64,000 nucleotides of DNA, taken from NCBI RefSeq assembly GCF_041381155.1, contig NC_091135.1, forward strand, positions 69,049,418-69,113,417. Direction: 5' to 3'. Position 1 is the first letter of the stretch, and the number at the start of each line of letters is the position of its first letter. Positions 1 to 64,000 of this stretch are shown piece after piece. The notes below the pieces were generated by a model, which was not told where the DNA came from, did not search any database, and worked only from the letters and a program-made list of their open reading frames with translations. The DNA is from Argopecten irradians. Taxonomy: Eukaryota; Mollusca; Bivalvia; Pectinida; Pectinidae. The position numbers and the translations under genes are program-made.

Positions 1-3000
1 AGGACATCTTCATAAGGCACTTGATATATAATGGTCAAACGGAACCTCAGCTTTTCAGAGTTGCTGGCCCTGACATGTGACCCTTGACCCCCCTTTAGTG
101 GCTATATATAGCCAATGTAGTTGGTTTAGGAGTAGCTCAACACCATGGTGTCCTGTAAAATATACAAAAACATACTGGTTACCATGGCAATATGATAATC
201 TTCAATCTTTTAGTGAATAACAATTCTTTCAGCCAAGAGATGAACTTATTAAATAATAACTTGTTTCGATAAAGCCCTCCCTTTACTGTTAGTAAGACAC
301 CAATTGACCATATGCATGAGCAGCACGTCAACCTTGAAGTGTGTGTACCCAATACACTGCCTTGTAAATGCTGATGTGGAATTTTGATCCAATGACTAGT
401 AATAAATATGTGAAACAGCTGTTGATCAGTTATATTCATATGTACTTAAGACTGTTACGATTAATGTCTACTATATAATGTCAGTAAAAAGGGACATCAT
501 CTTGTCTTCAAATAACACTAGCTCACACGCAAAGAAATAATTTCAACATTTTGTGGACAATTCTATAAATGTATTCCATTTACCAATTCTAAATTTTGTC
601 ATTTTCAGAGTAATATATTACATATTGATATTATATACAAATAAAAGCAATTAAAGCATTACTTTAAATAAACCATATACTTTTTTTTTTTTTTTTTTTT
701 TGTATTCCTTAATTCATTCTATTTGATTTATAAAATATGTTTTTGCCCAATAACATAAAAATAATTTTCTTAATAGATACATCAGTAGACAGTTTCATCT
801 TAATGATGATCTAATATCATACCTGTCAATGTTCTAATTTACAAAGGATAACTTACCACTTTGACCGTAGACAAGGTGTGTCCGCACACCCGAAAACCCA
901 GACAGAAAAGGAACTCTTAATCCAGAATTATTACTTCTAAACTATGATGCAATTTTATAAATAGCTCTGGTCATTTACAGTCCAGCAACCAAGCTCATGA
1001 TTTTACACTGACCATGACATTTAAAATCTGCCATTTGACCCTGAACTATTGTTAAGTGCACAGCAACTTTCTTGTCAACTTAATCTCATAAAACAAAATT
1101 TAGTTAGTTATTTATACACGATAATATGATTGTACCTTACTCAGAAAAGTGCACACAAATCATTTGTGTTTTCTAGTTTTCATGTATTACATTTTTATCT
1201 AATCGAACAGTCTGTTTACAAAGTTGTTACATTTATATCTAATCAAACAGTCTGTTTACAAAGTTGTATGTTAAGCCGACTAGTCTTTGAGTGGTCAAGT
1301 TTTTATCTGATGGCAAACTTCCAGATTAATGGCTGAACTTGACATGAAGAAAATACATTGTATAAATAATAACTACCACCCCCACGATCTCCAACACATG
1401 GTATTACAAAAGCTTGATAAAACCCATATATAGGTAAGATCTCACTTAATTGGTGTTGGTACCTATGAATGACCAAGTCACCAGGGCATTTAAAACCCAC
1501 ACAGCCCATTGAAAAAACCTAAAGTGGGTTAGTCAGTGAAAAACTAGGATCACATTCATCACTGTTCGCACACGTATATATTGTCAATAAATGGTTAAAC
1601 AGTAAAGGATAGTAACTCAAATATTTGTCAATCATGATCAGTTTTCACCTCCCGATGGCTCGGTAAAAATAATTATAATTACTGGGTCAAGATTTTATGT
1701 GATGATCAGATCATGACACATCGGGAATGTAGCTACTGACCTGGGTTCAAATAAAAACTTAACCTTATATGACCTATATATCTAATGTTGTCAAGCATTT
1801 AAGCATTAGTCTCAACATCTTTTGAGTTCATGAAGTCACAGCCAAAAAAATAACGAGACAAAAATTCTTCATCAGCGTGACGCATCTATGAAAAAGAATG
1901 TCCATCTCATTTTTGTTTAAGACTTCATTAACCCAAAAGATATTGAGAATAATTACTTATAATTTGATTTGAATACCTCAGTTATGCGGTCATCATCATC
2001 AGGCAATGATTTTCATGCTTTTACTTATATACATGTAATTTTACAATAAAACAAGTCGAATTGTGGCTCATTGATATCTCCTAGCCAATGATTCTGTTTG
2101 ACCAATGACTGAGTCGCTTTTAAAATTTCCCACAAAAATATTCATGTATGCAGACAGTGCTCGACTTAAGATTCCTTAATACTATTGGGGAAGCAAAAAT
2201 GACCTCAAAATTTCAAACAAATAGTGTAAAAGCTCAGATGAGTTTAGCACATAAAATCAAATTATTACCTGATTGATCGTCTTTGTCATTCTATAGAAAG
2301 ATGATTTGTAATGTACAGTAGATTTTTATATACTTGTTCTTCCTATACATGTTCAGCCTGGCATCACAACAAGTAAATTAATAAACACTGGTTTAAATAT
2401 ATTTTGCAAAAGATATTTAAATTTACAGGTTATTATTACAAATCTGAGACTTTTAAACCGCATTCCATAAATGGCTGAAAGTGTGGTATGTAGATAATTT
2501 AATTGGGGATAAATATATAGCCAAGGTCTGAATCGACTTTCTAAAAACCAAAGGTTTTTTTATCTTTGCTTTGAAAAGTGTAAAATCATTGTGAAATAAT
2601 GATATTATCTGAGTTTTAATTTGCTGTATTGTGACTCATTGTGTGTCAGCAACACAAGAACTCACATGACAGAGTAGGGTTTAAATAATTTAGAATTTAA
2701 ATATTACTGAAGCTGTAAAACAACTCAACTTTAGAATCGAACAAATTCACAGGTTAACATCTATTTATATATATGTTGTACAATAATTACAGGGAATAAG
2801 ACATTTCAATGCAAAATTCTGTCAAATCATACGTAAAAAAAAATAAAATGTTTCTTCAGTTCTCAAATTCCAAGCATGATAAAGCTAAATAAAAGCATTG
2901 TATGTTATCCTGTCTTTCATTCTATCTTGAAATGTCCAGAGATGTTTTCTCACCATTTCATGCATAGCAAAGCTGTTTGCATGATTTTGCAAAAATGAAA

Positions 3001-3346
3001 TTCAGCTAAAAATTATTCTGGAATGTCATGTCATGGATGAATTCATCCAGGATTAAAAAAAGGCCAGAATTTTTTCCGCCCAATTCTCTTTGGTACGTTA
3101 TAGCTAACACCTGTATGCTATTATAGCCTGTATTATCATGGCCTTGATGGTGGTAAAAATGGTGTAAAACCGATGTCTGTTATAGGATCAGCAGAGTATC
3201 ACTTTATAATGTAATGTCATCATGATGTTGCAGAAATCTACCCCAAGTCTACCTGGTTATAATTAGCATTACATACCTTATTCAAGTTGTTACAAGTAAA
3301 CTTATCCTGGAGTGCAACATATATATAAAATTCCATTGATTTAATT
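1..3346. other. AT-rich non-coding stretch
   Basis: No convincing coding exon is seen on either strand. It contains a run of 21 T at 681-701 and two tandem copies of a 40-bp segment at 1187-1226 and 1227-1266 that share the core acagtctgtttacaaagttg. The short open frames here lack splice context and protein-like composition. Confidence 0.6.
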
Positions 3347-4465
3347 GTTTTCTACCATAGACCATTATGTGTAATACTTTACCATCATGATGGATTGAGT
3401 TAATCGTTTTCTACCATAGACCATTATGTGTAATACTTAACGATGATGATTGATTGAGTTAATCGTTTTCTACCATAGACCATTATGTGTGTAATACTTT
3501 ACGATGATGATTGATTGTTTTCTACCATAGACCATTATATGTAATACTGTACGATGATGATTGATTGAGTTAAAAGTTTTCTACCATAGACCATTATGTG
3601 TGTAATACTTTACGATGATGATTGATTGTTTTCTACCATAGACCATTATGTGTAATACTTTACAATGATGATTGATTGAGTTAAAAGTTTTCTACAATAG
3701 ACCATTATGTGTAATACTTTACAATGATGATTGATTGAGTTAATCGTTTTCTACCATAGACCATTATGTGTAATACTTTACAATGATGATTGATTGAGTT
3801 AATCGTTTTCTACCATAGACCATTATGTGTAATACTTTACGATGATGATTGATTGTTTTCTACCATAGACCATTATGTGTAATACTTTACGATGATGATT
3901 GATTGTTTTCTACCATAGACCATTATGTGTAATACTTTACGATGATGATTGATTGAGTTAATCGTTTTCTACCATAGATCATTATGTGTAATACTTTACA
4001 ATAATGATTGATTGAGTTAATCGTTTTCTACCATAGACCATTATGTGTAATACTTTACGATGATGATTGATTGTTTTCTACCATAGACCATTATGTGTAA
4101 TACTTTACAATAATGATTGATTGAGTTAATCGTTTTCTACCATAGACCATTATGTGTAATACTTTACCATCATGATGGATTGAGTTAATCGTTTTCTACC
4201 ATAGACCATTATGTGTAATACTTTACGATGATGATTGATTGAGTTAATCGTTTTCTACCATAGACCATTATGTGTAATACTTAACGATGATGATTGATTG
4301 AGTTAATCGTTTTCTACCATAGACCATTATGTGTAATACTTTACGATGATGATTGATTGTTTTCTACCATAGACCATTTTGTGTAATACTTTACGATGAT
4401 GATTGATTGAGTTAATCGTTTTCTACCTTAGACCATTATGTGTAATACTTACGATGATGATTGAT
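3347..4465. repeat. 59/50-bp minisatellite
   Basis: About 20 tandem copies of a unit containing ctaccatagaccattatgtg. Two unit lengths alternate: a 59-bp form carrying the extra segment gagttaatc, and a 50-bp form that lacks it. Copies are highly alike with scattered substitutions (for example gatgatgat versus caataatgat), which suggests recent expansion. The unit contains stops in several frames, so no coding role is supported. Confidence 0.95.
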
Positions 4466-5631
4466 GAATGAATACTGGACATACGGTATGAACTTCAAAA
4501 TAATTTTAATAAAATTGAAAAGATAACTTTTTTTCAGCTACAGTTAGTTTGCTTCATGACAAAGCATTTTAAGGCAGACTTTACCAATCAATTCAGTTAT
4601 TCATTGATACAGTATTTCATGAAAACTTTTTATTTTTTGGAGCATATATTTTTTTGGGGTAAAAGAAACTTGTTGAGATGGAATGTAGATACTGTCCTTT
4701 ACTGAGTATATTAATTTGTAGGATATATATCTCTATAATCTGCTTGTGTTTCCAGAGTTCCAAATTGTCAAACCCTATCTACCTATAGTATATGAGCATT
4801 TTTCTTCAAACTATGGACTGGGTACTGTTTCTAGATTATTATAGACCTTAGAAATAAATTTAAAAATGCAAATTGTATGTGCACTTGAATTTTATACATT
4901 TTTATACTGTGTCAATCTAATGGAAATTCAATGATCATTATCTACTCTGTATGAACAAAGTTTCATACAAAGAAATTTGGCATCTCTGAATTTATTTCAG
5001 AAGAGTTTACAGAGTAGATAATGAACATCAAATCTTAATAAATTGGATGCTATATGACAATGGTTCTATTGACAATTTATTTAAATTTAAATTTACGGCA
5101 AGACACAAGCATTTACACAACAAATTTCCCTCACAAGTACCACGCTCTTGGAATTAGTTTTTGCTGGCTGCCTGTACTCAATAAATGATGAAACAATTCT
5201 TTCTAATAAAAATGTGTGTAATGATTTGATTACTAACAGTGTATTATGGTACTCTAGCTAACAGACCGAAGCCAGGTAGACCAGGTAGTAGGTAGATAAA
5301 TATGGTATGTACTATGTAAATGGATGATAGTAACCCCTGGAGTATCGAGGATGATGCCATAGAAATAATACTTAAAGAAATTCATTATTTAAGCTAATAA
5401 ATATTCTAAACCATTTTTTGACTTTACAGTATAAAATATGATTCTTTATATTATTACTTAACAGTACACAAACTTTCCGGAGCAAAACATAAACAAAAGG
5501 TTTCTACCTTTCCAGAGCAAAACATAAGGTTTCATAACAAGTTTGGCGCCCACCAAATAATGATCTACGTCTGACAATGGAGAGAGGGATCTTTTCTCTG
5601 CTTTTAAAACTTTGACTACATATTACATATG
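4466..5631. other. AT-rich non-coding stretch with a solo MITE end
   Basis: No gene seen. At 5334-5352 the sequence cccctggagtatcgaggatg matches the terminal repeat of the palindromic MITEs at 16048 and 50961, so a broken copy of that family probably lies here. No matching opposite end was found nearby. Confidence 0.5.
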
Positions 5632-6021
5632 AAATTTCAGAAAGATTCCTGCGCAACTTTCTGAGATACATAGCAGTAAAAAACTTCAAGTATCAAAATC
5701 CAAGATGGCTATATGTTGGCCATCTTATTGACCGATTGGTCTCAAAATGCAAAATGCACAACTAGGCTCATAGATGAACCTACAAATAAAAATATTTGAG
5801 ATAGATCACTTTAGTAATTCCTGAGAAATAGCTATAACAAATTTCAACTATCACATTCCAAGATGGCGACCTGTCGGCCATCTTGAAAACCGATCAGTCC
5901 CAAAATGCAATATGCACTGTGAGCCACAACTCGGGTCTTATGGGAACCTGCACGTGAAATTTGAGACAGATACCTTCAGTAAGTTTAGTACTTTCTGAGA
6001 AATAATGGTAACAAACTTCAA
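5632..6021. repeat. Tandem dispersed repeat, about 165-bp unit, two copies plus a partial
   Basis: Two diverged copies in tandem, preceded by a partial unit. Each holds a short palindrome (ccaagatggc ... ggccatctt at about 5700-5727 and 5860-5887), then cgat-agtcccaaaatgcaa-like sequence, and ends near ctgagaaatagctataacaaa. The pattern looks like a common dispersed repeat of bivalve genomes, from memory of similar sequences. No coding capacity is seen. Confidence 0.7.
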
Positions 6022-6739
6022 TTGATTATATAGTCAGATATCTTATTCATATAATGTGCATACCGTAAATTGCAGAATTTTAGTCTTGATACCAAGATAT
6101 CTTCATTGCTTGTCTTAATTAAGATATATTTGTTAGATATATTTTGTATATTAACCACACACAATCCACTGCCATCCAGGTCAACAAGGCCAATATTTTA
6201 GACAAAGCACCATGACCATAAATATTGATTGTCTGCCCCTAATCATTTACTACGAATAGGCTACATGGAAGTTGCAACCGTTTAAAATAACAATGCTGGT
6301 TAAAATAATCTTTGTCTGCATTTTGTCATAAGACATAGACCTATTAGGCCTATGCCTACTTGTATTTGTACGCTTACATAAGTACTCGCACGTGACGGCA
6401 ACAAAACTGCACTGATGAAAGTTCTTGAAGCAGCTGGGGGCTCAACGGGGAGGGAGTGTTCTGGTTTCTCACCTCGACTGTTTATATTTCTCACTTGCTC
6501 TATCTTACATACAATACAAATTAGATCCGATTCCAGGAAGTCTTAATTAATTTTAGATGAAAGCATACGGTAGTAACATACATTAATATAAGTCTCGTGA
6601 GGAAAGCTTCGAGTTCAAAACCTTTACACACGTGAACCCGGCATGTCACGCTCAAATGCTCACGCATGTAAATTGACGGAACAGCGATGTTTCTGGAAAT
6701 ATAGTATATAAGTTAAATTAAAATATGTTTTAAACCTAC
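6022..6739. other. Non-coding stretch, probable intron of a minus-strand gene
   Basis: If the exon at 6740-6808 is real, this region lies downstream of its donor on the minus strand and would be intron. Base composition becomes richer in CG between about 6360 and 6900. A 64-codon minus frame at 6300-6494 has no clear splice sites and is not called. Confidence 0.35.
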
Positions 6740-6808
6740 CCTAGAAGCGATGTCCATACAGTTAGGATATCTCTCCGTCAGGTGTGTAGAGAAACCGGCA
6801 AACAACAT
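6740..6808 (-). CDS. Possible first coding exon of an unrecognised gene
   Basis: On the minus strand an ATG at 6808 with a purine at -3 opens 23 codons beginning MLFAGFSTHLTERYPNC and ending in AGG followed by gtaggt, an acceptable splice donor at 6739. The residue mix is protein-like, unlike nearby noise. The same frame stays open for about 18 codons upstream of the ATG before a stop, so the true start could differ. No downstream exon was identified towards position 1, and the protein family is not recognised. It could be a chance frame. Surrounding CG enrichment is compatible with a promoter or first exon. Confidence 0.35.
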
Positions 6809-8083
6809 AGCGGTTTTCTCGTAGTACCTCTGTTTATCTCGCGGGCGATCGTATGGATTTTAAGTAGGTTATGAAATCCTCAATTCTGATTGGTTCACAG
6901 GGACACGGCGGTGCGCTCGTACGAAGGAATGTCCATTTGTTCGAGTGCATCATCTTAGGTCTATTAATAAACATTAACGTTTTATGTGACGTAAACTTCA
7001 ACTTTGTGAAATTGTGTGCGCATTTGCAACTAAAATGACATTTCAACTTATATTAGCCCCAATTTGATGACGATTAATAAAACCCAAACCGACGACACGT
7101 GTGACTTATGATTAGGCCGAGATTCAGCAGGTTAATTTCATATAAGACGACATCGTCCTCTTGAAGTAGTTTCATACAAACACAGGTAATTAACAATTTA
7201 CACATAAAACAAAAAACCCGGAAGCACACCATAACATGCATGATATGCGACGTATCAAGGCATGGAGTAGGTTTTGAAAAAAAAAAAATATTTTTAAAGC
7301 ATTTAATCACACGAAAGTAAAAATATTGCACACATGTCAGAATAATGATGGCGTATTTCAAATTTAAAATAGTACCGGCATTATGGGCATCCCATCGACT
7401 TCTTGCTCACTTCTTCCTTGCTTGTAAACAAAGTTACGTTGACCAGGGAATAAAAATATAATTTCGAACGCTAAATAACTTTAAATAAGGTCGCACTATA
7501 CATTCGTCTATAGTTCAGTTGTTCATCATCCGTCCTGTTTTGGTCGTACCGTTAAATACCCTTGATATAAGGTTGTAAATTATACATAAGTTTTTTGCTA
7601 CTACTGAACATGAACGAATCCGGGAGAGGCTGTCATTAGATGTCCATAGCTGAGTTCGGCTTTAAACAATTAGCACCTAACACACACTATAGATATCTAC
7701 ATACTAGTAGATCAAGCATAGGTCGCTATTTGATATGGCGGTCTCGGCGTATCAATGTATATTTGATTTATTATTATAATAAATTATTATTTAGAAGAAA
7801 CCAGAAGTATTGTGATTCATTGACAGCGCAATATTTAAAGCTATAATATTCAGTGTAGATTGGCGTATACACATTTGTTATAATTTAATTAATGTAGCTT
7901 TCTTAATTTCAAAAGGTGAATACATGTACATGATTATAGTGATAATAAAAGAACTCGTATACGTAGGTAAAGTTAATTAATAATTATTCGTACCCGGACA
8001 TACACTTATTACTTCTGAATCATCTTAATATCCAAAACGGAATCTTCAGGCTAAGTTTCACTAGTTCTAGCCAAATGGAACAG
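6809..8083. other. Non-coding stretch
   Basis: No supported gene. If the minus-strand exon at 6740-6808 is real, its promoter and 5' untranslated region would fall at the left end of this stretch. No TATA box in a suitable place stood out. Confidence 0.4.
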
Positions 8084-8306
8084 GGGGAGAACTCTCTCTT
8101 TTTCTTTTTTTTTCTTCCACTTTCTCTCGATGTCTTTCCCTTCTTACCCTCTCTCGTTTTGTCTTTTTTCCCTTTCCCCCTCTCGTTTTATGTATTTCTC
8201 TCTACTTTTTGTATTTTCTCTCCACCCCCTCTCTCTTACTACGGTGCTCTTTACTCTCACTCCCCTCCTCTCTATCTCGATTCTCCTCTCTTTCTCTCTA
8301 TCTCTG
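8084..8306. repeat. Polypyrimidine tract (CT-rich simple repeat)
   Basis: About 220 bp almost wholly C and T on the plus strand, with many ctctct and tttctc runs. Long open frames on both strands here result from the biased composition. Confidence 0.9.
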
Positions 8307-9696
8307 TCTGAAACAATTCCTGTTAGAAACAATGAGACTTGTTATTGTTAAAGATATATAAAAGATACACATAAGCTATATACCATTGTCGCATTGGGAC
8401 CATATATTCATAGAGAATGACCTTAGTCCTGAGTGCTAAGGAAAAAAAGTTCTAGCCAAATGGTTGGCATTTCTTAGGACTACGTGTGATGGTTTGATAT
8501 GTATAATTGGGGATAATTTGATATTTGACACTTATCACATTATTCTATTCAAGATACAATCCGTGTTGTCTTTGTCTTGTAAATATGGATGAACATGTTC
8601 AAGTCTAATTTCGTCCTGCAACATGACCATGTTAAAGACTCATTTATTTGCTTCCTTATTACACAAATTTTACCATCATTAGTGAACACCAAGGACGTAT
8701 ATGAGATTATAAATCCTTGGTGAACACGGAGAGAATGTAAGGTGTGGTTTTGTTTCCAAAGTGTTCATATTAATATATATATAAATCATATATATAAATA
8801 CTTTATAGAAATCCGTTCTTAATGACAAAGAAGATAATCACATTTGTATAGAACACGGATCTGGGTCAGTGACGTGTATATTACATTTCTTACGGTCGAT
8901 GTGCGCTCTGTAATGACGAATAACTCACCGACTTATTTACATTTTGTATACCCAATCTTTAACGGGTGAATTTGTAGACTGTACTTTGAATGCATTCATA
9001 ACTTAGCATACTTAAAATGCCAAAATTACGATATTGTGTATTAAACTACTAAAGAGGTGACTATATAGGCTGTACTATAAATACTTACCCGAGTAATTAA
9101 ATAATCAAGGGGTGAATAATTAGACTGCATTAAAAACTTGCAGACAGACTAAGGATACAATCGAATACACACAAGGCCTTCTAGTTACTCAAGTTGATAC
9201 TTGGTATACTGAACACATTTGTACCATCAAATTTAGAAATAGTCGGACGTATATGTGTTCTTAATGAAAATGTTGTCAATGCCTGCTGGTGAATCCGATC
9301 AATAGACAACTGACTAATATAAGTTCGTGTGTCCGATAAGAGAGAATAAATGCATACATTATTAATGATGACGGGAACCTTTACTGATAGCGTCATTACG
9401 TAATATGCTCTTGATAAAAACACTTTCAATTCGACTTTCTTTTGAAAACTAACCATATACTTTCTGTTCAGGTACCGGTGTAGAAATCTAGCGCGAAGAA
9501 TGTCTAAAACTGCAATGAAACTGCAATCGAGAAAAAGGTTCTAACAGTTATACATCTTGGAATGTTCTTAAAATTTCCTTTCTATATCCGTCATCGTAAA
9601 CCTGAAAAGGATCGTTATGGAATTAGAGAAGCATTGTTGTGAAAAACATAATAGATACACTATCAAAGGTAAAAGTAAATTGAAATTCAATAATTT
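8307..9696. other. AT-rich non-coding stretch
   Basis: Nothing recognisable was found: no splice-flanked coding exon, no terminal repeats and no tandem array. Confidence 0.5.
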
Positions 9697-9930
9697 ATTA
9701 TTAGTTTAACGTCCTGATACAGCCAGTACCATGTAAGGACGTGCCAGGTTTGTTGGTGAAGGAAATATGGAGTACCCGGAAAAAAAACCACCAGCCAGCG
9801 GTCAGTACCTGGCAACTGCCCCACATTAGAACGAATATACGTACCCGGCCTACTATACCTTTCGGCCGGGTACGAATTGGTCCCTGTGTGTCGTAGTGGA
9901 GCACTGCCTCCGAAAATCACTCGGGCACAG
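9697..9930 (-). mobile_element. tRNA-derived SINE
   Basis: Read on the minus strand it starts with a degenerate tRNA-like head: box A-like tgcccgagtga (9917-9927) and box B-like caattcgtaccc (about 9868-9879). Then come gtggggcagttgcc, a central part with ggtactgaccg and ccgggtactcc, and a 3' part with cctggcacgtcctta and aggacgttaaac, ending in an AT-rich tail. This body matches a SINE type I recall as abundant in bivalves. The head is decayed, so transcription by Pol III is unlikely. Confidence 0.8.
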
Positions 9931-9935
9931 TTTTC

Positions 9936-10334
9936 TATACTTTTTTGTCGGTTTTCGATTATCTTATGCGTATACATGCATTTATATATTATTTTTGTCC
10001 AAACCAAACATAACTACCATTCTTTATATCTACCGTACCGTTCACAAGACGTTAAATTCACAATTTGTGGACTTGCCGTATAAATTCCCTTCAGAAAGAC
10101 CTTCATATGTATTTTGTAAAAAAAAATAATGCCTCAATGAGAATTTGATATTTTATGTGGTTCAGTTATATTGCCGAGTAGTTAAGCAATATCAAACAAG
10201 TACGATATAATGCAAACAGACGTTTTATAATGGTTTGCATAATCATTACTTTGCTCCATTAGCAGTAATAGGCACCAATTGTAGCTCTAAAGACGACATC
10301 ATTTTCTGTCCAAAAGTCTTTTGAGCTACAATAT
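9936..10334. other. Spacer between two SINE pieces
   Basis: AT-rich sequence between two SINE pieces of the same orientation. Nothing else was recognised. Confidence 0.4.
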
Positions 10335-10427
10335 TGCAGCTACCCCACATGGGATTCGAACTCGTGACGCAGAGGTGAAGGGTTTGTGATATGTCGAGAC
10401 ATCTTAACCACTCTGCCACCGCGGCCC
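10335..10427 (-). mobile_element. SINE tRNA-like head
   Basis: Minus-strand sequence with a good box A (tggcagagtgg, 10408-10418) and box B (gagttcgaatccc), followed by atgtggggtagctgc, the same junction as in the SINE at 9697-9930. The body after it differs. The 5' end (gggccgc) does not pair with the sequence after box B, so this is not a functional tRNA gene. It reads as a SINE that lost or exchanged its 3' body. Confidence 0.75.
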
Positions 10428-13400
10428 AAAATTCAATATGTAAAACCACAAACGATGGAAATTAAAGGAGAGGAAGCCAGGAAACAAACTCACCAACAAT
10501 GTTTGTATTCTATATTTCGCTGAAGAGAATGAAGAAAGTAAGCTAGTAAGCTAGCAATGTCTATGATATGAACTTTCATGTAACCGAGACCAGTGAGTTC
10601 ACTGTTCTGAATCTCCGGGTGGATGGTCTAGGACATCACAAAAAGGCCAGAGACATTTAACCTCGACAAGGATAGAAAAAATGTTAAAGTGGGCAGTTTT
10701 GATACTAAGGAATCGTTTAAATCTTTTGAAGTGATTCAACGCACACATATAAAATGAATGTCAAAGAAAGCCCTTTCTTCGCATATCGCTTCAAATCATT
10801 GCGCAGCAAGTCACCGATAAGTCACATTCTAATTCATAGAGTACAGTTGTATTTGATAATTTATAGACCTTCGTCAGATTTTAAAACTGAAATGCTTAAA
10901 TATTGAGACTCTAAACAGCTCTCACACAGTTTTGGAAAGCTGACATCAGCATATACGTATTTGTTAATATTCTTAACATAATAGTACTCTATATCGGGGT
11001 TTCATCAGTTCTCTTTATTGTTAAAGACGACCAGATCAAATGTCCTATAAGTGAATGCGGCGGGTCATTGACCGTGAACGAACAACGTCATCACACTTTT
11101 AACGCGACGATCTTGACAGGTTTAAATAACAACTTTTTAGAAAAAAAATTCTTCGCTAGATACATGTACATCATGGTTTCTCAATAGGACATGATAGATA
11201 TGTTACTATCACGTGAGTTAGATACAATACCCAAACAGTGCATCTGCCTGTACTGTCCTTTTCCAGTATACAAATTCTGCTTCGAAAAACCAAATAAAGA
11301 CACATTCAGAAGCATCCTTAGAGGTTAAAGCTATTTATTTCGCTATTTATCATTTGGATTATAATTGGTGAAAGACCAACAAACATTGCCCCACACATTC
11401 GATAGACCACTGTCAGGTATAGACTGGCCACCAGACCCTAAGTTGTTGATAAGACTTTCTCAGAAGAGTTTTGCAAGATTATCTCCCCCTAGTTTTAAAC
11501 TTAGGAATCAGACATGTAGAAGAGACAAAAATAACCAAGCCAAATTTTAGTGATTTTTTTTTTGCTGGTGGCCAGTCTTTGTCCGGTATAACAATATACA
11601 CCAGTATCCCACACAGCATTCCTTCATCTTGACTCTGGTGATTTTCCAAAGATAACCGGAAACAACAAAACCGACCGTTGAAAACAATTTAACAAAGTGA
11701 TAATGACACGAATGGCATTTTTTTAAAAGAACTTTTTTGATAAACATTTAGATAGATTAATTGCCGTTTTATATTGTTATTTTAAATGTTATATGGATGA
11801 ACTACATACATAATTCTATAATAATCAATGCTGTCCATCTTTAGCTAATCAAAAATTAACTTTTCATAAATGTATAACTATTTACTTGTAAGGTTATAAG
11901 TTGAGTAAACATTGAAATCTTTTTAGAATTTCGAAATAACTAGATAACACATGAATACCAACATATCCTTTTAACCGTGTCCAACATTTGATGTGACACG
12001 AGACCTCCATATGTACTTGACGTTAACCCGGCAACTTAATGGTCCACCAGTCAAGTTCATCGAGTTCAACATATTTTTTACGATACTTTAAGTATAAAAT
12101 AATTTTAAAATCTCTCGCTCTCTCTTTCTTAGTTGACATGTGAAATATACAGTGATGACCTTGACCTTGTACGATTATCTTATATATTTGATAACATTGA
12201 TTATGATATTAAAATATAAGAGTTATTGACCTTGATATTGAAATACATATGGTGAGGACATTTTTGAGATGCGGATAGAGTGAAGTGTTAGTGTGCAAAG
12301 CTGTAACTGTAGTGATGCTGTTTATTGGGTGTGATAGTGGTAATCAAACATAATTTGCTACTGTTGGATATGATGATTATTGAATGACGTTGTATATTGA
12401 GTGCGTATATGTATGATGATGATGATTGAGTGAATGAAGATTATGATGATGATAATGATGAAGATGATGAATGATTTGTGTGCTGATGTCTAATGTAACT
12501 TTTACATATTGAAAATTTCTGAAAAATAAAAAAAGAATGAAAATTAAAAAAAAAAAAAAAAAAACAATTTTAAAATACTCTTACATCTTTATGTCATAGA
12601 TAAAGGATGAATCAGGCGATCAGCTTTATTTTCACATATTGCAATTAGGGAATTGAAAACATCAGAAACCGAAACTCAAACTCAAAATCTAATAATTATC
12701 ATGTTTATGCAATAAAGCATGGGTACTCCTTAGATACAAACTAAGTAGTATTAAGTGTCAAACAAGAGCGAGCGTTTTCTGCTCCATCGATGATACTTGC
12801 CAGAGTACATTGAATATAAATGAAACAGTATTTTGAACGGAAATACATAAAAAAAAAGCATCAAGAGAACCTGGTGTTTCGGGAGAATAAACGTTACTCT
12901 ATTCATCGAAGACACCGCCTGTTGTAATATCTACGTTAAAGTTGTATTTCTGATAATTTTCACTGTAACGATATATTGCTTAAACATTTGATATTTGAAC
13001 ATGCACATGTAACTTATTGATTAATCTCCCAAAAAGAATATGTAGGCCTATAAGAGCGCCGAAATCTAGGGATCATATATTCCTGGTTTTGAATACAGCG
13101 CCTTCAAACACCGCCACATTCCGAATCGTACCACGTGACTTATGTCCACACGTCCTGCACGTGGTGATCCAGGTAACTAGCGTAAGCGCACATGTGTTTA
13201 TTTACGTTTTCCTTCTGGCTAATATGAGCAAATCGTGCTGGTATATGTCCACAGAGCGAGTATTTGAAACATCTAACTCACACTTGCCGTAATTCAATAT
13301 TGTGTGTATCAAATATTGTAATGTGCATGCATTATTTTCTTTGTAAATCCGGTCTGCTGAGGTCGACCACATGTTTTGTTTATGAAAAAAATTGTTGACA

Positions 13401-16047
13401 TTTGGTTTCACATCTCTCGTGTTACTTCGAGAATGTCGCGACGATGTTCGGAAGAGTTCGGAATGATTCGGCATCTTTCGAGCTTATTTTTGACGTGTAC
13501 ACGTTAAAAAGATTTTTTACTTCTATAATTAAAAATACTTCCAGTGCTGCAACTTTATAAAAAGTGGTAAAAGTAGAAAGTTTAAACCTCGGACAGACGG
13601 GGAAAAGTGTGTATAACACTTAAACAGTTTTCACTATGACAAAAAGAGCGAAAGTGATAGACCATACAACTTTAAAACTCAGGGTTGAAACACAAGTTCA
13701 AATGGGATTCATATCCGACAAAAGAACCACAAGGCATACATATGCAATATGATATATAACAAAATGGAATGCAAGATATTGGAGAGAGAGAAAACATATT
13801 GATTCATAAACATAAAGACATACATTTTGACTGAACATGTGAGTGTATTGGTCATTTTGACTGAACATGTGAGTGTATTGGTCATTTTGATCCCTCAATT
13901 ATACATTTTCAATGGTCTAGCAAATCGATTGTGAAAAAGACCAAACTACTGTCAATATTTTATCTAATAATAACATCGAACACGATTTCAGACATATCTG
14001 TCTGTGTAGGCTTGAGCTCCCCAGTACTTCTGAAGAACGTTAAATACAACAGTCAAACGTGTTCTCTCTCATGTTTATCAAATCTATTAGTCGGTACCAG
14101 AAAGAATGCAGACGTTCCAGAACCTCACCCTACTTCAGTGCCACTATACATGTTGTGATTACGTGTTAATAAATGTTAGTTCGGAACCGGTCAAGGTAAA
14201 ACATTAATAACATTTACAAACATTAAGGAGAAATGGGCATATGATTCCAAACAAAGTGACAATCCCGTAGAAAGATACTATATACACTTAAGACATATTT
14301 AAATACTGTTAGTGTGGTCAGCTTTGCGGGGAGTAAATTTCTCAATTTCTGTAAAGGACTACGGCAAATCCTAGATGAAACAATTGTCTGATCTGGTCTC
14401 CGTATATTTTATTGGATACAATGATACTTTTGACTTGTTTAGAATACCAGTTATAAAAATGGAAATGTATAAAAAAAAAAAGGAAAGATAAAAACAATTC
14501 ACATAGATTGTATGGTGACGCTTTAAAACGCACTATTAGAACCAGGTAGTACCGTCCTCTTCTTCCTCGCTCACAGCCGCATTACAAATACAACAAAATT
14601 CATTTACAGGTACTAGTGCTGAAATGTGTTTAACGAACAATCCATAAATTGTTGTGCAATTCATTTATTTCCATGTAACAAGAGTTTGACAAATTAGTCC
14701 CTACCCATGTATACAGATGTGTCCAGATACCAGGGCCGTTTTCGTTTATTCGGAATAACCGGTTCGACCGTTTGTAAAAGTCATTATTTCAAGTATATAT
14801 CCTGACGGACCTGCAGTTTACGATACAGGTATGTGAGGACTTTTTCAAAACTCACATGAAAACAATATAAAATCACCAGGTCCGTCTGCAATTCATAAAT
14901 GAACAACTACGTCCAGCCAGTCAAACCGCATGAGCTGTAATAGCTAATTGATGTATTCATCAGTTGTACATTACTTATATAACTTACACATACGATACAT
15001 TATTACATTTATCACACAAAAATACTTTTTATTTATGTTTAAGTAAAAATGAAATCTATTTTTGGTTATGTATATTTTCTATATTCAAAAATCTATAATA
15101 ATTATGTAAGGGACTCTGTTCCATGCATGATTTGATATCTTTTTATGATAGTCGGTAAACTTACATGTTTAAGTTTTGAAATATACATGAATCGCCAAAG
15201 GAGGAAAACGCCATTTCAACATGTGCATCAAATAACACATGCTATATAAGGTCACTGATGCAAAACAGATGACGATATAGCATGGTCATTACTTACACAA
15301 GCATTGTGATATAATCAAAAAGGTACAAATATAAGGTATATGTAAAATGCATCGTAAACATAGAGTGATGACGTTCAAACAAATGTGTAAACAGCGTGTA
15401 CAAATGAAGCGTAATGTATAGTAAGAGGAGTGGAAGGAATTACACAACCATTGTGATGTATATAGGGGAGGGGGAAGGAATTGATTAAACGTTTACACAG
15501 ACAACAATAAAGAACTGGAAAATGATCAAACGACAAATTCAAAACTTGAAATAGTTGGAAGTCATGACAAAATTTTATGTGGAATATCTAAAGTCCATTA
15601 TGTGTTCACCAAACTTTGCTAAGATCTACATTAACATCCCTTATGAAACGTACTTCATTTTTTTTAAATGAGGATAATTACTGAATTATTTATTAATAAA
15701 GAATTCTTAAAATTGAAAGGACTGATTCCCATACATAAGATTACCTCGTGTGGTAACCAAAACAAGCGTGCCATGAGCTAGGGTAGTTTCGAGTTGACGG
15801 CAATACGACTGTTTTAACGTTTGACACTCATTTTTTCCACATATGTATTGACAGTGGCTCATTACATGTTTATTATGCTTCATAATCAAGAAATGCCGAG
15901 TGTAAATAGTGAGATGCATACATGGGGCACCAAAGTGGGACATTTTAACGTACACGTGTGTGACATGATAACTAACGTTACATGTAACTAATAACTTGAA
16001 TATAGTTCGGCGTTAGTTAGCAGCTACTATTTTCTCCAGCTGAAAAT
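10428..16047. other. Long AT-rich non-coding stretch
   Basis: No supported gene in 5.6 kb. Small items: a GAT-rich microsatellite at about 12412-12474, followed by aataaa at 12525 and a run of 19 A at 12546-12564, which may be the tail of a retrocopied transcript; a 30-bp direct duplication at 13823-13852 / 13853-13882 containing gaacatgtgagtgtattggt; and a possible transposon end at about 14731 (cagggccgttttcgtttatt) without a partner. Confidence 0.5.
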
Positions 16048-16130
16048 CATCCTTACTACTCCAGGGATTCCGATTACGTACTTACACGTAGACATCGTTA
16101 GTGATCGGAACCCCTGGGATATCGAGGATG
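16048..16130. mobile_element. Palindromic MITE, 83 bp, 9-bp target duplication
   Basis: The ends are inverted copies of each other (catcc-t-ctactccagggattccg at left; cggaacccctgggatatcgaggatg at right). The flanks gctgaaaat (16039-16047) and gctgaaaac (16131-16139) match at 8 of 9 bases, giving a 9-bp target site duplication. The termini match the larger element at 50961-51277. A 9-bp duplication with long terminal inverted repeats suggests a Mutator-like family, but no transposase is present. Confidence 0.7.
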
Positions 16131-17023
16131 GCTGAAAACTTGCTCACAAATTCACAGCTTATATTCCTATAAACAATAGTTCTACACACTTAAAAAGACG
16201 ATATATCCATGATATATACGAACAGAAATGCACTTGTAATACACTCAGAACATAACTGCAGTACCTAGGCAATCGTATAATGAAGTAACCATGAATTCTA
16301 TATAAACAGGGAATTGGCATGAATATCCAGCCAACAGTCAATATTTAAATATGTATATACATAAAGTGTCCTTGTGTACGTACATGTATCTGGTACAATT
16401 AAAATAATGTATTGCGGCTGTTTAAAAATGTTTATTATAATTATTTCCCGCTTTCCTGTATATTTCAGCTCATTAGCTTCTTTACCACCTTTTATTTTTC
16501 ATTTTTTAATTATATACATTTTGTATCTGGGTTTCACATGTCCATTCATAAAAATCAAAGATGTAGTCATTTTACAGGTATGTAGCGTTCAATGTATACA
16601 TGTACTGGTTAAATCATTAATCACTGTCATTTGTGCCGGATTAATAAGCTTGAGTGTGTTTAATATCAAATTGGAGACTGCAATTTACGTCTAAAGTAAA
16701 TATATTCTTGCGACGGTTCACCTCATTATCACACTTCATTTCACACTAAGCTAGATAATTATCAATCATTCCAAACCGTATCTGAATATTTTCAATAAAG
16801 GCTATGCTTGATAATACATACGGTATTATATAATTATAATTCATTTTTGCTTGTTACGAGCATTTTCATTGGCTTAAAAATTTACTTTATCAGCCCATAA
16901 AGGAAAAAATGGCGTCGCCGTTTGTAACGTCGCTTCTTATTGGCAGAGATGACGGCGTAATAATTTCATAGACAAAAGAGTCCAAAGATGAATTTTAAAT
17001 GTTGAAGAGATTATCTTTAGTAA
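16131..17023. other. AT-rich non-coding stretch
   Basis: No gene was seen. The part from about 16860 onward (cattttcattggcttaaaaa and the CG-rich part around gcgtcgccgtttgtaacgtc) may belong to the same mobile element as the fold-back that follows. Confidence 0.35.
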
Positions 17024-17200
17024 ATTGAATTATAAGGATTAATTTGAATAGATTTTTTATGTTATGGAGATATAACACAAAAATCTGAGTGTACTCTCAT
17101 CATAAACCGCTTCGCGGTTTATTTAGAGTACACTCAGATTTTTGTGTTATATCTCCATAACATAAAAAAATTATTCAAGTTAATCCTTAAATATTTTTTA
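17024..17200. mobile_element. Fold-back (snap-back) element
   Basis: Two arms of about 75 bp are inverted copies. The inner 45 bp (17053-17097 against 17126-17169) are almost identical and include gttatggagatataacacaa. The short loop contains its own small hairpin, aaaccgcttcgcggttt. Transcribed or single-stranded DNA would form a strong hairpin. This is a MITE-like fold-back; exact ends and target duplication were not established. Confidence 0.75.
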
Positions 17201-18410
17201 AAATTAAAAATTAAGACAATGTCTATCGTTTTATCTTTACAACAAACTTCTTATAGAGCGAATGAAATGTCCATGGTCCTCGGAGTTCGTTATAAACAAG
17301 CTTTGCTGTATATGCTTTTAAAGCCTTGTGGTTGAAATTTACCGACTAAGTGAAGAGCACAAGAACTTGGACCTCTGAAAAGAAGACTAAAAGATAAGAT
17401 TTTGCCGTTGTCTATTGCATGACTATCCTAACTAGTGTTCTATAACTTCACCCCGTTTCTTTGCCAATGGCTACACTTTGTAGCCAGGTATTGGTATCTC
17501 TCTGTATCCAACAACTAACAAGTCAATATATAGCACGGTACGGAGACCCATCAGCACACAACTAATGTAGCACAAGAGGTGGATTCCGGCTTTGTTCTTC
17601 CTTCTCATAAAGCAGTGTAGTAATTCGCCTTCCTAAGGTTTTGCCCCAATTGCTGAAGTTGCTAATTAATTTGTCGATCATCTGAAGCTGCATTTCGTTT
17701 CAGTATCGCGATTTTCCTTTTCCAAATAGTTCTCTCCTAGGATGAGAATATTTCACCGTGATATGTGTAAGCAGAGTTAATATAAAGGTTATGTCTATAA
17801 ATACGTTTGTATGTTGTTTACCGTATGACTTTGGCCCATAAATGAAATAACGAGATATGCATGTATAAGCATCTTAAAATGCGCCGAACAAGTTTGAGCT
17901 GATATCAAAAATATAAAAAAGATCACTTTCCTGGGTGATTATTCGATGATATGTTTTTAGATTTTACTTTCACGTAAGTTTGTTTGTACCTGAAGAGCTT
18001 ATCAGGACGGTTTACGCTGAGCTACGCGTTATCTTAAGATAAAGAACACTCCATAGGCCATGTTAAGTTGATTTAACTAATTTAAGCTGTGGCCAGGGTC
18101 ACCGTCGAGCAACTAGACTTATCATAAGTTTTGATGAAGCCAAATGACAAATCTTTGACAGCCACACATCCATGTTACTGTATTTATCTTTTCAATGGCT
18201 ACTGAGAACTTTACTGATCGATATGTTTGGCGCATAGCATCAATGTCATGTCTTAGAAGAAAAAAAAACCCACTCGTGTCCGTCTCATTTCAGAGCTTTT
18301 GATCACAGTTAAAACAATTTTTTTATTCTAATGTTATTCAATGCTCTACGAGTATCAGGAAATTTCAAAACCCGATATGACTGGATATAACTGGACTTAA
18401 CCTGTGAGTA
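17201..18410. other. Non-coding stretch
   Basis: Nothing supported. There is no clear exon or repeat beyond the tail of the fold-back. Confidence 0.4.
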
Positions 18411-20714
18411 AGGATGGTCTGTAGTGTCGTCAGGATGGTCTGTAGTGTCGTCAGGATGGTTTGTAGTGTCGTCAGGACGGTCTGTAGTGTCGTCAGAACG
18501 GTCTTTAGTGTTGTCAGGATGGTCTTTAGTGTCGTCAGGACGGTCTGTAGTGTCGTCAGAACGGTCTTTAGTGTTGTCAGGATGGTCTTTAGTGTCGTCA
18601 GAACGGTCTTTAGTGTTGTCAGGATGGTCTTTAGTGTTGTCAGGACGGTCTGTAGTGTCGTCAGGATGGTCTGTAGTGTCGTCAGAACGGTCTTTAGTGT
18701 TGTCAGGATGGTCTTTAGTGTCGTCAGAACGGTCTTTAGTGTTGTCAGGACGGTCTGTAGGGTTGTCAGGATGGTCTGTAGTGTTGTCAGGACGGTCTGT
18801 AGTGTCGTCAGAACGGTATGTAGTGTGGTCATGACAGTCTGTAGTGTCGTCAGAACGGTCTGTAGTGTCGTCAGGATGGTCTCTAATATCATCAGGATGG
18901 TCTGTAGTGTCGTCAGAACGGTCTTTAGTGTTGTCAGGAGGGTATGTAGTGTTGTCAGGATGGTCTGTAGTGTCGTCAGGACGGTCTGTAGTGTTGTCAG
19001 GAGGGTATGTAGTGTTGTCAGGAGGGTATGTAGTGTTGTCAGGAGGGTATGTAGTGTTGTCAGGAGGGTATGTAGTGTTGTCAGGATGGTCTGTAGTGTT
19101 GTCAGGATGGTCTGTGGTGTCGTCAGAACGGTCTTTAGTGTTGTCAGGAGGGTATGTAGTGTTGTCAGGATGGTCTGTAGTGTTGTCAGGATGGTCTGTA
19201 GTGTTGTCAGGAGGGTATGTAGTGTTGTCAGGAGGGTATGTAGTGTTGTCAGGAGGGTATGTAGTGTCGTCAGGACGGTCTGTAGTGTTGTCAGGATGGT
19301 CAGTGGTGTCGTCAGGAGGGTATGTAGTGTTGTCAGGACGGTCTGTAGTGTCGTCAAGATGGTCTGTAGTGTTATCAGGGTGGTCTGTATTGTCGTCAGG
19401 ATGGTCTGTAGTGTTGTCAGGATGGTCTGTAGTGTCGTCAGGATGGTCTGTAGTGTCGTCAGGATGGTCTGTAGTGTTGTCAGGAGGGTATGTAGTGTCG
19501 TCAGGATGGTCTGTAGTGTTGTCAGGAGGGTCTGTAGTGTTGTCAGGATGGTCTGTAGTGTCGTCAGGAGGGTATGCAGTGTTGTCAGGATGGTCTGTGG
19601 TGTTGTCAGGATGGTCTGTAGTGTCGTCAGGAGGGTATGTAGTGTCGTCAGGATGGTATGTAGTGTTGTCAGGACGGTCTGTAGTGTTGTCAGGATGGTC
19701 TGTAGTGTTGTCAGGAGGGTATGTAGTGTTGTCAGGAGGGTATGTAGTGCTGTCAGGAGGGTATGTAGTGTTGTCAGGATGGTCTGTAGTGTTGTCAGGA
19801 CGGTCTGTAGTGTTGTCAGGATGGTCTTTAGTGTCGTCAGGAGGGTATGTAGTGTCGTCAGGATGGTATGTAGTGTTGTCAGGACGGTCTGTAGTGTTGT
19901 CAGGATGGTCTGTAGTGTTGTCAGGAGGGTATGTAGTGTTGTCAGGAGGGTATGTAGTGCTGTCAGGAGGGTATGTAGTGTTGTCAGGATGGTCTGTAGT
20001 GTTGTCAGGACGGTCTGTAGTGTTGTCAGGATGGTCTGTAGTGTCGTCAGGAGGGTATGTAGCGTTGTCAGGATGGTCTGTAGTGTCGTCAGGGTGGTCT
20101 GTAGTGTTGTCAGGGTGGTCTGTAGTGTTGTCAGGATGGTCTGTAGTGTTGTCAGGATGGTCTGTAGTGTTGTCAGGATGGTCTGTAGTGTTGTCTGGAT
20201 GGTCTGTAGTGTCGTCAGGAGGGTATGTAGGGTTGTCAGGATGGTTTGTAGTGTTGTCAGGATGGTCTGTAGTGTTGTCAGGATGGTCTGTAGTGTTGTC
20301 AGGATGGTCTGTAGTGTTGTCAGGATGGTCTGTAGTGTTGTCAGGATGGTCTGTAGTGTCGTCAGGAGGGTATGTAGTGTTGTCAGGATGGTCTGTAGCG
20401 TTGTCAGGATGGTCGGTAGTGTTGTCAGGATGGTCTGTGGTGTTGTCAGGATGGTCTGTAGTGTTGTCAGGATGGTCTGTAGTGTCGTCAGGATGGTCTG
20501 TAGAGTTGTCAGGATGGTCTGTAGTGTTGTCAGGATGGTCTGTAGTGTTGTCAGGATGGTCTGTAGTGTTGTCAGGATGGTCTGTAGTGTCGTCAGGACG
20601 GTCGGTAGTGTCGTCAGGATGGTCTGTAGCGTTGTCATGATGGTCTGTAGTGTTGTCAGGATGGTCTGTAGAGTTGTCAGGATGGTCTGTGGTGTCGTCA
20701 GGATGGTCTTTAGG
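18411..20714. repeat. 21-bp minisatellite, about 110 units
   Basis: Tandem units of the type tgtagtgttgtcaggatggt plus one base. Variants (gtc/gtt, aggatgg/aggacgg/aggaggg, tct/tat) recur in ordered blocks, and a block of about 190 bp starting near 19651 recurs 210 bp later, so higher-order duplication has occurred. Because 21 is a multiple of three and the unit lacks stops in four frames, very long open frames exist on both strands (for example heptads TTDHPDN on minus and SVVLSGW on plus). These are not evidence of coding. No flanking exon, splice site or start context supports a gene. Confidence 0.95.
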
Positions 20715-22735
20715 CCACACCAATTTGAAAAATAGTTCTTCGGAATTTTTTGGAAAAAACGTGGGGCGAGAGGTTGGGTTTTTATTTTTTATTTTTTTTT
20801 TTTCATTTTCCCCAAAAAATGGGGCGAGCGGTTTCAAAAAATGAGAATATGATGTATACAAACATTAACACAAGGCTAAATCCATTATATTTGTGTTTTA
20901 TTTACATGGGAGTTGTAGCATTTTATGTTTTGGGAGTCAAAAGAAAAGATATAAATAACATCATTAGCCTCTGTGCTATTGACTTGTCTGAAAGACTGAT
21001 TGTTGTATGAACAATGTTCATGTGCAAAGATTTAAAGAGAACAAGGTAAAAACCAATATAATGATAAATTCAACATTTATTAACAACAATAATGCCGGAG
21101 TGTCATGCCTTGGCATTGACAAATAAAAAAAAAGACAAACAAAATATTAATTATCAAATTCAAATATATTTATACTATAAATCAACAGTGTTTTTATTTC
21201 TCGTCCAGGTGGAACGCTAATCAAAACACTATACGAGAATCATAAATATCGTTGATCTACAATATTGGGAACCTGTAAAATTTTGCCTCACCCAATAGAA
21301 CAAAAGGTTAGCATATGCGTACATGAAAATACTTTTTTTCATGTAAATTTACATTGAAAAAAAAAAGAATTTTTAAGTATGCAAATGTAATAATTGGAAT
21401 GTTTTAGACTCACACAAAATCAAATGTAAATATATCAAATATTAAAAATCAAAGTATAGATATAATCTTGACTAGTCATGCAAAACTATAGAAGCATTCA
21501 ATATCATCATATTAATCTCAATTGCATTAATTCTGATATTAGTTTCGATCTGTGACCTTGCTTTCATCTTTGACAACAAACATTCAATACAAAACATTCT
21601 AAAGTTGGAAGGAGATTTATTGCATGTTTCGCTGTTGTTGGCATGATAGAGAGTACAGCTCACTAACCATAACACGTGTTTAAGTCAGTCGTTCTATATT
21701 CTCACATCAAGTACTCCTAACAAGCACAATACCATCATACATTTACGGTAGCTACACGTGAGTTACTCGAGCGTGGAATCGTAGTGACCACGTCATTCTA
21801 TATTCTCACATTCATTAACAAACAAGTATTTACACGTGAATTACTGGAGCATGGATTCGTTCTAGATTCTCACATTCGTTAATCAATCATGGTATGTAAT
21901 GTCTCATTAACACTGTAGGTCAGGAGTTTATCAGTGTGCCACATTGATGATACACATATATCAGACGGATTTCTAATGCAGTTATTTATACTAAAACGGC
22001 CAATAGCAGCATTGATACTACAATTATTGTGTCGGTAAGTGACACATAGAAAACACTTTATTCATTTGAACAACAAATTTATTTAAATTAATTTCCGCTA
22101 CATTATGGACCTCCCACTTTTTACCTGATGGTTTTAATTTTTGTTTAGTCCCCTTTTATCATAAAATGACTTCCAACGTCAATGGAATGTCGCGCAGATT
22201 TAAATCGCTTTGCTTGTTGAAGTCTCTCTCTCTCTCCGCCCTATCCCCCCTCTCTCTGGTTACAATATTGTTAAATTCACTCTGCTCCACATACATGTAT
22301 GAATACATATCTCTCAAAATTTGGTTTGGCGTACTGAAAAGATGTCTTTATTACATGTTTGTTCAATGAAACAATAAAGTTCTTCTCCTTACAAATAAGA
22401 CAAAAATAATCCAAATAGGACGAAAGTGACAACACGCTTCCTTCTACGTCTTTAAGAGGCTTAAACTTACATCATCTGCTTATTTGTATATTTTTGTAAA
22501 CAGTCAGATCTGATTACTTGCTTAAAATAGCCTGACATATATAACTAATAATGATGTCATTCATGAATGAAATTCGGCTGATTATTATCACTGTAGAACG
22601 ATTCTTGTCAAGAAGCCAACCCAGGAGTAAAGTCTTTGCTAGATGGAACAACTCTGTCCGACATATTTTCTCTCAATGAAGCTTAACGTTATCTGAGTTT
22701 GTTTTGAGGTCACTTAACTATAAAAAGGTCATATA
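20715..22735. other. AT-rich non-coding stretch
   Basis: It starts with a GC-rich patch with two ggggcgag motifs around a T-rich run (20762-20828). The rest is AT-rich without supported genes. A CT-rich run lies at about 22222-22255. Confidence 0.4.
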
Positions 22736-23902
22736 CAGTAAAACCCCTCTAACTCGAACCCGGATTCCTCGAATACCCCATATTCGTCGAACTGGTCGTA
22801 CGATCCCGACCGTGTCCCTATATAATCTATGTAACAAAACCCCGGATAGCTCGAACAGCTATTCGTCGAATACCCCTTATTCCTCGAACAGAAATATATC
22901 CATGTTTGAGCAAATGCATAGTATGTACCCATGCATTCGTCGAACAGGTGTTCGGCCCTTGGTAATTGTTTACCTGTGTGTCACACCTGACTGCACCGAC
23001 CGTCACAGATAATAGCTCACGACCTGTGTTATACAGGTGTCGTATCAAGCCTTTCGGTAATTAAGGGATTAACGGTGTCAGTATTACCTACCTTCACGAT
23101 CGCCAGTCGTTGTTTGATGCAAATTTTATTTGAATATTTCAGAAAAGGCATTAAATAATCGATGTCTCTCTCGTAATAATCTTCGCTTAAATACGTAAAT
23201 AGAGAGTACGCATTGTGAAATGACAAAAGAGTCGGAAGAAATCGCTGACGTCCGACTTCCTGTATAAGTTCAATATTTTTTTTTTTAATTTCTGTGGTTT
23301 TTTCAAAAGATATAAACGATACCAAAATTTGATATTGCTACGTACAAATCACATTGACCCATGTTCGTTTTTATCAGTGCGTTCCGTATCTTTTCCCGCA
23401 TATTGTATTTTCGTAACTTTCCTCGTGAACACGTGTAACCTAACGCTTTTACAAGGTAGACATAGGTATCGTTGTTTGTTCGTAACTATGCTGGTTAATA
23501 ATTTTATAGTGTGTATTTATTTTGTAAATGTGTTAAATGATTTTTTTAATTAAATCATCGATATTGTACACATTGTCTGTTTAAACCAATATGGTATTTT
23601 GTACCACGTTTGACGATCGTTTACATTTGATTTACTTTGTCGTCAGTATTTTCAAACCCTCATTTTATGCAATACATATTTTTTTCAACTTGATATTGCT
23701 ATCAAAAAACACTTTCATAAAAAATCCAAAATGCTGAAATTACGATAATTAAAATGTCATTACAATTTATTGTTTGTCATAGGGAGACCGGACATTTTGA
23801 CTGTCAACGGTCGATCATGACCAACCTCGGATGAGTCGAATACCCTGTATTCCTCGAATTATTGATATGGTCCCCTGCTGTTCGAGTTATAGGGGTTTTA
23901 CT
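22736..23902. mobile_element. pogo/Tigger-like DNA transposon remnant, non-autonomous
   Basis: The left end cagtaaaacccctctaactc and the right end gagttataggggttttac form terminal inverted repeats that continue as cgaac/gttcg. The left flank is TA, and TA follows the right end, as expected for the Tc1/mariner-pogo group. Just inside both ends, motifs like ttcctcgaatacccc and gtcgaatacc are repeated several times in direct and inverted order. About 1.17 kb long. No transposase with DDE motifs is readable, so it is a non-autonomous or decayed copy. Confidence 0.75.
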
Positions 23903-24305
23903 ACTATTGCAAAACATATTTTATTTCTTTTATCTGAAACGCAATTATAAGAAAATAATGAAATGTATTCAATTCATGTTATTGGAGAAACTAGTTCTCT
24001 CGACGGATGTGGTCTTAAATATCTTTATTTCTCTCATACCTACGGGTGTAATACTGACTGGTCTAGGGCAATACAGTCATGCCGCCTGAGGTTGTATTGC
24101 ATGGCTACCCATGAATGCAATAAAGCCTTGTGAAGTCTTAATTTACTTTAAAATATAGAAACAACGGGATATGAGTAGAAAATATTACGCAATTGTCATG
24201 TATGGAGAATTAACTTGTTGTCGAGTTTTCTTTCAAATTTATTTCAAAATGGCGGAAAATCATAGTAGTAAAATTGCAATAAAACTTCGAGGTATGAGAG
24301 AAAAA
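23903..24305. other. Spacer between transposon and fold-back cluster
   Basis: AT-rich; contains fragments such as gaggtatgagagaaaaat (24290-24306) that echo ctctcatacctacggg at about 24032 in inverted orientation. It is probably part of the fold-back element that follows. Confidence 0.35.
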
Positions 24306-24449
24306 TACTCTTTCATATGTGGATGTGAAGGATAGGGATATTCTACCCTCGGTATAACAAAATGTTGTTTTGCAAGCCTCGGGTTTTACAACATTTTGTG
24401 ACCCTCGAGTAGAATATCCCTATCCTTCATAACCACATATGAAAGAGTC
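24306..24449. mobile_element. Fold-back element 1 of a cluster
   Basis: The left arm begins tactctttcatatgtgg and holds gaaggatagggatattctac. The right arm is its inverted copy, ending ccacatatgaaagagt. Arms are about 63 bp with few mismatches, and the loop is about 18 bp around caagcctcggg. No coding capacity. Confidence 0.8.
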
Positions 24450-24680
24450 TTATATCATCAGCCATGTCATACGACCATATCATAAATATCGCAAGACGCA
24501 TGTGTAATAACACTATTATGACGCCACATGTAGTTTTGACGTCATAATATATACATGACGTCACATGATTGTTTTAGTAGACGGAAACATCACGTCCGAG
24601 CCGGATTTCTACTGTTTTATATAGAGACGAAATTTCAAGTTTTGTTTATATTTCTATTAATAAAAGATATATGATAAATA

Positions 24681-24826
24681 GAATCTTACACTTGTCACTA
24701 TGTAATATGAAATTTATCAAACTCGTTCAATAATTTGATATGTCACTCGCATAAAGGCTAGTGGCATATCAAATTATTGAACTCGTTTTAATAAATTTCA
24801 TATTACATAGCCACTCATGTAAGATC
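24681..24826. mobile_element. Fold-back element 2 of a cluster
   Basis: Arms of about 65 bp, starting gaatcttaca and ending atgtaagatc. The core tatgtaatatgaaatttat and its inverted copy are nearly perfect, as is tcaataatttgatatg. The loop is about 15 bp. The outer gaatcttaca motif also ends the fold-back at 25957-26112. Confidence 0.8.
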
Positions 24827-25690
24827 CTGTGAAATATACTTCCCTTACCTGTGGTAGAGGACTTCAGTCAGGCTGTAGGCTAGGCATCCTTTGGTCCATC
24901 ATAATTGAACCTTCCAAAATATCTTCTCCGATGTTTAATGTACCGACAGCTGGGAGAGTAAATTTATGCCATTTGTAAGTCACTGTTAAGAAATTAAATT
25001 AATTTAAATTGATCTTCCTCGTGTAGATTTTTCTGTCCTACCCTCAAGGTAGGGACAGATCCTATAATACTCACCTTTTTCTAATAATTAAGGCCACTCA
25101 ATAGAATAACTAACCAAAAAATGACAAAGCAATAAGAAAATCACATTTATTTAAATAAACATACCAAAGCTTCAAATAATTAATGCTTCAATTAAAATGT
25201 TAATAATAGCTGAATATCAACTTCAAAGTATTGTAAGGAAAAGTTTTAACTCATCAGGAACCTTTACACAACAAATGACACTTTTGAATTATACAGATGG
25301 AACTGATTTTACATACAATTTACCAACATTTAATGTTTCCGACAATTTCTTTTTCACTTAATACTTCTTTTTCCTCCAATCGTTGAATAGAACTTGATAA
25401 TAATCCAATTGTTTCATCCTGTTCCATATCCCCTAAAAAGAATTTTTTGCAACATTTCGTATAATCAAAGTTTATTTTATCTCACATAAAAACTCCTTTT
25501 GCTCCTTACAATGGATATTGACGAAAGGATGTATTAACATAGAGAAAAGAACCCCTAGGAGCGAAAAGTACTCACGAGCATAATAGGAACAGGTAAATCA
25601 AACAGAGAACAATGAGATAGTCACGGGTATAGGGATGGAAGGATGGTATTTTTCATTTAACCTGTCTTTTATTTGAGGTTAAGAAGCATG
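24827..25690. other. AT-rich non-coding stretch
   Basis: No gene was seen. It lies between fold-backs and may be internal sequence of a larger nested element. Confidence 0.35.
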
Positions 25691-25807
25691 CAGTAAGTCA
25701 GTTATTGCATGATTTCTCGTCAATTTGGGACTTATTACCCCCTCACTTCGCTCAGGGTTAATAATTCCTTTATTACTCGAAAGTCATGCAATAACCTTTA
25801 CTTACTT
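25691..25807. mobile_element. Imperfect fold-back element 3
   Basis: gtaagtcagttattgcatga at the left is an imperfect inverted match to tcatgcaataacctttacttac at the right, with further pairing between attaccccctcac and gcgctcagggttaataat-like sequence near the loop. It is weaker than its neighbours and may be older. Confidence 0.5.
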
Positions 25808-25956
25808 ACATGTAGATGTGACAACAATTCTCAATGTCCAACCCTCGGGAAGCCTAGGAATGTGATTTCGTTGTCACACCATCTAGATAGGGAAAGATTA
25901 TATTATTCCCCTTATACCTCACAGGGTTATCTCATGGTTGCCAAGGAAAGATTAAT

Positions 25957-26112
25957 AGAATCTTACATGGGTCTGTCAGGTGAACAGAAATATCTCAACC
26001 CTCGTGAAAGATTTTGGCTGGTCAACCCTCGGCAAGCCTCCGGTTGACCAGCCAAAATCTTTCACGAGGGTTGAGATATCTCTGTTCACCTGACAGACCA
26101 ATGTAAGATTCT
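25957..26112. mobile_element. Fold-back element 4, near-perfect palindrome
   Basis: Arms of about 72 bp (25957-26032 and 26040-26112) separated by about 7 bp. Shared arm blocks include tctgtcaggtgaacag, ctcaaccctcgtgaaagat and tttggctggtcaacc with their inverted copies. Ends are agaatcttacatg and atgtaagattct. The high arm identity points to recent insertion or arm conversion. A 112-codon plus-strand frame crossing it is not considered a gene. Confidence 0.85.
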
Positions 26113-26307
26113 TTCTTCTCCCATACCTTAATGAAACATACTGAAAATTCAGTCATATAGAAACATTTCAAAGTGCCACCATCATATAGGAACGTCGCAA
26201 TGCGTCAAAATTAATGACGTCGCCGACAATAGCCTCCACATGTAATGATGACGTCACGTCATTGTCTAGCGCGTGTGAGCTGTCTTTTCCCTACACCGGT
26301 AAAAGAC

Positions 26308-26570
26308 TTTAATAGAATCTTGTATGGATCTGTCAGGTGGACAGGGATATCTCAACCCGAGTGAAAGATTTTGGCTGGTCAACCGGAGGCTTGACGGTTG
26401 AGATTAATAGAATCTTTCCCTACCTAGAGGGTGTGACAACAAAATTACAACCCGAGGGGTAATTCATGAACGTCTTACCCTAAGTGGACAGGGATATCTC
26501 AACCCGAGTGACAGGTTTTGACTTGTCAACCCGAGGCTTGCAAGATTCTATTAATCTTTATCGGAACAAA
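26308..26570. mobile_element. Diverged copies related to fold-back 4
   Basis: Two further partial copies of the same arm sequence occur: 26310-26400 (gatctgtcaggtggacaggg, then aaagattttggctggtcaac) and 26485-26560 (gtggacagggatatctcaac, then caagattctattaatc). Between them, tagggtgtgacaacaaaatt-like sequence is an inverted match to 25862-25905. The block looks like nested or rearranged insertions of one family. Confidence 0.65.
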
Positions 26571-27735
26571 GCTACTGAGTTAGAAGATACTGTTACACAT
26601 ATATACGAAAGTTCTAGACACTTTAGAGTTATTTATATGTCTTTGTTTCGGAGTCACGATTCCACAAAAAACCGACAGTTCCAATCTTCTCAATTTAAAA
26701 AAAGACGAGACGTTTAGTGGACACATTTTAAACAAAAATCTTTGAATATTAAATGAATTTGGTTTTCTTGTTATTCACGTGATTGAGCGGCCATTAGTCA
26801 CTGATGGTTTTGTTGTTGGTAGATAAGTTAGCGCTCGGGCTGTATGTCTTGTGGTCAACAATAATATTGAGGTAATGCTTACACTATGTAACATATTAGT
26901 TCCGCACTAACATCAGAAGAAAGCTATTTATCAAATGGTCACCATAGAAGATACATGTACAGGTATGTATAATCATGGAAACTTTAATAAAGAAATCCAT
27001 ACTGTTATAACATGAAATATTCTTGACCACTTTCTGCGGTGGTTAAGGACCGTCAATTCCCCGACCCAATGCATATGGTGGACAGTTAGTAGTAGAAGTG
27101 AAGACTGCCACAAAAATGACAATCAGCACTATTTTTCAACACTTTTTAAAAACAAAAGGAGAAAAGCTTACCATATGTCATTATTGCATTACCTCCCACA
27201 TACATTGACAAGACAATTAACAACTTTCAAAATTAGCTAAGCGTCAGATGTTATGACACTAGAACTATTTTTATTGCTCCGCATTGTCTCCTGTGGGCGT
27301 TAGTGTGGCTCACAGGTGTTACTGATATAGTCATTTAACAACTTATCGACTGTCTGTATTAGTACACCCTTCCAGTAGTGTTATAAACAATTTAACATAA
27401 CGACTGACTGTGACATAACTTCTATACCATAGATTCTTACAGGTTTATGTATGTGGTATGGGGATACAAGTTGTATAAATAATAAAACAAAGGACACGTT
27501 AAAGCTGCACATGACCCACGTGGTGGCGTTGATTACATCGAGATAGTTGAATTAAACCTTTTTGTCTACGTGTACTTCCATTAGAAATCAATTAGCTTTG
27601 ACAGATCACAACTAAATTTAGGTGAAAGTAGGAATACCTTTGATTAAGCAAGAAACCGAATGTATGGATAGAATTAAATATCACATTGTTTTGGAGAGTA
27701 AAATAAGTGTTTTTCTTTGAAATTTATAATTTCAG
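26571..27735. other. AT-rich non-coding stretch
   Basis: No supported gene. It ends at a possible splice acceptor (atttcag, 27729-27735) for the doubtful exon that follows. Confidence 0.35.
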
Positions 27736-27848
27736 GAAATGCCAATAGTACACCCCCTGCCCAACTTCTGAATGTCACAGATTGGTTTGTCCTAGAACAT
27801 CCTCTTCTAGGTGGACTTCAGCAACGATATTTAGTGCAAAAGGTTGCA
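27736..27848 (+). CDS. Doubtful isolated exon, unrecognised
   Basis: A possible acceptor ataatttcag precedes 37 open codons reading in part STPPAQLLNVTDWFVLEHP, and these end directly before gtgagt, a consensus donor. The frame would otherwise run on to a TAG at 27877. Composition looks protein-like, but no partner exon was found on either side and the family is not recognised. It may be a chance match. Confidence 0.25.
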
Positions 27849-28392
27849 GTGAGTACTGACGACAATGAACAGCTGTAGTGTAGAAGATCGGCTCGTCCTC
27901 TCTGGTATTTCAGCAAACTGCATGCAATATTTTTTAACTTAAAGAGTAATATTAGGAATTGTGATTCTGTACACCTAATTCAATCGATCTATTCTAATAT
28001 CGGATAACTAATTCGGACATTGCTGGTATCAGTTTCATCAACGTTTTGTAAAGAAGAAATCCCTTGACTTAAACAATAGGAACGCATTGTAGAGTTGAGG
28101 AAAAAAACCCAATCCAAGTGATTATTCATTTCATCATCTCTAGCTAAGGCGGCAGACAATTGTATTGCTGTGCTGATCCTGTGAAATATGGGTACATTTT
28201 TGTCATCATCATTCATGATTTAATGCAGGACCGTTGCTATATTTGTTCCATCTTAACTGTTTTCACCTGATTCTCATCTCGGTATGTTTCGTGACCCTTA
28301 ATTGTCAAAGAAAGCTTAAACTTAAACATCTATTTCTTTTCATCTTGTACTTTCTCATCAGTAATCGTGCTTAACGAGGGACCGATTAAATC
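27849..28392. other. AT-rich non-coding stretch
   Basis: Nothing supported between the doubtful exon and the large minisatellite. Confidence 0.35.
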
Positions 28393-31300
28393 GAGTTTTT
28401 ATGGTATATTAGCTGTCGTATGATTGGAGTTTTTATGGTATATTAGCTGTCTACTGATTGGAGTTGTTATGGTATATTAGCTGTCTACCGATTGGAGTTG
28501 TTATTGTATATTAGCTGTCTACTGATTGTAGTTGTTATGGTATATTAGCTGTCTACGGATTGGAGTTGTTATGGTATATTAGCTGTCTACTGATTGAGTT
28601 GTTATGGTATATTAGCTGTCTACCGATTGGAGTTGTTATGGTATATTAGCTGTCTACTGATTGGAGTTGTTATGGTATATTAGCTGTCTACTGATTGAGT
28701 TGTTATGGTATATTAGCTGTCTACCGATTTGAGTTGTTATGATATATTAGCTGTCTACCGATTGGAGTTGTTATGGTATGTTAGCTGTCTACAGATTGAA
28801 GTTGTTATGGTATATTAGCTGTCTACCGATTGGAGTTGTTATGGTATATTAGCTGTCTACCGATTGGAGTTGTTATGGTATATTAGCCGTCAACTGATTG
28901 GAGTTGTTATGGTATATTAGCTGTCTACCCATTGAAGTTGTTATGGTATGTTAGCTGTCTACCGATTGGAGTTGTTATGGTTAATTAGAATCTAATGATT
29001 GGAGTTGTTATGGTATATTAGCTCTCTACTGATTGAGTTGTTATGGTATATTAGCTGTCTACGGATTGGAGTTGTTATGGTATATTAGCTGTCTACCGAT
29101 TAGAGTTGTTATGGTATATTAGCTGTCTACTGATTGGAGTTGTTATGGTATATTAGCTGTCTACCGATTGGAGTTGTTATGGTATGTTAGCTGTCTACTA
29201 ATTGTAGTTGTTATGGTATATTAGCTGTCTACTGATTGTAGTTGTTATGGTATATAAGCTGTCTACTGATTGGAGTTGTTAATGTCTATTAGCTGTCTAC
29301 TGATTGGAGTTGTTATGGTATATTAGCTGTCTATTGATTGGAGTTGTTAATGTCTATTAGCTGTCTACTGATTGAGTTGTTGTGGTATATTAGCTGTCTA
29401 CCGATTGGAGTTGTTATGGTATATTAGCTGTCTACTGATTGGAGTTGTTAATGTCTATTAGCTGTCTACTGATTGGAGTTGTTATGGTATATTAGCTGTC
29501 TATTGATTGGAGTTGTTAATGTCTATTAGCTGTCTACTGATTGAGTTGTTATGGTATATTAGCTGTCTACGGATTGTAGCTGCTATGGTATGTTAGCTGT
29601 CTACTGATTGGAGTTGTTATGGTATATGAGCTGTCTACTGATTGGAGTTGTTATGGTATATTAGCTGTCTACTGATTGTAGTTGTTATGGTATATTAGCT
29701 GTCTACTGATTGGAGGTGTGTATGGTATATTAGCTGTCTACTGATTGTAGCTGTCATGGTATATTAGCTGTCTACTGATTGGAGTTGTTATTGTATATTA
29801 GCTGTCTACTGATTGAGTTGTTATGGTATATTAGCTGTCTACGGATTGGAGTTGTTATGGTATATTAGCTGTCCACCGATTAGAGTTGTTATGGTATATT
29901 AGCTGTCACTGATTGGAGTTGTTATGGTATATTAGCTGTCTACCGATTGGAGTTGTTATGGTATGTAAGCTGTCTACAGATTGAAGTTGTTATGGTATAT
30001 TAGCTGTCTACCGATTGGAGTTGTTATGGTATATTAGCTGTCTACCGATTGGAGTTGTTATGGTATATTAGCCGTCAACTGATTGGAGTTGTTATGGTAT
30101 ATTAGCTGTCACCTGATTGGAGTTGTTATGGTATATTAGCTGTTTACCGATTGGAGTTGTTATGGTATGTTAGCTGTCTACTAATTGTAGTTGTTATGGT
30201 ATATTAGCTGTCTACTGATTGTAGTTGTTATGGTATATTAGCTGTCTACTGATTGAGTTGTTGTGGTATATTAGCTGTCTACCGATTGGAGTTGTTATGG
30301 TATATTAGCTGTCTACTGATTGGAGTTGTTAATGTCTATTAGCTGTCTACTGATTGGAGTTGTTATGGTATATTAGCTGTCTATTGATTGGAGTTGTTAT
30401 GGTATATTAGCTGTCTACTGATTGGAGTTGTTATGGTATATTAGCTGTCTACTGATTGGAGTTGTTATGGTATATTAGCTGTCTACTGATTGGAGTTGTT
30501 ATGGTATATTAGCTGTCTACTGATTGGAGTTGTTATGGTATATTAGCTGTCTACTGATTGTAGGTGTTATGGTATATTAGCTGTCTACTGATTGTAGCTG
30601 TCATGGTATATTAGCTGTCTACTGATTGGAGTTGTTATGGTATATTAGCTGTCTACTGATTGTAGCTGTTATGGTATATGAGCTGTCTACTGATTGAGTT
30701 GTTATGGTATGTTAGCTGTCTACTAATTGTAGTTGTTATGGTATATTAGCTGTCTACTGATTGGAGTTGTTAATGTCTATTAGCTGTCTACTGATTGGAG
30801 TTGTTATGGTATATTAGCTGTCTACTGATTGGAGTTGTTAATGTCTATTAGCTGTCTACTGATTGAGTTGTTATAGTATATTAGCTGTCTACGGATTGGA
30901 GTTGTTACGGTATGTTTGCTGTCTACTGATTGGGGTTGTTATGGTATATTAGCAGTCCACCGATTGGAGTTGCTATGGTATATGAGCTGTCTACCGATTG
31001 GAGTTGTAATAGTATATTAACTGTCTACCGATTTGAGTTGTTTTGGTATATAAGTTGTCTACCGATTGGAGTTGTTAATGTCTGTTAGCTGTCTACCGGT
31101 TGGAGTTGTTATAGTATATTAGCTGTCTACTGATTGGAGTTGTTATGGCATATTAGCTGTCTATTGATTGGAGTTATGGTATATTAGCTGTCTACCGATT
31201 GGAGTTGTTAATGTCTATTAGCTATCTACGTATTGGAGTTGTTGTGGTATATTAGCTGTCTACTGATTGGAGTTGTTATGGTATATTAGCTGTCTACTGA

Positions 31301-33748
31301 TTGGAGTTGTTATGGTATATTAGCTGTCTACCGATTGGAGTTGTTATGGTATATTAGCTGTCTACTGGTTGGAGTTGTTAATGTCTATTAGCTATCTACG
31401 TATTGGAGTTGTTATGGTATATTAGCCGTCTACTGATTGGAGTTTTTATGGTATGTTAGCTGTCTACTAATTGGAGTTGTTATGGTATATTAGCTGTCTA
31501 CTAATTGGAGTTGTTATGGTATATTAGTTGTCCACCGATTGGAGTTGCTATGGTATATAAGCTGTCCACCGATTGGAGTTGTTATGGCATATTAGCTGTC
31601 TACTGATTGGAGTTGTTGTGGTATATTAGCTGTCTACTGATTGGAGTTGTTATGGTATGTTAGCTGTCTACTAATTGGAGTTGTTATGGTATATTAGCTG
31701 TCCACTGATTGGAGTTGCTACGGTATATGAGCTGTCTACCGATTGGAGTTGTTATGGTATATAAGCTGTCTACTGATTGGAGTTGTTATGGTATATTAGC
31801 TGTCTACTGTTTGGAGTTGTTATGGTATATTAGTTGTCTACGGATTGGAGTTGTAATGGTATATCAGCTGTCTACTGATTGTAGCTGTCATGGTATATTA
31901 GCTGTCTACTGATTGAGTTGTTATGGTATATTAGCTGTCTACGGATTGGAGTTGTTATGGTATATTAGCTGTCTACTGATTGAGTTGTTATGGTATATTA
32001 GCTGTCTACTGATTGGAGTTGTTATGGTATATTAGCTGTCTACCGATTGGAGTTGTTATGGTATATTAGCTGTCTACCGATTGGAGTTGTTATGGTATAT
32101 TAGCTGTCCACCGATTGGAGTTGTTATGGTATATTAGCTGTCTACTGATTGGAGTTGTTATGGTATATTAGCTGTCTACCGATTGGAGTTGTTATGGTAT
32201 ATTAGCTGTCTACTGATTGGAGTTGTTATGGTATATTAGCTATCTACGTATTGGAGTTGTTATGGTATATTAGCCGTCTACTGATTGGAGTTGTTATGGT
32301 ATGTTAGCTGTCTACTAATTGGAGTTGTTATGGTATTAGCTGTCCACTGATTGGAGTTGCTACGGTATATGAGCTGTCTACCGATTGGAGTTGTTATGGT
32401 ATATTAGCTGTCTACTGATTGGAGTTGTTATGGTATATTAGCTGTCTACTGATTGAGTTGTTATGGTATATTAGCTGTCTACTGATTGAGTTGTTATGGT
32501 ATATTAGCTGTCTACCGATTGGAGTTGTTATGGTATATTAGCTGTCAACTGAGTGAGTTGTTATGGTATATTAGCTGTCTACTGATTGAGTTGTTATGGT
32601 ATATAAGCTGTCTACTGATTGGAGTTGTTATGGTATATTAGCTGTCCACCGATTGGAGTTGTTATGGTATATAAGCTGTCTACTGTTTGGAGTTGTTAAT
32701 GTCTATTAGCTATCTACGTATTGGAGTTGTTATGGTATATTAGCTGTCTACTGATTGGAGTTGTTATGGTATATTAGCTGTCTACTGATTGGAGTTGTTA
32801 TGGTATATTAGCTGTCTACTGATTGGAGTTGTTATGGTATATGAGCTGTCTACCGATTGGAGTTGTTATGGTATATTAGCTGTCTACTGATTGGAGTTGT
32901 TATGGTATATTAGCTGTCTACTGATTGGAGTTGTTATGGTATATTAGCTGTCTACTGATTGGAGTTGTTATGGTATATTAGCTGTCTACTGATTGGAGTT
33001 GTATGGTATATTAGTGTCTACTGATTGTAGCTGTCATGGTATATTAGCTGTCTACTGATTGAGTTGTTATGGTATATTAGCTGTCTACTGATTGAGTTGT
33101 TATGGTATATTAGCTGTCTACTGATTGAGTTTGTTATGGTATATAAAGCTGTCTACTGATTGATTGGAGTTGTTATGGTATATTAGCTGTCTACTGATTG
33201 AGTTGTTATGGTATATTAGCTGTCTACTGATTGAGTTGTTATGGTATATTAGCTGTCTACTGATTGAGTTGTTATGGTATATTAGCTGTCTACTGATTGA
33301 GTTGTTATGGTATATTATCTGTCTACTGATTGAGTTGTTATGGTATATTAGCTGTCTACCGATTGAGTTGTTTGTTATGGTATATGGTATGTTAGCTGTC
33401 TACTAATTGTAGTTGTTATGGTATATTATCTGTCTACTGATTGAGTTGTTGTGGTATGTTAGCTGTCTACTAATTGTAGTTGTTATGGTATATGAGCTGT
33501 CTACTGATTGGAGTTGTTATGGTATATTAGCTATCCATCGATTAGAGTTGTTATGGTATATTAGCTGTCTACTAATTGGAGTTGTTATGGTATATTAGCT
33601 GTCCACCGATTGGAGTTGCTATGGTATATGAGCTGTCTACCGATTGGAGTTGTCATAGTATATTAGCTGTCTACCGATTGGAGTTGTAATGGTATATTAG
33701 CTGTCTACGGATTGGAGTTGTTATGGTATATTAGCTGTCTACCGATTG
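28393..33748. repeat. 35-bp minisatellite, about 150 units over 5.35 kb
   Basis: Tandem units built on ggagttgttatggtatatta followed by gctgtctac-gatt. A 34-bp form lacks one g of ttggag. Variant types (taatgtctattagc, tatgttagctgtctactaatt, tatctacgtattgg, gctacggtatatgag) recur in blocks, showing repeated segmental duplication inside the array. Stops (tag, taa) are frequent in all frames except short runs, so it is non-coding. It is the largest array in the window, and its true length is prone to assembly error. Confidence 0.97.
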
Positions 33749-36700
33749 TCAGGTATTAATCCTACATAAGTATTGTATTCCGGTTGACTTCTGCCCGATA
33801 CTTCCTAATTATGATACTGATTAATCAGGGATTGATTTGATACTTGCCCTTCCCTGGTACAAAAGAAATGTCAGTTTAAGGACGAAACAGGGACAAAACG
33901 CTTCTCTCAATTATCGTATGACTGTTATTATCAGGGTTGGTCTACTAACACATAATTCCCCCAAGTGTGTTTACGCGGATTCAAACTATCGGTAAATCGG
34001 TCAGTATACAATGAGGTTATGACCTGTCTGAAACAATGGAAATGTTCGTTAAGTATCTGATAATTGGGTCTGATGATTAGCTTAATCACAGTTCAACGAC
34101 ATTTGTTTACATCAAGATGAAATCATTTTTTGTAATACCAACTTTACGTAATTTTACAAGATTCCTCAGAATTCTAATCTTTATCTACCTATACGTTTTA
34201 GTGAAGATATCATCACAGGATATACAATAGTGCTGGCATACGAAGGGAGGCAACTCGAAATTAATTAATACTATCACTATAATTCTGTATATCAAATACT
34301 TTACTGATTTAACGTGTCACCGCCATGAAAGGCGGTAATGATTGTCTATGTAAAACACCAGGGCGTCAAATAATTATCCCATGCAAGATATTGCTCATTT
34401 TCCTTACCAATCGAAATTGTGTCATTTCTATTGGTCAAATTCTTAAGAGGTTAAAGTTATATATTTACATTTCCGTTATGTCTTCTCTATTTTTGTATGA
34501 ACGTCACTTTTGACGCTATTTATACATGTACATTGTCAGTAAATGAGAACAATGCACTGATTCGGCAAATCCACACCTTTATTGCTCTGATTTATATCTA
34601 TCATTACCTATATATCTCATTGCGATTAAAAGATGTTATGATAAACCTGTCGAAGTGGATATATATCACTTACTTGCCGTATCTGTGCAAAAAATGTGAC
34701 ATGTTATTTTTCAGTGATCTATTGAAAGCCATCACGTTTGATGAAATAAACTGTGAAAATAATTAAAATGGACAGACAAACATGAATGATGCCGTTCATC
34801 TTTTATGAGACAGACTTTCGGCACTGTAAAATTACTTTTTCCCTTATATGTTTATATATATGTTTAGATGGTAACAAACCTGCAGAAATCACTTCACACA
34901 ATTACTTATTACATTGTCCACAAATTATAGACCACAACCTGGCTTAATGATCTGACCGTATGTACTCATTTCACTGTTTATATGTAAATATGCTTTTTGG
35001 CAGTAGTAACAGAAATCCTTTTCACCTCTTATTCGTACATGTAAAATCAAAACCCATGCCTTGTCAGTATGGTAATTTTCAAAATCAAGGTAATTTTGGT
35101 GGCAAATAAAATATCAAAGCTATTTTTCATTCGTGAGTGTACATATAGCTTTGCTGTTTAATTATTTGAATAATGTGTATTGACATTTTTATGTGCCATG
35201 ATTTTCATACTCACGAATCAAGAAAAGCTTTTTTCACCATCAAAAATTACCAACTTTTTAAAAATTACAATAGTTAAACATAGGTTTTAACATGGTAAGT
35301 ACAAGCAAGATATAACATTTTTATCGGTGTATTTACATCTACACTGCAGTAAAACGAACACATACGGTCTAAGTTGATGTCTACAATTTCATTTAACATT
35401 TTTACAGTGTTATTAGTAATTCTAAAGTGATTTCTGTAGGTATGTTTCCATCTAAACATATGATACATAGGCATCAAACAAGAATTGTGTAGTGCATAAA
35501 TTCTGTAATATAAAAATGTTTATAAGACATCATAAATATTTGTCCATTTGAATGATTTTCACAGCTTAATTCATCAAATCTGATGGTTTTCAATAGATTA
35601 CAGAATAATGTATCAAAACGTTCGCCCAGTTATGGCACATATAAATTAAAAAAAATAAACTTATAATTGTTAACATTTTACATCATATGCATTATCAATT
35701 TAATATAATTAAATGACATCTAAATTGCATTTCTCCAATTTGTGAAGATAGTTGATATTTGCATATCTCCGATATATAAGCTTAAATCCCGATAGTCCTT
35801 AGCAACATTGAAGGGTCACAGAAGGACGATACTCATCCTATATATCGAAGTCCTTTATAAAAATTCAAGTTCTCTCCAAATAACTGAATCAGTCTTCTAA
35901 TACCATCAGTACCGATGTTTCGATAGACTGTACATACAGTAAGATGAAATATTTACAAATCGTGTTTTTAACTTGCCTTGGTGCTCCGACCAGCATGCAA
36001 AATCCAAATAATTCCTCATATAAGTAAAACTGGAGCTATGTGGAAGAAGAAGCTATTAAAGAAAAAAAGATATTCATAATTCGGTGAGATGTGAATTCAG
36101 GTAAGCATTACTTATGACATCTAGGATCATGATATCACCACGCCCCACGATTTAGACGCTTGGTTCGTCGACGTAATCGTCAATATTGATGGAGAAGACG
36201 AAAATCTCACACTGATAACTGACTGACAGACAACACTAGCCATCAGGAATCATGTTTCTTTGTACAGAAGCAGGGCGACACCAAAACGGAACACGTCTTT
36301 ATGATAAGAAACAATGAGTACATTTCAGATAAATGCCAAAAACTGTTCATCATCGGAAAGCCTCTTTAATGACACCAATGGATTGTATTTTTGAGTAATA
36401 TAACGGACAGCTGTGGTCATGGCACTAAGATATACAGTTTGTATTAGTTGATGACAAAACTGTTTGTGTACGCAATTCAAACAGATTATATATCTAATGT
36501 CCAGGTTTTTAATTATTTCTTTGAACACTTTCATTTCTATTTACATTTTTTGTAATTTATATACTATATCCAATGGACAGATAGCAATTTAAATAGATAA
36601 GTTTATATGTATGCATTATGTATTAATTATAATATTTACTATGCAGTGTTTTTTAGGTGATAACTAAATTATTATTTCAGTTATAAACATTAATATAAAG

Positions 36701-37099
36701 ATGGAGATGGATTAACTCAATCATCTTAAAAGTATGTCCTATATTTTCTAACTCAATAATTATATTATTGAACAGACAAATGTAGCTTAACTTATATATA
36801 TATATACTTTTAAAAATCTTTCAAAGTTATTCATAAATACAGCAAAACTGACTTACCGGGTACTCCCCTGTTAACAATCTTACTTTAAATACAGAATCCA
36901 GTATCCATGACTAGCCCCAAACCTCATGGGTGATGACCAATGGCTAGTAAGCCGATATGGACATTTTTTGGTCTGTATCCTATAGTGGAGGGAAACCTTT
37001 CATTGAATAATGGATTCAGTACCAATAACCTTTTAAAACCTGGCAATTATCTTCTAGATACATGCAGTTTTTAGCAATTAAACATGATTAAAAAAATAT
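33749..37099. other. AT-rich non-coding stretch upstream of gene A
   Basis: No supported gene. A signal-peptide-like reading frame occurs at 35944-35980 (MKYLQIVFLTCL, then G at a phase-1 position before a weak gtgctc). It resembles the first exons of the gene family downstream, but no further exon follows. Confidence 0.4.
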
Positions 37100-37179
37100 C
37101 TGTAACTACAAACCTCCACATTCAAATCTTATATCTGATAATTATAATATGTTTTTACTGTTACATATTGTACACAACA

Positions 37180-37330
37180 CTTCGTGTCTTAACTTATATA
37201 TCTTGTATATATTGCTATGTACTAGTTGTTACTTAGGGAAAGAACTAATAGGCTATGCCTGTTGTTCAACCCCTTTTCAAATTTTATTTGAAATAAAATT
37301 TGTTGAAATTGAAATTGAAAAATTGAAAAA
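37180..37330 (+). mobile_element. Possible LINE 3' end fragment
   Basis: The sequence around gggaaagaactaataggcta and tgttcaacccc, followed by an A/T-rich tail of gaaattgaaattgaaaaattg repeats (37300-37330), resembles the 3' ends of mollusc LINEs as I recall them. No reverse transcriptase sequence is attached, as is typical of a 5'-truncated copy. Family uncertain. Confidence 0.4.
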
Positions 37331-37708
37331 GATAAGTGGTCCCTAACAGTACGTTTGTTTTGCTGATTAACCAGATACTAGGGCTCTTCAGATAAAACCA
37401 CAGAGTAAATACAATGGACTGTTTACCATGTGTAGAACGATGGAACTTTTATTGAACGCAGACAGAAAGGTTTAAATGATTTTTTTTCTGAAATAGAACA
37501 TTTACATAATAATAAAATGTTCAATTAAAAGTTGTAGAGCTGAACATACACTATTAATGAATAGTTGTCGTTCTGTTTCCTGGGAATATTAAAATGAATC
37601 AATTGAATAGTTTTGTTTTGGATGTATGCGTTACATCATGTATGTTTTTGAATTTTTTAAATGTGAAAATCGATTAAAATATGGTATTTGTTAATAAATC
37701 TTGCCCTG

Positions 37709-37715
37709 TATAAAT
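37709..37715 (+). promoter_or_regulatory. Possible TATA box of gene A
   Basis: tataaat lies about 160 bp upstream of the gene A start codon, giving a leader of about 130 bases. It is AT-rich context, so chance occurrence is likely. Confidence 0.3.
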
Positions 37716-37868
37716 CCCGTTAACCTATTGTTAACCTATTTTTTCTGAAATACAATGTATTCTTTTTTTAATACCTTGCTCCAAACATAACCCTCGCTGA
37801 GTTTATACCAATTCAGAGGACCGTTAACCATCGCAGCATCATTGCAGAACGATCACTTGGCGACAGGA

Positions 37869-40800
37869 ATGCTGTTCACTACGTTGTCTATAGTTCTCTC
37901 GCTAATATGTAAGTATAATTCAAATACCTGTAGTTACATTTTGTTAGTTTTAACAGCTTACAGGTTGTGTATGATTTTTTTAGTAGGTCACTATTTCGGA
38001 TATGATGAATAAAAAGATGAATGGGATTTTGAAACTTTGATTTGAAAATGTAATAACTTACAATAATTGTCAAAAGGTTCGCGTGTGAAGGTCTTCTTGA
38101 ATTTTATATAGAATTTCTGTTATCGTTTCCAAATGAAATGTCTTGTATGTTCCCATAATGTCGCAAATTTAAAAAAAATTGAAATCATTAATATTACATA
38201 GTATCGTGATGCTTTAAACTACAATTGTATAAATGTAATATTGTTTATTAAAGATTATGGAACGCATTGATTCTATTATACTCTGTGATGATGTCGCGGA
38301 ACATTTACATCTATCAAAATTATTCAGAATACACTTGCCCTGTATGAGTATTCATGTACGGTTGTTTATCTAGAATTACTCACGCTCTTAAACTATGAAG
38401 GAGTTATTTAAATATAAATATCGTTGTAATAAATAGAGAATATATGTGCTAAAAGCGTTTCTATTGTACAAAAGTAAACTGATGGCTCAACATTCCTCTG
38501 GAAATTAATCGCATAATTACATTTGTTCTTAATCAGTTAATTTTTTCACAGGTTCTTGCAATGCTCCTGGACCTGCCTTTCCGCTATATAATTGGCCTCT
38601 ACATCAACAATCCAGTGTGTACGAGACCATGGAGGGTATTACACAGGACCCGACCCAATCCGGTATTCAATACAAGGAAGCACTCTACAGCAGTATCGAC
38701 ACAGTCTTCTTCGACGGCCTCAACTCGGTTGATGTAAACGTTGGACCTCACAGCTTTGAAGAACGAGACGACTACACCTTTACATTTTACATGAAACCAT
38801 CAAATATTGTCGTACGGGATAGATGTCTAATGCATTACCAAAGTACTGGCGGGACGACGTCTGTCAAGATGGTTCTACACCAGGGAACAGACCTACACAT
38901 CTACCGCACACTAAACACGGGTGCGTCGGAGTCGCTGTACTTTACAGGGACGGTTCAGACAAACCAGTGGCAGCTCTTCGCGGTTGCGGTGGATAATAGC
39001 ATGGGCAAGATAGCAGTCATCGTACTCAGTGTTGTAAAGGAAGAGCTTATAGGAGAGAAGAAACAAGCGTTTCAAACACCCGGCGTCCTCCGAATTGGCG
39101 GCTGTTTTGACAATAGTTTCCCCTCTTATACTGGCTCCGTCACATGCCTTTCCTTATTCGACGACAAGCTGCATGAGTCTGATTTGCATGATGTCGATGA
39201 AGCCTGCGAGGAAAGCACATATGTCTGCTATGCCTCTACCCGTGAGTGTATTTATTAGTCTTATCAAGTATTCATATGAATCTTCAGATCAGTTTAATAT
39301 CGAAATCCAACAGGTGCACCGACTGAGGCAATTACTGGAAACAAACCTAACTTCCCGTGCGATAAAAAAAATCAGGAAAATAAATCCCCGAACAAAAATA
39401 AATAGAAAATACGTATATATCCCGACATCAGACTAAACATACGTCTTAATTCCGATCGAAATCCAACAGGTGCACCGACTGAGGCAATTACTGGAAACAA
39501 ACCTAACTTCCCGTGCGATAAAAAAAATCAGGAAAATAAATCCCCGAACAAAAATAAATAGAAAATACGTATATATCCCGACATCAGACTAAACATACGT
39601 CTTAATTCCGATATCAATCAAAAAAATACATCTAAATATAGACATAAGACAGAACATTCGTCTATATCCCGACATCAGACAGAACATACGTATAGATCCC
39701 GACATCAGACAACATACGTCTTTATCTCGACACCAGACAGAACATACGTCTAGATCCCGTCAACAGACAGAACATACGTAGATCCTGACATCAGGCTGAA
39801 CATACGTATATCCCAACATCAGACAGAACATACGTCTTAATTCCGAAATCAAACAGAACATACATCTATATCTAGACATCAGGCAGACCATACGTCAATT
39901 TCTCGACATTAGACAGAACATACGTCTATATCTCGACATCACACAGTATATATGTTTCGATCCCGATATCAGACAGAACACACGTCTATATCTAGACATC
40001 AGACAAAACATACGTCTAGATCCCGTCTACAGACTGAACATACGTCTGGATCCCGACATCAGGCAGAAATACGTCTATATCTCGACACCAGACAGAAAAT
40101 ACGTCTATATCTCGACACCAGACAGAACAAACGTTAATATTCCGACATCAAACAGAACATACGTCTATATCTTGACACAAGACAGAACATATGTCTTTAT
40201 TTCGACATCAGACAGAAAATACGTCTAGATTTCGACATCAGACAGAACATTCGTCTAGATCCCGACACCAGACAGAACATACGTCTAGATCCCGACACCA
40301 GACAGAACATGCGTCTAAATTTCGTCATCCGACAGAACATGCGTCTAGATCTCGACATCAGACAGAACATTCGTCTAGATCCCGACACCAGACAGAACAT
40401 ACGTCTAGATCCCGACACCAGACAGAACATACGTCTAGATCCCGACACCAGACAGAACCTGCGTCTAGATTTCGGCATTCGACAGAACATGCGTCTAGAT
40501 CTCGACATCAGACCGATAAAAACGGCTTGACATGTACATCTCCACAAAACAATTTGGTTTACAATATAGTAGTATAATGATTGCAACTTGGTTGGTATTT
40601 AATATTTTCTGAACACGTCATGGTATCAAGCACGGCATGAAAACATATACCAGAACCTGTATTGAAATAGATAATACTTAAACACCTCCTCACCTATTTT
40701 GATATTATTCAAATGTAAACAAATTTTTTATTTAAAACGAACAGGGGTAATTACTAAACCCATTAACGGTTTTCTCAACAGCCACGCTGACTACAATTTT

Positions 40801-41494
40801 GAATTCAGCAACATGTCCATCTACTCCGTCTACAGTGACCTCTACTCCGTCTACAGTGACCTCTACTCCGTCTACAGTGACCTCTACTCCGTCTACAGTG
40901 ACCTCTACTCTATCTACAGTGACCTCTACTCCGTCTACTACTCTATCTACAGTGACCTCTACTCCGTCTACAGTGACCTCTACTCTGTCTACAGTGACCT
41001 CTACTCCGTCTACAGTGACCTCTACTCTGTCTACAGTGACCTCTACTCCGTCTACAGTGACCTCTACTCCGTCTACAGAGACCTCTACTCTGTCTACAGT
41101 GACCTCTACTCCGTCTACAGTGACCTCTACTCCGTCTACAGAGACCTCTACTCCGTTTACAGTGACCTCTACTCCGTCTTCAGTGATCTCTACTGAGTCG
41201 CCACTACATCCTCCACTTTATTTCACCGCCGTAATGTACATAGGTAATGACGTCACATTGGTAGAGTACGTCATGACGCAGGACCTCGTGCCCAACCCTG
41301 ACCTTCACCTGTATGTAGCAGCGTACCCGGATGTCAGTCTACTCCAGTGTGGTTCCAGTTGTATGATGGACATGACATGTAAATCGTTCAGTATTGAGGA
41401 ATTGTCGGATGGTCTCGGGACTTGTCGTATCTACAACATAATCATTACAACACACGTGTCCCTCTCACTGTCCGGTTATTATATGAAACAGTGA
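37869..41494 (+). CDS. Gene A: secreted LamG-like / mucin-repeat / PAN-like protein (3 exons, 480 aa)
   Basis: Exons are 37869-37908, 38552-39241 and 40782-41494, with donors gtaagt and gtgagt and acceptors ttttttcacag and tttctcaacag. Both introns are phase 1 and the joined frame is open to TGA at 41492. Residues 1-14 (MLFTTLSIVLSLIC) form a signal peptide. Residues of about 40-240 have the layout of a LamG/concanavalin-like beta sandwich (FTFYMKPSN, then NQWQLFAVAVDN, then GVLRIGGCFD, then GSVTCLSLFDDKL). Residues 256-382 are about 18 Ser/Thr/Pro repeats of the type TSTPSTV, likely O-glycosylated. Residues 390-480 hold a PAN/apple-like motif, CGSSCMMDMTCKSFS with a later Cys in GTCRIYN. The likely role is extracellular binding of glycans or matrix, inferred from domain type. 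It is in tandem with genes B and C on the same strand. The LamG exon is symmetric (1-1), fitting exon shuffling. Confidence 0.8.
39301..39612. repeat. 156-bp direct duplication in gene A intron 2
   Basis: 39301-39456 and 39457-39612 are essentially identical, each starting cgaaatccaacaggtgcacc and ending with a piece of the 30-bp repeat that follows. It lies directly after the splice donor of exon 2, and near-identity implies a recent event. Confidence 0.9.
39613..40512. repeat. 30-bp minisatellite in gene A intron 2
   Basis: About 30 units containing catcagacagaacatacgtc followed by tagatcccga. Units near 40190-40500 are the most regular, and the early ones are diverged and vary in length. 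A period of 30 gives open frames on both strands (for example SRSRHQTEHT), but the array lies within an intron bounded by good splice sites and the frames do not connect to the exons. Confidence 0.92.
40815..41196 (+). repeat. Coding 21-bp minisatellite of gene A
   Basis: About 18 tandem copies of acctctactccgtctacagt plus g, inside exon 3, encoding Ser/Thr/Pro heptads. The length is a multiple of three throughout. Changes are mostly ccg/ctg (Pro/Leu) and gtg/gag (Val/Glu). One partial unit at about 40935-40950 also keeps the frame. This is the mucin-like linker between the LamG and PAN-like parts. Confidence 0.95.
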
Positions 41495-42579
41495 GACACA
41501 TAAACGGAGAGGATGGAAATGTTATGGCAACATGAGCGAATGTAACGTCAACAATAACAACTGCAATCTCATATAAAACGTCTTATAGCATTTCATAAAG
41601 TGTGTTTTAACGTTTTGTTCTATCTGACTAATATTAAAGATTGTAACAACATTATTTATATATTTAATGATCATTTGAGTGTTGTACAAAAACAGATAAA
41701 TGAACAAAAAATATATATTTCAATATGATGTATATTGTAAACATTACATTATTGTACACGTATACATTTTTTTTGTTTCTTTATGAATGTCAGTTATGTT
41801 TCATCGAGTGAGATGAAAACGAGTGAAAAATATCGAAGTTTACACCTCACTAGGTGAAATATTTCTGGTATTCACCAAGCAAAACAATGATGAGTTAACA
41901 ATCAAAATGATATTTTTTCTGTCAATATTGCACTCAGATTGGTCAATAGCGAGTGAAAATATCAAAATTTATAGTTTGAAATATATATTGATATATATCG
42001 CTATTATGTACACCGAAACCCTTATATTTCACTGCGAAAATGTAAAAAAGTAATATAAAATTTAAAACTTTGTAACATTTTAATGCAGCATCTTATTTAA
42101 CTTTCGGTTCTAACGTTTGTTTTTTCCGCAATTGTGTATGCTATATAATTAGTGTAATAGCTACGTACCAGAGAAAACTTGATGTTTGATCCTGTCTCAT
42201 CACTGGTATGGTGCAGCTGAATGACGGACAATGTTGTCTACATTATATCGTACAGTTAACGTGTGATTTGTTTGGTTGATTTTAAATGGTAAAATATGTG
42301 TAAAAGTGGATCCTTCAGAAGAAATACACAACTAATACAGAAGATATATTACACCAAATTAAAATTCCATGATGTTTACAGAGCAAGCACACATACTGCC
42401 ATTGTTTTATCCTGAAAATAAAACTGGTGATTGTAAATAAAGACTGTTTTAGAAAGAAAATGGTTAAACATCCTTCAGTCGTGAAAAAAATACTCCACAA
42501 TTTCTTTGTTATTTGTCCAGATATCTTAACAGAAATTAATAAGTACATTGATTTTAAACCAGCGTATCAAAGTTATATA
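41495..42579. other. Downstream region of gene A
   Basis: A possible poly(A) signal variant attaaa lies at 41632. The block 41790-42050 (gagtgagatgaaaacgagtg onward) looks like a dispersed repeat but has no clear ends. No other gene was seen. Confidence 0.4.
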
Positions 42580-42713
42580 GTCCGCTTAACCTGCCTATAA
42601 TATTAGGCTTTTTAATTTCATTTGATTTGCCTAATAAGTATTAGGCAAAATAATATGTATTAGGCAAAATAAAACAAATAAAAAATCTTATAATACAGGC
42701 AGGTTTAGCAGAC
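42580..42713. mobile_element. Small MITE with TA target duplication
   Basis: The ends gtccgcttaacctgcctata and its inverted counterpart tacaggcaggtttagcagac form arms of roughly 50 bp with a few mismatches. Inside, tgcctaat and attaggca occur repeatedly. TA flanks both sides (42578-42579 and 42714-42715). This suggests a Tc1/mariner-type MITE. Confidence 0.65.
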
Positions 42714-42851
42714 TAGCTTTCATAAAGTAAAATCCTGTCCAATAATTGAAGCCTGATGGTTGATACCAGCAATGAGACAAACATAATGGATTATTTGGTG
42801 CGATAGCTGAACCTCCATACCAGTAATTTTATTGTTCCAGCAGCTCATTAC

Positions 42852-43713
42852 GTTACAGTAAGACAGACATATCGGTATATAATACTTGGTGGTATACAGT
42901 AAGACAGACATATCGGTATATAGTGCTTGGTGGTATACAGTAAGACAGACATATCGGTATATAGTGCTTGGTGGTATACAGTAAGACAGACATATCGGTA
43001 TATAGTACTTGTTGGTATACAGTAAGACAGACATATCGGTATATAGTGCTTGGTGGTATACAGTAAGACAGACATATCGGTATATAGTACTTGTTGGTAT
43101 ACAGTAAGACAGACATATCGGTATATAGTGCTTGGTGGTATACAGTGAGACAGACATATCGGTATATAGTGCTTGGTGGTATACAGTAAGACAGACATAT
43201 CGGTATATAGTACTTGGTGGTATACAGTAAGACAGACATATCGGTATATAGTGCTTGGTGGTATACAGTGAGACAGACATATCGGTATAAAGTGCTTGGT
43301 GGTATACAGTGAGACAGACATATCGGTATATAGTACTTGGTGGTATACAGTAAGACAGACATATCGGTATATAGTGCTTGGTGGTATACAGTGAGACAGA
43401 CATATCGGTATATAGTGCTTGGTGGTATACAGTGAGACAGACATATCGGTATATAGTACTTGGTGGTATACAGTAAGACAGACATATCGGTATATAGTAC
43501 TTGGTGGTATACAGTAAGACAGACATATCGGTATATAGTACTTGGTGGTATACAGTGAGACAGACATATCGGTATATAGTACTTGGTGGTATACAGTAAG
43601 ACAGACATATCGGTATATAGTATTTGGTGGTATACAGTAAGACAGACATATCGGTATATAGTACTTGGTGGTATACAGTAAGACAGCCATATCGGTATAT
43701 AGTACTTGGTGGA
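42852..43713. repeat. 41-bp minisatellite, about 21 units
   Basis: Tandem units containing gtaagacagacatatcggta followed by tatagtgcttggtggtataca. Variation is slight (gtgctt/gtactt, cagtaag/cagtgag). As 41 is not a multiple of three, minus-strand frames pass through all three phases of the unit and give three overlapping long open frames (CIPPSTIYRYVCLTVYH type), which are artefacts. Confidence 0.96.
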
Positions 43714-45164
43714 AAGGGTATAGGAGATATTTAAATTGGTGTAGAGAGCTGTGGTTGTTAGTAAAGAAGATCATGGGATTCAATGATTGGACTTAAGTCT
43801 TTTACTATGTCTACTTGAGTAAATTCACACTTCAGAATGATTTTTTTTCTTTGATTTTTTGTTTATTTTTATGGTGGAGTGCTTTACTCAAAGTTGAGTA
43901 ACTTGTCAACTTTGAGTCAATTATTAGACTTGAGCAAAAAAAATAAAAATACCTGAGAACAGTTTTATGGTACAAGGCGCTGCTCGTGTTTTCTAAAATA
44001 CACAAGGAATCATATTCAGATATATTATGTACATATTATACTGTACGTTATGTTTATTTTACTTATTGTAATAATGAACAGAAAAATAAAACTGAATAAA
44101 AACAGAATATGATAAAGGGTTGCTTACAACATGTAGAGTAAAACGTTTCAAACAAATAGCTAGTCTACTTCCTTACAATGTTTCGAGTATCTTGTAAAGC
44201 TTCTCAGTATGAGGATATGAAGGACATTCCACACATGGTGTACTAAACTAGGTAACATTCCGAAGCTCTTTGCTTACTTTAGTGAGCCCAATTAAGGAAA
44301 TACCTGTCCTCCATACCAAGCATATGAAAGAGTATGGTTCTGTCATATATCATGATTTATGAAAACTGTTTGCTAATGATATCGTATGTAACATGTCAAG
44401 CGCAATACAACTCTTTAAATACTAATCAACGTACTATTAGTTTTAATACATTTTATTATATTAACCTCTCATACATACACATACATTCGAAGTCAGGATT
44501 GGACGACAAGCCTATAGCTTATATTAATTCGTCTCCTAAATGATAAAAAGTCACTTAAGATAATTACTTTAACTTGACAGAAGGTGGTGTATAAAGTAAT
44601 GGTCACGACACGTATAAATAAAATGATTGGATACAAATTCACAGCTTAGTAGCCTCATTCAGAAACACCTATTTCTATAAAGGTGAGATGTCCTAGTTGT
44701 AAGATCTTTGTAATTACCCGGATGTCATAGTAGACGTTTCAGTATCGATCTCCAGCTTTAATGTTATACATATATGTAGTAACAATATGTAAACACAACA
44801 TTATGGTAGTATTATGACTATCTGGTATATTTCCCTGTCAATCTGTACTTATAAATATGAGTAATTGATCAACTTACTTAAACCCAGTACTAGACCGATT
44901 ATCCTATACAAACATCGTGTGTTATCACTATAACCCAGTTGAAACACTCCCCGTTGTACAACTACTCATTAGCCTAATGGTAATCCAATACAAACCATGC
45001 CTTCACGGACCATACTGGATATACTAACGTCTGCTATCTAACCTGTTTGAAGTTCCGCTAACACGACCTTTGCATCGGCTATCAACAATAGACTAATCAA
45101 GGTGAGTATCGTCAACTCTAACTAAAACTGCTCTCCTTCTAGTCCTACTTATGCAGAACCAAAA
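43714..45164. other. Non-coding stretch upstream of gene B
   Basis: AT-rich, with no supported gene. Just upstream of gene B, gtgagt at 45101 and ccttctag at 45135-45142 could be leader splice sites, but the implied intron of about 42 bp is too short to call. Confidence 0.4.
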
Positions 45165-46102
45165 ATGTCGAGATGTCCCCACTTCGGACTGGTCCTGTTC
45201 GGTCTCATCGGCACGGCTTGGAGCGGTAAGATGTTACTGTTTCTGAATTTTCTCAGAACGTTTAATATTTACAAAATAGAAGTTTAAAGAAGGAACATAC
45301 AAAACTATTTATTACGATGTTCTCTAGTTCTCAAGTTCACAAATCGCCATGTATACGTACTAAAATGTTCATTGAAAGTGCTCCATTGAATATGATGATT
45401 TTAAAATACGAGATAGACCTAATGCTAGAGATAGCTCAGATGACATTTTTATTTTTAAACCACTAAACTGTACATTTACTGCCAGTAAATGATTAGGTTA
45501 TTAGAAATAACATCGATACATTTTAACATGACATTAATATATTTCTAGTTAAGGAATGTCTTCAGTACCAGTGGTATCTCTCCGATTAATTCTAACAAAA
45601 ATATTGTATTTGATAAATAATCTCACACTACACATTTACATCAAAGTTGAACAAGAAATTCCTTTATCATCTTTTAATTTTTTTCAGTGAATTTAATGCA
45701 GCAAGATTTAGACGTAGTTCAGCTTCCCGAGGAAAATATTAACATCCAAACTATCACAGTACCGCAAACTACGACCACAGAATCACAAACTACGAGCACC
45801 ACAGAACCGCAAACTAAAACCACCGCGAAATCTCAAATTATATCCACCACACAACCGAAAACTACGACCACCACAGAACCGGAAAAATGACTACAGCGGT
45901 ACTAGAAATAAACTCTATCTCTAAACAGGGGTCTTCTACCGCCGCGATATCAGACTGGAGAAACAAGTGAAAATGTGGACAAAGCAAAATCTAAGGGGGA
46001 TTATACAATTACCAAAGTATATACTACAACCACAGGATATGAACCAGCAGGAACAATATTAACAACAACAACAACAAAAACAACAAAAACAACGGCGGCA
46101 GC

Positions 46103-46149
<47 letters not shown>

Positions 46150-49100
46150 CGGCAACAACAACAACAACAAAAATAACAACAACAACAACAACAACAAATA
46201 CACTAACTGAGGGATTTACGTCTTCAACAACCAAATTACAAATGTCTACAGCAAACGAGGCAGCGACAAATACAACAAATATAGCTGTAACAACAACATT
46301 AGCCGGAGCATCAGGAACTGCAATGACAACATCAGCGTCAACATCTAATTTACTAACAACTTCAACAACTACATCACCAGTAACTACAACAACTACATCA
46401 CCAACAACTACATCACCAACAACTACATCACCAACAACTACATCTCCAACAACTACATCACCAACGACTATATCACCAACAACTACATCACAAACGACTA
46501 CATCACCAACAACTACAACAACTTCGACACCAACAACTACAACAACTATATTACCAACAACTACATCACCAACAACTACATCACCAACAACTACATCACC
46601 AACAACTACATCACCAACAACTACAACAACTACATCACCAACAACTACAACAACTACATCACCAACAACTACATCATCAACAACTACAACAACTACACCA
46701 CCAACAGCTACAACAACTACATCACCAACAATTACAACAACTACATCACCAACAATTACAACAACTACATCACCAACAATTACAACAACTACATCACCAA
46801 CAATTACAACAACTACATCACCAACAATTACAACAACTACATCACCAACAACCTCAACAACTATATTACTAACAACTACATCACCAACAACTACAGCAAC
46901 GTCGTCACCAACAACTACAACAACTACATCACCAACAATTACAACAACTACATCACCAACAATTACAACAACTACATCACCAACAATTACAACAACTACA
47001 TTACCAACAACTACAACATCTACATCACCAACAATTACAACAACTACATCTCCAACAATTACAACAACTACATCACCAACAACTACATCACCAACAACTA
47101 CAACAACTACATCACCAACAAATATATCACCGACAACTACATCACCAATAACTACATCACCAACAATTACATCCTCAACAACTATAACAATAACTACATC
47201 ACCAACAATTACATCATCAACAACTACAACAATAACTACATCACCAACAACTACAACAACTACATCTCCAACAATTACAACAACTACATCACCAACAATT
47301 ACAACAACTACATCACCAACAATTACAACAACTACATCACCAACAATTACAACAACTACATCACCAACAACTACAACAACTACATCACCAACAACTACAA
47401 CAACTACATCACCAACAACTACAACAACTACACCACCAACAGCTACAACGACTACATCATCAACAACTTCAACGACTACATCACCAACAACTACATCACC
47501 AACAACTACATCACCAACAACTACATCACCAACAACTACATCACCAACAATTACAACAACTACATTACCAACAATTACAACAACTACATCACCAACAGTT
47601 ACAACAGCTACATCACCAACAATTACAACAACTACATCACCAACAATTACAACAACTACATCACCAACAATTACAACAACTACATAACCAACAACTACAT
47701 CACCAAGAACTACATCACCAACAATTACAACAACTACATCACCAACAATTACAACAACTACATCACCAACAACTACATCACCAACAACTACATCACCAAC
47801 AATTACAACAACTACATTTCCAACAATTACAATAACTACATCACCAACAGTTACAACAGCTACATCACCAACAATTACAACAACTACATCACCAACAATT
47901 ACAACAACTACATCACCAACAATTACAACAACTACATTACCAACAATTACAACAACTACATCACCAACAATTACAACAACTACATCACCAACAGTTACAA
48001 CAACTACATCACCAACAGTTACAACAACTACATTACCAATACTTACAACAACTACATCACCAACAATTACAACAACTACATCGCCAATAATTACAACAAC
48101 TACATCGCCAATAATTACAACATCTACATCACCAACAATTACAACAACTACATTACCAACAACAACAACAACTACATCGCCAACAATTACAACATCTACA
48201 TCACCAACAATTACAACAACTACATCACCAACAATTACAACAACTACATCACCAACAATTACAACAACTACATCGCCAATAATTACAACAACTACATCGC
48301 CAACAATTACAACATCTACATCACCAACAATTACAACAACTACATTACCAACAATTACAACAACTACATCGCCAACAATTACAACATCTACATCACCAAC
48401 AATTACAACAACTACATCACCAACAATTACAACAACTACATCGCCAACAATTACAACAACTACATTACCAACAATTACAACAACTACATCGCCAACAATT
48501 ACAACATCTACATCACCAACAATTACAACAACTACATCACCAACAACCTCAACAACTATATTACTAACAACTACATCACCAACAACTACAGCAACGTCGT
48601 CACCAACAACTACAACAACTACATCACCAACAATTACAACAACTACATCACCAACAATTAAAACAACTACATCACCAACAATTACAACAACTACATCTCC
48701 AACAATTACAACAACTACATCACCAACAACTACATCAACAATTACATCATCAACAACTACAACAATAACTACATCACCAACAACTACAACAACTACATCT
48801 CCAACAATAACAACAACTACATCACCAACAATTACAACAACTACATCTCCAACAATTACAACAACTACATCACCAACAATTACAACAACTACATCACCAA
48901 CAACTACAACAACTACATCACCAACAACTACAACAACTACATCACCAACAACTTCAACAACTACACCACCAACAGCTACAACGACTACATCATCAACAAC
49001 TTCAACGACTACATCACCAACAACTACATCACCAACAACTACATCACCAACAACTACATCACCAACAATTACAACAACTACATTACCAACAATTACAACA

Positions 49101-50866
49101 ACTACATCACCAACAGTTACAACAGCTACATCACCAACAATTACAACAACTACATCACCAACAATTACAACAACTACATCACCAACAATTACAACAACTA
49201 CATAACCAACAACTACATCACCAAGAACTACATCACCAACAATTACAACAACTACATCACCAACAATTACAACAACTACATCACCAACAACTACATCACC
49301 AACAACTACATCACCAACAATTACAACAACTACATTTCCAACAATTACAATAACTTATCACCAACAGTTACAACAGCTACATCACCAACAATTACAACAA
49401 CTACATCACCAACAATTACAACAACTACATCACCAACAATTACAACAACTACATCACCAACAATTACAACAACTACATCACCAACAATTACAACAACTAC
49501 ATCACCAACAATTACAACAACTACATTACCAACAATTACAACAACTACATCACCAACAATTACAACAACTACATCACCAACAATTACAACAACTACATCA
49601 CCAACAATTACAACAACTACATCACCAACAACTACAACAACTACATCACCAACAATTACAACAACTACATCACCAACAATTACAACAACTACATCACCAA
49701 CAATTACAACAACTACATCACCAACAATTACAACAACTACATCACCAACAATTACAACAACTACATTACCAACAAATTACAACAACTACATCACCAACAA
49801 TTACAACAACTACATCACCAACAATTACAACAACTACATCACCAACAATTACAACAACTACATCACCAACAATTACAACAACTACATCACCAACATTACA
49901 ACACTACATCACCAACAATTACAACAACTACATCACCAACAATTACAACAACTACATCACCAACAATTACAACAACTACATCACCAACAATTACAACAAC
50001 TACATCACCAACAATTACAACAACTACATCACCAACAATTACAACAACTACATTACCAATAATTACAACAACTACATCGCCAACAATTACAACAACTACA
50101 TCACCAACAATTACAACAACTACATTACCAACAATTACAACAACTACATTACCAACAATTACAACAACTACATCACCAACAATTACAACAACTACATCAC
50201 CAACAATTACAACAACTACATCACCAACAATCACCAACAATTACAACAACTACATCACCAACAATTACAACAACTACATCACCAACAATTACAACAACTA
50301 CATAACCAACAACTACATCACCAAGAACTACATCACCAACAACTACAACAACTACATTACCAACAACAACATCACCAAGAACAACACTAACGTCATCACC
50401 AACATCTAGTGTCCCAGTAACTACAACAGTTACGACACAAGCATTAACAACCATAATATCTCCTACTACCATAACCTCCACGGAACAAACGACTTCAACA
50501 CCAATAAGTGCATCCCCAATTACAACATCGACCGTACAGACAAGTACAACAACCATAGACTCCACAGTGGAACCCTTAACATTAACTGTTACTCAACCGA
50601 CATCTGTAGTTCTTTATCCAACCAACGGGACAACTGGTGGGAACTAATTCTTTATCCGACTAGGAGTCAACGTGACAGTGATATCACCTCCCGCAGACCA
50701 ACACCATGCCACTGGTACAGTCCGTTGTGATGAAATATGTGGTACACAGCCCGGCTGTTTATCCTTAACGTACTCTACAACACACAATTGTTCTTTGTTC
50801 CACCAGAGGTTACCGTCAACTTATCACATAGTGCAATATAACACTAACTATTACGAGTTTGTGTAG
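45165..50866 (+). pseudogene. Gene B: secreted Thr-rich mucin / PAN-like locus, disrupted
   Basis: Exon 1 (45165-45225) encodes the signal peptide MSRCPHFGLVLFGLIGTAWS and ends phase 1 at gtaag. Exon 2 begins after tttttttcag at 45688, in phase, and reads VNLMQQDLDVVQLPEENIN, then Thr-rich sequence. The frame meets TGA at 45888; the intervening 85 bp are open only in another frame, so two small frame changes or assembly errors are likely. The Thr array then runs open from before 45975 to TAA at 47685. The same nonsense unit recurs at 49203 and 50303, with several indels in between. After a TAA at 50645 the same frame gives a PAN-like end (VRCDEICGTQPGCLSLTYS, Cys in HNCSLF) to TAG at 50864. 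There is no LamG exon. As assembled it cannot make a full protein; a polymorphic mucin with sequence errors is the main alternative. Confidence 0.65.
46057..50370 (+). repeat. Thr-rich ACA/ACT array of gene B
   Basis: It starts with pure (aca)n at about 46063-46200, then a unique stretch, then thousands of bases of variants of ccaacaattacaacaactac atca, coding SPTITTTT and SPTTTT. Large internal duplications are visible: acctcaacaactatattact at 46851 recurs at 48546, and agctacaacgactacatcat at 47441 recurs at 48974. Small indels at about 49354, 49768, 49890 and 50230 change frame, with a net shift of one base. Antisense open frames (VVVIVGD repeats) are by-products. Confidence 0.95.
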
Positions 50867-50960
50867 GATCTGGATTGCTAGGGTCAGAAATTCATCTGTG
50901 TTTATGTTCGGTATGTTGGATGTTAATGTCAGGTCTTATCAGGACAATATACATGTATGG

Positions 50961-51277
50961 CATCCTCGATACTCTAGGGCTTCCGATCACTTACGATCTC
51001 TACACCCCTGGACTATCTCATAGTAAAACTGGAGGCAACAGAATAGAACAGGTAACTTAGTCATTTGATGTACATCAAAAGAGCCGTATAACGGTACACT
51101 GTGGTTGACTGTGTGACTTTGATGTTAGGCGTCGCTCTCTCTGTAGTCTTCAAAGGAAATCTTTGCTAGCCTGTGATTGGTCAAATGTTTTCAGCTGAGC
51201 TGCCTTCAATTTCACTATGAGATAGTCCAGGGGTGTAGAGATCGTAAGTGATCGGAAGCCCTGGAGTATCGAGGATG
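50961..51277. mobile_element. Palindromic MITE, 317 bp, with 9-bp target duplication
   Basis: Terminal inverted repeats of about 64 bp (50961-51024 and 51214-51277) begin catcctcgatactctagggc and end gccctggagtatcgaggatg. Flanks are catgtatgg on both sides (50952-50960 and 51278-51286), a perfect 9-bp target duplication. The family is shared with 16048-16130 and a solo end at 5334-5352. Long inverted repeats plus a 9-bp duplication point to a Mutator-like group; no transposase is present. It lies just downstream of the gene B stop. Confidence 0.85.
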
Positions 51278-51286
51278 CATGTATGG

Positions 51287-52220
51287 AAGCTGGGTAATAT
51301 GTTTTATGGGTGCTGTTATATTATTTGTTCGTATAATTATTCTATAGGTTGATTGTTAAGAGAACGCAAGTCCTAGAGGCTAAAATTGTGACAAAGCCAT
51401 GCAAAACCTTTTCTATGGGCTACAGATTTACCTGACTCTGTCATTGCATTGGCCGCTAATGACACTTAGATTAATCTTTGTGAACAGGACGAAGATGCTC
51501 TCTAGAATCACTCAGTACTACTGAAATAAATTCTTTTGTGTAATGATAATTTGATTACAACATGCGCATTTTATTAAAATCAATATTTTAATTTTTTATG
51601 TCAATGAACATTTTTCTTAGAAATACAATAATTAAGTTATTTCAATATAAAACTGTTTTTGTAGTATACACAACCAAAAGACGCAGAATAAAATGACAGT
51701 TTTGAGGTTTAATAGTTGACATAATTTATATTATTTTTTTCTGTCCTTTTTGTGAAATGATATCAGATTTGTTCGGAGCGTCTTAACATGACTTACAAAA
51801 TATGTGCTGTTCTTAGTATCAACATTCATTTTGGCGCAATCTTTTGCTAAGTTGCAAAATGAAAAAAATCGTAATAAAAATTTCTGTTATTATAAAATAC
51901 AGAAAAAATAATATATTATCGAAAATTTCACGTGAGCACTCCACTAATAGTACTTGATATTTCACTTACCTGGATTATATAACGTATATGCAGCAAAGGT
52001 ACGATTTTCTTTGGAATGATTTTTAAGAACATTTCATAGAAATCTAAGGTAATTAAAGGGAGAGATCTATACTACTATGACGTAACGTGTGTTTCACGTT
52101 TAGATATGACCGACGATTTCCCGTCGATAAGACACGTTCAGTTCCGATTGTGATTGCACGAGATTTGTTGTATCTCATTCACTATTGTCTCTATTTTTAT
52201 TGTTTCAGTATTGAAAGATT
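51287..52220. other. AT-rich non-coding stretch
   Basis: No gene was seen. An aataaa at about 51525 could serve as a poly(A) signal for gene B but is about 660 bp past the stop. Confidence 0.4.
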
Positions 52221-54213
52221 GTGAATATGCCTACACTTAAATACCTATTACATTTAGTTCTGTTTCATTTATTTCTGTTTGAGTGAATATGCCTACACTT
52301 AAATACCTATTACATTTAGTTCTGTTTGAGTGAATATGCCTACACTTAAATACCTATTACATTTAGTTCTGTTTGAGTGAATATGCCTACACTTAATACC
52401 TATTACATTTAGTTCTGTTTGAGTGAATATGCCTACACTTAAATACCTATTATACATTTAGTTCTGTTTGAGTGAATATGCCTACACTTAAATACCTATT
52501 ACATTTAGTTCTGTTTGAGTGAATGCCTACATATGCCTATACACTTAAATACACTATTACATTTAGTTCTGTTTGAGTGAATATGCCTACACTTAAATAC
52601 CTATTACATTTAGTTCTGTTTGAGTGAATATGCCTACACTTAAATACCTATTACATTTAGTTCTGTTTGAGTGAATATGCCTACACTTAAATACCTATTA
52701 CATTTAGTTCTGTTTGAGTGAATATGCCTACACTTAAATACCTATTACATTTAGTTCTGTTGAGTGAATATGCCTACACTTAAATACCTATTACATTTAG
52801 TTCTGTTTGAGTGAATATGCCTACACTTAAATACCTATTACATTTAATTCTGTTTGAGTGAATATGCCTACACTTAAATACCTATTACATTTAATTCTGT
52901 TTGAGTGAATATGCCTACACTTAAATACCTATTACATTTAATTCTGTTTGAGTGAATATGCCTACACTTAAATACCTATTACATTTAATTCTGTTTGAGT
53001 GAATATGCCTACACTTAAATACCTATTACATTATTCTGTGAGTGAATACATTTAGTTCTGTTGATGTAAATACCTATTACATTTGTGAGTGAATATGCCT
53101 ACACTTAAATACCTATTACATTTAGTTCTGTTTGAGTGAATATGCCTACACTTAAATACCTATTACATTTAGTTCTGTTTGAGTGAATATGCCTACACTT
53201 AATGTGTTTGAGTGAATATGCCTACACTTAAATACCTATTACATTTATTCTGTTGAGTGAATATGCCTACACTTAAATACCTATTACATTTAGTTCTGTT
53301 GAGTGAATATGAGTGAGTGAATATGCCTACACTTAAATACCTATTACATTTAGTTCTGTTTGAGTGAATATGCCTACACTTAAATACCTATTACATTTAG
53401 TTCTGTGTGAGTGAATATGCCTACACTTAAATACCTATTACATTTAGTTCTGTGTGAGTGAATATGCCTACACTTAAATACCTATTACATTTAGTTCTGT
53501 GTGAGTGAATATGCCTACACTTAAATACCTATTACATTTAGTTCTGTGTGAGTGAATATGCCTACACTTAAATACCTATTACATTTAGTTCTGTTTGAGT
53601 GAATATGCCTACACTTAAATACCTATTACATTTAATTCTGTTTGAGTGAATATGCCTACACTTAAATACCTATTACATTTAATTCTGTTTGAGTGAATAT
53701 GCCTACACTTAAATACCTATTACATTTAATTCTGTTTGAGTGAATATGCCTACACTTAAATATACCTATTACATTTAGTTCTGTTTGAGTGAATATGCCT
53801 ACACTTAAATACCTATTACATTTAGTTCTGTTTGAGTGAATATGCCTACACTTAAATACCTATTACATTTAGTTCTGTTTGAGTGAATATGCCTACACTT
53901 AAATACCTATTACATTTAGTTCTGTTTGAGTGAATATGCCTACACTTAAATACCTATTACATTTAGTTCTGTTTGAGTGAATATGCCTACACTTAAATAC
54001 CTATTACATTTAGTTCTGTTTGAGTGAATATGCCTACACTTAAATACCTATTACATTTAATTCTGTTTGAGTGAATATGCCTACACTTAAATACCTATTA
54101 CATTTAGTTCTGTTTGAGTGAATATGCCTACACTTAAATACCTATTACATTTAGTTCTGTTTGAGTGAATATGCCTACACTTAAATACCTATTACATTTA
54201 GTTCTGTTTGAGT
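52221..54213. repeat. 47-bp minisatellite, about 42 units
   Basis: Tandem units containing gtgaatatgcctacacttaa followed by atacctattacatttagttctgtttga. Units are almost identical, with substitution variants (tttaattctg, ctgtgtgag) in blocks and a few scrambled units around 52520 and 53030-53320. It sits just upstream of the gene C promoter. Confidence 0.96.
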
Positions 54214-54423
54214 TATCTTTATATCAATTAACACGACTTATCCATTGTCCAAAGTAAAAAGCTTAAGTACATCCAGTTCACCACCGAATGCATTTGAGGT
54301 TGTATTGTGTCAATGGATTACAATAATTTACCATTTATTCGCTAAATGCCATGTTAGAAAGTAACTTATCAATCCATAAGAATGTCTGCTGTTTTATGTA
54401 AATGATGCTGACCATTTACCGGT

Positions 54424-54431
54424 TATAAAAG
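54424..54431 (+). promoter_or_regulatory. TATA box of gene C
   Basis: tataaaag matches the TATA consensus and is followed by a GC-rich initiator region and cacacaccacacaatagc, a possible start site near 54455. It lies about 280 bp upstream of the start codon, a distance explained if a leader intron (gtaagt at 54556 to ctctttccag at 54674) is spliced out. Confidence 0.5.
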
Positions 54432-54555
54432 GCGGAAGGGGACGGGGAATTCACACACCACACAATAGCTAACATCATACGATGCGTAGGAAATGCAATA
54501 ATTACACTTCAAAAGTAAAGGTCGAACCAACATAGGGTATGGTAATATGCAAATC

Positions 54556-54674
54556 GTAAGTGCTATGTAATGTCCGACTTTCATCGGGGAGATAGGAAAT
54601 CCGAAATCAATATAATGGAGAATATTTTACTGAAAAAATCTAAATGTTTTCTGGGTCAAAAATTCTCTTTCCAG
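54556..54674 (+). other. Possible 5' leader intron of gene C
   Basis: It has a consensus donor gtaagt and a pyrimidine-rich acceptor ttctctttccag, giving 119 bp. Removing it leaves a leader of about 130 bases. A short upstream reading frame (ATG at 54482, 17 codons) lies in the first leader exon. Confidence 0.45.
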
Positions 54675-54705
54675 GTTCGTGTAAGACAGACGTAGTGTCG
54701 ACACG

Positions 54706-56420
54706 ATGGAATTAAGGATGATATTATTTATTGTACTTTTAATTAACTGGAGCGTTGGTGAGTATGTTGTTTTGTTTAAGGATCTATTTAGTTACTTTTT
54801 AAGATTTAAAAGCCATTTAGGTAAAGATATGTACCAGTAATTCTTTCTATGATAAGATAAAAATAAATTGTGTTTAGAAATTGCCTTGGCGGTTTGTATT
54901 ATGATATTTCATGTAAAAGTATATCTTACGTTTGTTTCGTCATTTGCTTGTTATTGTGTTTGGATTAGTGGCCCTCGACACTGATTGCTTGTTATTATGT
55001 TTGGATTAGGGACCCTCGACACTGATTCCTTTGGGGCTCCTATTCTTCTTTGGCCTTTGTCAGACAAGACCTTTCTGAGCGAGGTAAGAGAGGGAACACC
55101 TCAGAATAACAGTCAGTGTGGAATTCAGTTTGATACGGTCCTTCATACCTACCTGCACTGTCAGCCATTACAGTTTGACGGACAGACACGTCCATATGTG
55201 GACATCCACGCCGCACTGTCATTCGGCCAAACAAAGTCCATAGATGATCAGACGTTTTTCACTTTCAGTTTTAATGCCGACCCAGTTACATCAAAGGGGT
55301 TTCTGTTGCATTTTCGTGGTGCAGGAATCGGAAATGAACAAACTGAATTTTCTGTTTGGATTGAACAAAACAACACCCTTTGTATATGTTACCTCACAAA
55401 GGAAGCCATAGATGTCAGTGCATGTCTCCCCGATGTGGTTCGGCCAGGTGCCTGGCAGTTTGTATCGGCCGGCGTCGCTTTAAGCGATGGACACATTGAA
55501 GTGGCAGTCGATGGGCCGTACACCGTAAAGCAGGACAAGCGTCTCGTTTTGACCATTAACATGGATCTTCCTGGAAATATGCGGATCGGATCTGACCACA
55601 CGGACACATTTAGGTTCCATGGTAGGGTCACGTGTCTTTCCCTATATCTGGGTTCTGTTCCGATCAGTCAGATGATAACCATCCTTAACCGCTGTTTCTG
55701 GGGCGTTTCCATATGGAACGTCCTCCCGACAGGTGAGTTCTATTTATGGTAGATTAACTTATATACAGTACATCTACTTATTTTTTTGTGTACAAAAATA
55801 ATTTTATTATGCAAGGATCTTCTCTGATGAGGTTTCAGTCCCGATAAAGTTTCTTTTCAACTTTGATCAAAGAGTTCAAATGATTTTCAAAATACAATTT
55901 TCTCTATTTCTAGCAATTTGCCTTTTTAAAAATGAAGCAATGAATAAGAAATTTCTATTTTGGTCACCATTTAAAAGAGTGTATTTCTGACACTGTGTAG
56001 AGGGGTGAATTTCACATTTCTAGTCTTTGCTTTGATTATTTTAATTTTTTTTATCCTGCAGCATTCATTAACAAATAAATATATATATTATTCGAAATAA
56101 CGGTGTTCGAGATGAGGTATGCTCACATTGTTACAGGACTTCCTGAGACGCCTTCTATCGAAGGCTGCAAGGTAGAAACAAAACGTACCGAGAGAGACGC
56201 ACATTTCGTTAAGGTTGCTACTGACCGCATCCCTGTAGGGAAAGAGACAGAAAACATAACAACAAACACTGTGTATCGCTGTGTGGCCAGCTGTTCCCGC
56301 CTCTCTACTTGCCAATCATGCGTCTTTGTTACGCCCTCAACCTGTTTATTGTATGACGTAAAGTACAACGCGGGAAATTTGAAATCGATGGCTAAACATA
56401 TCTACTACCATCGTCGGTAA
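54706..56420 (+). CDS. Gene C: secreted LamG-like / PAN-like protein (3 exons, 352 aa)
   Basis: Exons are 54706-54757, 55010-55732 and 56137-56420. Donors are gtgagt twice and acceptors ggattag and attgttacag; both introns are phase 1 and the joined frame runs to TAA at 56418. Residues 1-17 (MELRMILFIVLLINWSV) are a signal peptide. Residues of about 50-250 form a LamG/concanavalin-like domain (PLQFDGQTR, FFTFSFNADP, GAWQFVSAGVALSDGHIEVA, GNMRIGSDHT, GRVTCLSLYLG). Residues of about 265-352 are PAN/apple-like, with CVASCSRLSTCQSC and a later STCLLYD. It matches gene A in exon layout and domain order but lacks the mucin linker, so the two are likely tandem paralogues. Extracellular binding of glycans or matrix is inferred. 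A 41-bp duplication overlaps the exon 2 acceptor; only the downstream copy gives an open frame. Confidence 0.82.
54944..55025 (+). repeat. 41-bp tandem duplication over the gene C exon 2 acceptor
   Basis: Two copies (54944-54984 and 54985-55025) both hold tgtttggattag and the first exon codons (ccctcgacactgat). The upstream acceptor would give a frame that stops within 13 codons, and 41 is not a multiple of three, so the downstream site must be used for a full protein. Confidence 0.85.
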
Positions 56421-57553
56421 GCATTGCTATACAGACTCTGATGGAATATGTTCAACAGGAAAGTGACAGCAATTGTAATGGTTGGTTATACTAGGATAAG
56501 GAGAGATAGGGAGAGAGAGTGGGGTTACACGGTGAGATCTACAGGAAATGAAATTAACGTATTTTGCATCCATTTGAAGTAGAATCATTTTTTCCATGTA
56601 AGAGAAACCTCTGACCTTATTTATGGTTACCTATCCGATTGGTATCTATTTCATAATAATTCTCCTTATTTGCATACACTAAGGCCATGACAAGCTTAAC
56701 TTTATAGCAAAAGGTGTATTTAAATTTTCTACAAAGATAAGCATACATACATCAACCATTGGGAATTACTGAGTGGATTGTCAATGGGTGAATACCTAAT
56801 TAGGACTTTTTAGGTATTGATACTATGGATGATGGTATTCCCTTCATGACATATGATCACACTTCCTTATTATACTGTTAACAAAACAAAAACTATATCA
56901 CTACATTTATATAACAGTTGGTATTATTGTCATTGTTTCTAAAAAGATATGGTCTTTTTTAATTTTCTTTATACTGAAACAAACGTATACCTTTATATTA
57001 TAATAATATAGTCAATCACTTCATTTGTACATATTTACATGTTGTTAACTGGACGGAACTTACATAAGCATTGCCTGTTATGTAGACTTACTTCAATGTA
57101 CTTGAAATAATTTTTGTTGAAATGAAACTGAAATTTAGAACATGATTATAATGTACCAAAACAATATGGACTTATTATTTATTTCGGCCATTCAGGTATA
57201 GCGACCATTTCAGCCCCAATAGACGTATAGGCCTGGTGTTATCGTGTTCTAGATCAACACAAATCATACTGTATCATAAACCAAGCCGACATAATACTAA
57301 GTGGAAATCAAAATGGACGACAACGCATCGGAAACTTACATGTATATATATATTTATATATGTAAAACAAACGCATCGAAAATATATTAAGAGGTCCCAC
57401 TTTGTAAAAGAATCCAACTAGCTGACATTTCAATGTCGCTCCTTAAACACCACGTGACTATTTTGCGTCTTTTTTCCGAACTTCTACGAAAACGGGATAA
57501 GAAATTTTCGTAAACTCCCGTTCGGCAACAACCGCAATAGCAGCCAGTTTAAA
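56421..57553. other. Downstream region of gene C
   Basis: AT-rich with no supported gene. No clear aataaa was seen close to the gene C stop. The last 130 bp are richer in CG and may be the promoter of the possible gene that follows. Confidence 0.4.
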
Positions 57554-57601
57554 ATGAAGGCATATTTAAAAGCACTTCAGCACCTGTTGAAACCAATACA
57601 A
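57554..57601 (+). CDS. Possible first exon of an unrecognised gene
   Basis: An ATG at 57554 opens 16 codons, MKAYLKALQHLLKPIQ, followed directly by gtaaga, a good donor (phase 0). The basic, leucine-rich start would suit a mitochondrial targeting or amphipathic segment. The leader just upstream is CG-richer than its surroundings. No second exon was identified before the LINE at 59.3 kb, so the gene, if real, may continue beyond the window or may be a chance match. Confidence 0.35.
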
Positions 57602-59291
57602 GTAAGAATTCATTGTACACTGTAAATTGTCTTGGGATAGCTTGATTTTAATTATATCTACAAATAGTTTATATAATTGGCCTATGTTACTCAACTCGTT
57701 GAAGCTAGTTAGGTATACTGAGGCTTTAAACATATCATGTGTATGATAGCCTGGAAGGGCATGTGGACTATAAATTCATTTATTTCACTTATTGATATTC
57801 CTCATATATATAGTGCATAAAGGTTTTCCTTTCCTGTGATATATAGTATAATTGTTTTTATAATTGATTAGGTTTTTTATCACCCAAACAAATATGTTTG
57901 CCTTTGATATACTTTTTATATGTTCTCTGATAAAAAATAACAACTATGAAAGTGAATACGTCAGATATTTCACTGGAATTGGAAGGTAATGGAAATAACC
58001 CCAGGGAAATAACCCTTTGGAAGCTCCGCACGTGACCTAAAGTGGACGTAGTCTTCAACTTAACAAACAATGGCATAATGTTGCTTAATGTTTTTTTCGA
58101 CAAAAATACTACAAATAACAAAATTTTTAAAGTGTGTCATATACTCGACAATGGTTTTATCTCAATGACTGCAGTCTGACGGATTTAGCAACATTGTTAA
58201 TTGGCAAATATCCTGACGAGTTTTTAAATAGCTGTAATGTTAGCCTCTTGATGTTGAAAAGAGCATGAATTTCTTTGAATTCTGCTTGGTATTATAAAAT
58301 AATTGTCCCTATGTGTCGGAATACAACTCGAATTTTCTCCGTGGAAATACTGATTTTCGCTCGGGCTTTGCCAATGAGAAAATAACTCTTTCCATGGAGA
58401 CAACTTTATATGTATAATGCATCAGCAATGATGAGATGTTCATGAGCATTGTATACCTTCGTATATATTGACCGCCCGTATTTCACCCGCTGCCATTTAT
58501 ACAAATATTGGCAGGATAACAAACCAACAGTTTATACTCGCTGTAACGAGGGCAACTCTGTAGTAATACCATTTGTAATAACCACAAGAAACACAAGTTT
58601 AATTGGACCAGGAGCTCAAGAAGGATTAGCAAACAAGTGATTGATATCAGTAACTTTTCGTAAATTATGAATACAATTGTTTACTTCATTTCTATTTCCA
58701 CTTTTTAAAAACCAAATAGTTCATATTTTTTTACAATATGTCTCCGTTGCCAAATGTCGATAGAGATAGGTGAGACGAATTGCGTACTGTAGGACCTAAT
58801 TGAATTAAATAGATGGTTGACATGAGATATGGTTTGGTTCCATAATACAAACATCCCATGTACAATTATTGTTCTTTAAGGGAGACCTCTTTCAATGTGC
58901 TGTAAAAACAATATTGTACTTTCTTAATTTTTAGATTGGTATATACATGCATATATAGGCAGAAAGAACAAATATGTAACTTGCGAACAAGACTTACTTA
59001 ACTGGAAATTACTTCCTTGACCCTCTTTTATAATAATAGAGAGACATGAAATAAAACAAGCCATTGTTGTTATCATTTATTTACATTGTCGCAATATCAG
59101 TAGTTACTTATATTGTATTGTGTATTGTACATGGAATATATAACTAACGGCTTGTATCCGTATTTGACTCTACTGTTGTTGGAGCATACTTCGAACTAAA
59201 TACGATGACCCGATGTATTCAGATACTGTCTTGTCTGTTCTCTGTATTTTCCATTACATCACCTCGCTGTCAATAGTCACTATAGCCAACC
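57602..59291. other. Non-coding stretch before the LINE
   Basis: AT-rich. A short inverted motif pair (tttctccgtggaaa / tttccatggaga, 58331-58404) may be a small MITE. The 5' end of the LINE was not located and may lie in the last 150 bp. Confidence 0.4.
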
Positions 59292-62089
59292 ATGGTACGC
59301 TCTATAGCGTTCACACAACGACGCAGTGAGTACCGATTACATACCTTAATACCTCGCCGTGCATGTAATGCACGTGAACGTATTAGCAATACGGAACTTC
59401 AGCGAGATCGATCGGTGCATTCTTATCACAAGTTTCTTGGGGGGATTTCACTTGAGGATGTGTTGAATGATATTCAAAAGCTGAAAATAACTGACCAAAT
59501 AAACGCAATACAGATAACCGAGAACAGATGTGTAATAACGTGTTTAAACAATGACATAAAACAAACCTTATTGATCAACGCTGTAGAGATAAAACATCAG
59601 CCCGTAAAACGGAGTAGAGATAAAACATCAGCCCGTAAAACGGAGTAGAGATAAAACATCAGCCCGTAAAACGGAGTAGAGATAAAACATCAGCCCGTAA
59701 AATGGTGTAGAGATAAAACATCAGCCCGTAAAACGGAGTAGAGATAAAACATCAGCCCGTAAAACGGTGTAGAGATAAAACATCAGCCCGTAAAACGGTG
59801 TAGAGATAAAACATCAGCCCGTAAAACGGTGTAGAGATAAAACATCAGCCCGTAAAACGGTGTAGAGATAAAACATCAGCCCGTAAAACGGTGTAGAGAT
59901 AAAACATCAGCCCGTAAAACGGTGTAGAGATAAAACATCAGCCCGTAAAACGGAGTAGAGATAAAACATCAGCCCGTAAAACGGAGTAGAGATAAAACAT
60001 CAGCCCGTAAAACGGAGTAGAGATAAAACATCAGCCCGTAAAACGTGTAGAGATAAAACATCAGCCCGTAAAACGGAGTAGAGATAAAACATCAGCCCGT
60101 AAAACGGAGTAGAGAAAAACTCACAAAGATAAAAACATCAGCCGTAAAACGGGTAGAGATAAAACATCAGCCCGTAAAACGGAGTAGAGATAAAACATCA
60201 GCCCGTAAAACGGAGTAGAGATAAAACATCAGCCCTAAAACGGTAGAGATAAAACATCAGCCCGTAAAACGGAGTAGAGATAAAACATCAGCCCGTAAAA
60301 CGGTGGTAGAGATAAACATCAGCCGTAAAACGAGTAGAGATAAAACATCAGCCCGTAAAACGGTAGAATAAAAACGCCCGGTAGAGATAAAACATCAGCC
60401 CGTAAAACGGAGTAGAGATAAAACATCAGCCCGTAAAACGGTGTAGAGATAAAACATCAGCCCGTAAAACGGAGTAGAGATAAAACATCAGCCCGTAAAA
60501 CGGAGTAGAGATAAAACATCAGCCCGTAAAACGGAGTAGAGATAAAACATCAGCCCGTAAAACGGAGTAGAGATAAAACATCAGCCCGTAAAACGGAGTA
60601 GAGATAAAACATCAGCCCGTAAAACGGAGTAGAGATAAAACATCAGCCCGTAAAACGGAGTAGAGATAAAACATCAGCCCGTAAAACGGAGTAGAGATAA
60701 AACATCAGCCCGTAAAACGGTGTAGAGATAAAACATCAGCCCGTAAAACGGTGTAGAGATAAAACATCAGCCCGTAAAACGGTGTAGAGATAAAACATCA
60801 GCCCGTAAAACGGAGTAGAGATAAAACATCAGCCCGTAAAACGGAGTAGAGATAAAACATCAGCCCGTAAAACGGTGTAGAGATAAAACATCAGCCCGTA
60901 AAACGGTGTAGAGATAAAACATCAGCCCGTAAAACGGTGTAGAGATAAAACATCAGCCCGTAAAACGGAGTAGAGATAAAACATCAGCCCGTAAAACGGT
61001 GTAGAGATAAAACATCAGCCCGTAAAACGGAGTAGAGATAAAACATCAGCCCGTAAAACGGAGTAGAGATAAAACATCAGCCCGTAAAACGGAGTAGAGA
61101 TAAAACATCAGCCCGTAAAACGGTGTAGAGATAAAACATCAGCCCGTAAAACGGAGTAGAGATAAAACATCAGCCCGTAAAACGGAGTAGAGATAAAACA
61201 TCAGCCCGTAAAACGGAGTAGAGAAAACGGTAACAAATATTACAATTAAAGATTCTCCGTATGAACGCCTCTCACATGTCGCAATTTGGACAACTAGTCT
61301 CGGGTAGCATTAGGAGAGGTACAATTCGTGGTACAAAAATCGAAAACGGTACAAGATATCTAAACATAATAGGATGCGTTCCTATTCTGCTGTTAAGAAC
61401 GTCGATTGGACGTTTTGATGTTCGCATTTTGGCGAACAACAACAAAACACCGTGTTTCCATTGCAATCCTAATCAAGAACCCCGGTTATGTCATTATTGC
61501 AAACGTCCCGGACACATCCCAATCTGAGTGTAAACAGCAGGAAACAGACCTTTATGGTGAATATGCTGAGGAAATCAGGGAAGGTAAAGAAGCAGAAGCA
61601 GATGTAACTCATTGTGATAACGAGGCGCCTTCAAAAACTACCAATGCCGAGACAAGTTTCCTCATCAATTCCTCATCAAACGCAAAACGCTTGCAATTTA
61701 AGAATAAAAACGTTATTAATTCTTCCATTTCCGGTGATACTTTAACCGATATTGACCAAATTTAAGAAAACTCTGAAAAACATATGTCCGAAAATACTGT
61801 TGTCAAAAACGTCACTATCTGTTTATGGACAAATGACACATCAAAAAATAGAGCCAGTACTGATGAAATAAGTGTCGACCTAACATCTGCAATCAGCAAA
61901 ATCGAAAGCCAATTTCCAGATGTACCAATCGGAGTATGTGGTACCTTACCTCGTAAAGGAAAAGATGAAAAGATAGTTTTCCTCAATGAAGTTGCGGAGA
62001 CAGTTAATAGTTTCGCGAAAAAAATGTGTGACAAAAGATCGATCCTAAACTATATAGATTTACCAGCAGTTTTTACCAAAGAAGGTTAA
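59292..62089 (+). pseudogene. LINE ORF1 (nucleic-acid binding, CCHC, esterase-like), broken
   Basis: The N-terminal part (59292-59600) reads MVRSIAFTQRRSEYRLHTL onward, then FLGGISLEDVLNDIQKL. After the minisatellite it resumes with NITIKDSPYERLSHVAIWTT, then, in a shifted frame, NGTRYLNIIG, RFDVRILANNNKTPCFHC and CHYCKRPGH. The last is a CCHC zinc knuckle whose final Cys lies one frame away. The 61784-62089 part (ISKIESQFPDVPIG, GTLPRKGKDE, NYIDLPAVF) resembles the SGNH/GDSL esterase found in ORF1 of several LINE groups; the usual GTND is WTND here. The role in a live element is RNA binding and RNP assembly. Confidence 0.7.
59584..61224. repeat. 31-bp minisatellite inside LINE ORF1, about 53 units
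   Basis: Tandem units of gtagagataaaacatcagcc followed by cgtaaaacgga or cgtaaaacggt. The first unit is continuous with the ORF1 reading frame upstream (AVEIKHQPVK) and the last flows into the ORF1 sequence downstream (TVTNITIKD). The unit is therefore ORF1 sequence that was amplified in place. A 31-bp period shifts frame with each copy. Units at about 60100-60390 are short or damaged; the rest are near-identical. Confidence 0.95.
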
Positions 62090-62361
62090 TTGATTGAACC
62101 ATCATATGACGCCTTTGAATCCTCAGAAGTTCATATAAGCCAAAAGGGTGCCCAGCCAGAAGATGACAGTAAAAATTTCTGATTTCATGAAAACACACAT
62201 CTCAAGTCAGAATCCAACATGGGAAACTCCACAGGCATGTAGGAAACGGTATCTGAGTTCAACAACGCCTCATTCCGCTGAACGTCAACAGAGTAAAATA
62301 CAACGCCAGAATACACCAAAGTGAAGTCATGTAAAATTAATTGACCATTGATAACTTAAGT

Positions 62362-64000
62362 ATGGCATTATCAATAGTCTCCATTAATATTAATGGTTTA
62401 AGAGACATTAAAATAAGAAACGCCTTTTTCCTTTGGTTAAAGTGAATAGTCGGGCAAAGAAAACCAGTCTAAATGCGTTCATTGGCCTTCCAAAAGTTCT
62501 CACATATCAATGCGACGGTTAAGTTCTGCTTAGTTTCCCAGTTCTGACCATTAAAGTAAAGAAAAGTTGAAAGCATTGAAAGCGAGGCTGCGTGGAAATG
62601 TAACCACGGACATAGTCAGCTGGGAGGACGTTTTAGGATTGCTATAGTTTTAATAAATTTCTTTGTACGCAGACAGATTTTGACGAAAGATTTTATTTTT
62701 CAATTTCATAAGAAATTATACTGGATACATTCACACCATTTTTACCGACTTTAGCTATCCTTGCCCGACTGTTCACTTGCATTACAGGAAACACACTGCT
62801 GTGATGATGATGTAAATCGTTGGTCAAAAGAATGGGAAATATTGAGAGGTTGTAAAAGTATATGGAATAATGGAACTTCAGCCTCTCTAGAGGCATTGCT
62901 ATCCTAGCTAATAAAAACTCTAGATTTAAGATTTCAGAAAAGAGAAGAGATAACGATAGGCGATTGTTAGAATGTAGGATAAATAGTGATGATGTAAACA
63001 CATGGAACCTCGTTAACATATACGCTCCTAATAATGCGGCGCAGCGAAATCAGTTCAAGAGAAAAATAATAGATAGTCACTCGTGTTCTAGTAGTTATAT
63101 GTATGCTGGTAATTTCAACTGTACTTTAAACAATAATGTCGACAGATATACACATAAATACTATGACGATTCCACAACTACAACTTTGAATTTTTTTATG
63201 GATTCTTTCCAATTGGATATCTGGAGATTACGCAACCCAAATAAATGCGAATTCACCTTTAAACGAGGTAATACGAAATCCAGAATCGACATGTTTCTTG
63301 TCAAGTCTAGTATCGAAAGTAATATCATTAACATTAAATACTCCGTTTATCTTTAGTGATCACAATATGATTTCCATAAGAATAAATACTAAAGCGAAAC
63401 AAAAGGGACCAGGAACATGGAAAATGAATGCTAACACAATAATGAGCGACGCGTTTAAAAAATTCGTTTTAAGCCTTTTGGAGGTACTGGACCTCAAAAA
63501 AGATGACTTTAATAACTTACGAGAGTGGTGGGACATAGCTAAAGTTAAAATAAGGGAATTAACAGTAACTATTTCTAAACACTTAAAGAAAACAGATAAA
63601 GAAATTACCCAATTAGAAAGAGAATTAGAAGAACTGTCTAAAGAAAATATAGATAGTGTTAAAATTGAACACATTGCAAATATATTGAAGACACAATACA
63701 TCTACCAAGCTACTGGGATAAGAATCGGAGCAAGAGTACAGGATTTCGAAAAAAATGACATTCGAATAAATATTTTTTGCTCTAGAAAAATCCAAAGCAC
63801 AGGGGAAAATATGGCATAAAATAAAAACTTCTGAAGGTGAATATGAAGATAATATACGGTCTATACAAAGAGAACAAGTCAAATTCTACAAAAATCTTTT
63901 TAGCTCTGAAGGGTGGGATAGAAAAGCTGCAAATTCAATTCTTAATAATGTCGAATTGAAAATTACTAGTGGTGCGGAAGTTCTGAAAAGTATCTCTTCT
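62362..64000 (+). pseudogene. LINE ORF2 endonuclease and pre-RT region, broken and partial
   Basis: It starts MALSIVSININGLRD, the typical opening of the LINE AP-like endonuclease. After a MITE insertion it continues with LQETHC, LVNIYAPNNAAQRNQF, AGNFNC (expected GDFN; the catalytic Asp is Asn here), SRIDMFLV and SDHNMIS. From 63360 a linker follows (TWKMNANTIMSD, a Lys/Glu-rich helix, then a FFALEKSKAQGK-like segment) that leads to the RT domain outside the window. At least four frame changes or stops make it non-functional. Mutation of the catalytic Asp would by itself abolish nicking. Confidence 0.75.
62441..62777. mobile_element. 337-bp MITE inserted in LINE ORF2
   Basis: The left end agtgaatagtcgggcaaaga and the inverse of the right end agtgaacagtcgggcaagga are inverted copies. 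The element separates the first endonuclease motif (NGLRD...FFLWL) from LQETHC. No clear target duplication is visible, and about eight host codons seem to be missing at the junction, so insertion may have come with a small deletion. No coding content; superfamily not assigned. Confidence 0.7.

Follow-up and report, generated by a model that had tools for sequence, protein, structure and literature searches.

Among three plus-strand genes (A, B and C) in a 64,000-nucleotide window, i.e., the whole stretch of DNA analyzed here, A and C probably belong to a dispersed family of modular, secreted LamG-(mucin)-PAN glycoproteins, and B is an interrupted mucin-PAN gene. We give this joint reading a probability of about 0.72. 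The LamG-(mucin)-PAN order recurs at eight loci with a constant phase-1 plan, so that relatives can be searched for it and expression can serve as a test. This would be an additional candidate family for mucus, matrix or recognition, and it illustrates how mucin tracts diverge, lengthen and fall apart among members of a single family; the finding alone does not settle an open question.

Layout of the three-gene stretch

The start ATG of A lies at 37869 and the stop codon of C ends at 56420, which are exactly the limits set by an earlier note on this DNA (Table 1). The three-exon models of A (480 aa) and C (352 aa) are open from start to end, and all four of their introns are GT-AG and in phase 1. 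Reading frames and a hydrophobicity scan bore out the earlier note in that A, B and C share a signal-peptide-like first exon ending in phase 1. Likewise, A and C both carry the symmetric 1-1 LamG-like exon described there; none of 2000 base shuffles of each exon stayed open. Of the nine exons that had been proposed, three each stand in A and C, whereas B has a first exon and an interrupted second one, which meets stops and frame changes.

Table 1. Features of genes A, B and C (positions in the window)
Feature	Position	Strand	Evidence
A exon 1, signal-peptide-like (MLFTTLSIVLSLI), ends phase 1	37869..37908	+	frame reading, hydrophobicity scan
A exon 2, LamG-like domain, phase 1-1	38552..39241	+	Pfam Laminin_G_3 3.5e-9; D paralogue 1.1e-16
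A exon 3, mucin tract and PAN-like domain, stop	40782..41494	+	frame reading, tandem repeat
A Thr/Ser/Pro repeat, 21-base unit, in frame	40820..41194	+	tandem-repeat scan
A PAN-like C-terminal domain, core 41348-41434	41204..41491	+	PAN_2 0.01 (below cut-off), core pattern
B exon 1, signal-peptide-like, ends phase 1	45165..45225	+	frame reading, hydrophobicity scan
B second exon in the layout of the earlier note: Thr-rich array and PAN, in-frame stops, frame changes	45688..50866	+	
B Thr-rich tandem array	46061..50386	+	tandem-repeat scan
B PAN piece, open, in-frame TAA ahead at 50645	50648..50863	+	PAN_1 2.7e-5
C exon 1, signal-peptide-like, ends phase 1	54706..54757	+	frame reading, hydrophobicity scan
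C exon 2, divergent LamG-like domain, phase 1-1	55010..55732	+	locus H 1.1e-11; no Pfam match
C exon 3, PAN-like domain without mucin tract	56137..56420	+	PAN_4 0.0027, PAN_1 0.0038 (both below cut-off), core pattern

A and C look intact, and their products would probably be secreted and contain a putative lectin-like domain and a small binding domain. In A, both domains are separated by a putatively sugar-rich stalk, a mucin-like tract of 127 residues in frame with 70% Ser+Thr and 10% Pro; C has no stalk. The earlier proposal of LamG, a mucin-like Thr/Ser/Pro tract and PAN combined in a probably secreted protein is supported. No hydrophobic tail was seen after the PAN domain when the translations of A and C were read by eye.

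The profile searches supported the domain assignments in part. The A LamG exon scored above the Laminin_G_3 cut-off (37.4 bits, cut-off 27.6), and its closest paralogue in the own genome is locus D. The C LamG exon, by contrast, matched nothing in Pfam at E<=0.1, and its label comes only from matches to locus H, to D and to A. A structure model of this domain consisted mostly of strands but was poor (mean pLDDT 38.0), as was the other model (44.5). The fold search with the LamG model leaned towards lectin folds: of the 50 matches listed, most were galectins (E 0.009-0.061) and the rest a few further lectins or unrelated folds. Fold searches with the poor LamG and PAN models gave no match at E<=0.001, and the result for the PAN model is meaningless.

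All three genes contain the PAN core pattern C-x3-C-x4,5-C-x-[SA]-x8-16-C-x-[LI]-[YF], which occurs three times in the six-frame translated window, once each in A, B and C. As it was derived from the members themselves, it demonstrates specificity and is not independent proof. The B domain also passed PAN_1 (24.3 bits, cut-off 21.4), whereas those of A and C stayed below the Pfam cut-offs. A PAN resembled the PAN of locus G (E=0.005, in a search among a small set of retrieved DNA). Rfam gave no match within the window at gathering scores.

Relatives in the own genome

The LamG-PAN type is not confined to A and C. In the own genome (845.8 Mb), we found six more loci (D-I), located on C2 and C14, where a LamG exon is followed downstream by a PAN exon on the same strand. 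With the query itself included, LamG searches returned seven places for A (E<=0.001) and six for C (E<=0.01); at E<=0.1, G returned eight, H seven and D nine rows, two of which were pieces of E. The order LamG, optional mucin, PAN was the same in all eight loci returned by these searches. The all-phase-1 exon plan noted earlier holds for the junctions of A and C, and, read by eye, the LamG exons are 1-1 and the PAN exon starts in phase 1 at 8/8 loci (A, C, D, E, F, G, H, I). Judging from the splice sites, the LamG and PAN exons would be joined. For D and G, no convincing signal exon was detected.

Laminin_G_3 matched six of the seven aligned LamG exons at E<=0.1. Besides A, the cut-off was passed by D (31.2 bits) and by I (53.7 bits, 3.3e-14; outside the alignment), and H was below it at 21.0. 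PAN_1 matched 6/8 aligned PANs at E<=0.1; B and D (24.5 bits) scored above the PAN cut-off, with A, C, F, H and I below. Eight of nine loci contain the PAN core pattern; it fails in E, with a stop at the third Cys position. A profile built from the family PANs matched hepatocyte growth factor N-domain chains (E 0.0019). The first Cys common to the PANs of C-H is absent from the aligned stretch of A and B.

The earlier note had regarded A, B and C as a tandem family, a claim that our data do not uphold. Among the pairs listed in the searches, LamG exons share 20-34% identity, except for D and E with 60%, and A and C are only 26-30% identical. Only D and E are firmly joined in the LamG tree (8 rows), no rows are in the PAN tree (9 rows), and a search with B PAN retrieved neither A nor C. 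The trees thus give no support for A and C as recent tandem duplicates. Modular shuffling, proposed to explain the differing domain content, is unnecessary because order and phases are constant in all eight LamG-bearing loci; growth or loss of the mucin tract, together with loss or lack of LamG in B, would suffice.

The Thr-rich tract varies from zero to huge among the loci. Interruptions affect four of the nine (B, D, E, H), which means that some members may be dead genes or products of mis-assembly. In E, the frame shifts at a C run inside the LamG exon. In D, a TAA stop (C2:30423486) lies shortly 5' of the PAN domain, as does the stop at 50645 in B. This shared position is the basis for a further reading, namely that the stalk is a fast-changing minisatellite and that slippage and the stops between stalk and PAN toggle the PAN domain among copies, perhaps among individuals; we consider this highly improbable. 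Between the LamG exons of D and E, dN was 0.29 and dS 1.25 over 196 codons (dN/dS ~0.23), as expected if the protein evolved under purifying selection.

The pairing of LamG with PAN is not universal, i.e., it was present in eight (A, C, D-I) of twelve LamG regions read. Downstream of the LamG exons at C11:24.996 Mb and C11:13.135 Mb, no PAN core was present within 4.8 and 5.3 kb, respectively, and none within the 3.7 kb examined at C16:9.834 Mb. At C5:14.20 Mb, a PAN-like core follows several LamG exons in a different layout.

Interruption and kinship of gene B

B had been described as an intact giant Thr-rich member, which does not agree with its second exon as assembled. From 45688, 66 codons are open before stops at 45888, 45903 and 45909. 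Further stops lie within the array (47685, 49203, 50303), and the reading frame shifts in its last kilobase. The stop at 50645 stands immediately 5' of the 72-residue piece that bears the PAN domain, where the Pfam match starts at residue 11. Splice donors located between the exon start and the first stop scored -3.0 at best, with hand-set donor weights, whereas the five donors of A, C and the first exon of B reached 1.0 to 8.0. We also rejected a hidden intron rescuing B or D, as with these weights no donor scored above -2.6 ahead of the first stops of B or the stop of D. A donor at 50637 (score 1.7) precedes the stop at 50645, but phase-compatible acceptors give introns of 27 to 84 bases, and longer ones would remove part of the PAN match; an intron bypassing this stop is hence unlikely. 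As assembled, B would be a mucin-PAN gene that has decayed or been interrupted in some other way, which forms part of the joint reading given above.

Stops and frame changes in B might instead be sequencing or assembly errors, with a giant mucin intact in the animal. Four of nine loci are indeed interrupted in or near repeat tracts, and such arrays assemble poorly; however, the stops at 45888, 45903, 45909 and 50645 all lie outside the tandem array, and we regard this explanation as rather unlikely. B is grouped with A and C by place and layout only and may not be their relative. It could be an unrelated PAN-mucin gene standing between them by chance, in which case the tandem family would consist of two relatives and a stranger. 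B PAN has no close relative in the own genome (next E = 1.0, three candidates scored), and alone it matched no solved structure at E<=1. PAN_1, in contrast, gave at least 148 matches at E<=0.01 in this genome among the 150 of 454 candidates scored, and a mucin-like frame also follows another LamG exon, on C11. Against a chance neighbor, B shares with A the strand, the place, the phase-1 signal-like exon and the terminal mucin-PAN layout. Moreover, the PANs of the LamG-bearing loci are themselves barely similar, with C-H at 14-21% identity to A PAN and B at 11%. We hold a chance neighbor to be a serious possibility, somewhat short of even odds.

Proposed protein plan and comparison with known systems

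The proteins of the LamG-(mucin)-PAN family are proposed to start with a signal peptide and a LamG head of the concanavalin-A-like type. In some members an O-glycosylated Thr/Ser/Pro stalk of varying length would follow, and a PAN domain would form the C-terminus. Head and tail would each bind a partner of their own, either a glycan or a protein, and the stalk would keep the two ends apart and hydrate the molecule. The protein could then act as a bridging or anchoring part of mucus, extracellular matrix or humoral recognition; residence in mucus or matrix is a guess.

The recognition branch of this proposal can be put as a separate claim, i.e., that the proteins are soluble immune lectins in which LamG binds microbial glycans, the stalk acts as spacer and PAN recruits partners. 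The copies are strongly diverged, apart from D and E, and occupy several chromosomal sites; in a snail, fibrinogen-related immune lectins are described, one with a PAN/Apple domain (PMC7588048). In addition, locus I LamG gave a Pentaxin match (3.1e-5) that, at 24.2 bits, falls narrowly short of the cut-off of 25. Yet divergence alone does not demonstrate immune function, and the dN/dS of D and E is non-diversifying across the exon. Immune lectins are thus conceivable, with a probability that we set low. Lower still, and quite unlikely, is a role in the matrix of shell or periostracum, where the mucin-like tracts would order mineral or chitin. LamG and mucin-like proteins are found in a bivalve shell proteome, including a Perna viridis protein with chitin-binding and LamG domains, according to PMC6641155; the whole word "PAN" is absent from the main text of that paper, however, and A and C contained no chitin-binding or VWA match at E<=1.

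The LamG-(mucin)-PAN proteins share features with several known systems. The exons of A, D and I resemble Laminin_G_3, a concanavalin A-like lectin domain (PF13385), above cut-off, unlike C, without a Pfam score, and H, under the cut-off. Core Cys spacing and profile similarity link the C-termini to PAN/Apple (PF00024 and kin; hepatocyte growth factor N domain), although A, C, F, H and I are below cut-off and A and B lack the first Cys.

Gel-forming mucins have a VWD-C8-TIL type layout. VWD domains of this kind were absent at E<=1 from A, C and the B C-terminus in Pfam searches. The long in-frame Ser/Thr/Pro tract of A is like that of secreted mucins, in contrast to C, which has none, and B, where it is interrupted. 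In the titles and partial abstracts of open-licence literature, we found no description of the LamG-mucin-PAN order, and the terms "laminin g", "pan domain" and "mucin" did not occur together in the open-licence papers searched.

In cnidarian Polydom, a secreted protein, a pentraxin domain, to be compared with the locus I LamG, lies near PAN. According to passages of PMC12549020, its core consists of pentraxin, PAN/Apple and FA58C, and VWA, EGF, Sushi, HYR and CUB also occur; in A and C there are just two folded domains, and a mucin stalk is unmentioned for Polydom in those passages. None of the Polydom-type VWA, Sushi and HYR modules was found in A or C at E<=1. Snail FREP1 and some limpet FReDs are likewise molluscan lectin-like proteins with PAN, but in the passages of PMC7588048 on them their head is fibrinogen-like with IgSF instead of LamG, and no mucin stalk is mentioned. 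Finally, the mucin-like shell proteins comprise mucoperlin and a Perna mucin-2-like protein with ChtBD2 and LamG; the latter likewise unites mucin-like and LamG parts (PMC6641155), with chitin-binding in place of PAN and in another order.

Layout and domains of genes A and C

Genes A and C, both on the plus strand, have uninterrupted reading frames; all of their introns are GT-AG and all junctions lie in phase 1. The earlier note had proposed a tandem family of secreted genes that combine a LamG-like domain (concanavalin-A-like lectin fold), a Thr-rich mucin-like repeat and a C-terminal PAN-like motif. Its domain assignments were right and its coordinates exact, i.e., from the A start at 37869 to the end of the C stop at 56420. 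Exon 2 of A is LamG-like (Pfam Laminin_G_3, 3.5e-9; score 37.4 bits, cut-off 27.6). Exon 2 of C had no Pfam match at E<=0.1; it is LamG-like by family because it matches the LamG exons of loci H (1.1e-11) and D (6.7e-10) and of A (2.0e-9). The PAN module of C stayed under the Pfam cut-off (PAN_4 0.0027, PAN_1 0.0038), and that of A was the weakest among A, B and C (PAN_2, 0.23 with the whole protein, 0.01 with the domain alone). The PAN cysteine pattern, derived from the family members themselves, occurs in the six-frame window at only three places, the A, B and C cores. At the border of intron 1 and exon 2 of C, a 41-base tandem duplication (54944-55031) creates two acceptor sites; read by eye, the open frame is entered only from the second.

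Genes and loci of the LamG-PAN family, with gene B (A-C in window positions, D-I in contig positions)
Feature	Position	Strand	Remark
Gene A	exons 37869-37908, 38552-39241, 40782-41494	+	read as 480 residues
Gene B exon 1, signal-like	45165-45225	+	ends in phase 1
Gene B Thr-rich tandem array	46061-50386	+	
Gene C	exons 54706-54757, 55010-55732, 56137-56420	+	read as 352 residues
Locus D	C2:30418376	+	LamG exon search
Locus E	C2:30442928-30443600	-	LamG exon search
Locus F	C14:8306216	+	LamG exon search
Locus G	C14:8340455	+	LamG exon search
Locus H	C14:15417034	+	LamG exon search
Locus I, distant	C2:36394615-36395310	-	LamG exon search

The LamG-PAN plan in the genome

We searched the genome (845.8 Mb, 1508 contigs; window at C2:69049418-69113417) using one LamG exon at a time (those of A, C, G, H, D and I). 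The resulting count of LamG loci is a lower bound, as only the best candidates were scored per search. Loci D-I each have one PAN exon after the LamG exon on the same strand. Read by eye, LamG exons are in phase 1 at both borders and PAN exons start in phase 1 in all eight loci (A, C-I), with Leu-Pro within the first few PAN-exon residues in all except A. A first exon that looks like a signal peptide and ends in phase 1 was clear in A, B and C and likely in F, H, I and E; the scan, a hydrophobicity rule rather than a trained predictor, found none convincing in D and G.

PAN_1 is very abundant genome-wide: of 454 candidates, 150 were scored, with 148 matches at E<=0.01. Even counting all 454, chance alone should place fewer than 0.1 PAN neighbours within 10 kb across eight loci. 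Because the family was defined from A and C, six of the eight paired loci are independent. Pairing with PAN is not the rule among LamG genes at large: it was found in this form in 8 of the 12 LamG regions read. No PAN core was present within the few kilobases examined at C11:24.996 Mb, C11:13.135 Mb and C16:9.834 Mb, and at C5:14.20 Mb a PAN-like core follows several LamG exons in a different layout. The genome search with Laminin_G_3 gave 20 matches at E<=0.001 among 40 scored, of which eight lie wholly in DNA that was read. A second LamG subfamily, in which an open Thr-rich frame of 482 codons comes after the LamG exon, lies at C11:24996547-24999393 and has LamG relatives at C11:3617211, C12:41965183 and C11:13135301.

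Stalk variation, interrupted loci and history

C, G and I have no stalk. F has a short one, A one of 127 residues (70% Ser+Thr) and D one of about 200; the stalk of H is Gln/Thr-rich, and those of E and B are long. Four of the nine loci are interrupted (B, D, E, H). The reading of B as an intact giant Thr-rich member was not borne out, given in-frame stops and frame changes in exon 2. This exon has 66 open codons and then stops at 45888, 45903 and 45909, for which donor scoring revealed no credible splice donor to remove them. Further stops lie inside the array (47685, 49203, 50303), which changes frame in its last kilobase, and a TAA at 50645 immediately precedes the open piece with the PAN domain; from the array borders, this TAA and the first three stops are outside the array. 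The B C-terminus exceeds the Pfam cut-off (PAN_1, 2.7e-5). The genome search with its PAN domain, in which three candidates were scored, gave no relative below E=1.0; the case for kinship with A and C is hence one of place and layout. B could be a gene that is dying or shortened, or an assembly victim. Just after it, an inverted repeat (50960-51278; 78-base arms, 95% complementary, 163 bases between) is MITE-like by appearance only.

D is interrupted by one TAA, which falls between its stalk and its PAN module (C2:30423486); B and D are alike in carrying an in-frame TAA a short way ahead of the PAN domain. E has frame changes in the stalk and one at a run of C inside the LamG exon, and TGA replaces its third PAN cysteine. 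In H, frame changes lie within the repeat. The LamG exons of D and E differ by dN 0.29 and dS 1.25 over 196 codons, the domain was therefore constrained, at least in the past.

A and C share 26-30% LamG identity. D + E was the sole supported join (100/99) in the LamG tree of eight rows, and the PAN tree of nine rows had none; A and C are thus not demonstrated as recent tandem copies. Domain shuffling, as the earlier note had suggested, was not upheld, since order and phases are constant across the eight LamG-bearing loci. This constancy fits one old LamG-mucin-PAN plan in which the stalk would have been gained, lost and grown.

Possible role and surroundings

The gene layout, domain similarity and constant plan are observed here; the product is likely an anchor or adaptor with two ends that would act in mucus, in the matrix or in body fluid. 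It would be exported by way of its signal peptide, with a presumably O-glycosylated stalk, a LamG head that may bind glycan or protein, and a PAN tail that might take a second partner, by analogy with the hepatocyte growth factor N domain. Chains of this domain were the best match of the family PAN profile to solved structures (0.0019). Predicted structures with fold comparison were uninformative on mechanism. Among mussel shell proteins, one mucin-like protein with chitin-binding and LamG domains is described (PMC6641155). In the accessible portions of the sources, none of the known systems compared has the LamG-mucin-PAN order. The parts are known; their combination and its constancy appear undescribed in the domain-focused literature searched. 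The LamG-mucin-PAN genes would encode secreted modular animal proteins of an ordinary yet well-formed kind; one gene beside them is broken.

Directly 3' of the window end, 5000 N (C2:69113418-69118417) make the adjoining neighbourhood unreadable. Frames at 59286-63816 resemble a non-LTR retrotransposon, with endonuclease-like (PF14529, 0.0068) and GDSL-lipase (PF13472, 0.00038) matches, both under cut-off; a 31-base tandem array (59583-61224) lies within this stretch. Large minisatellites lie at 18411-20713, 28393-33748, 42854-43712 and 52266-54213 (unit lengths 21, 34, 41 and 47 bases), and in that at 18411-20713 several frames are open on both strands.
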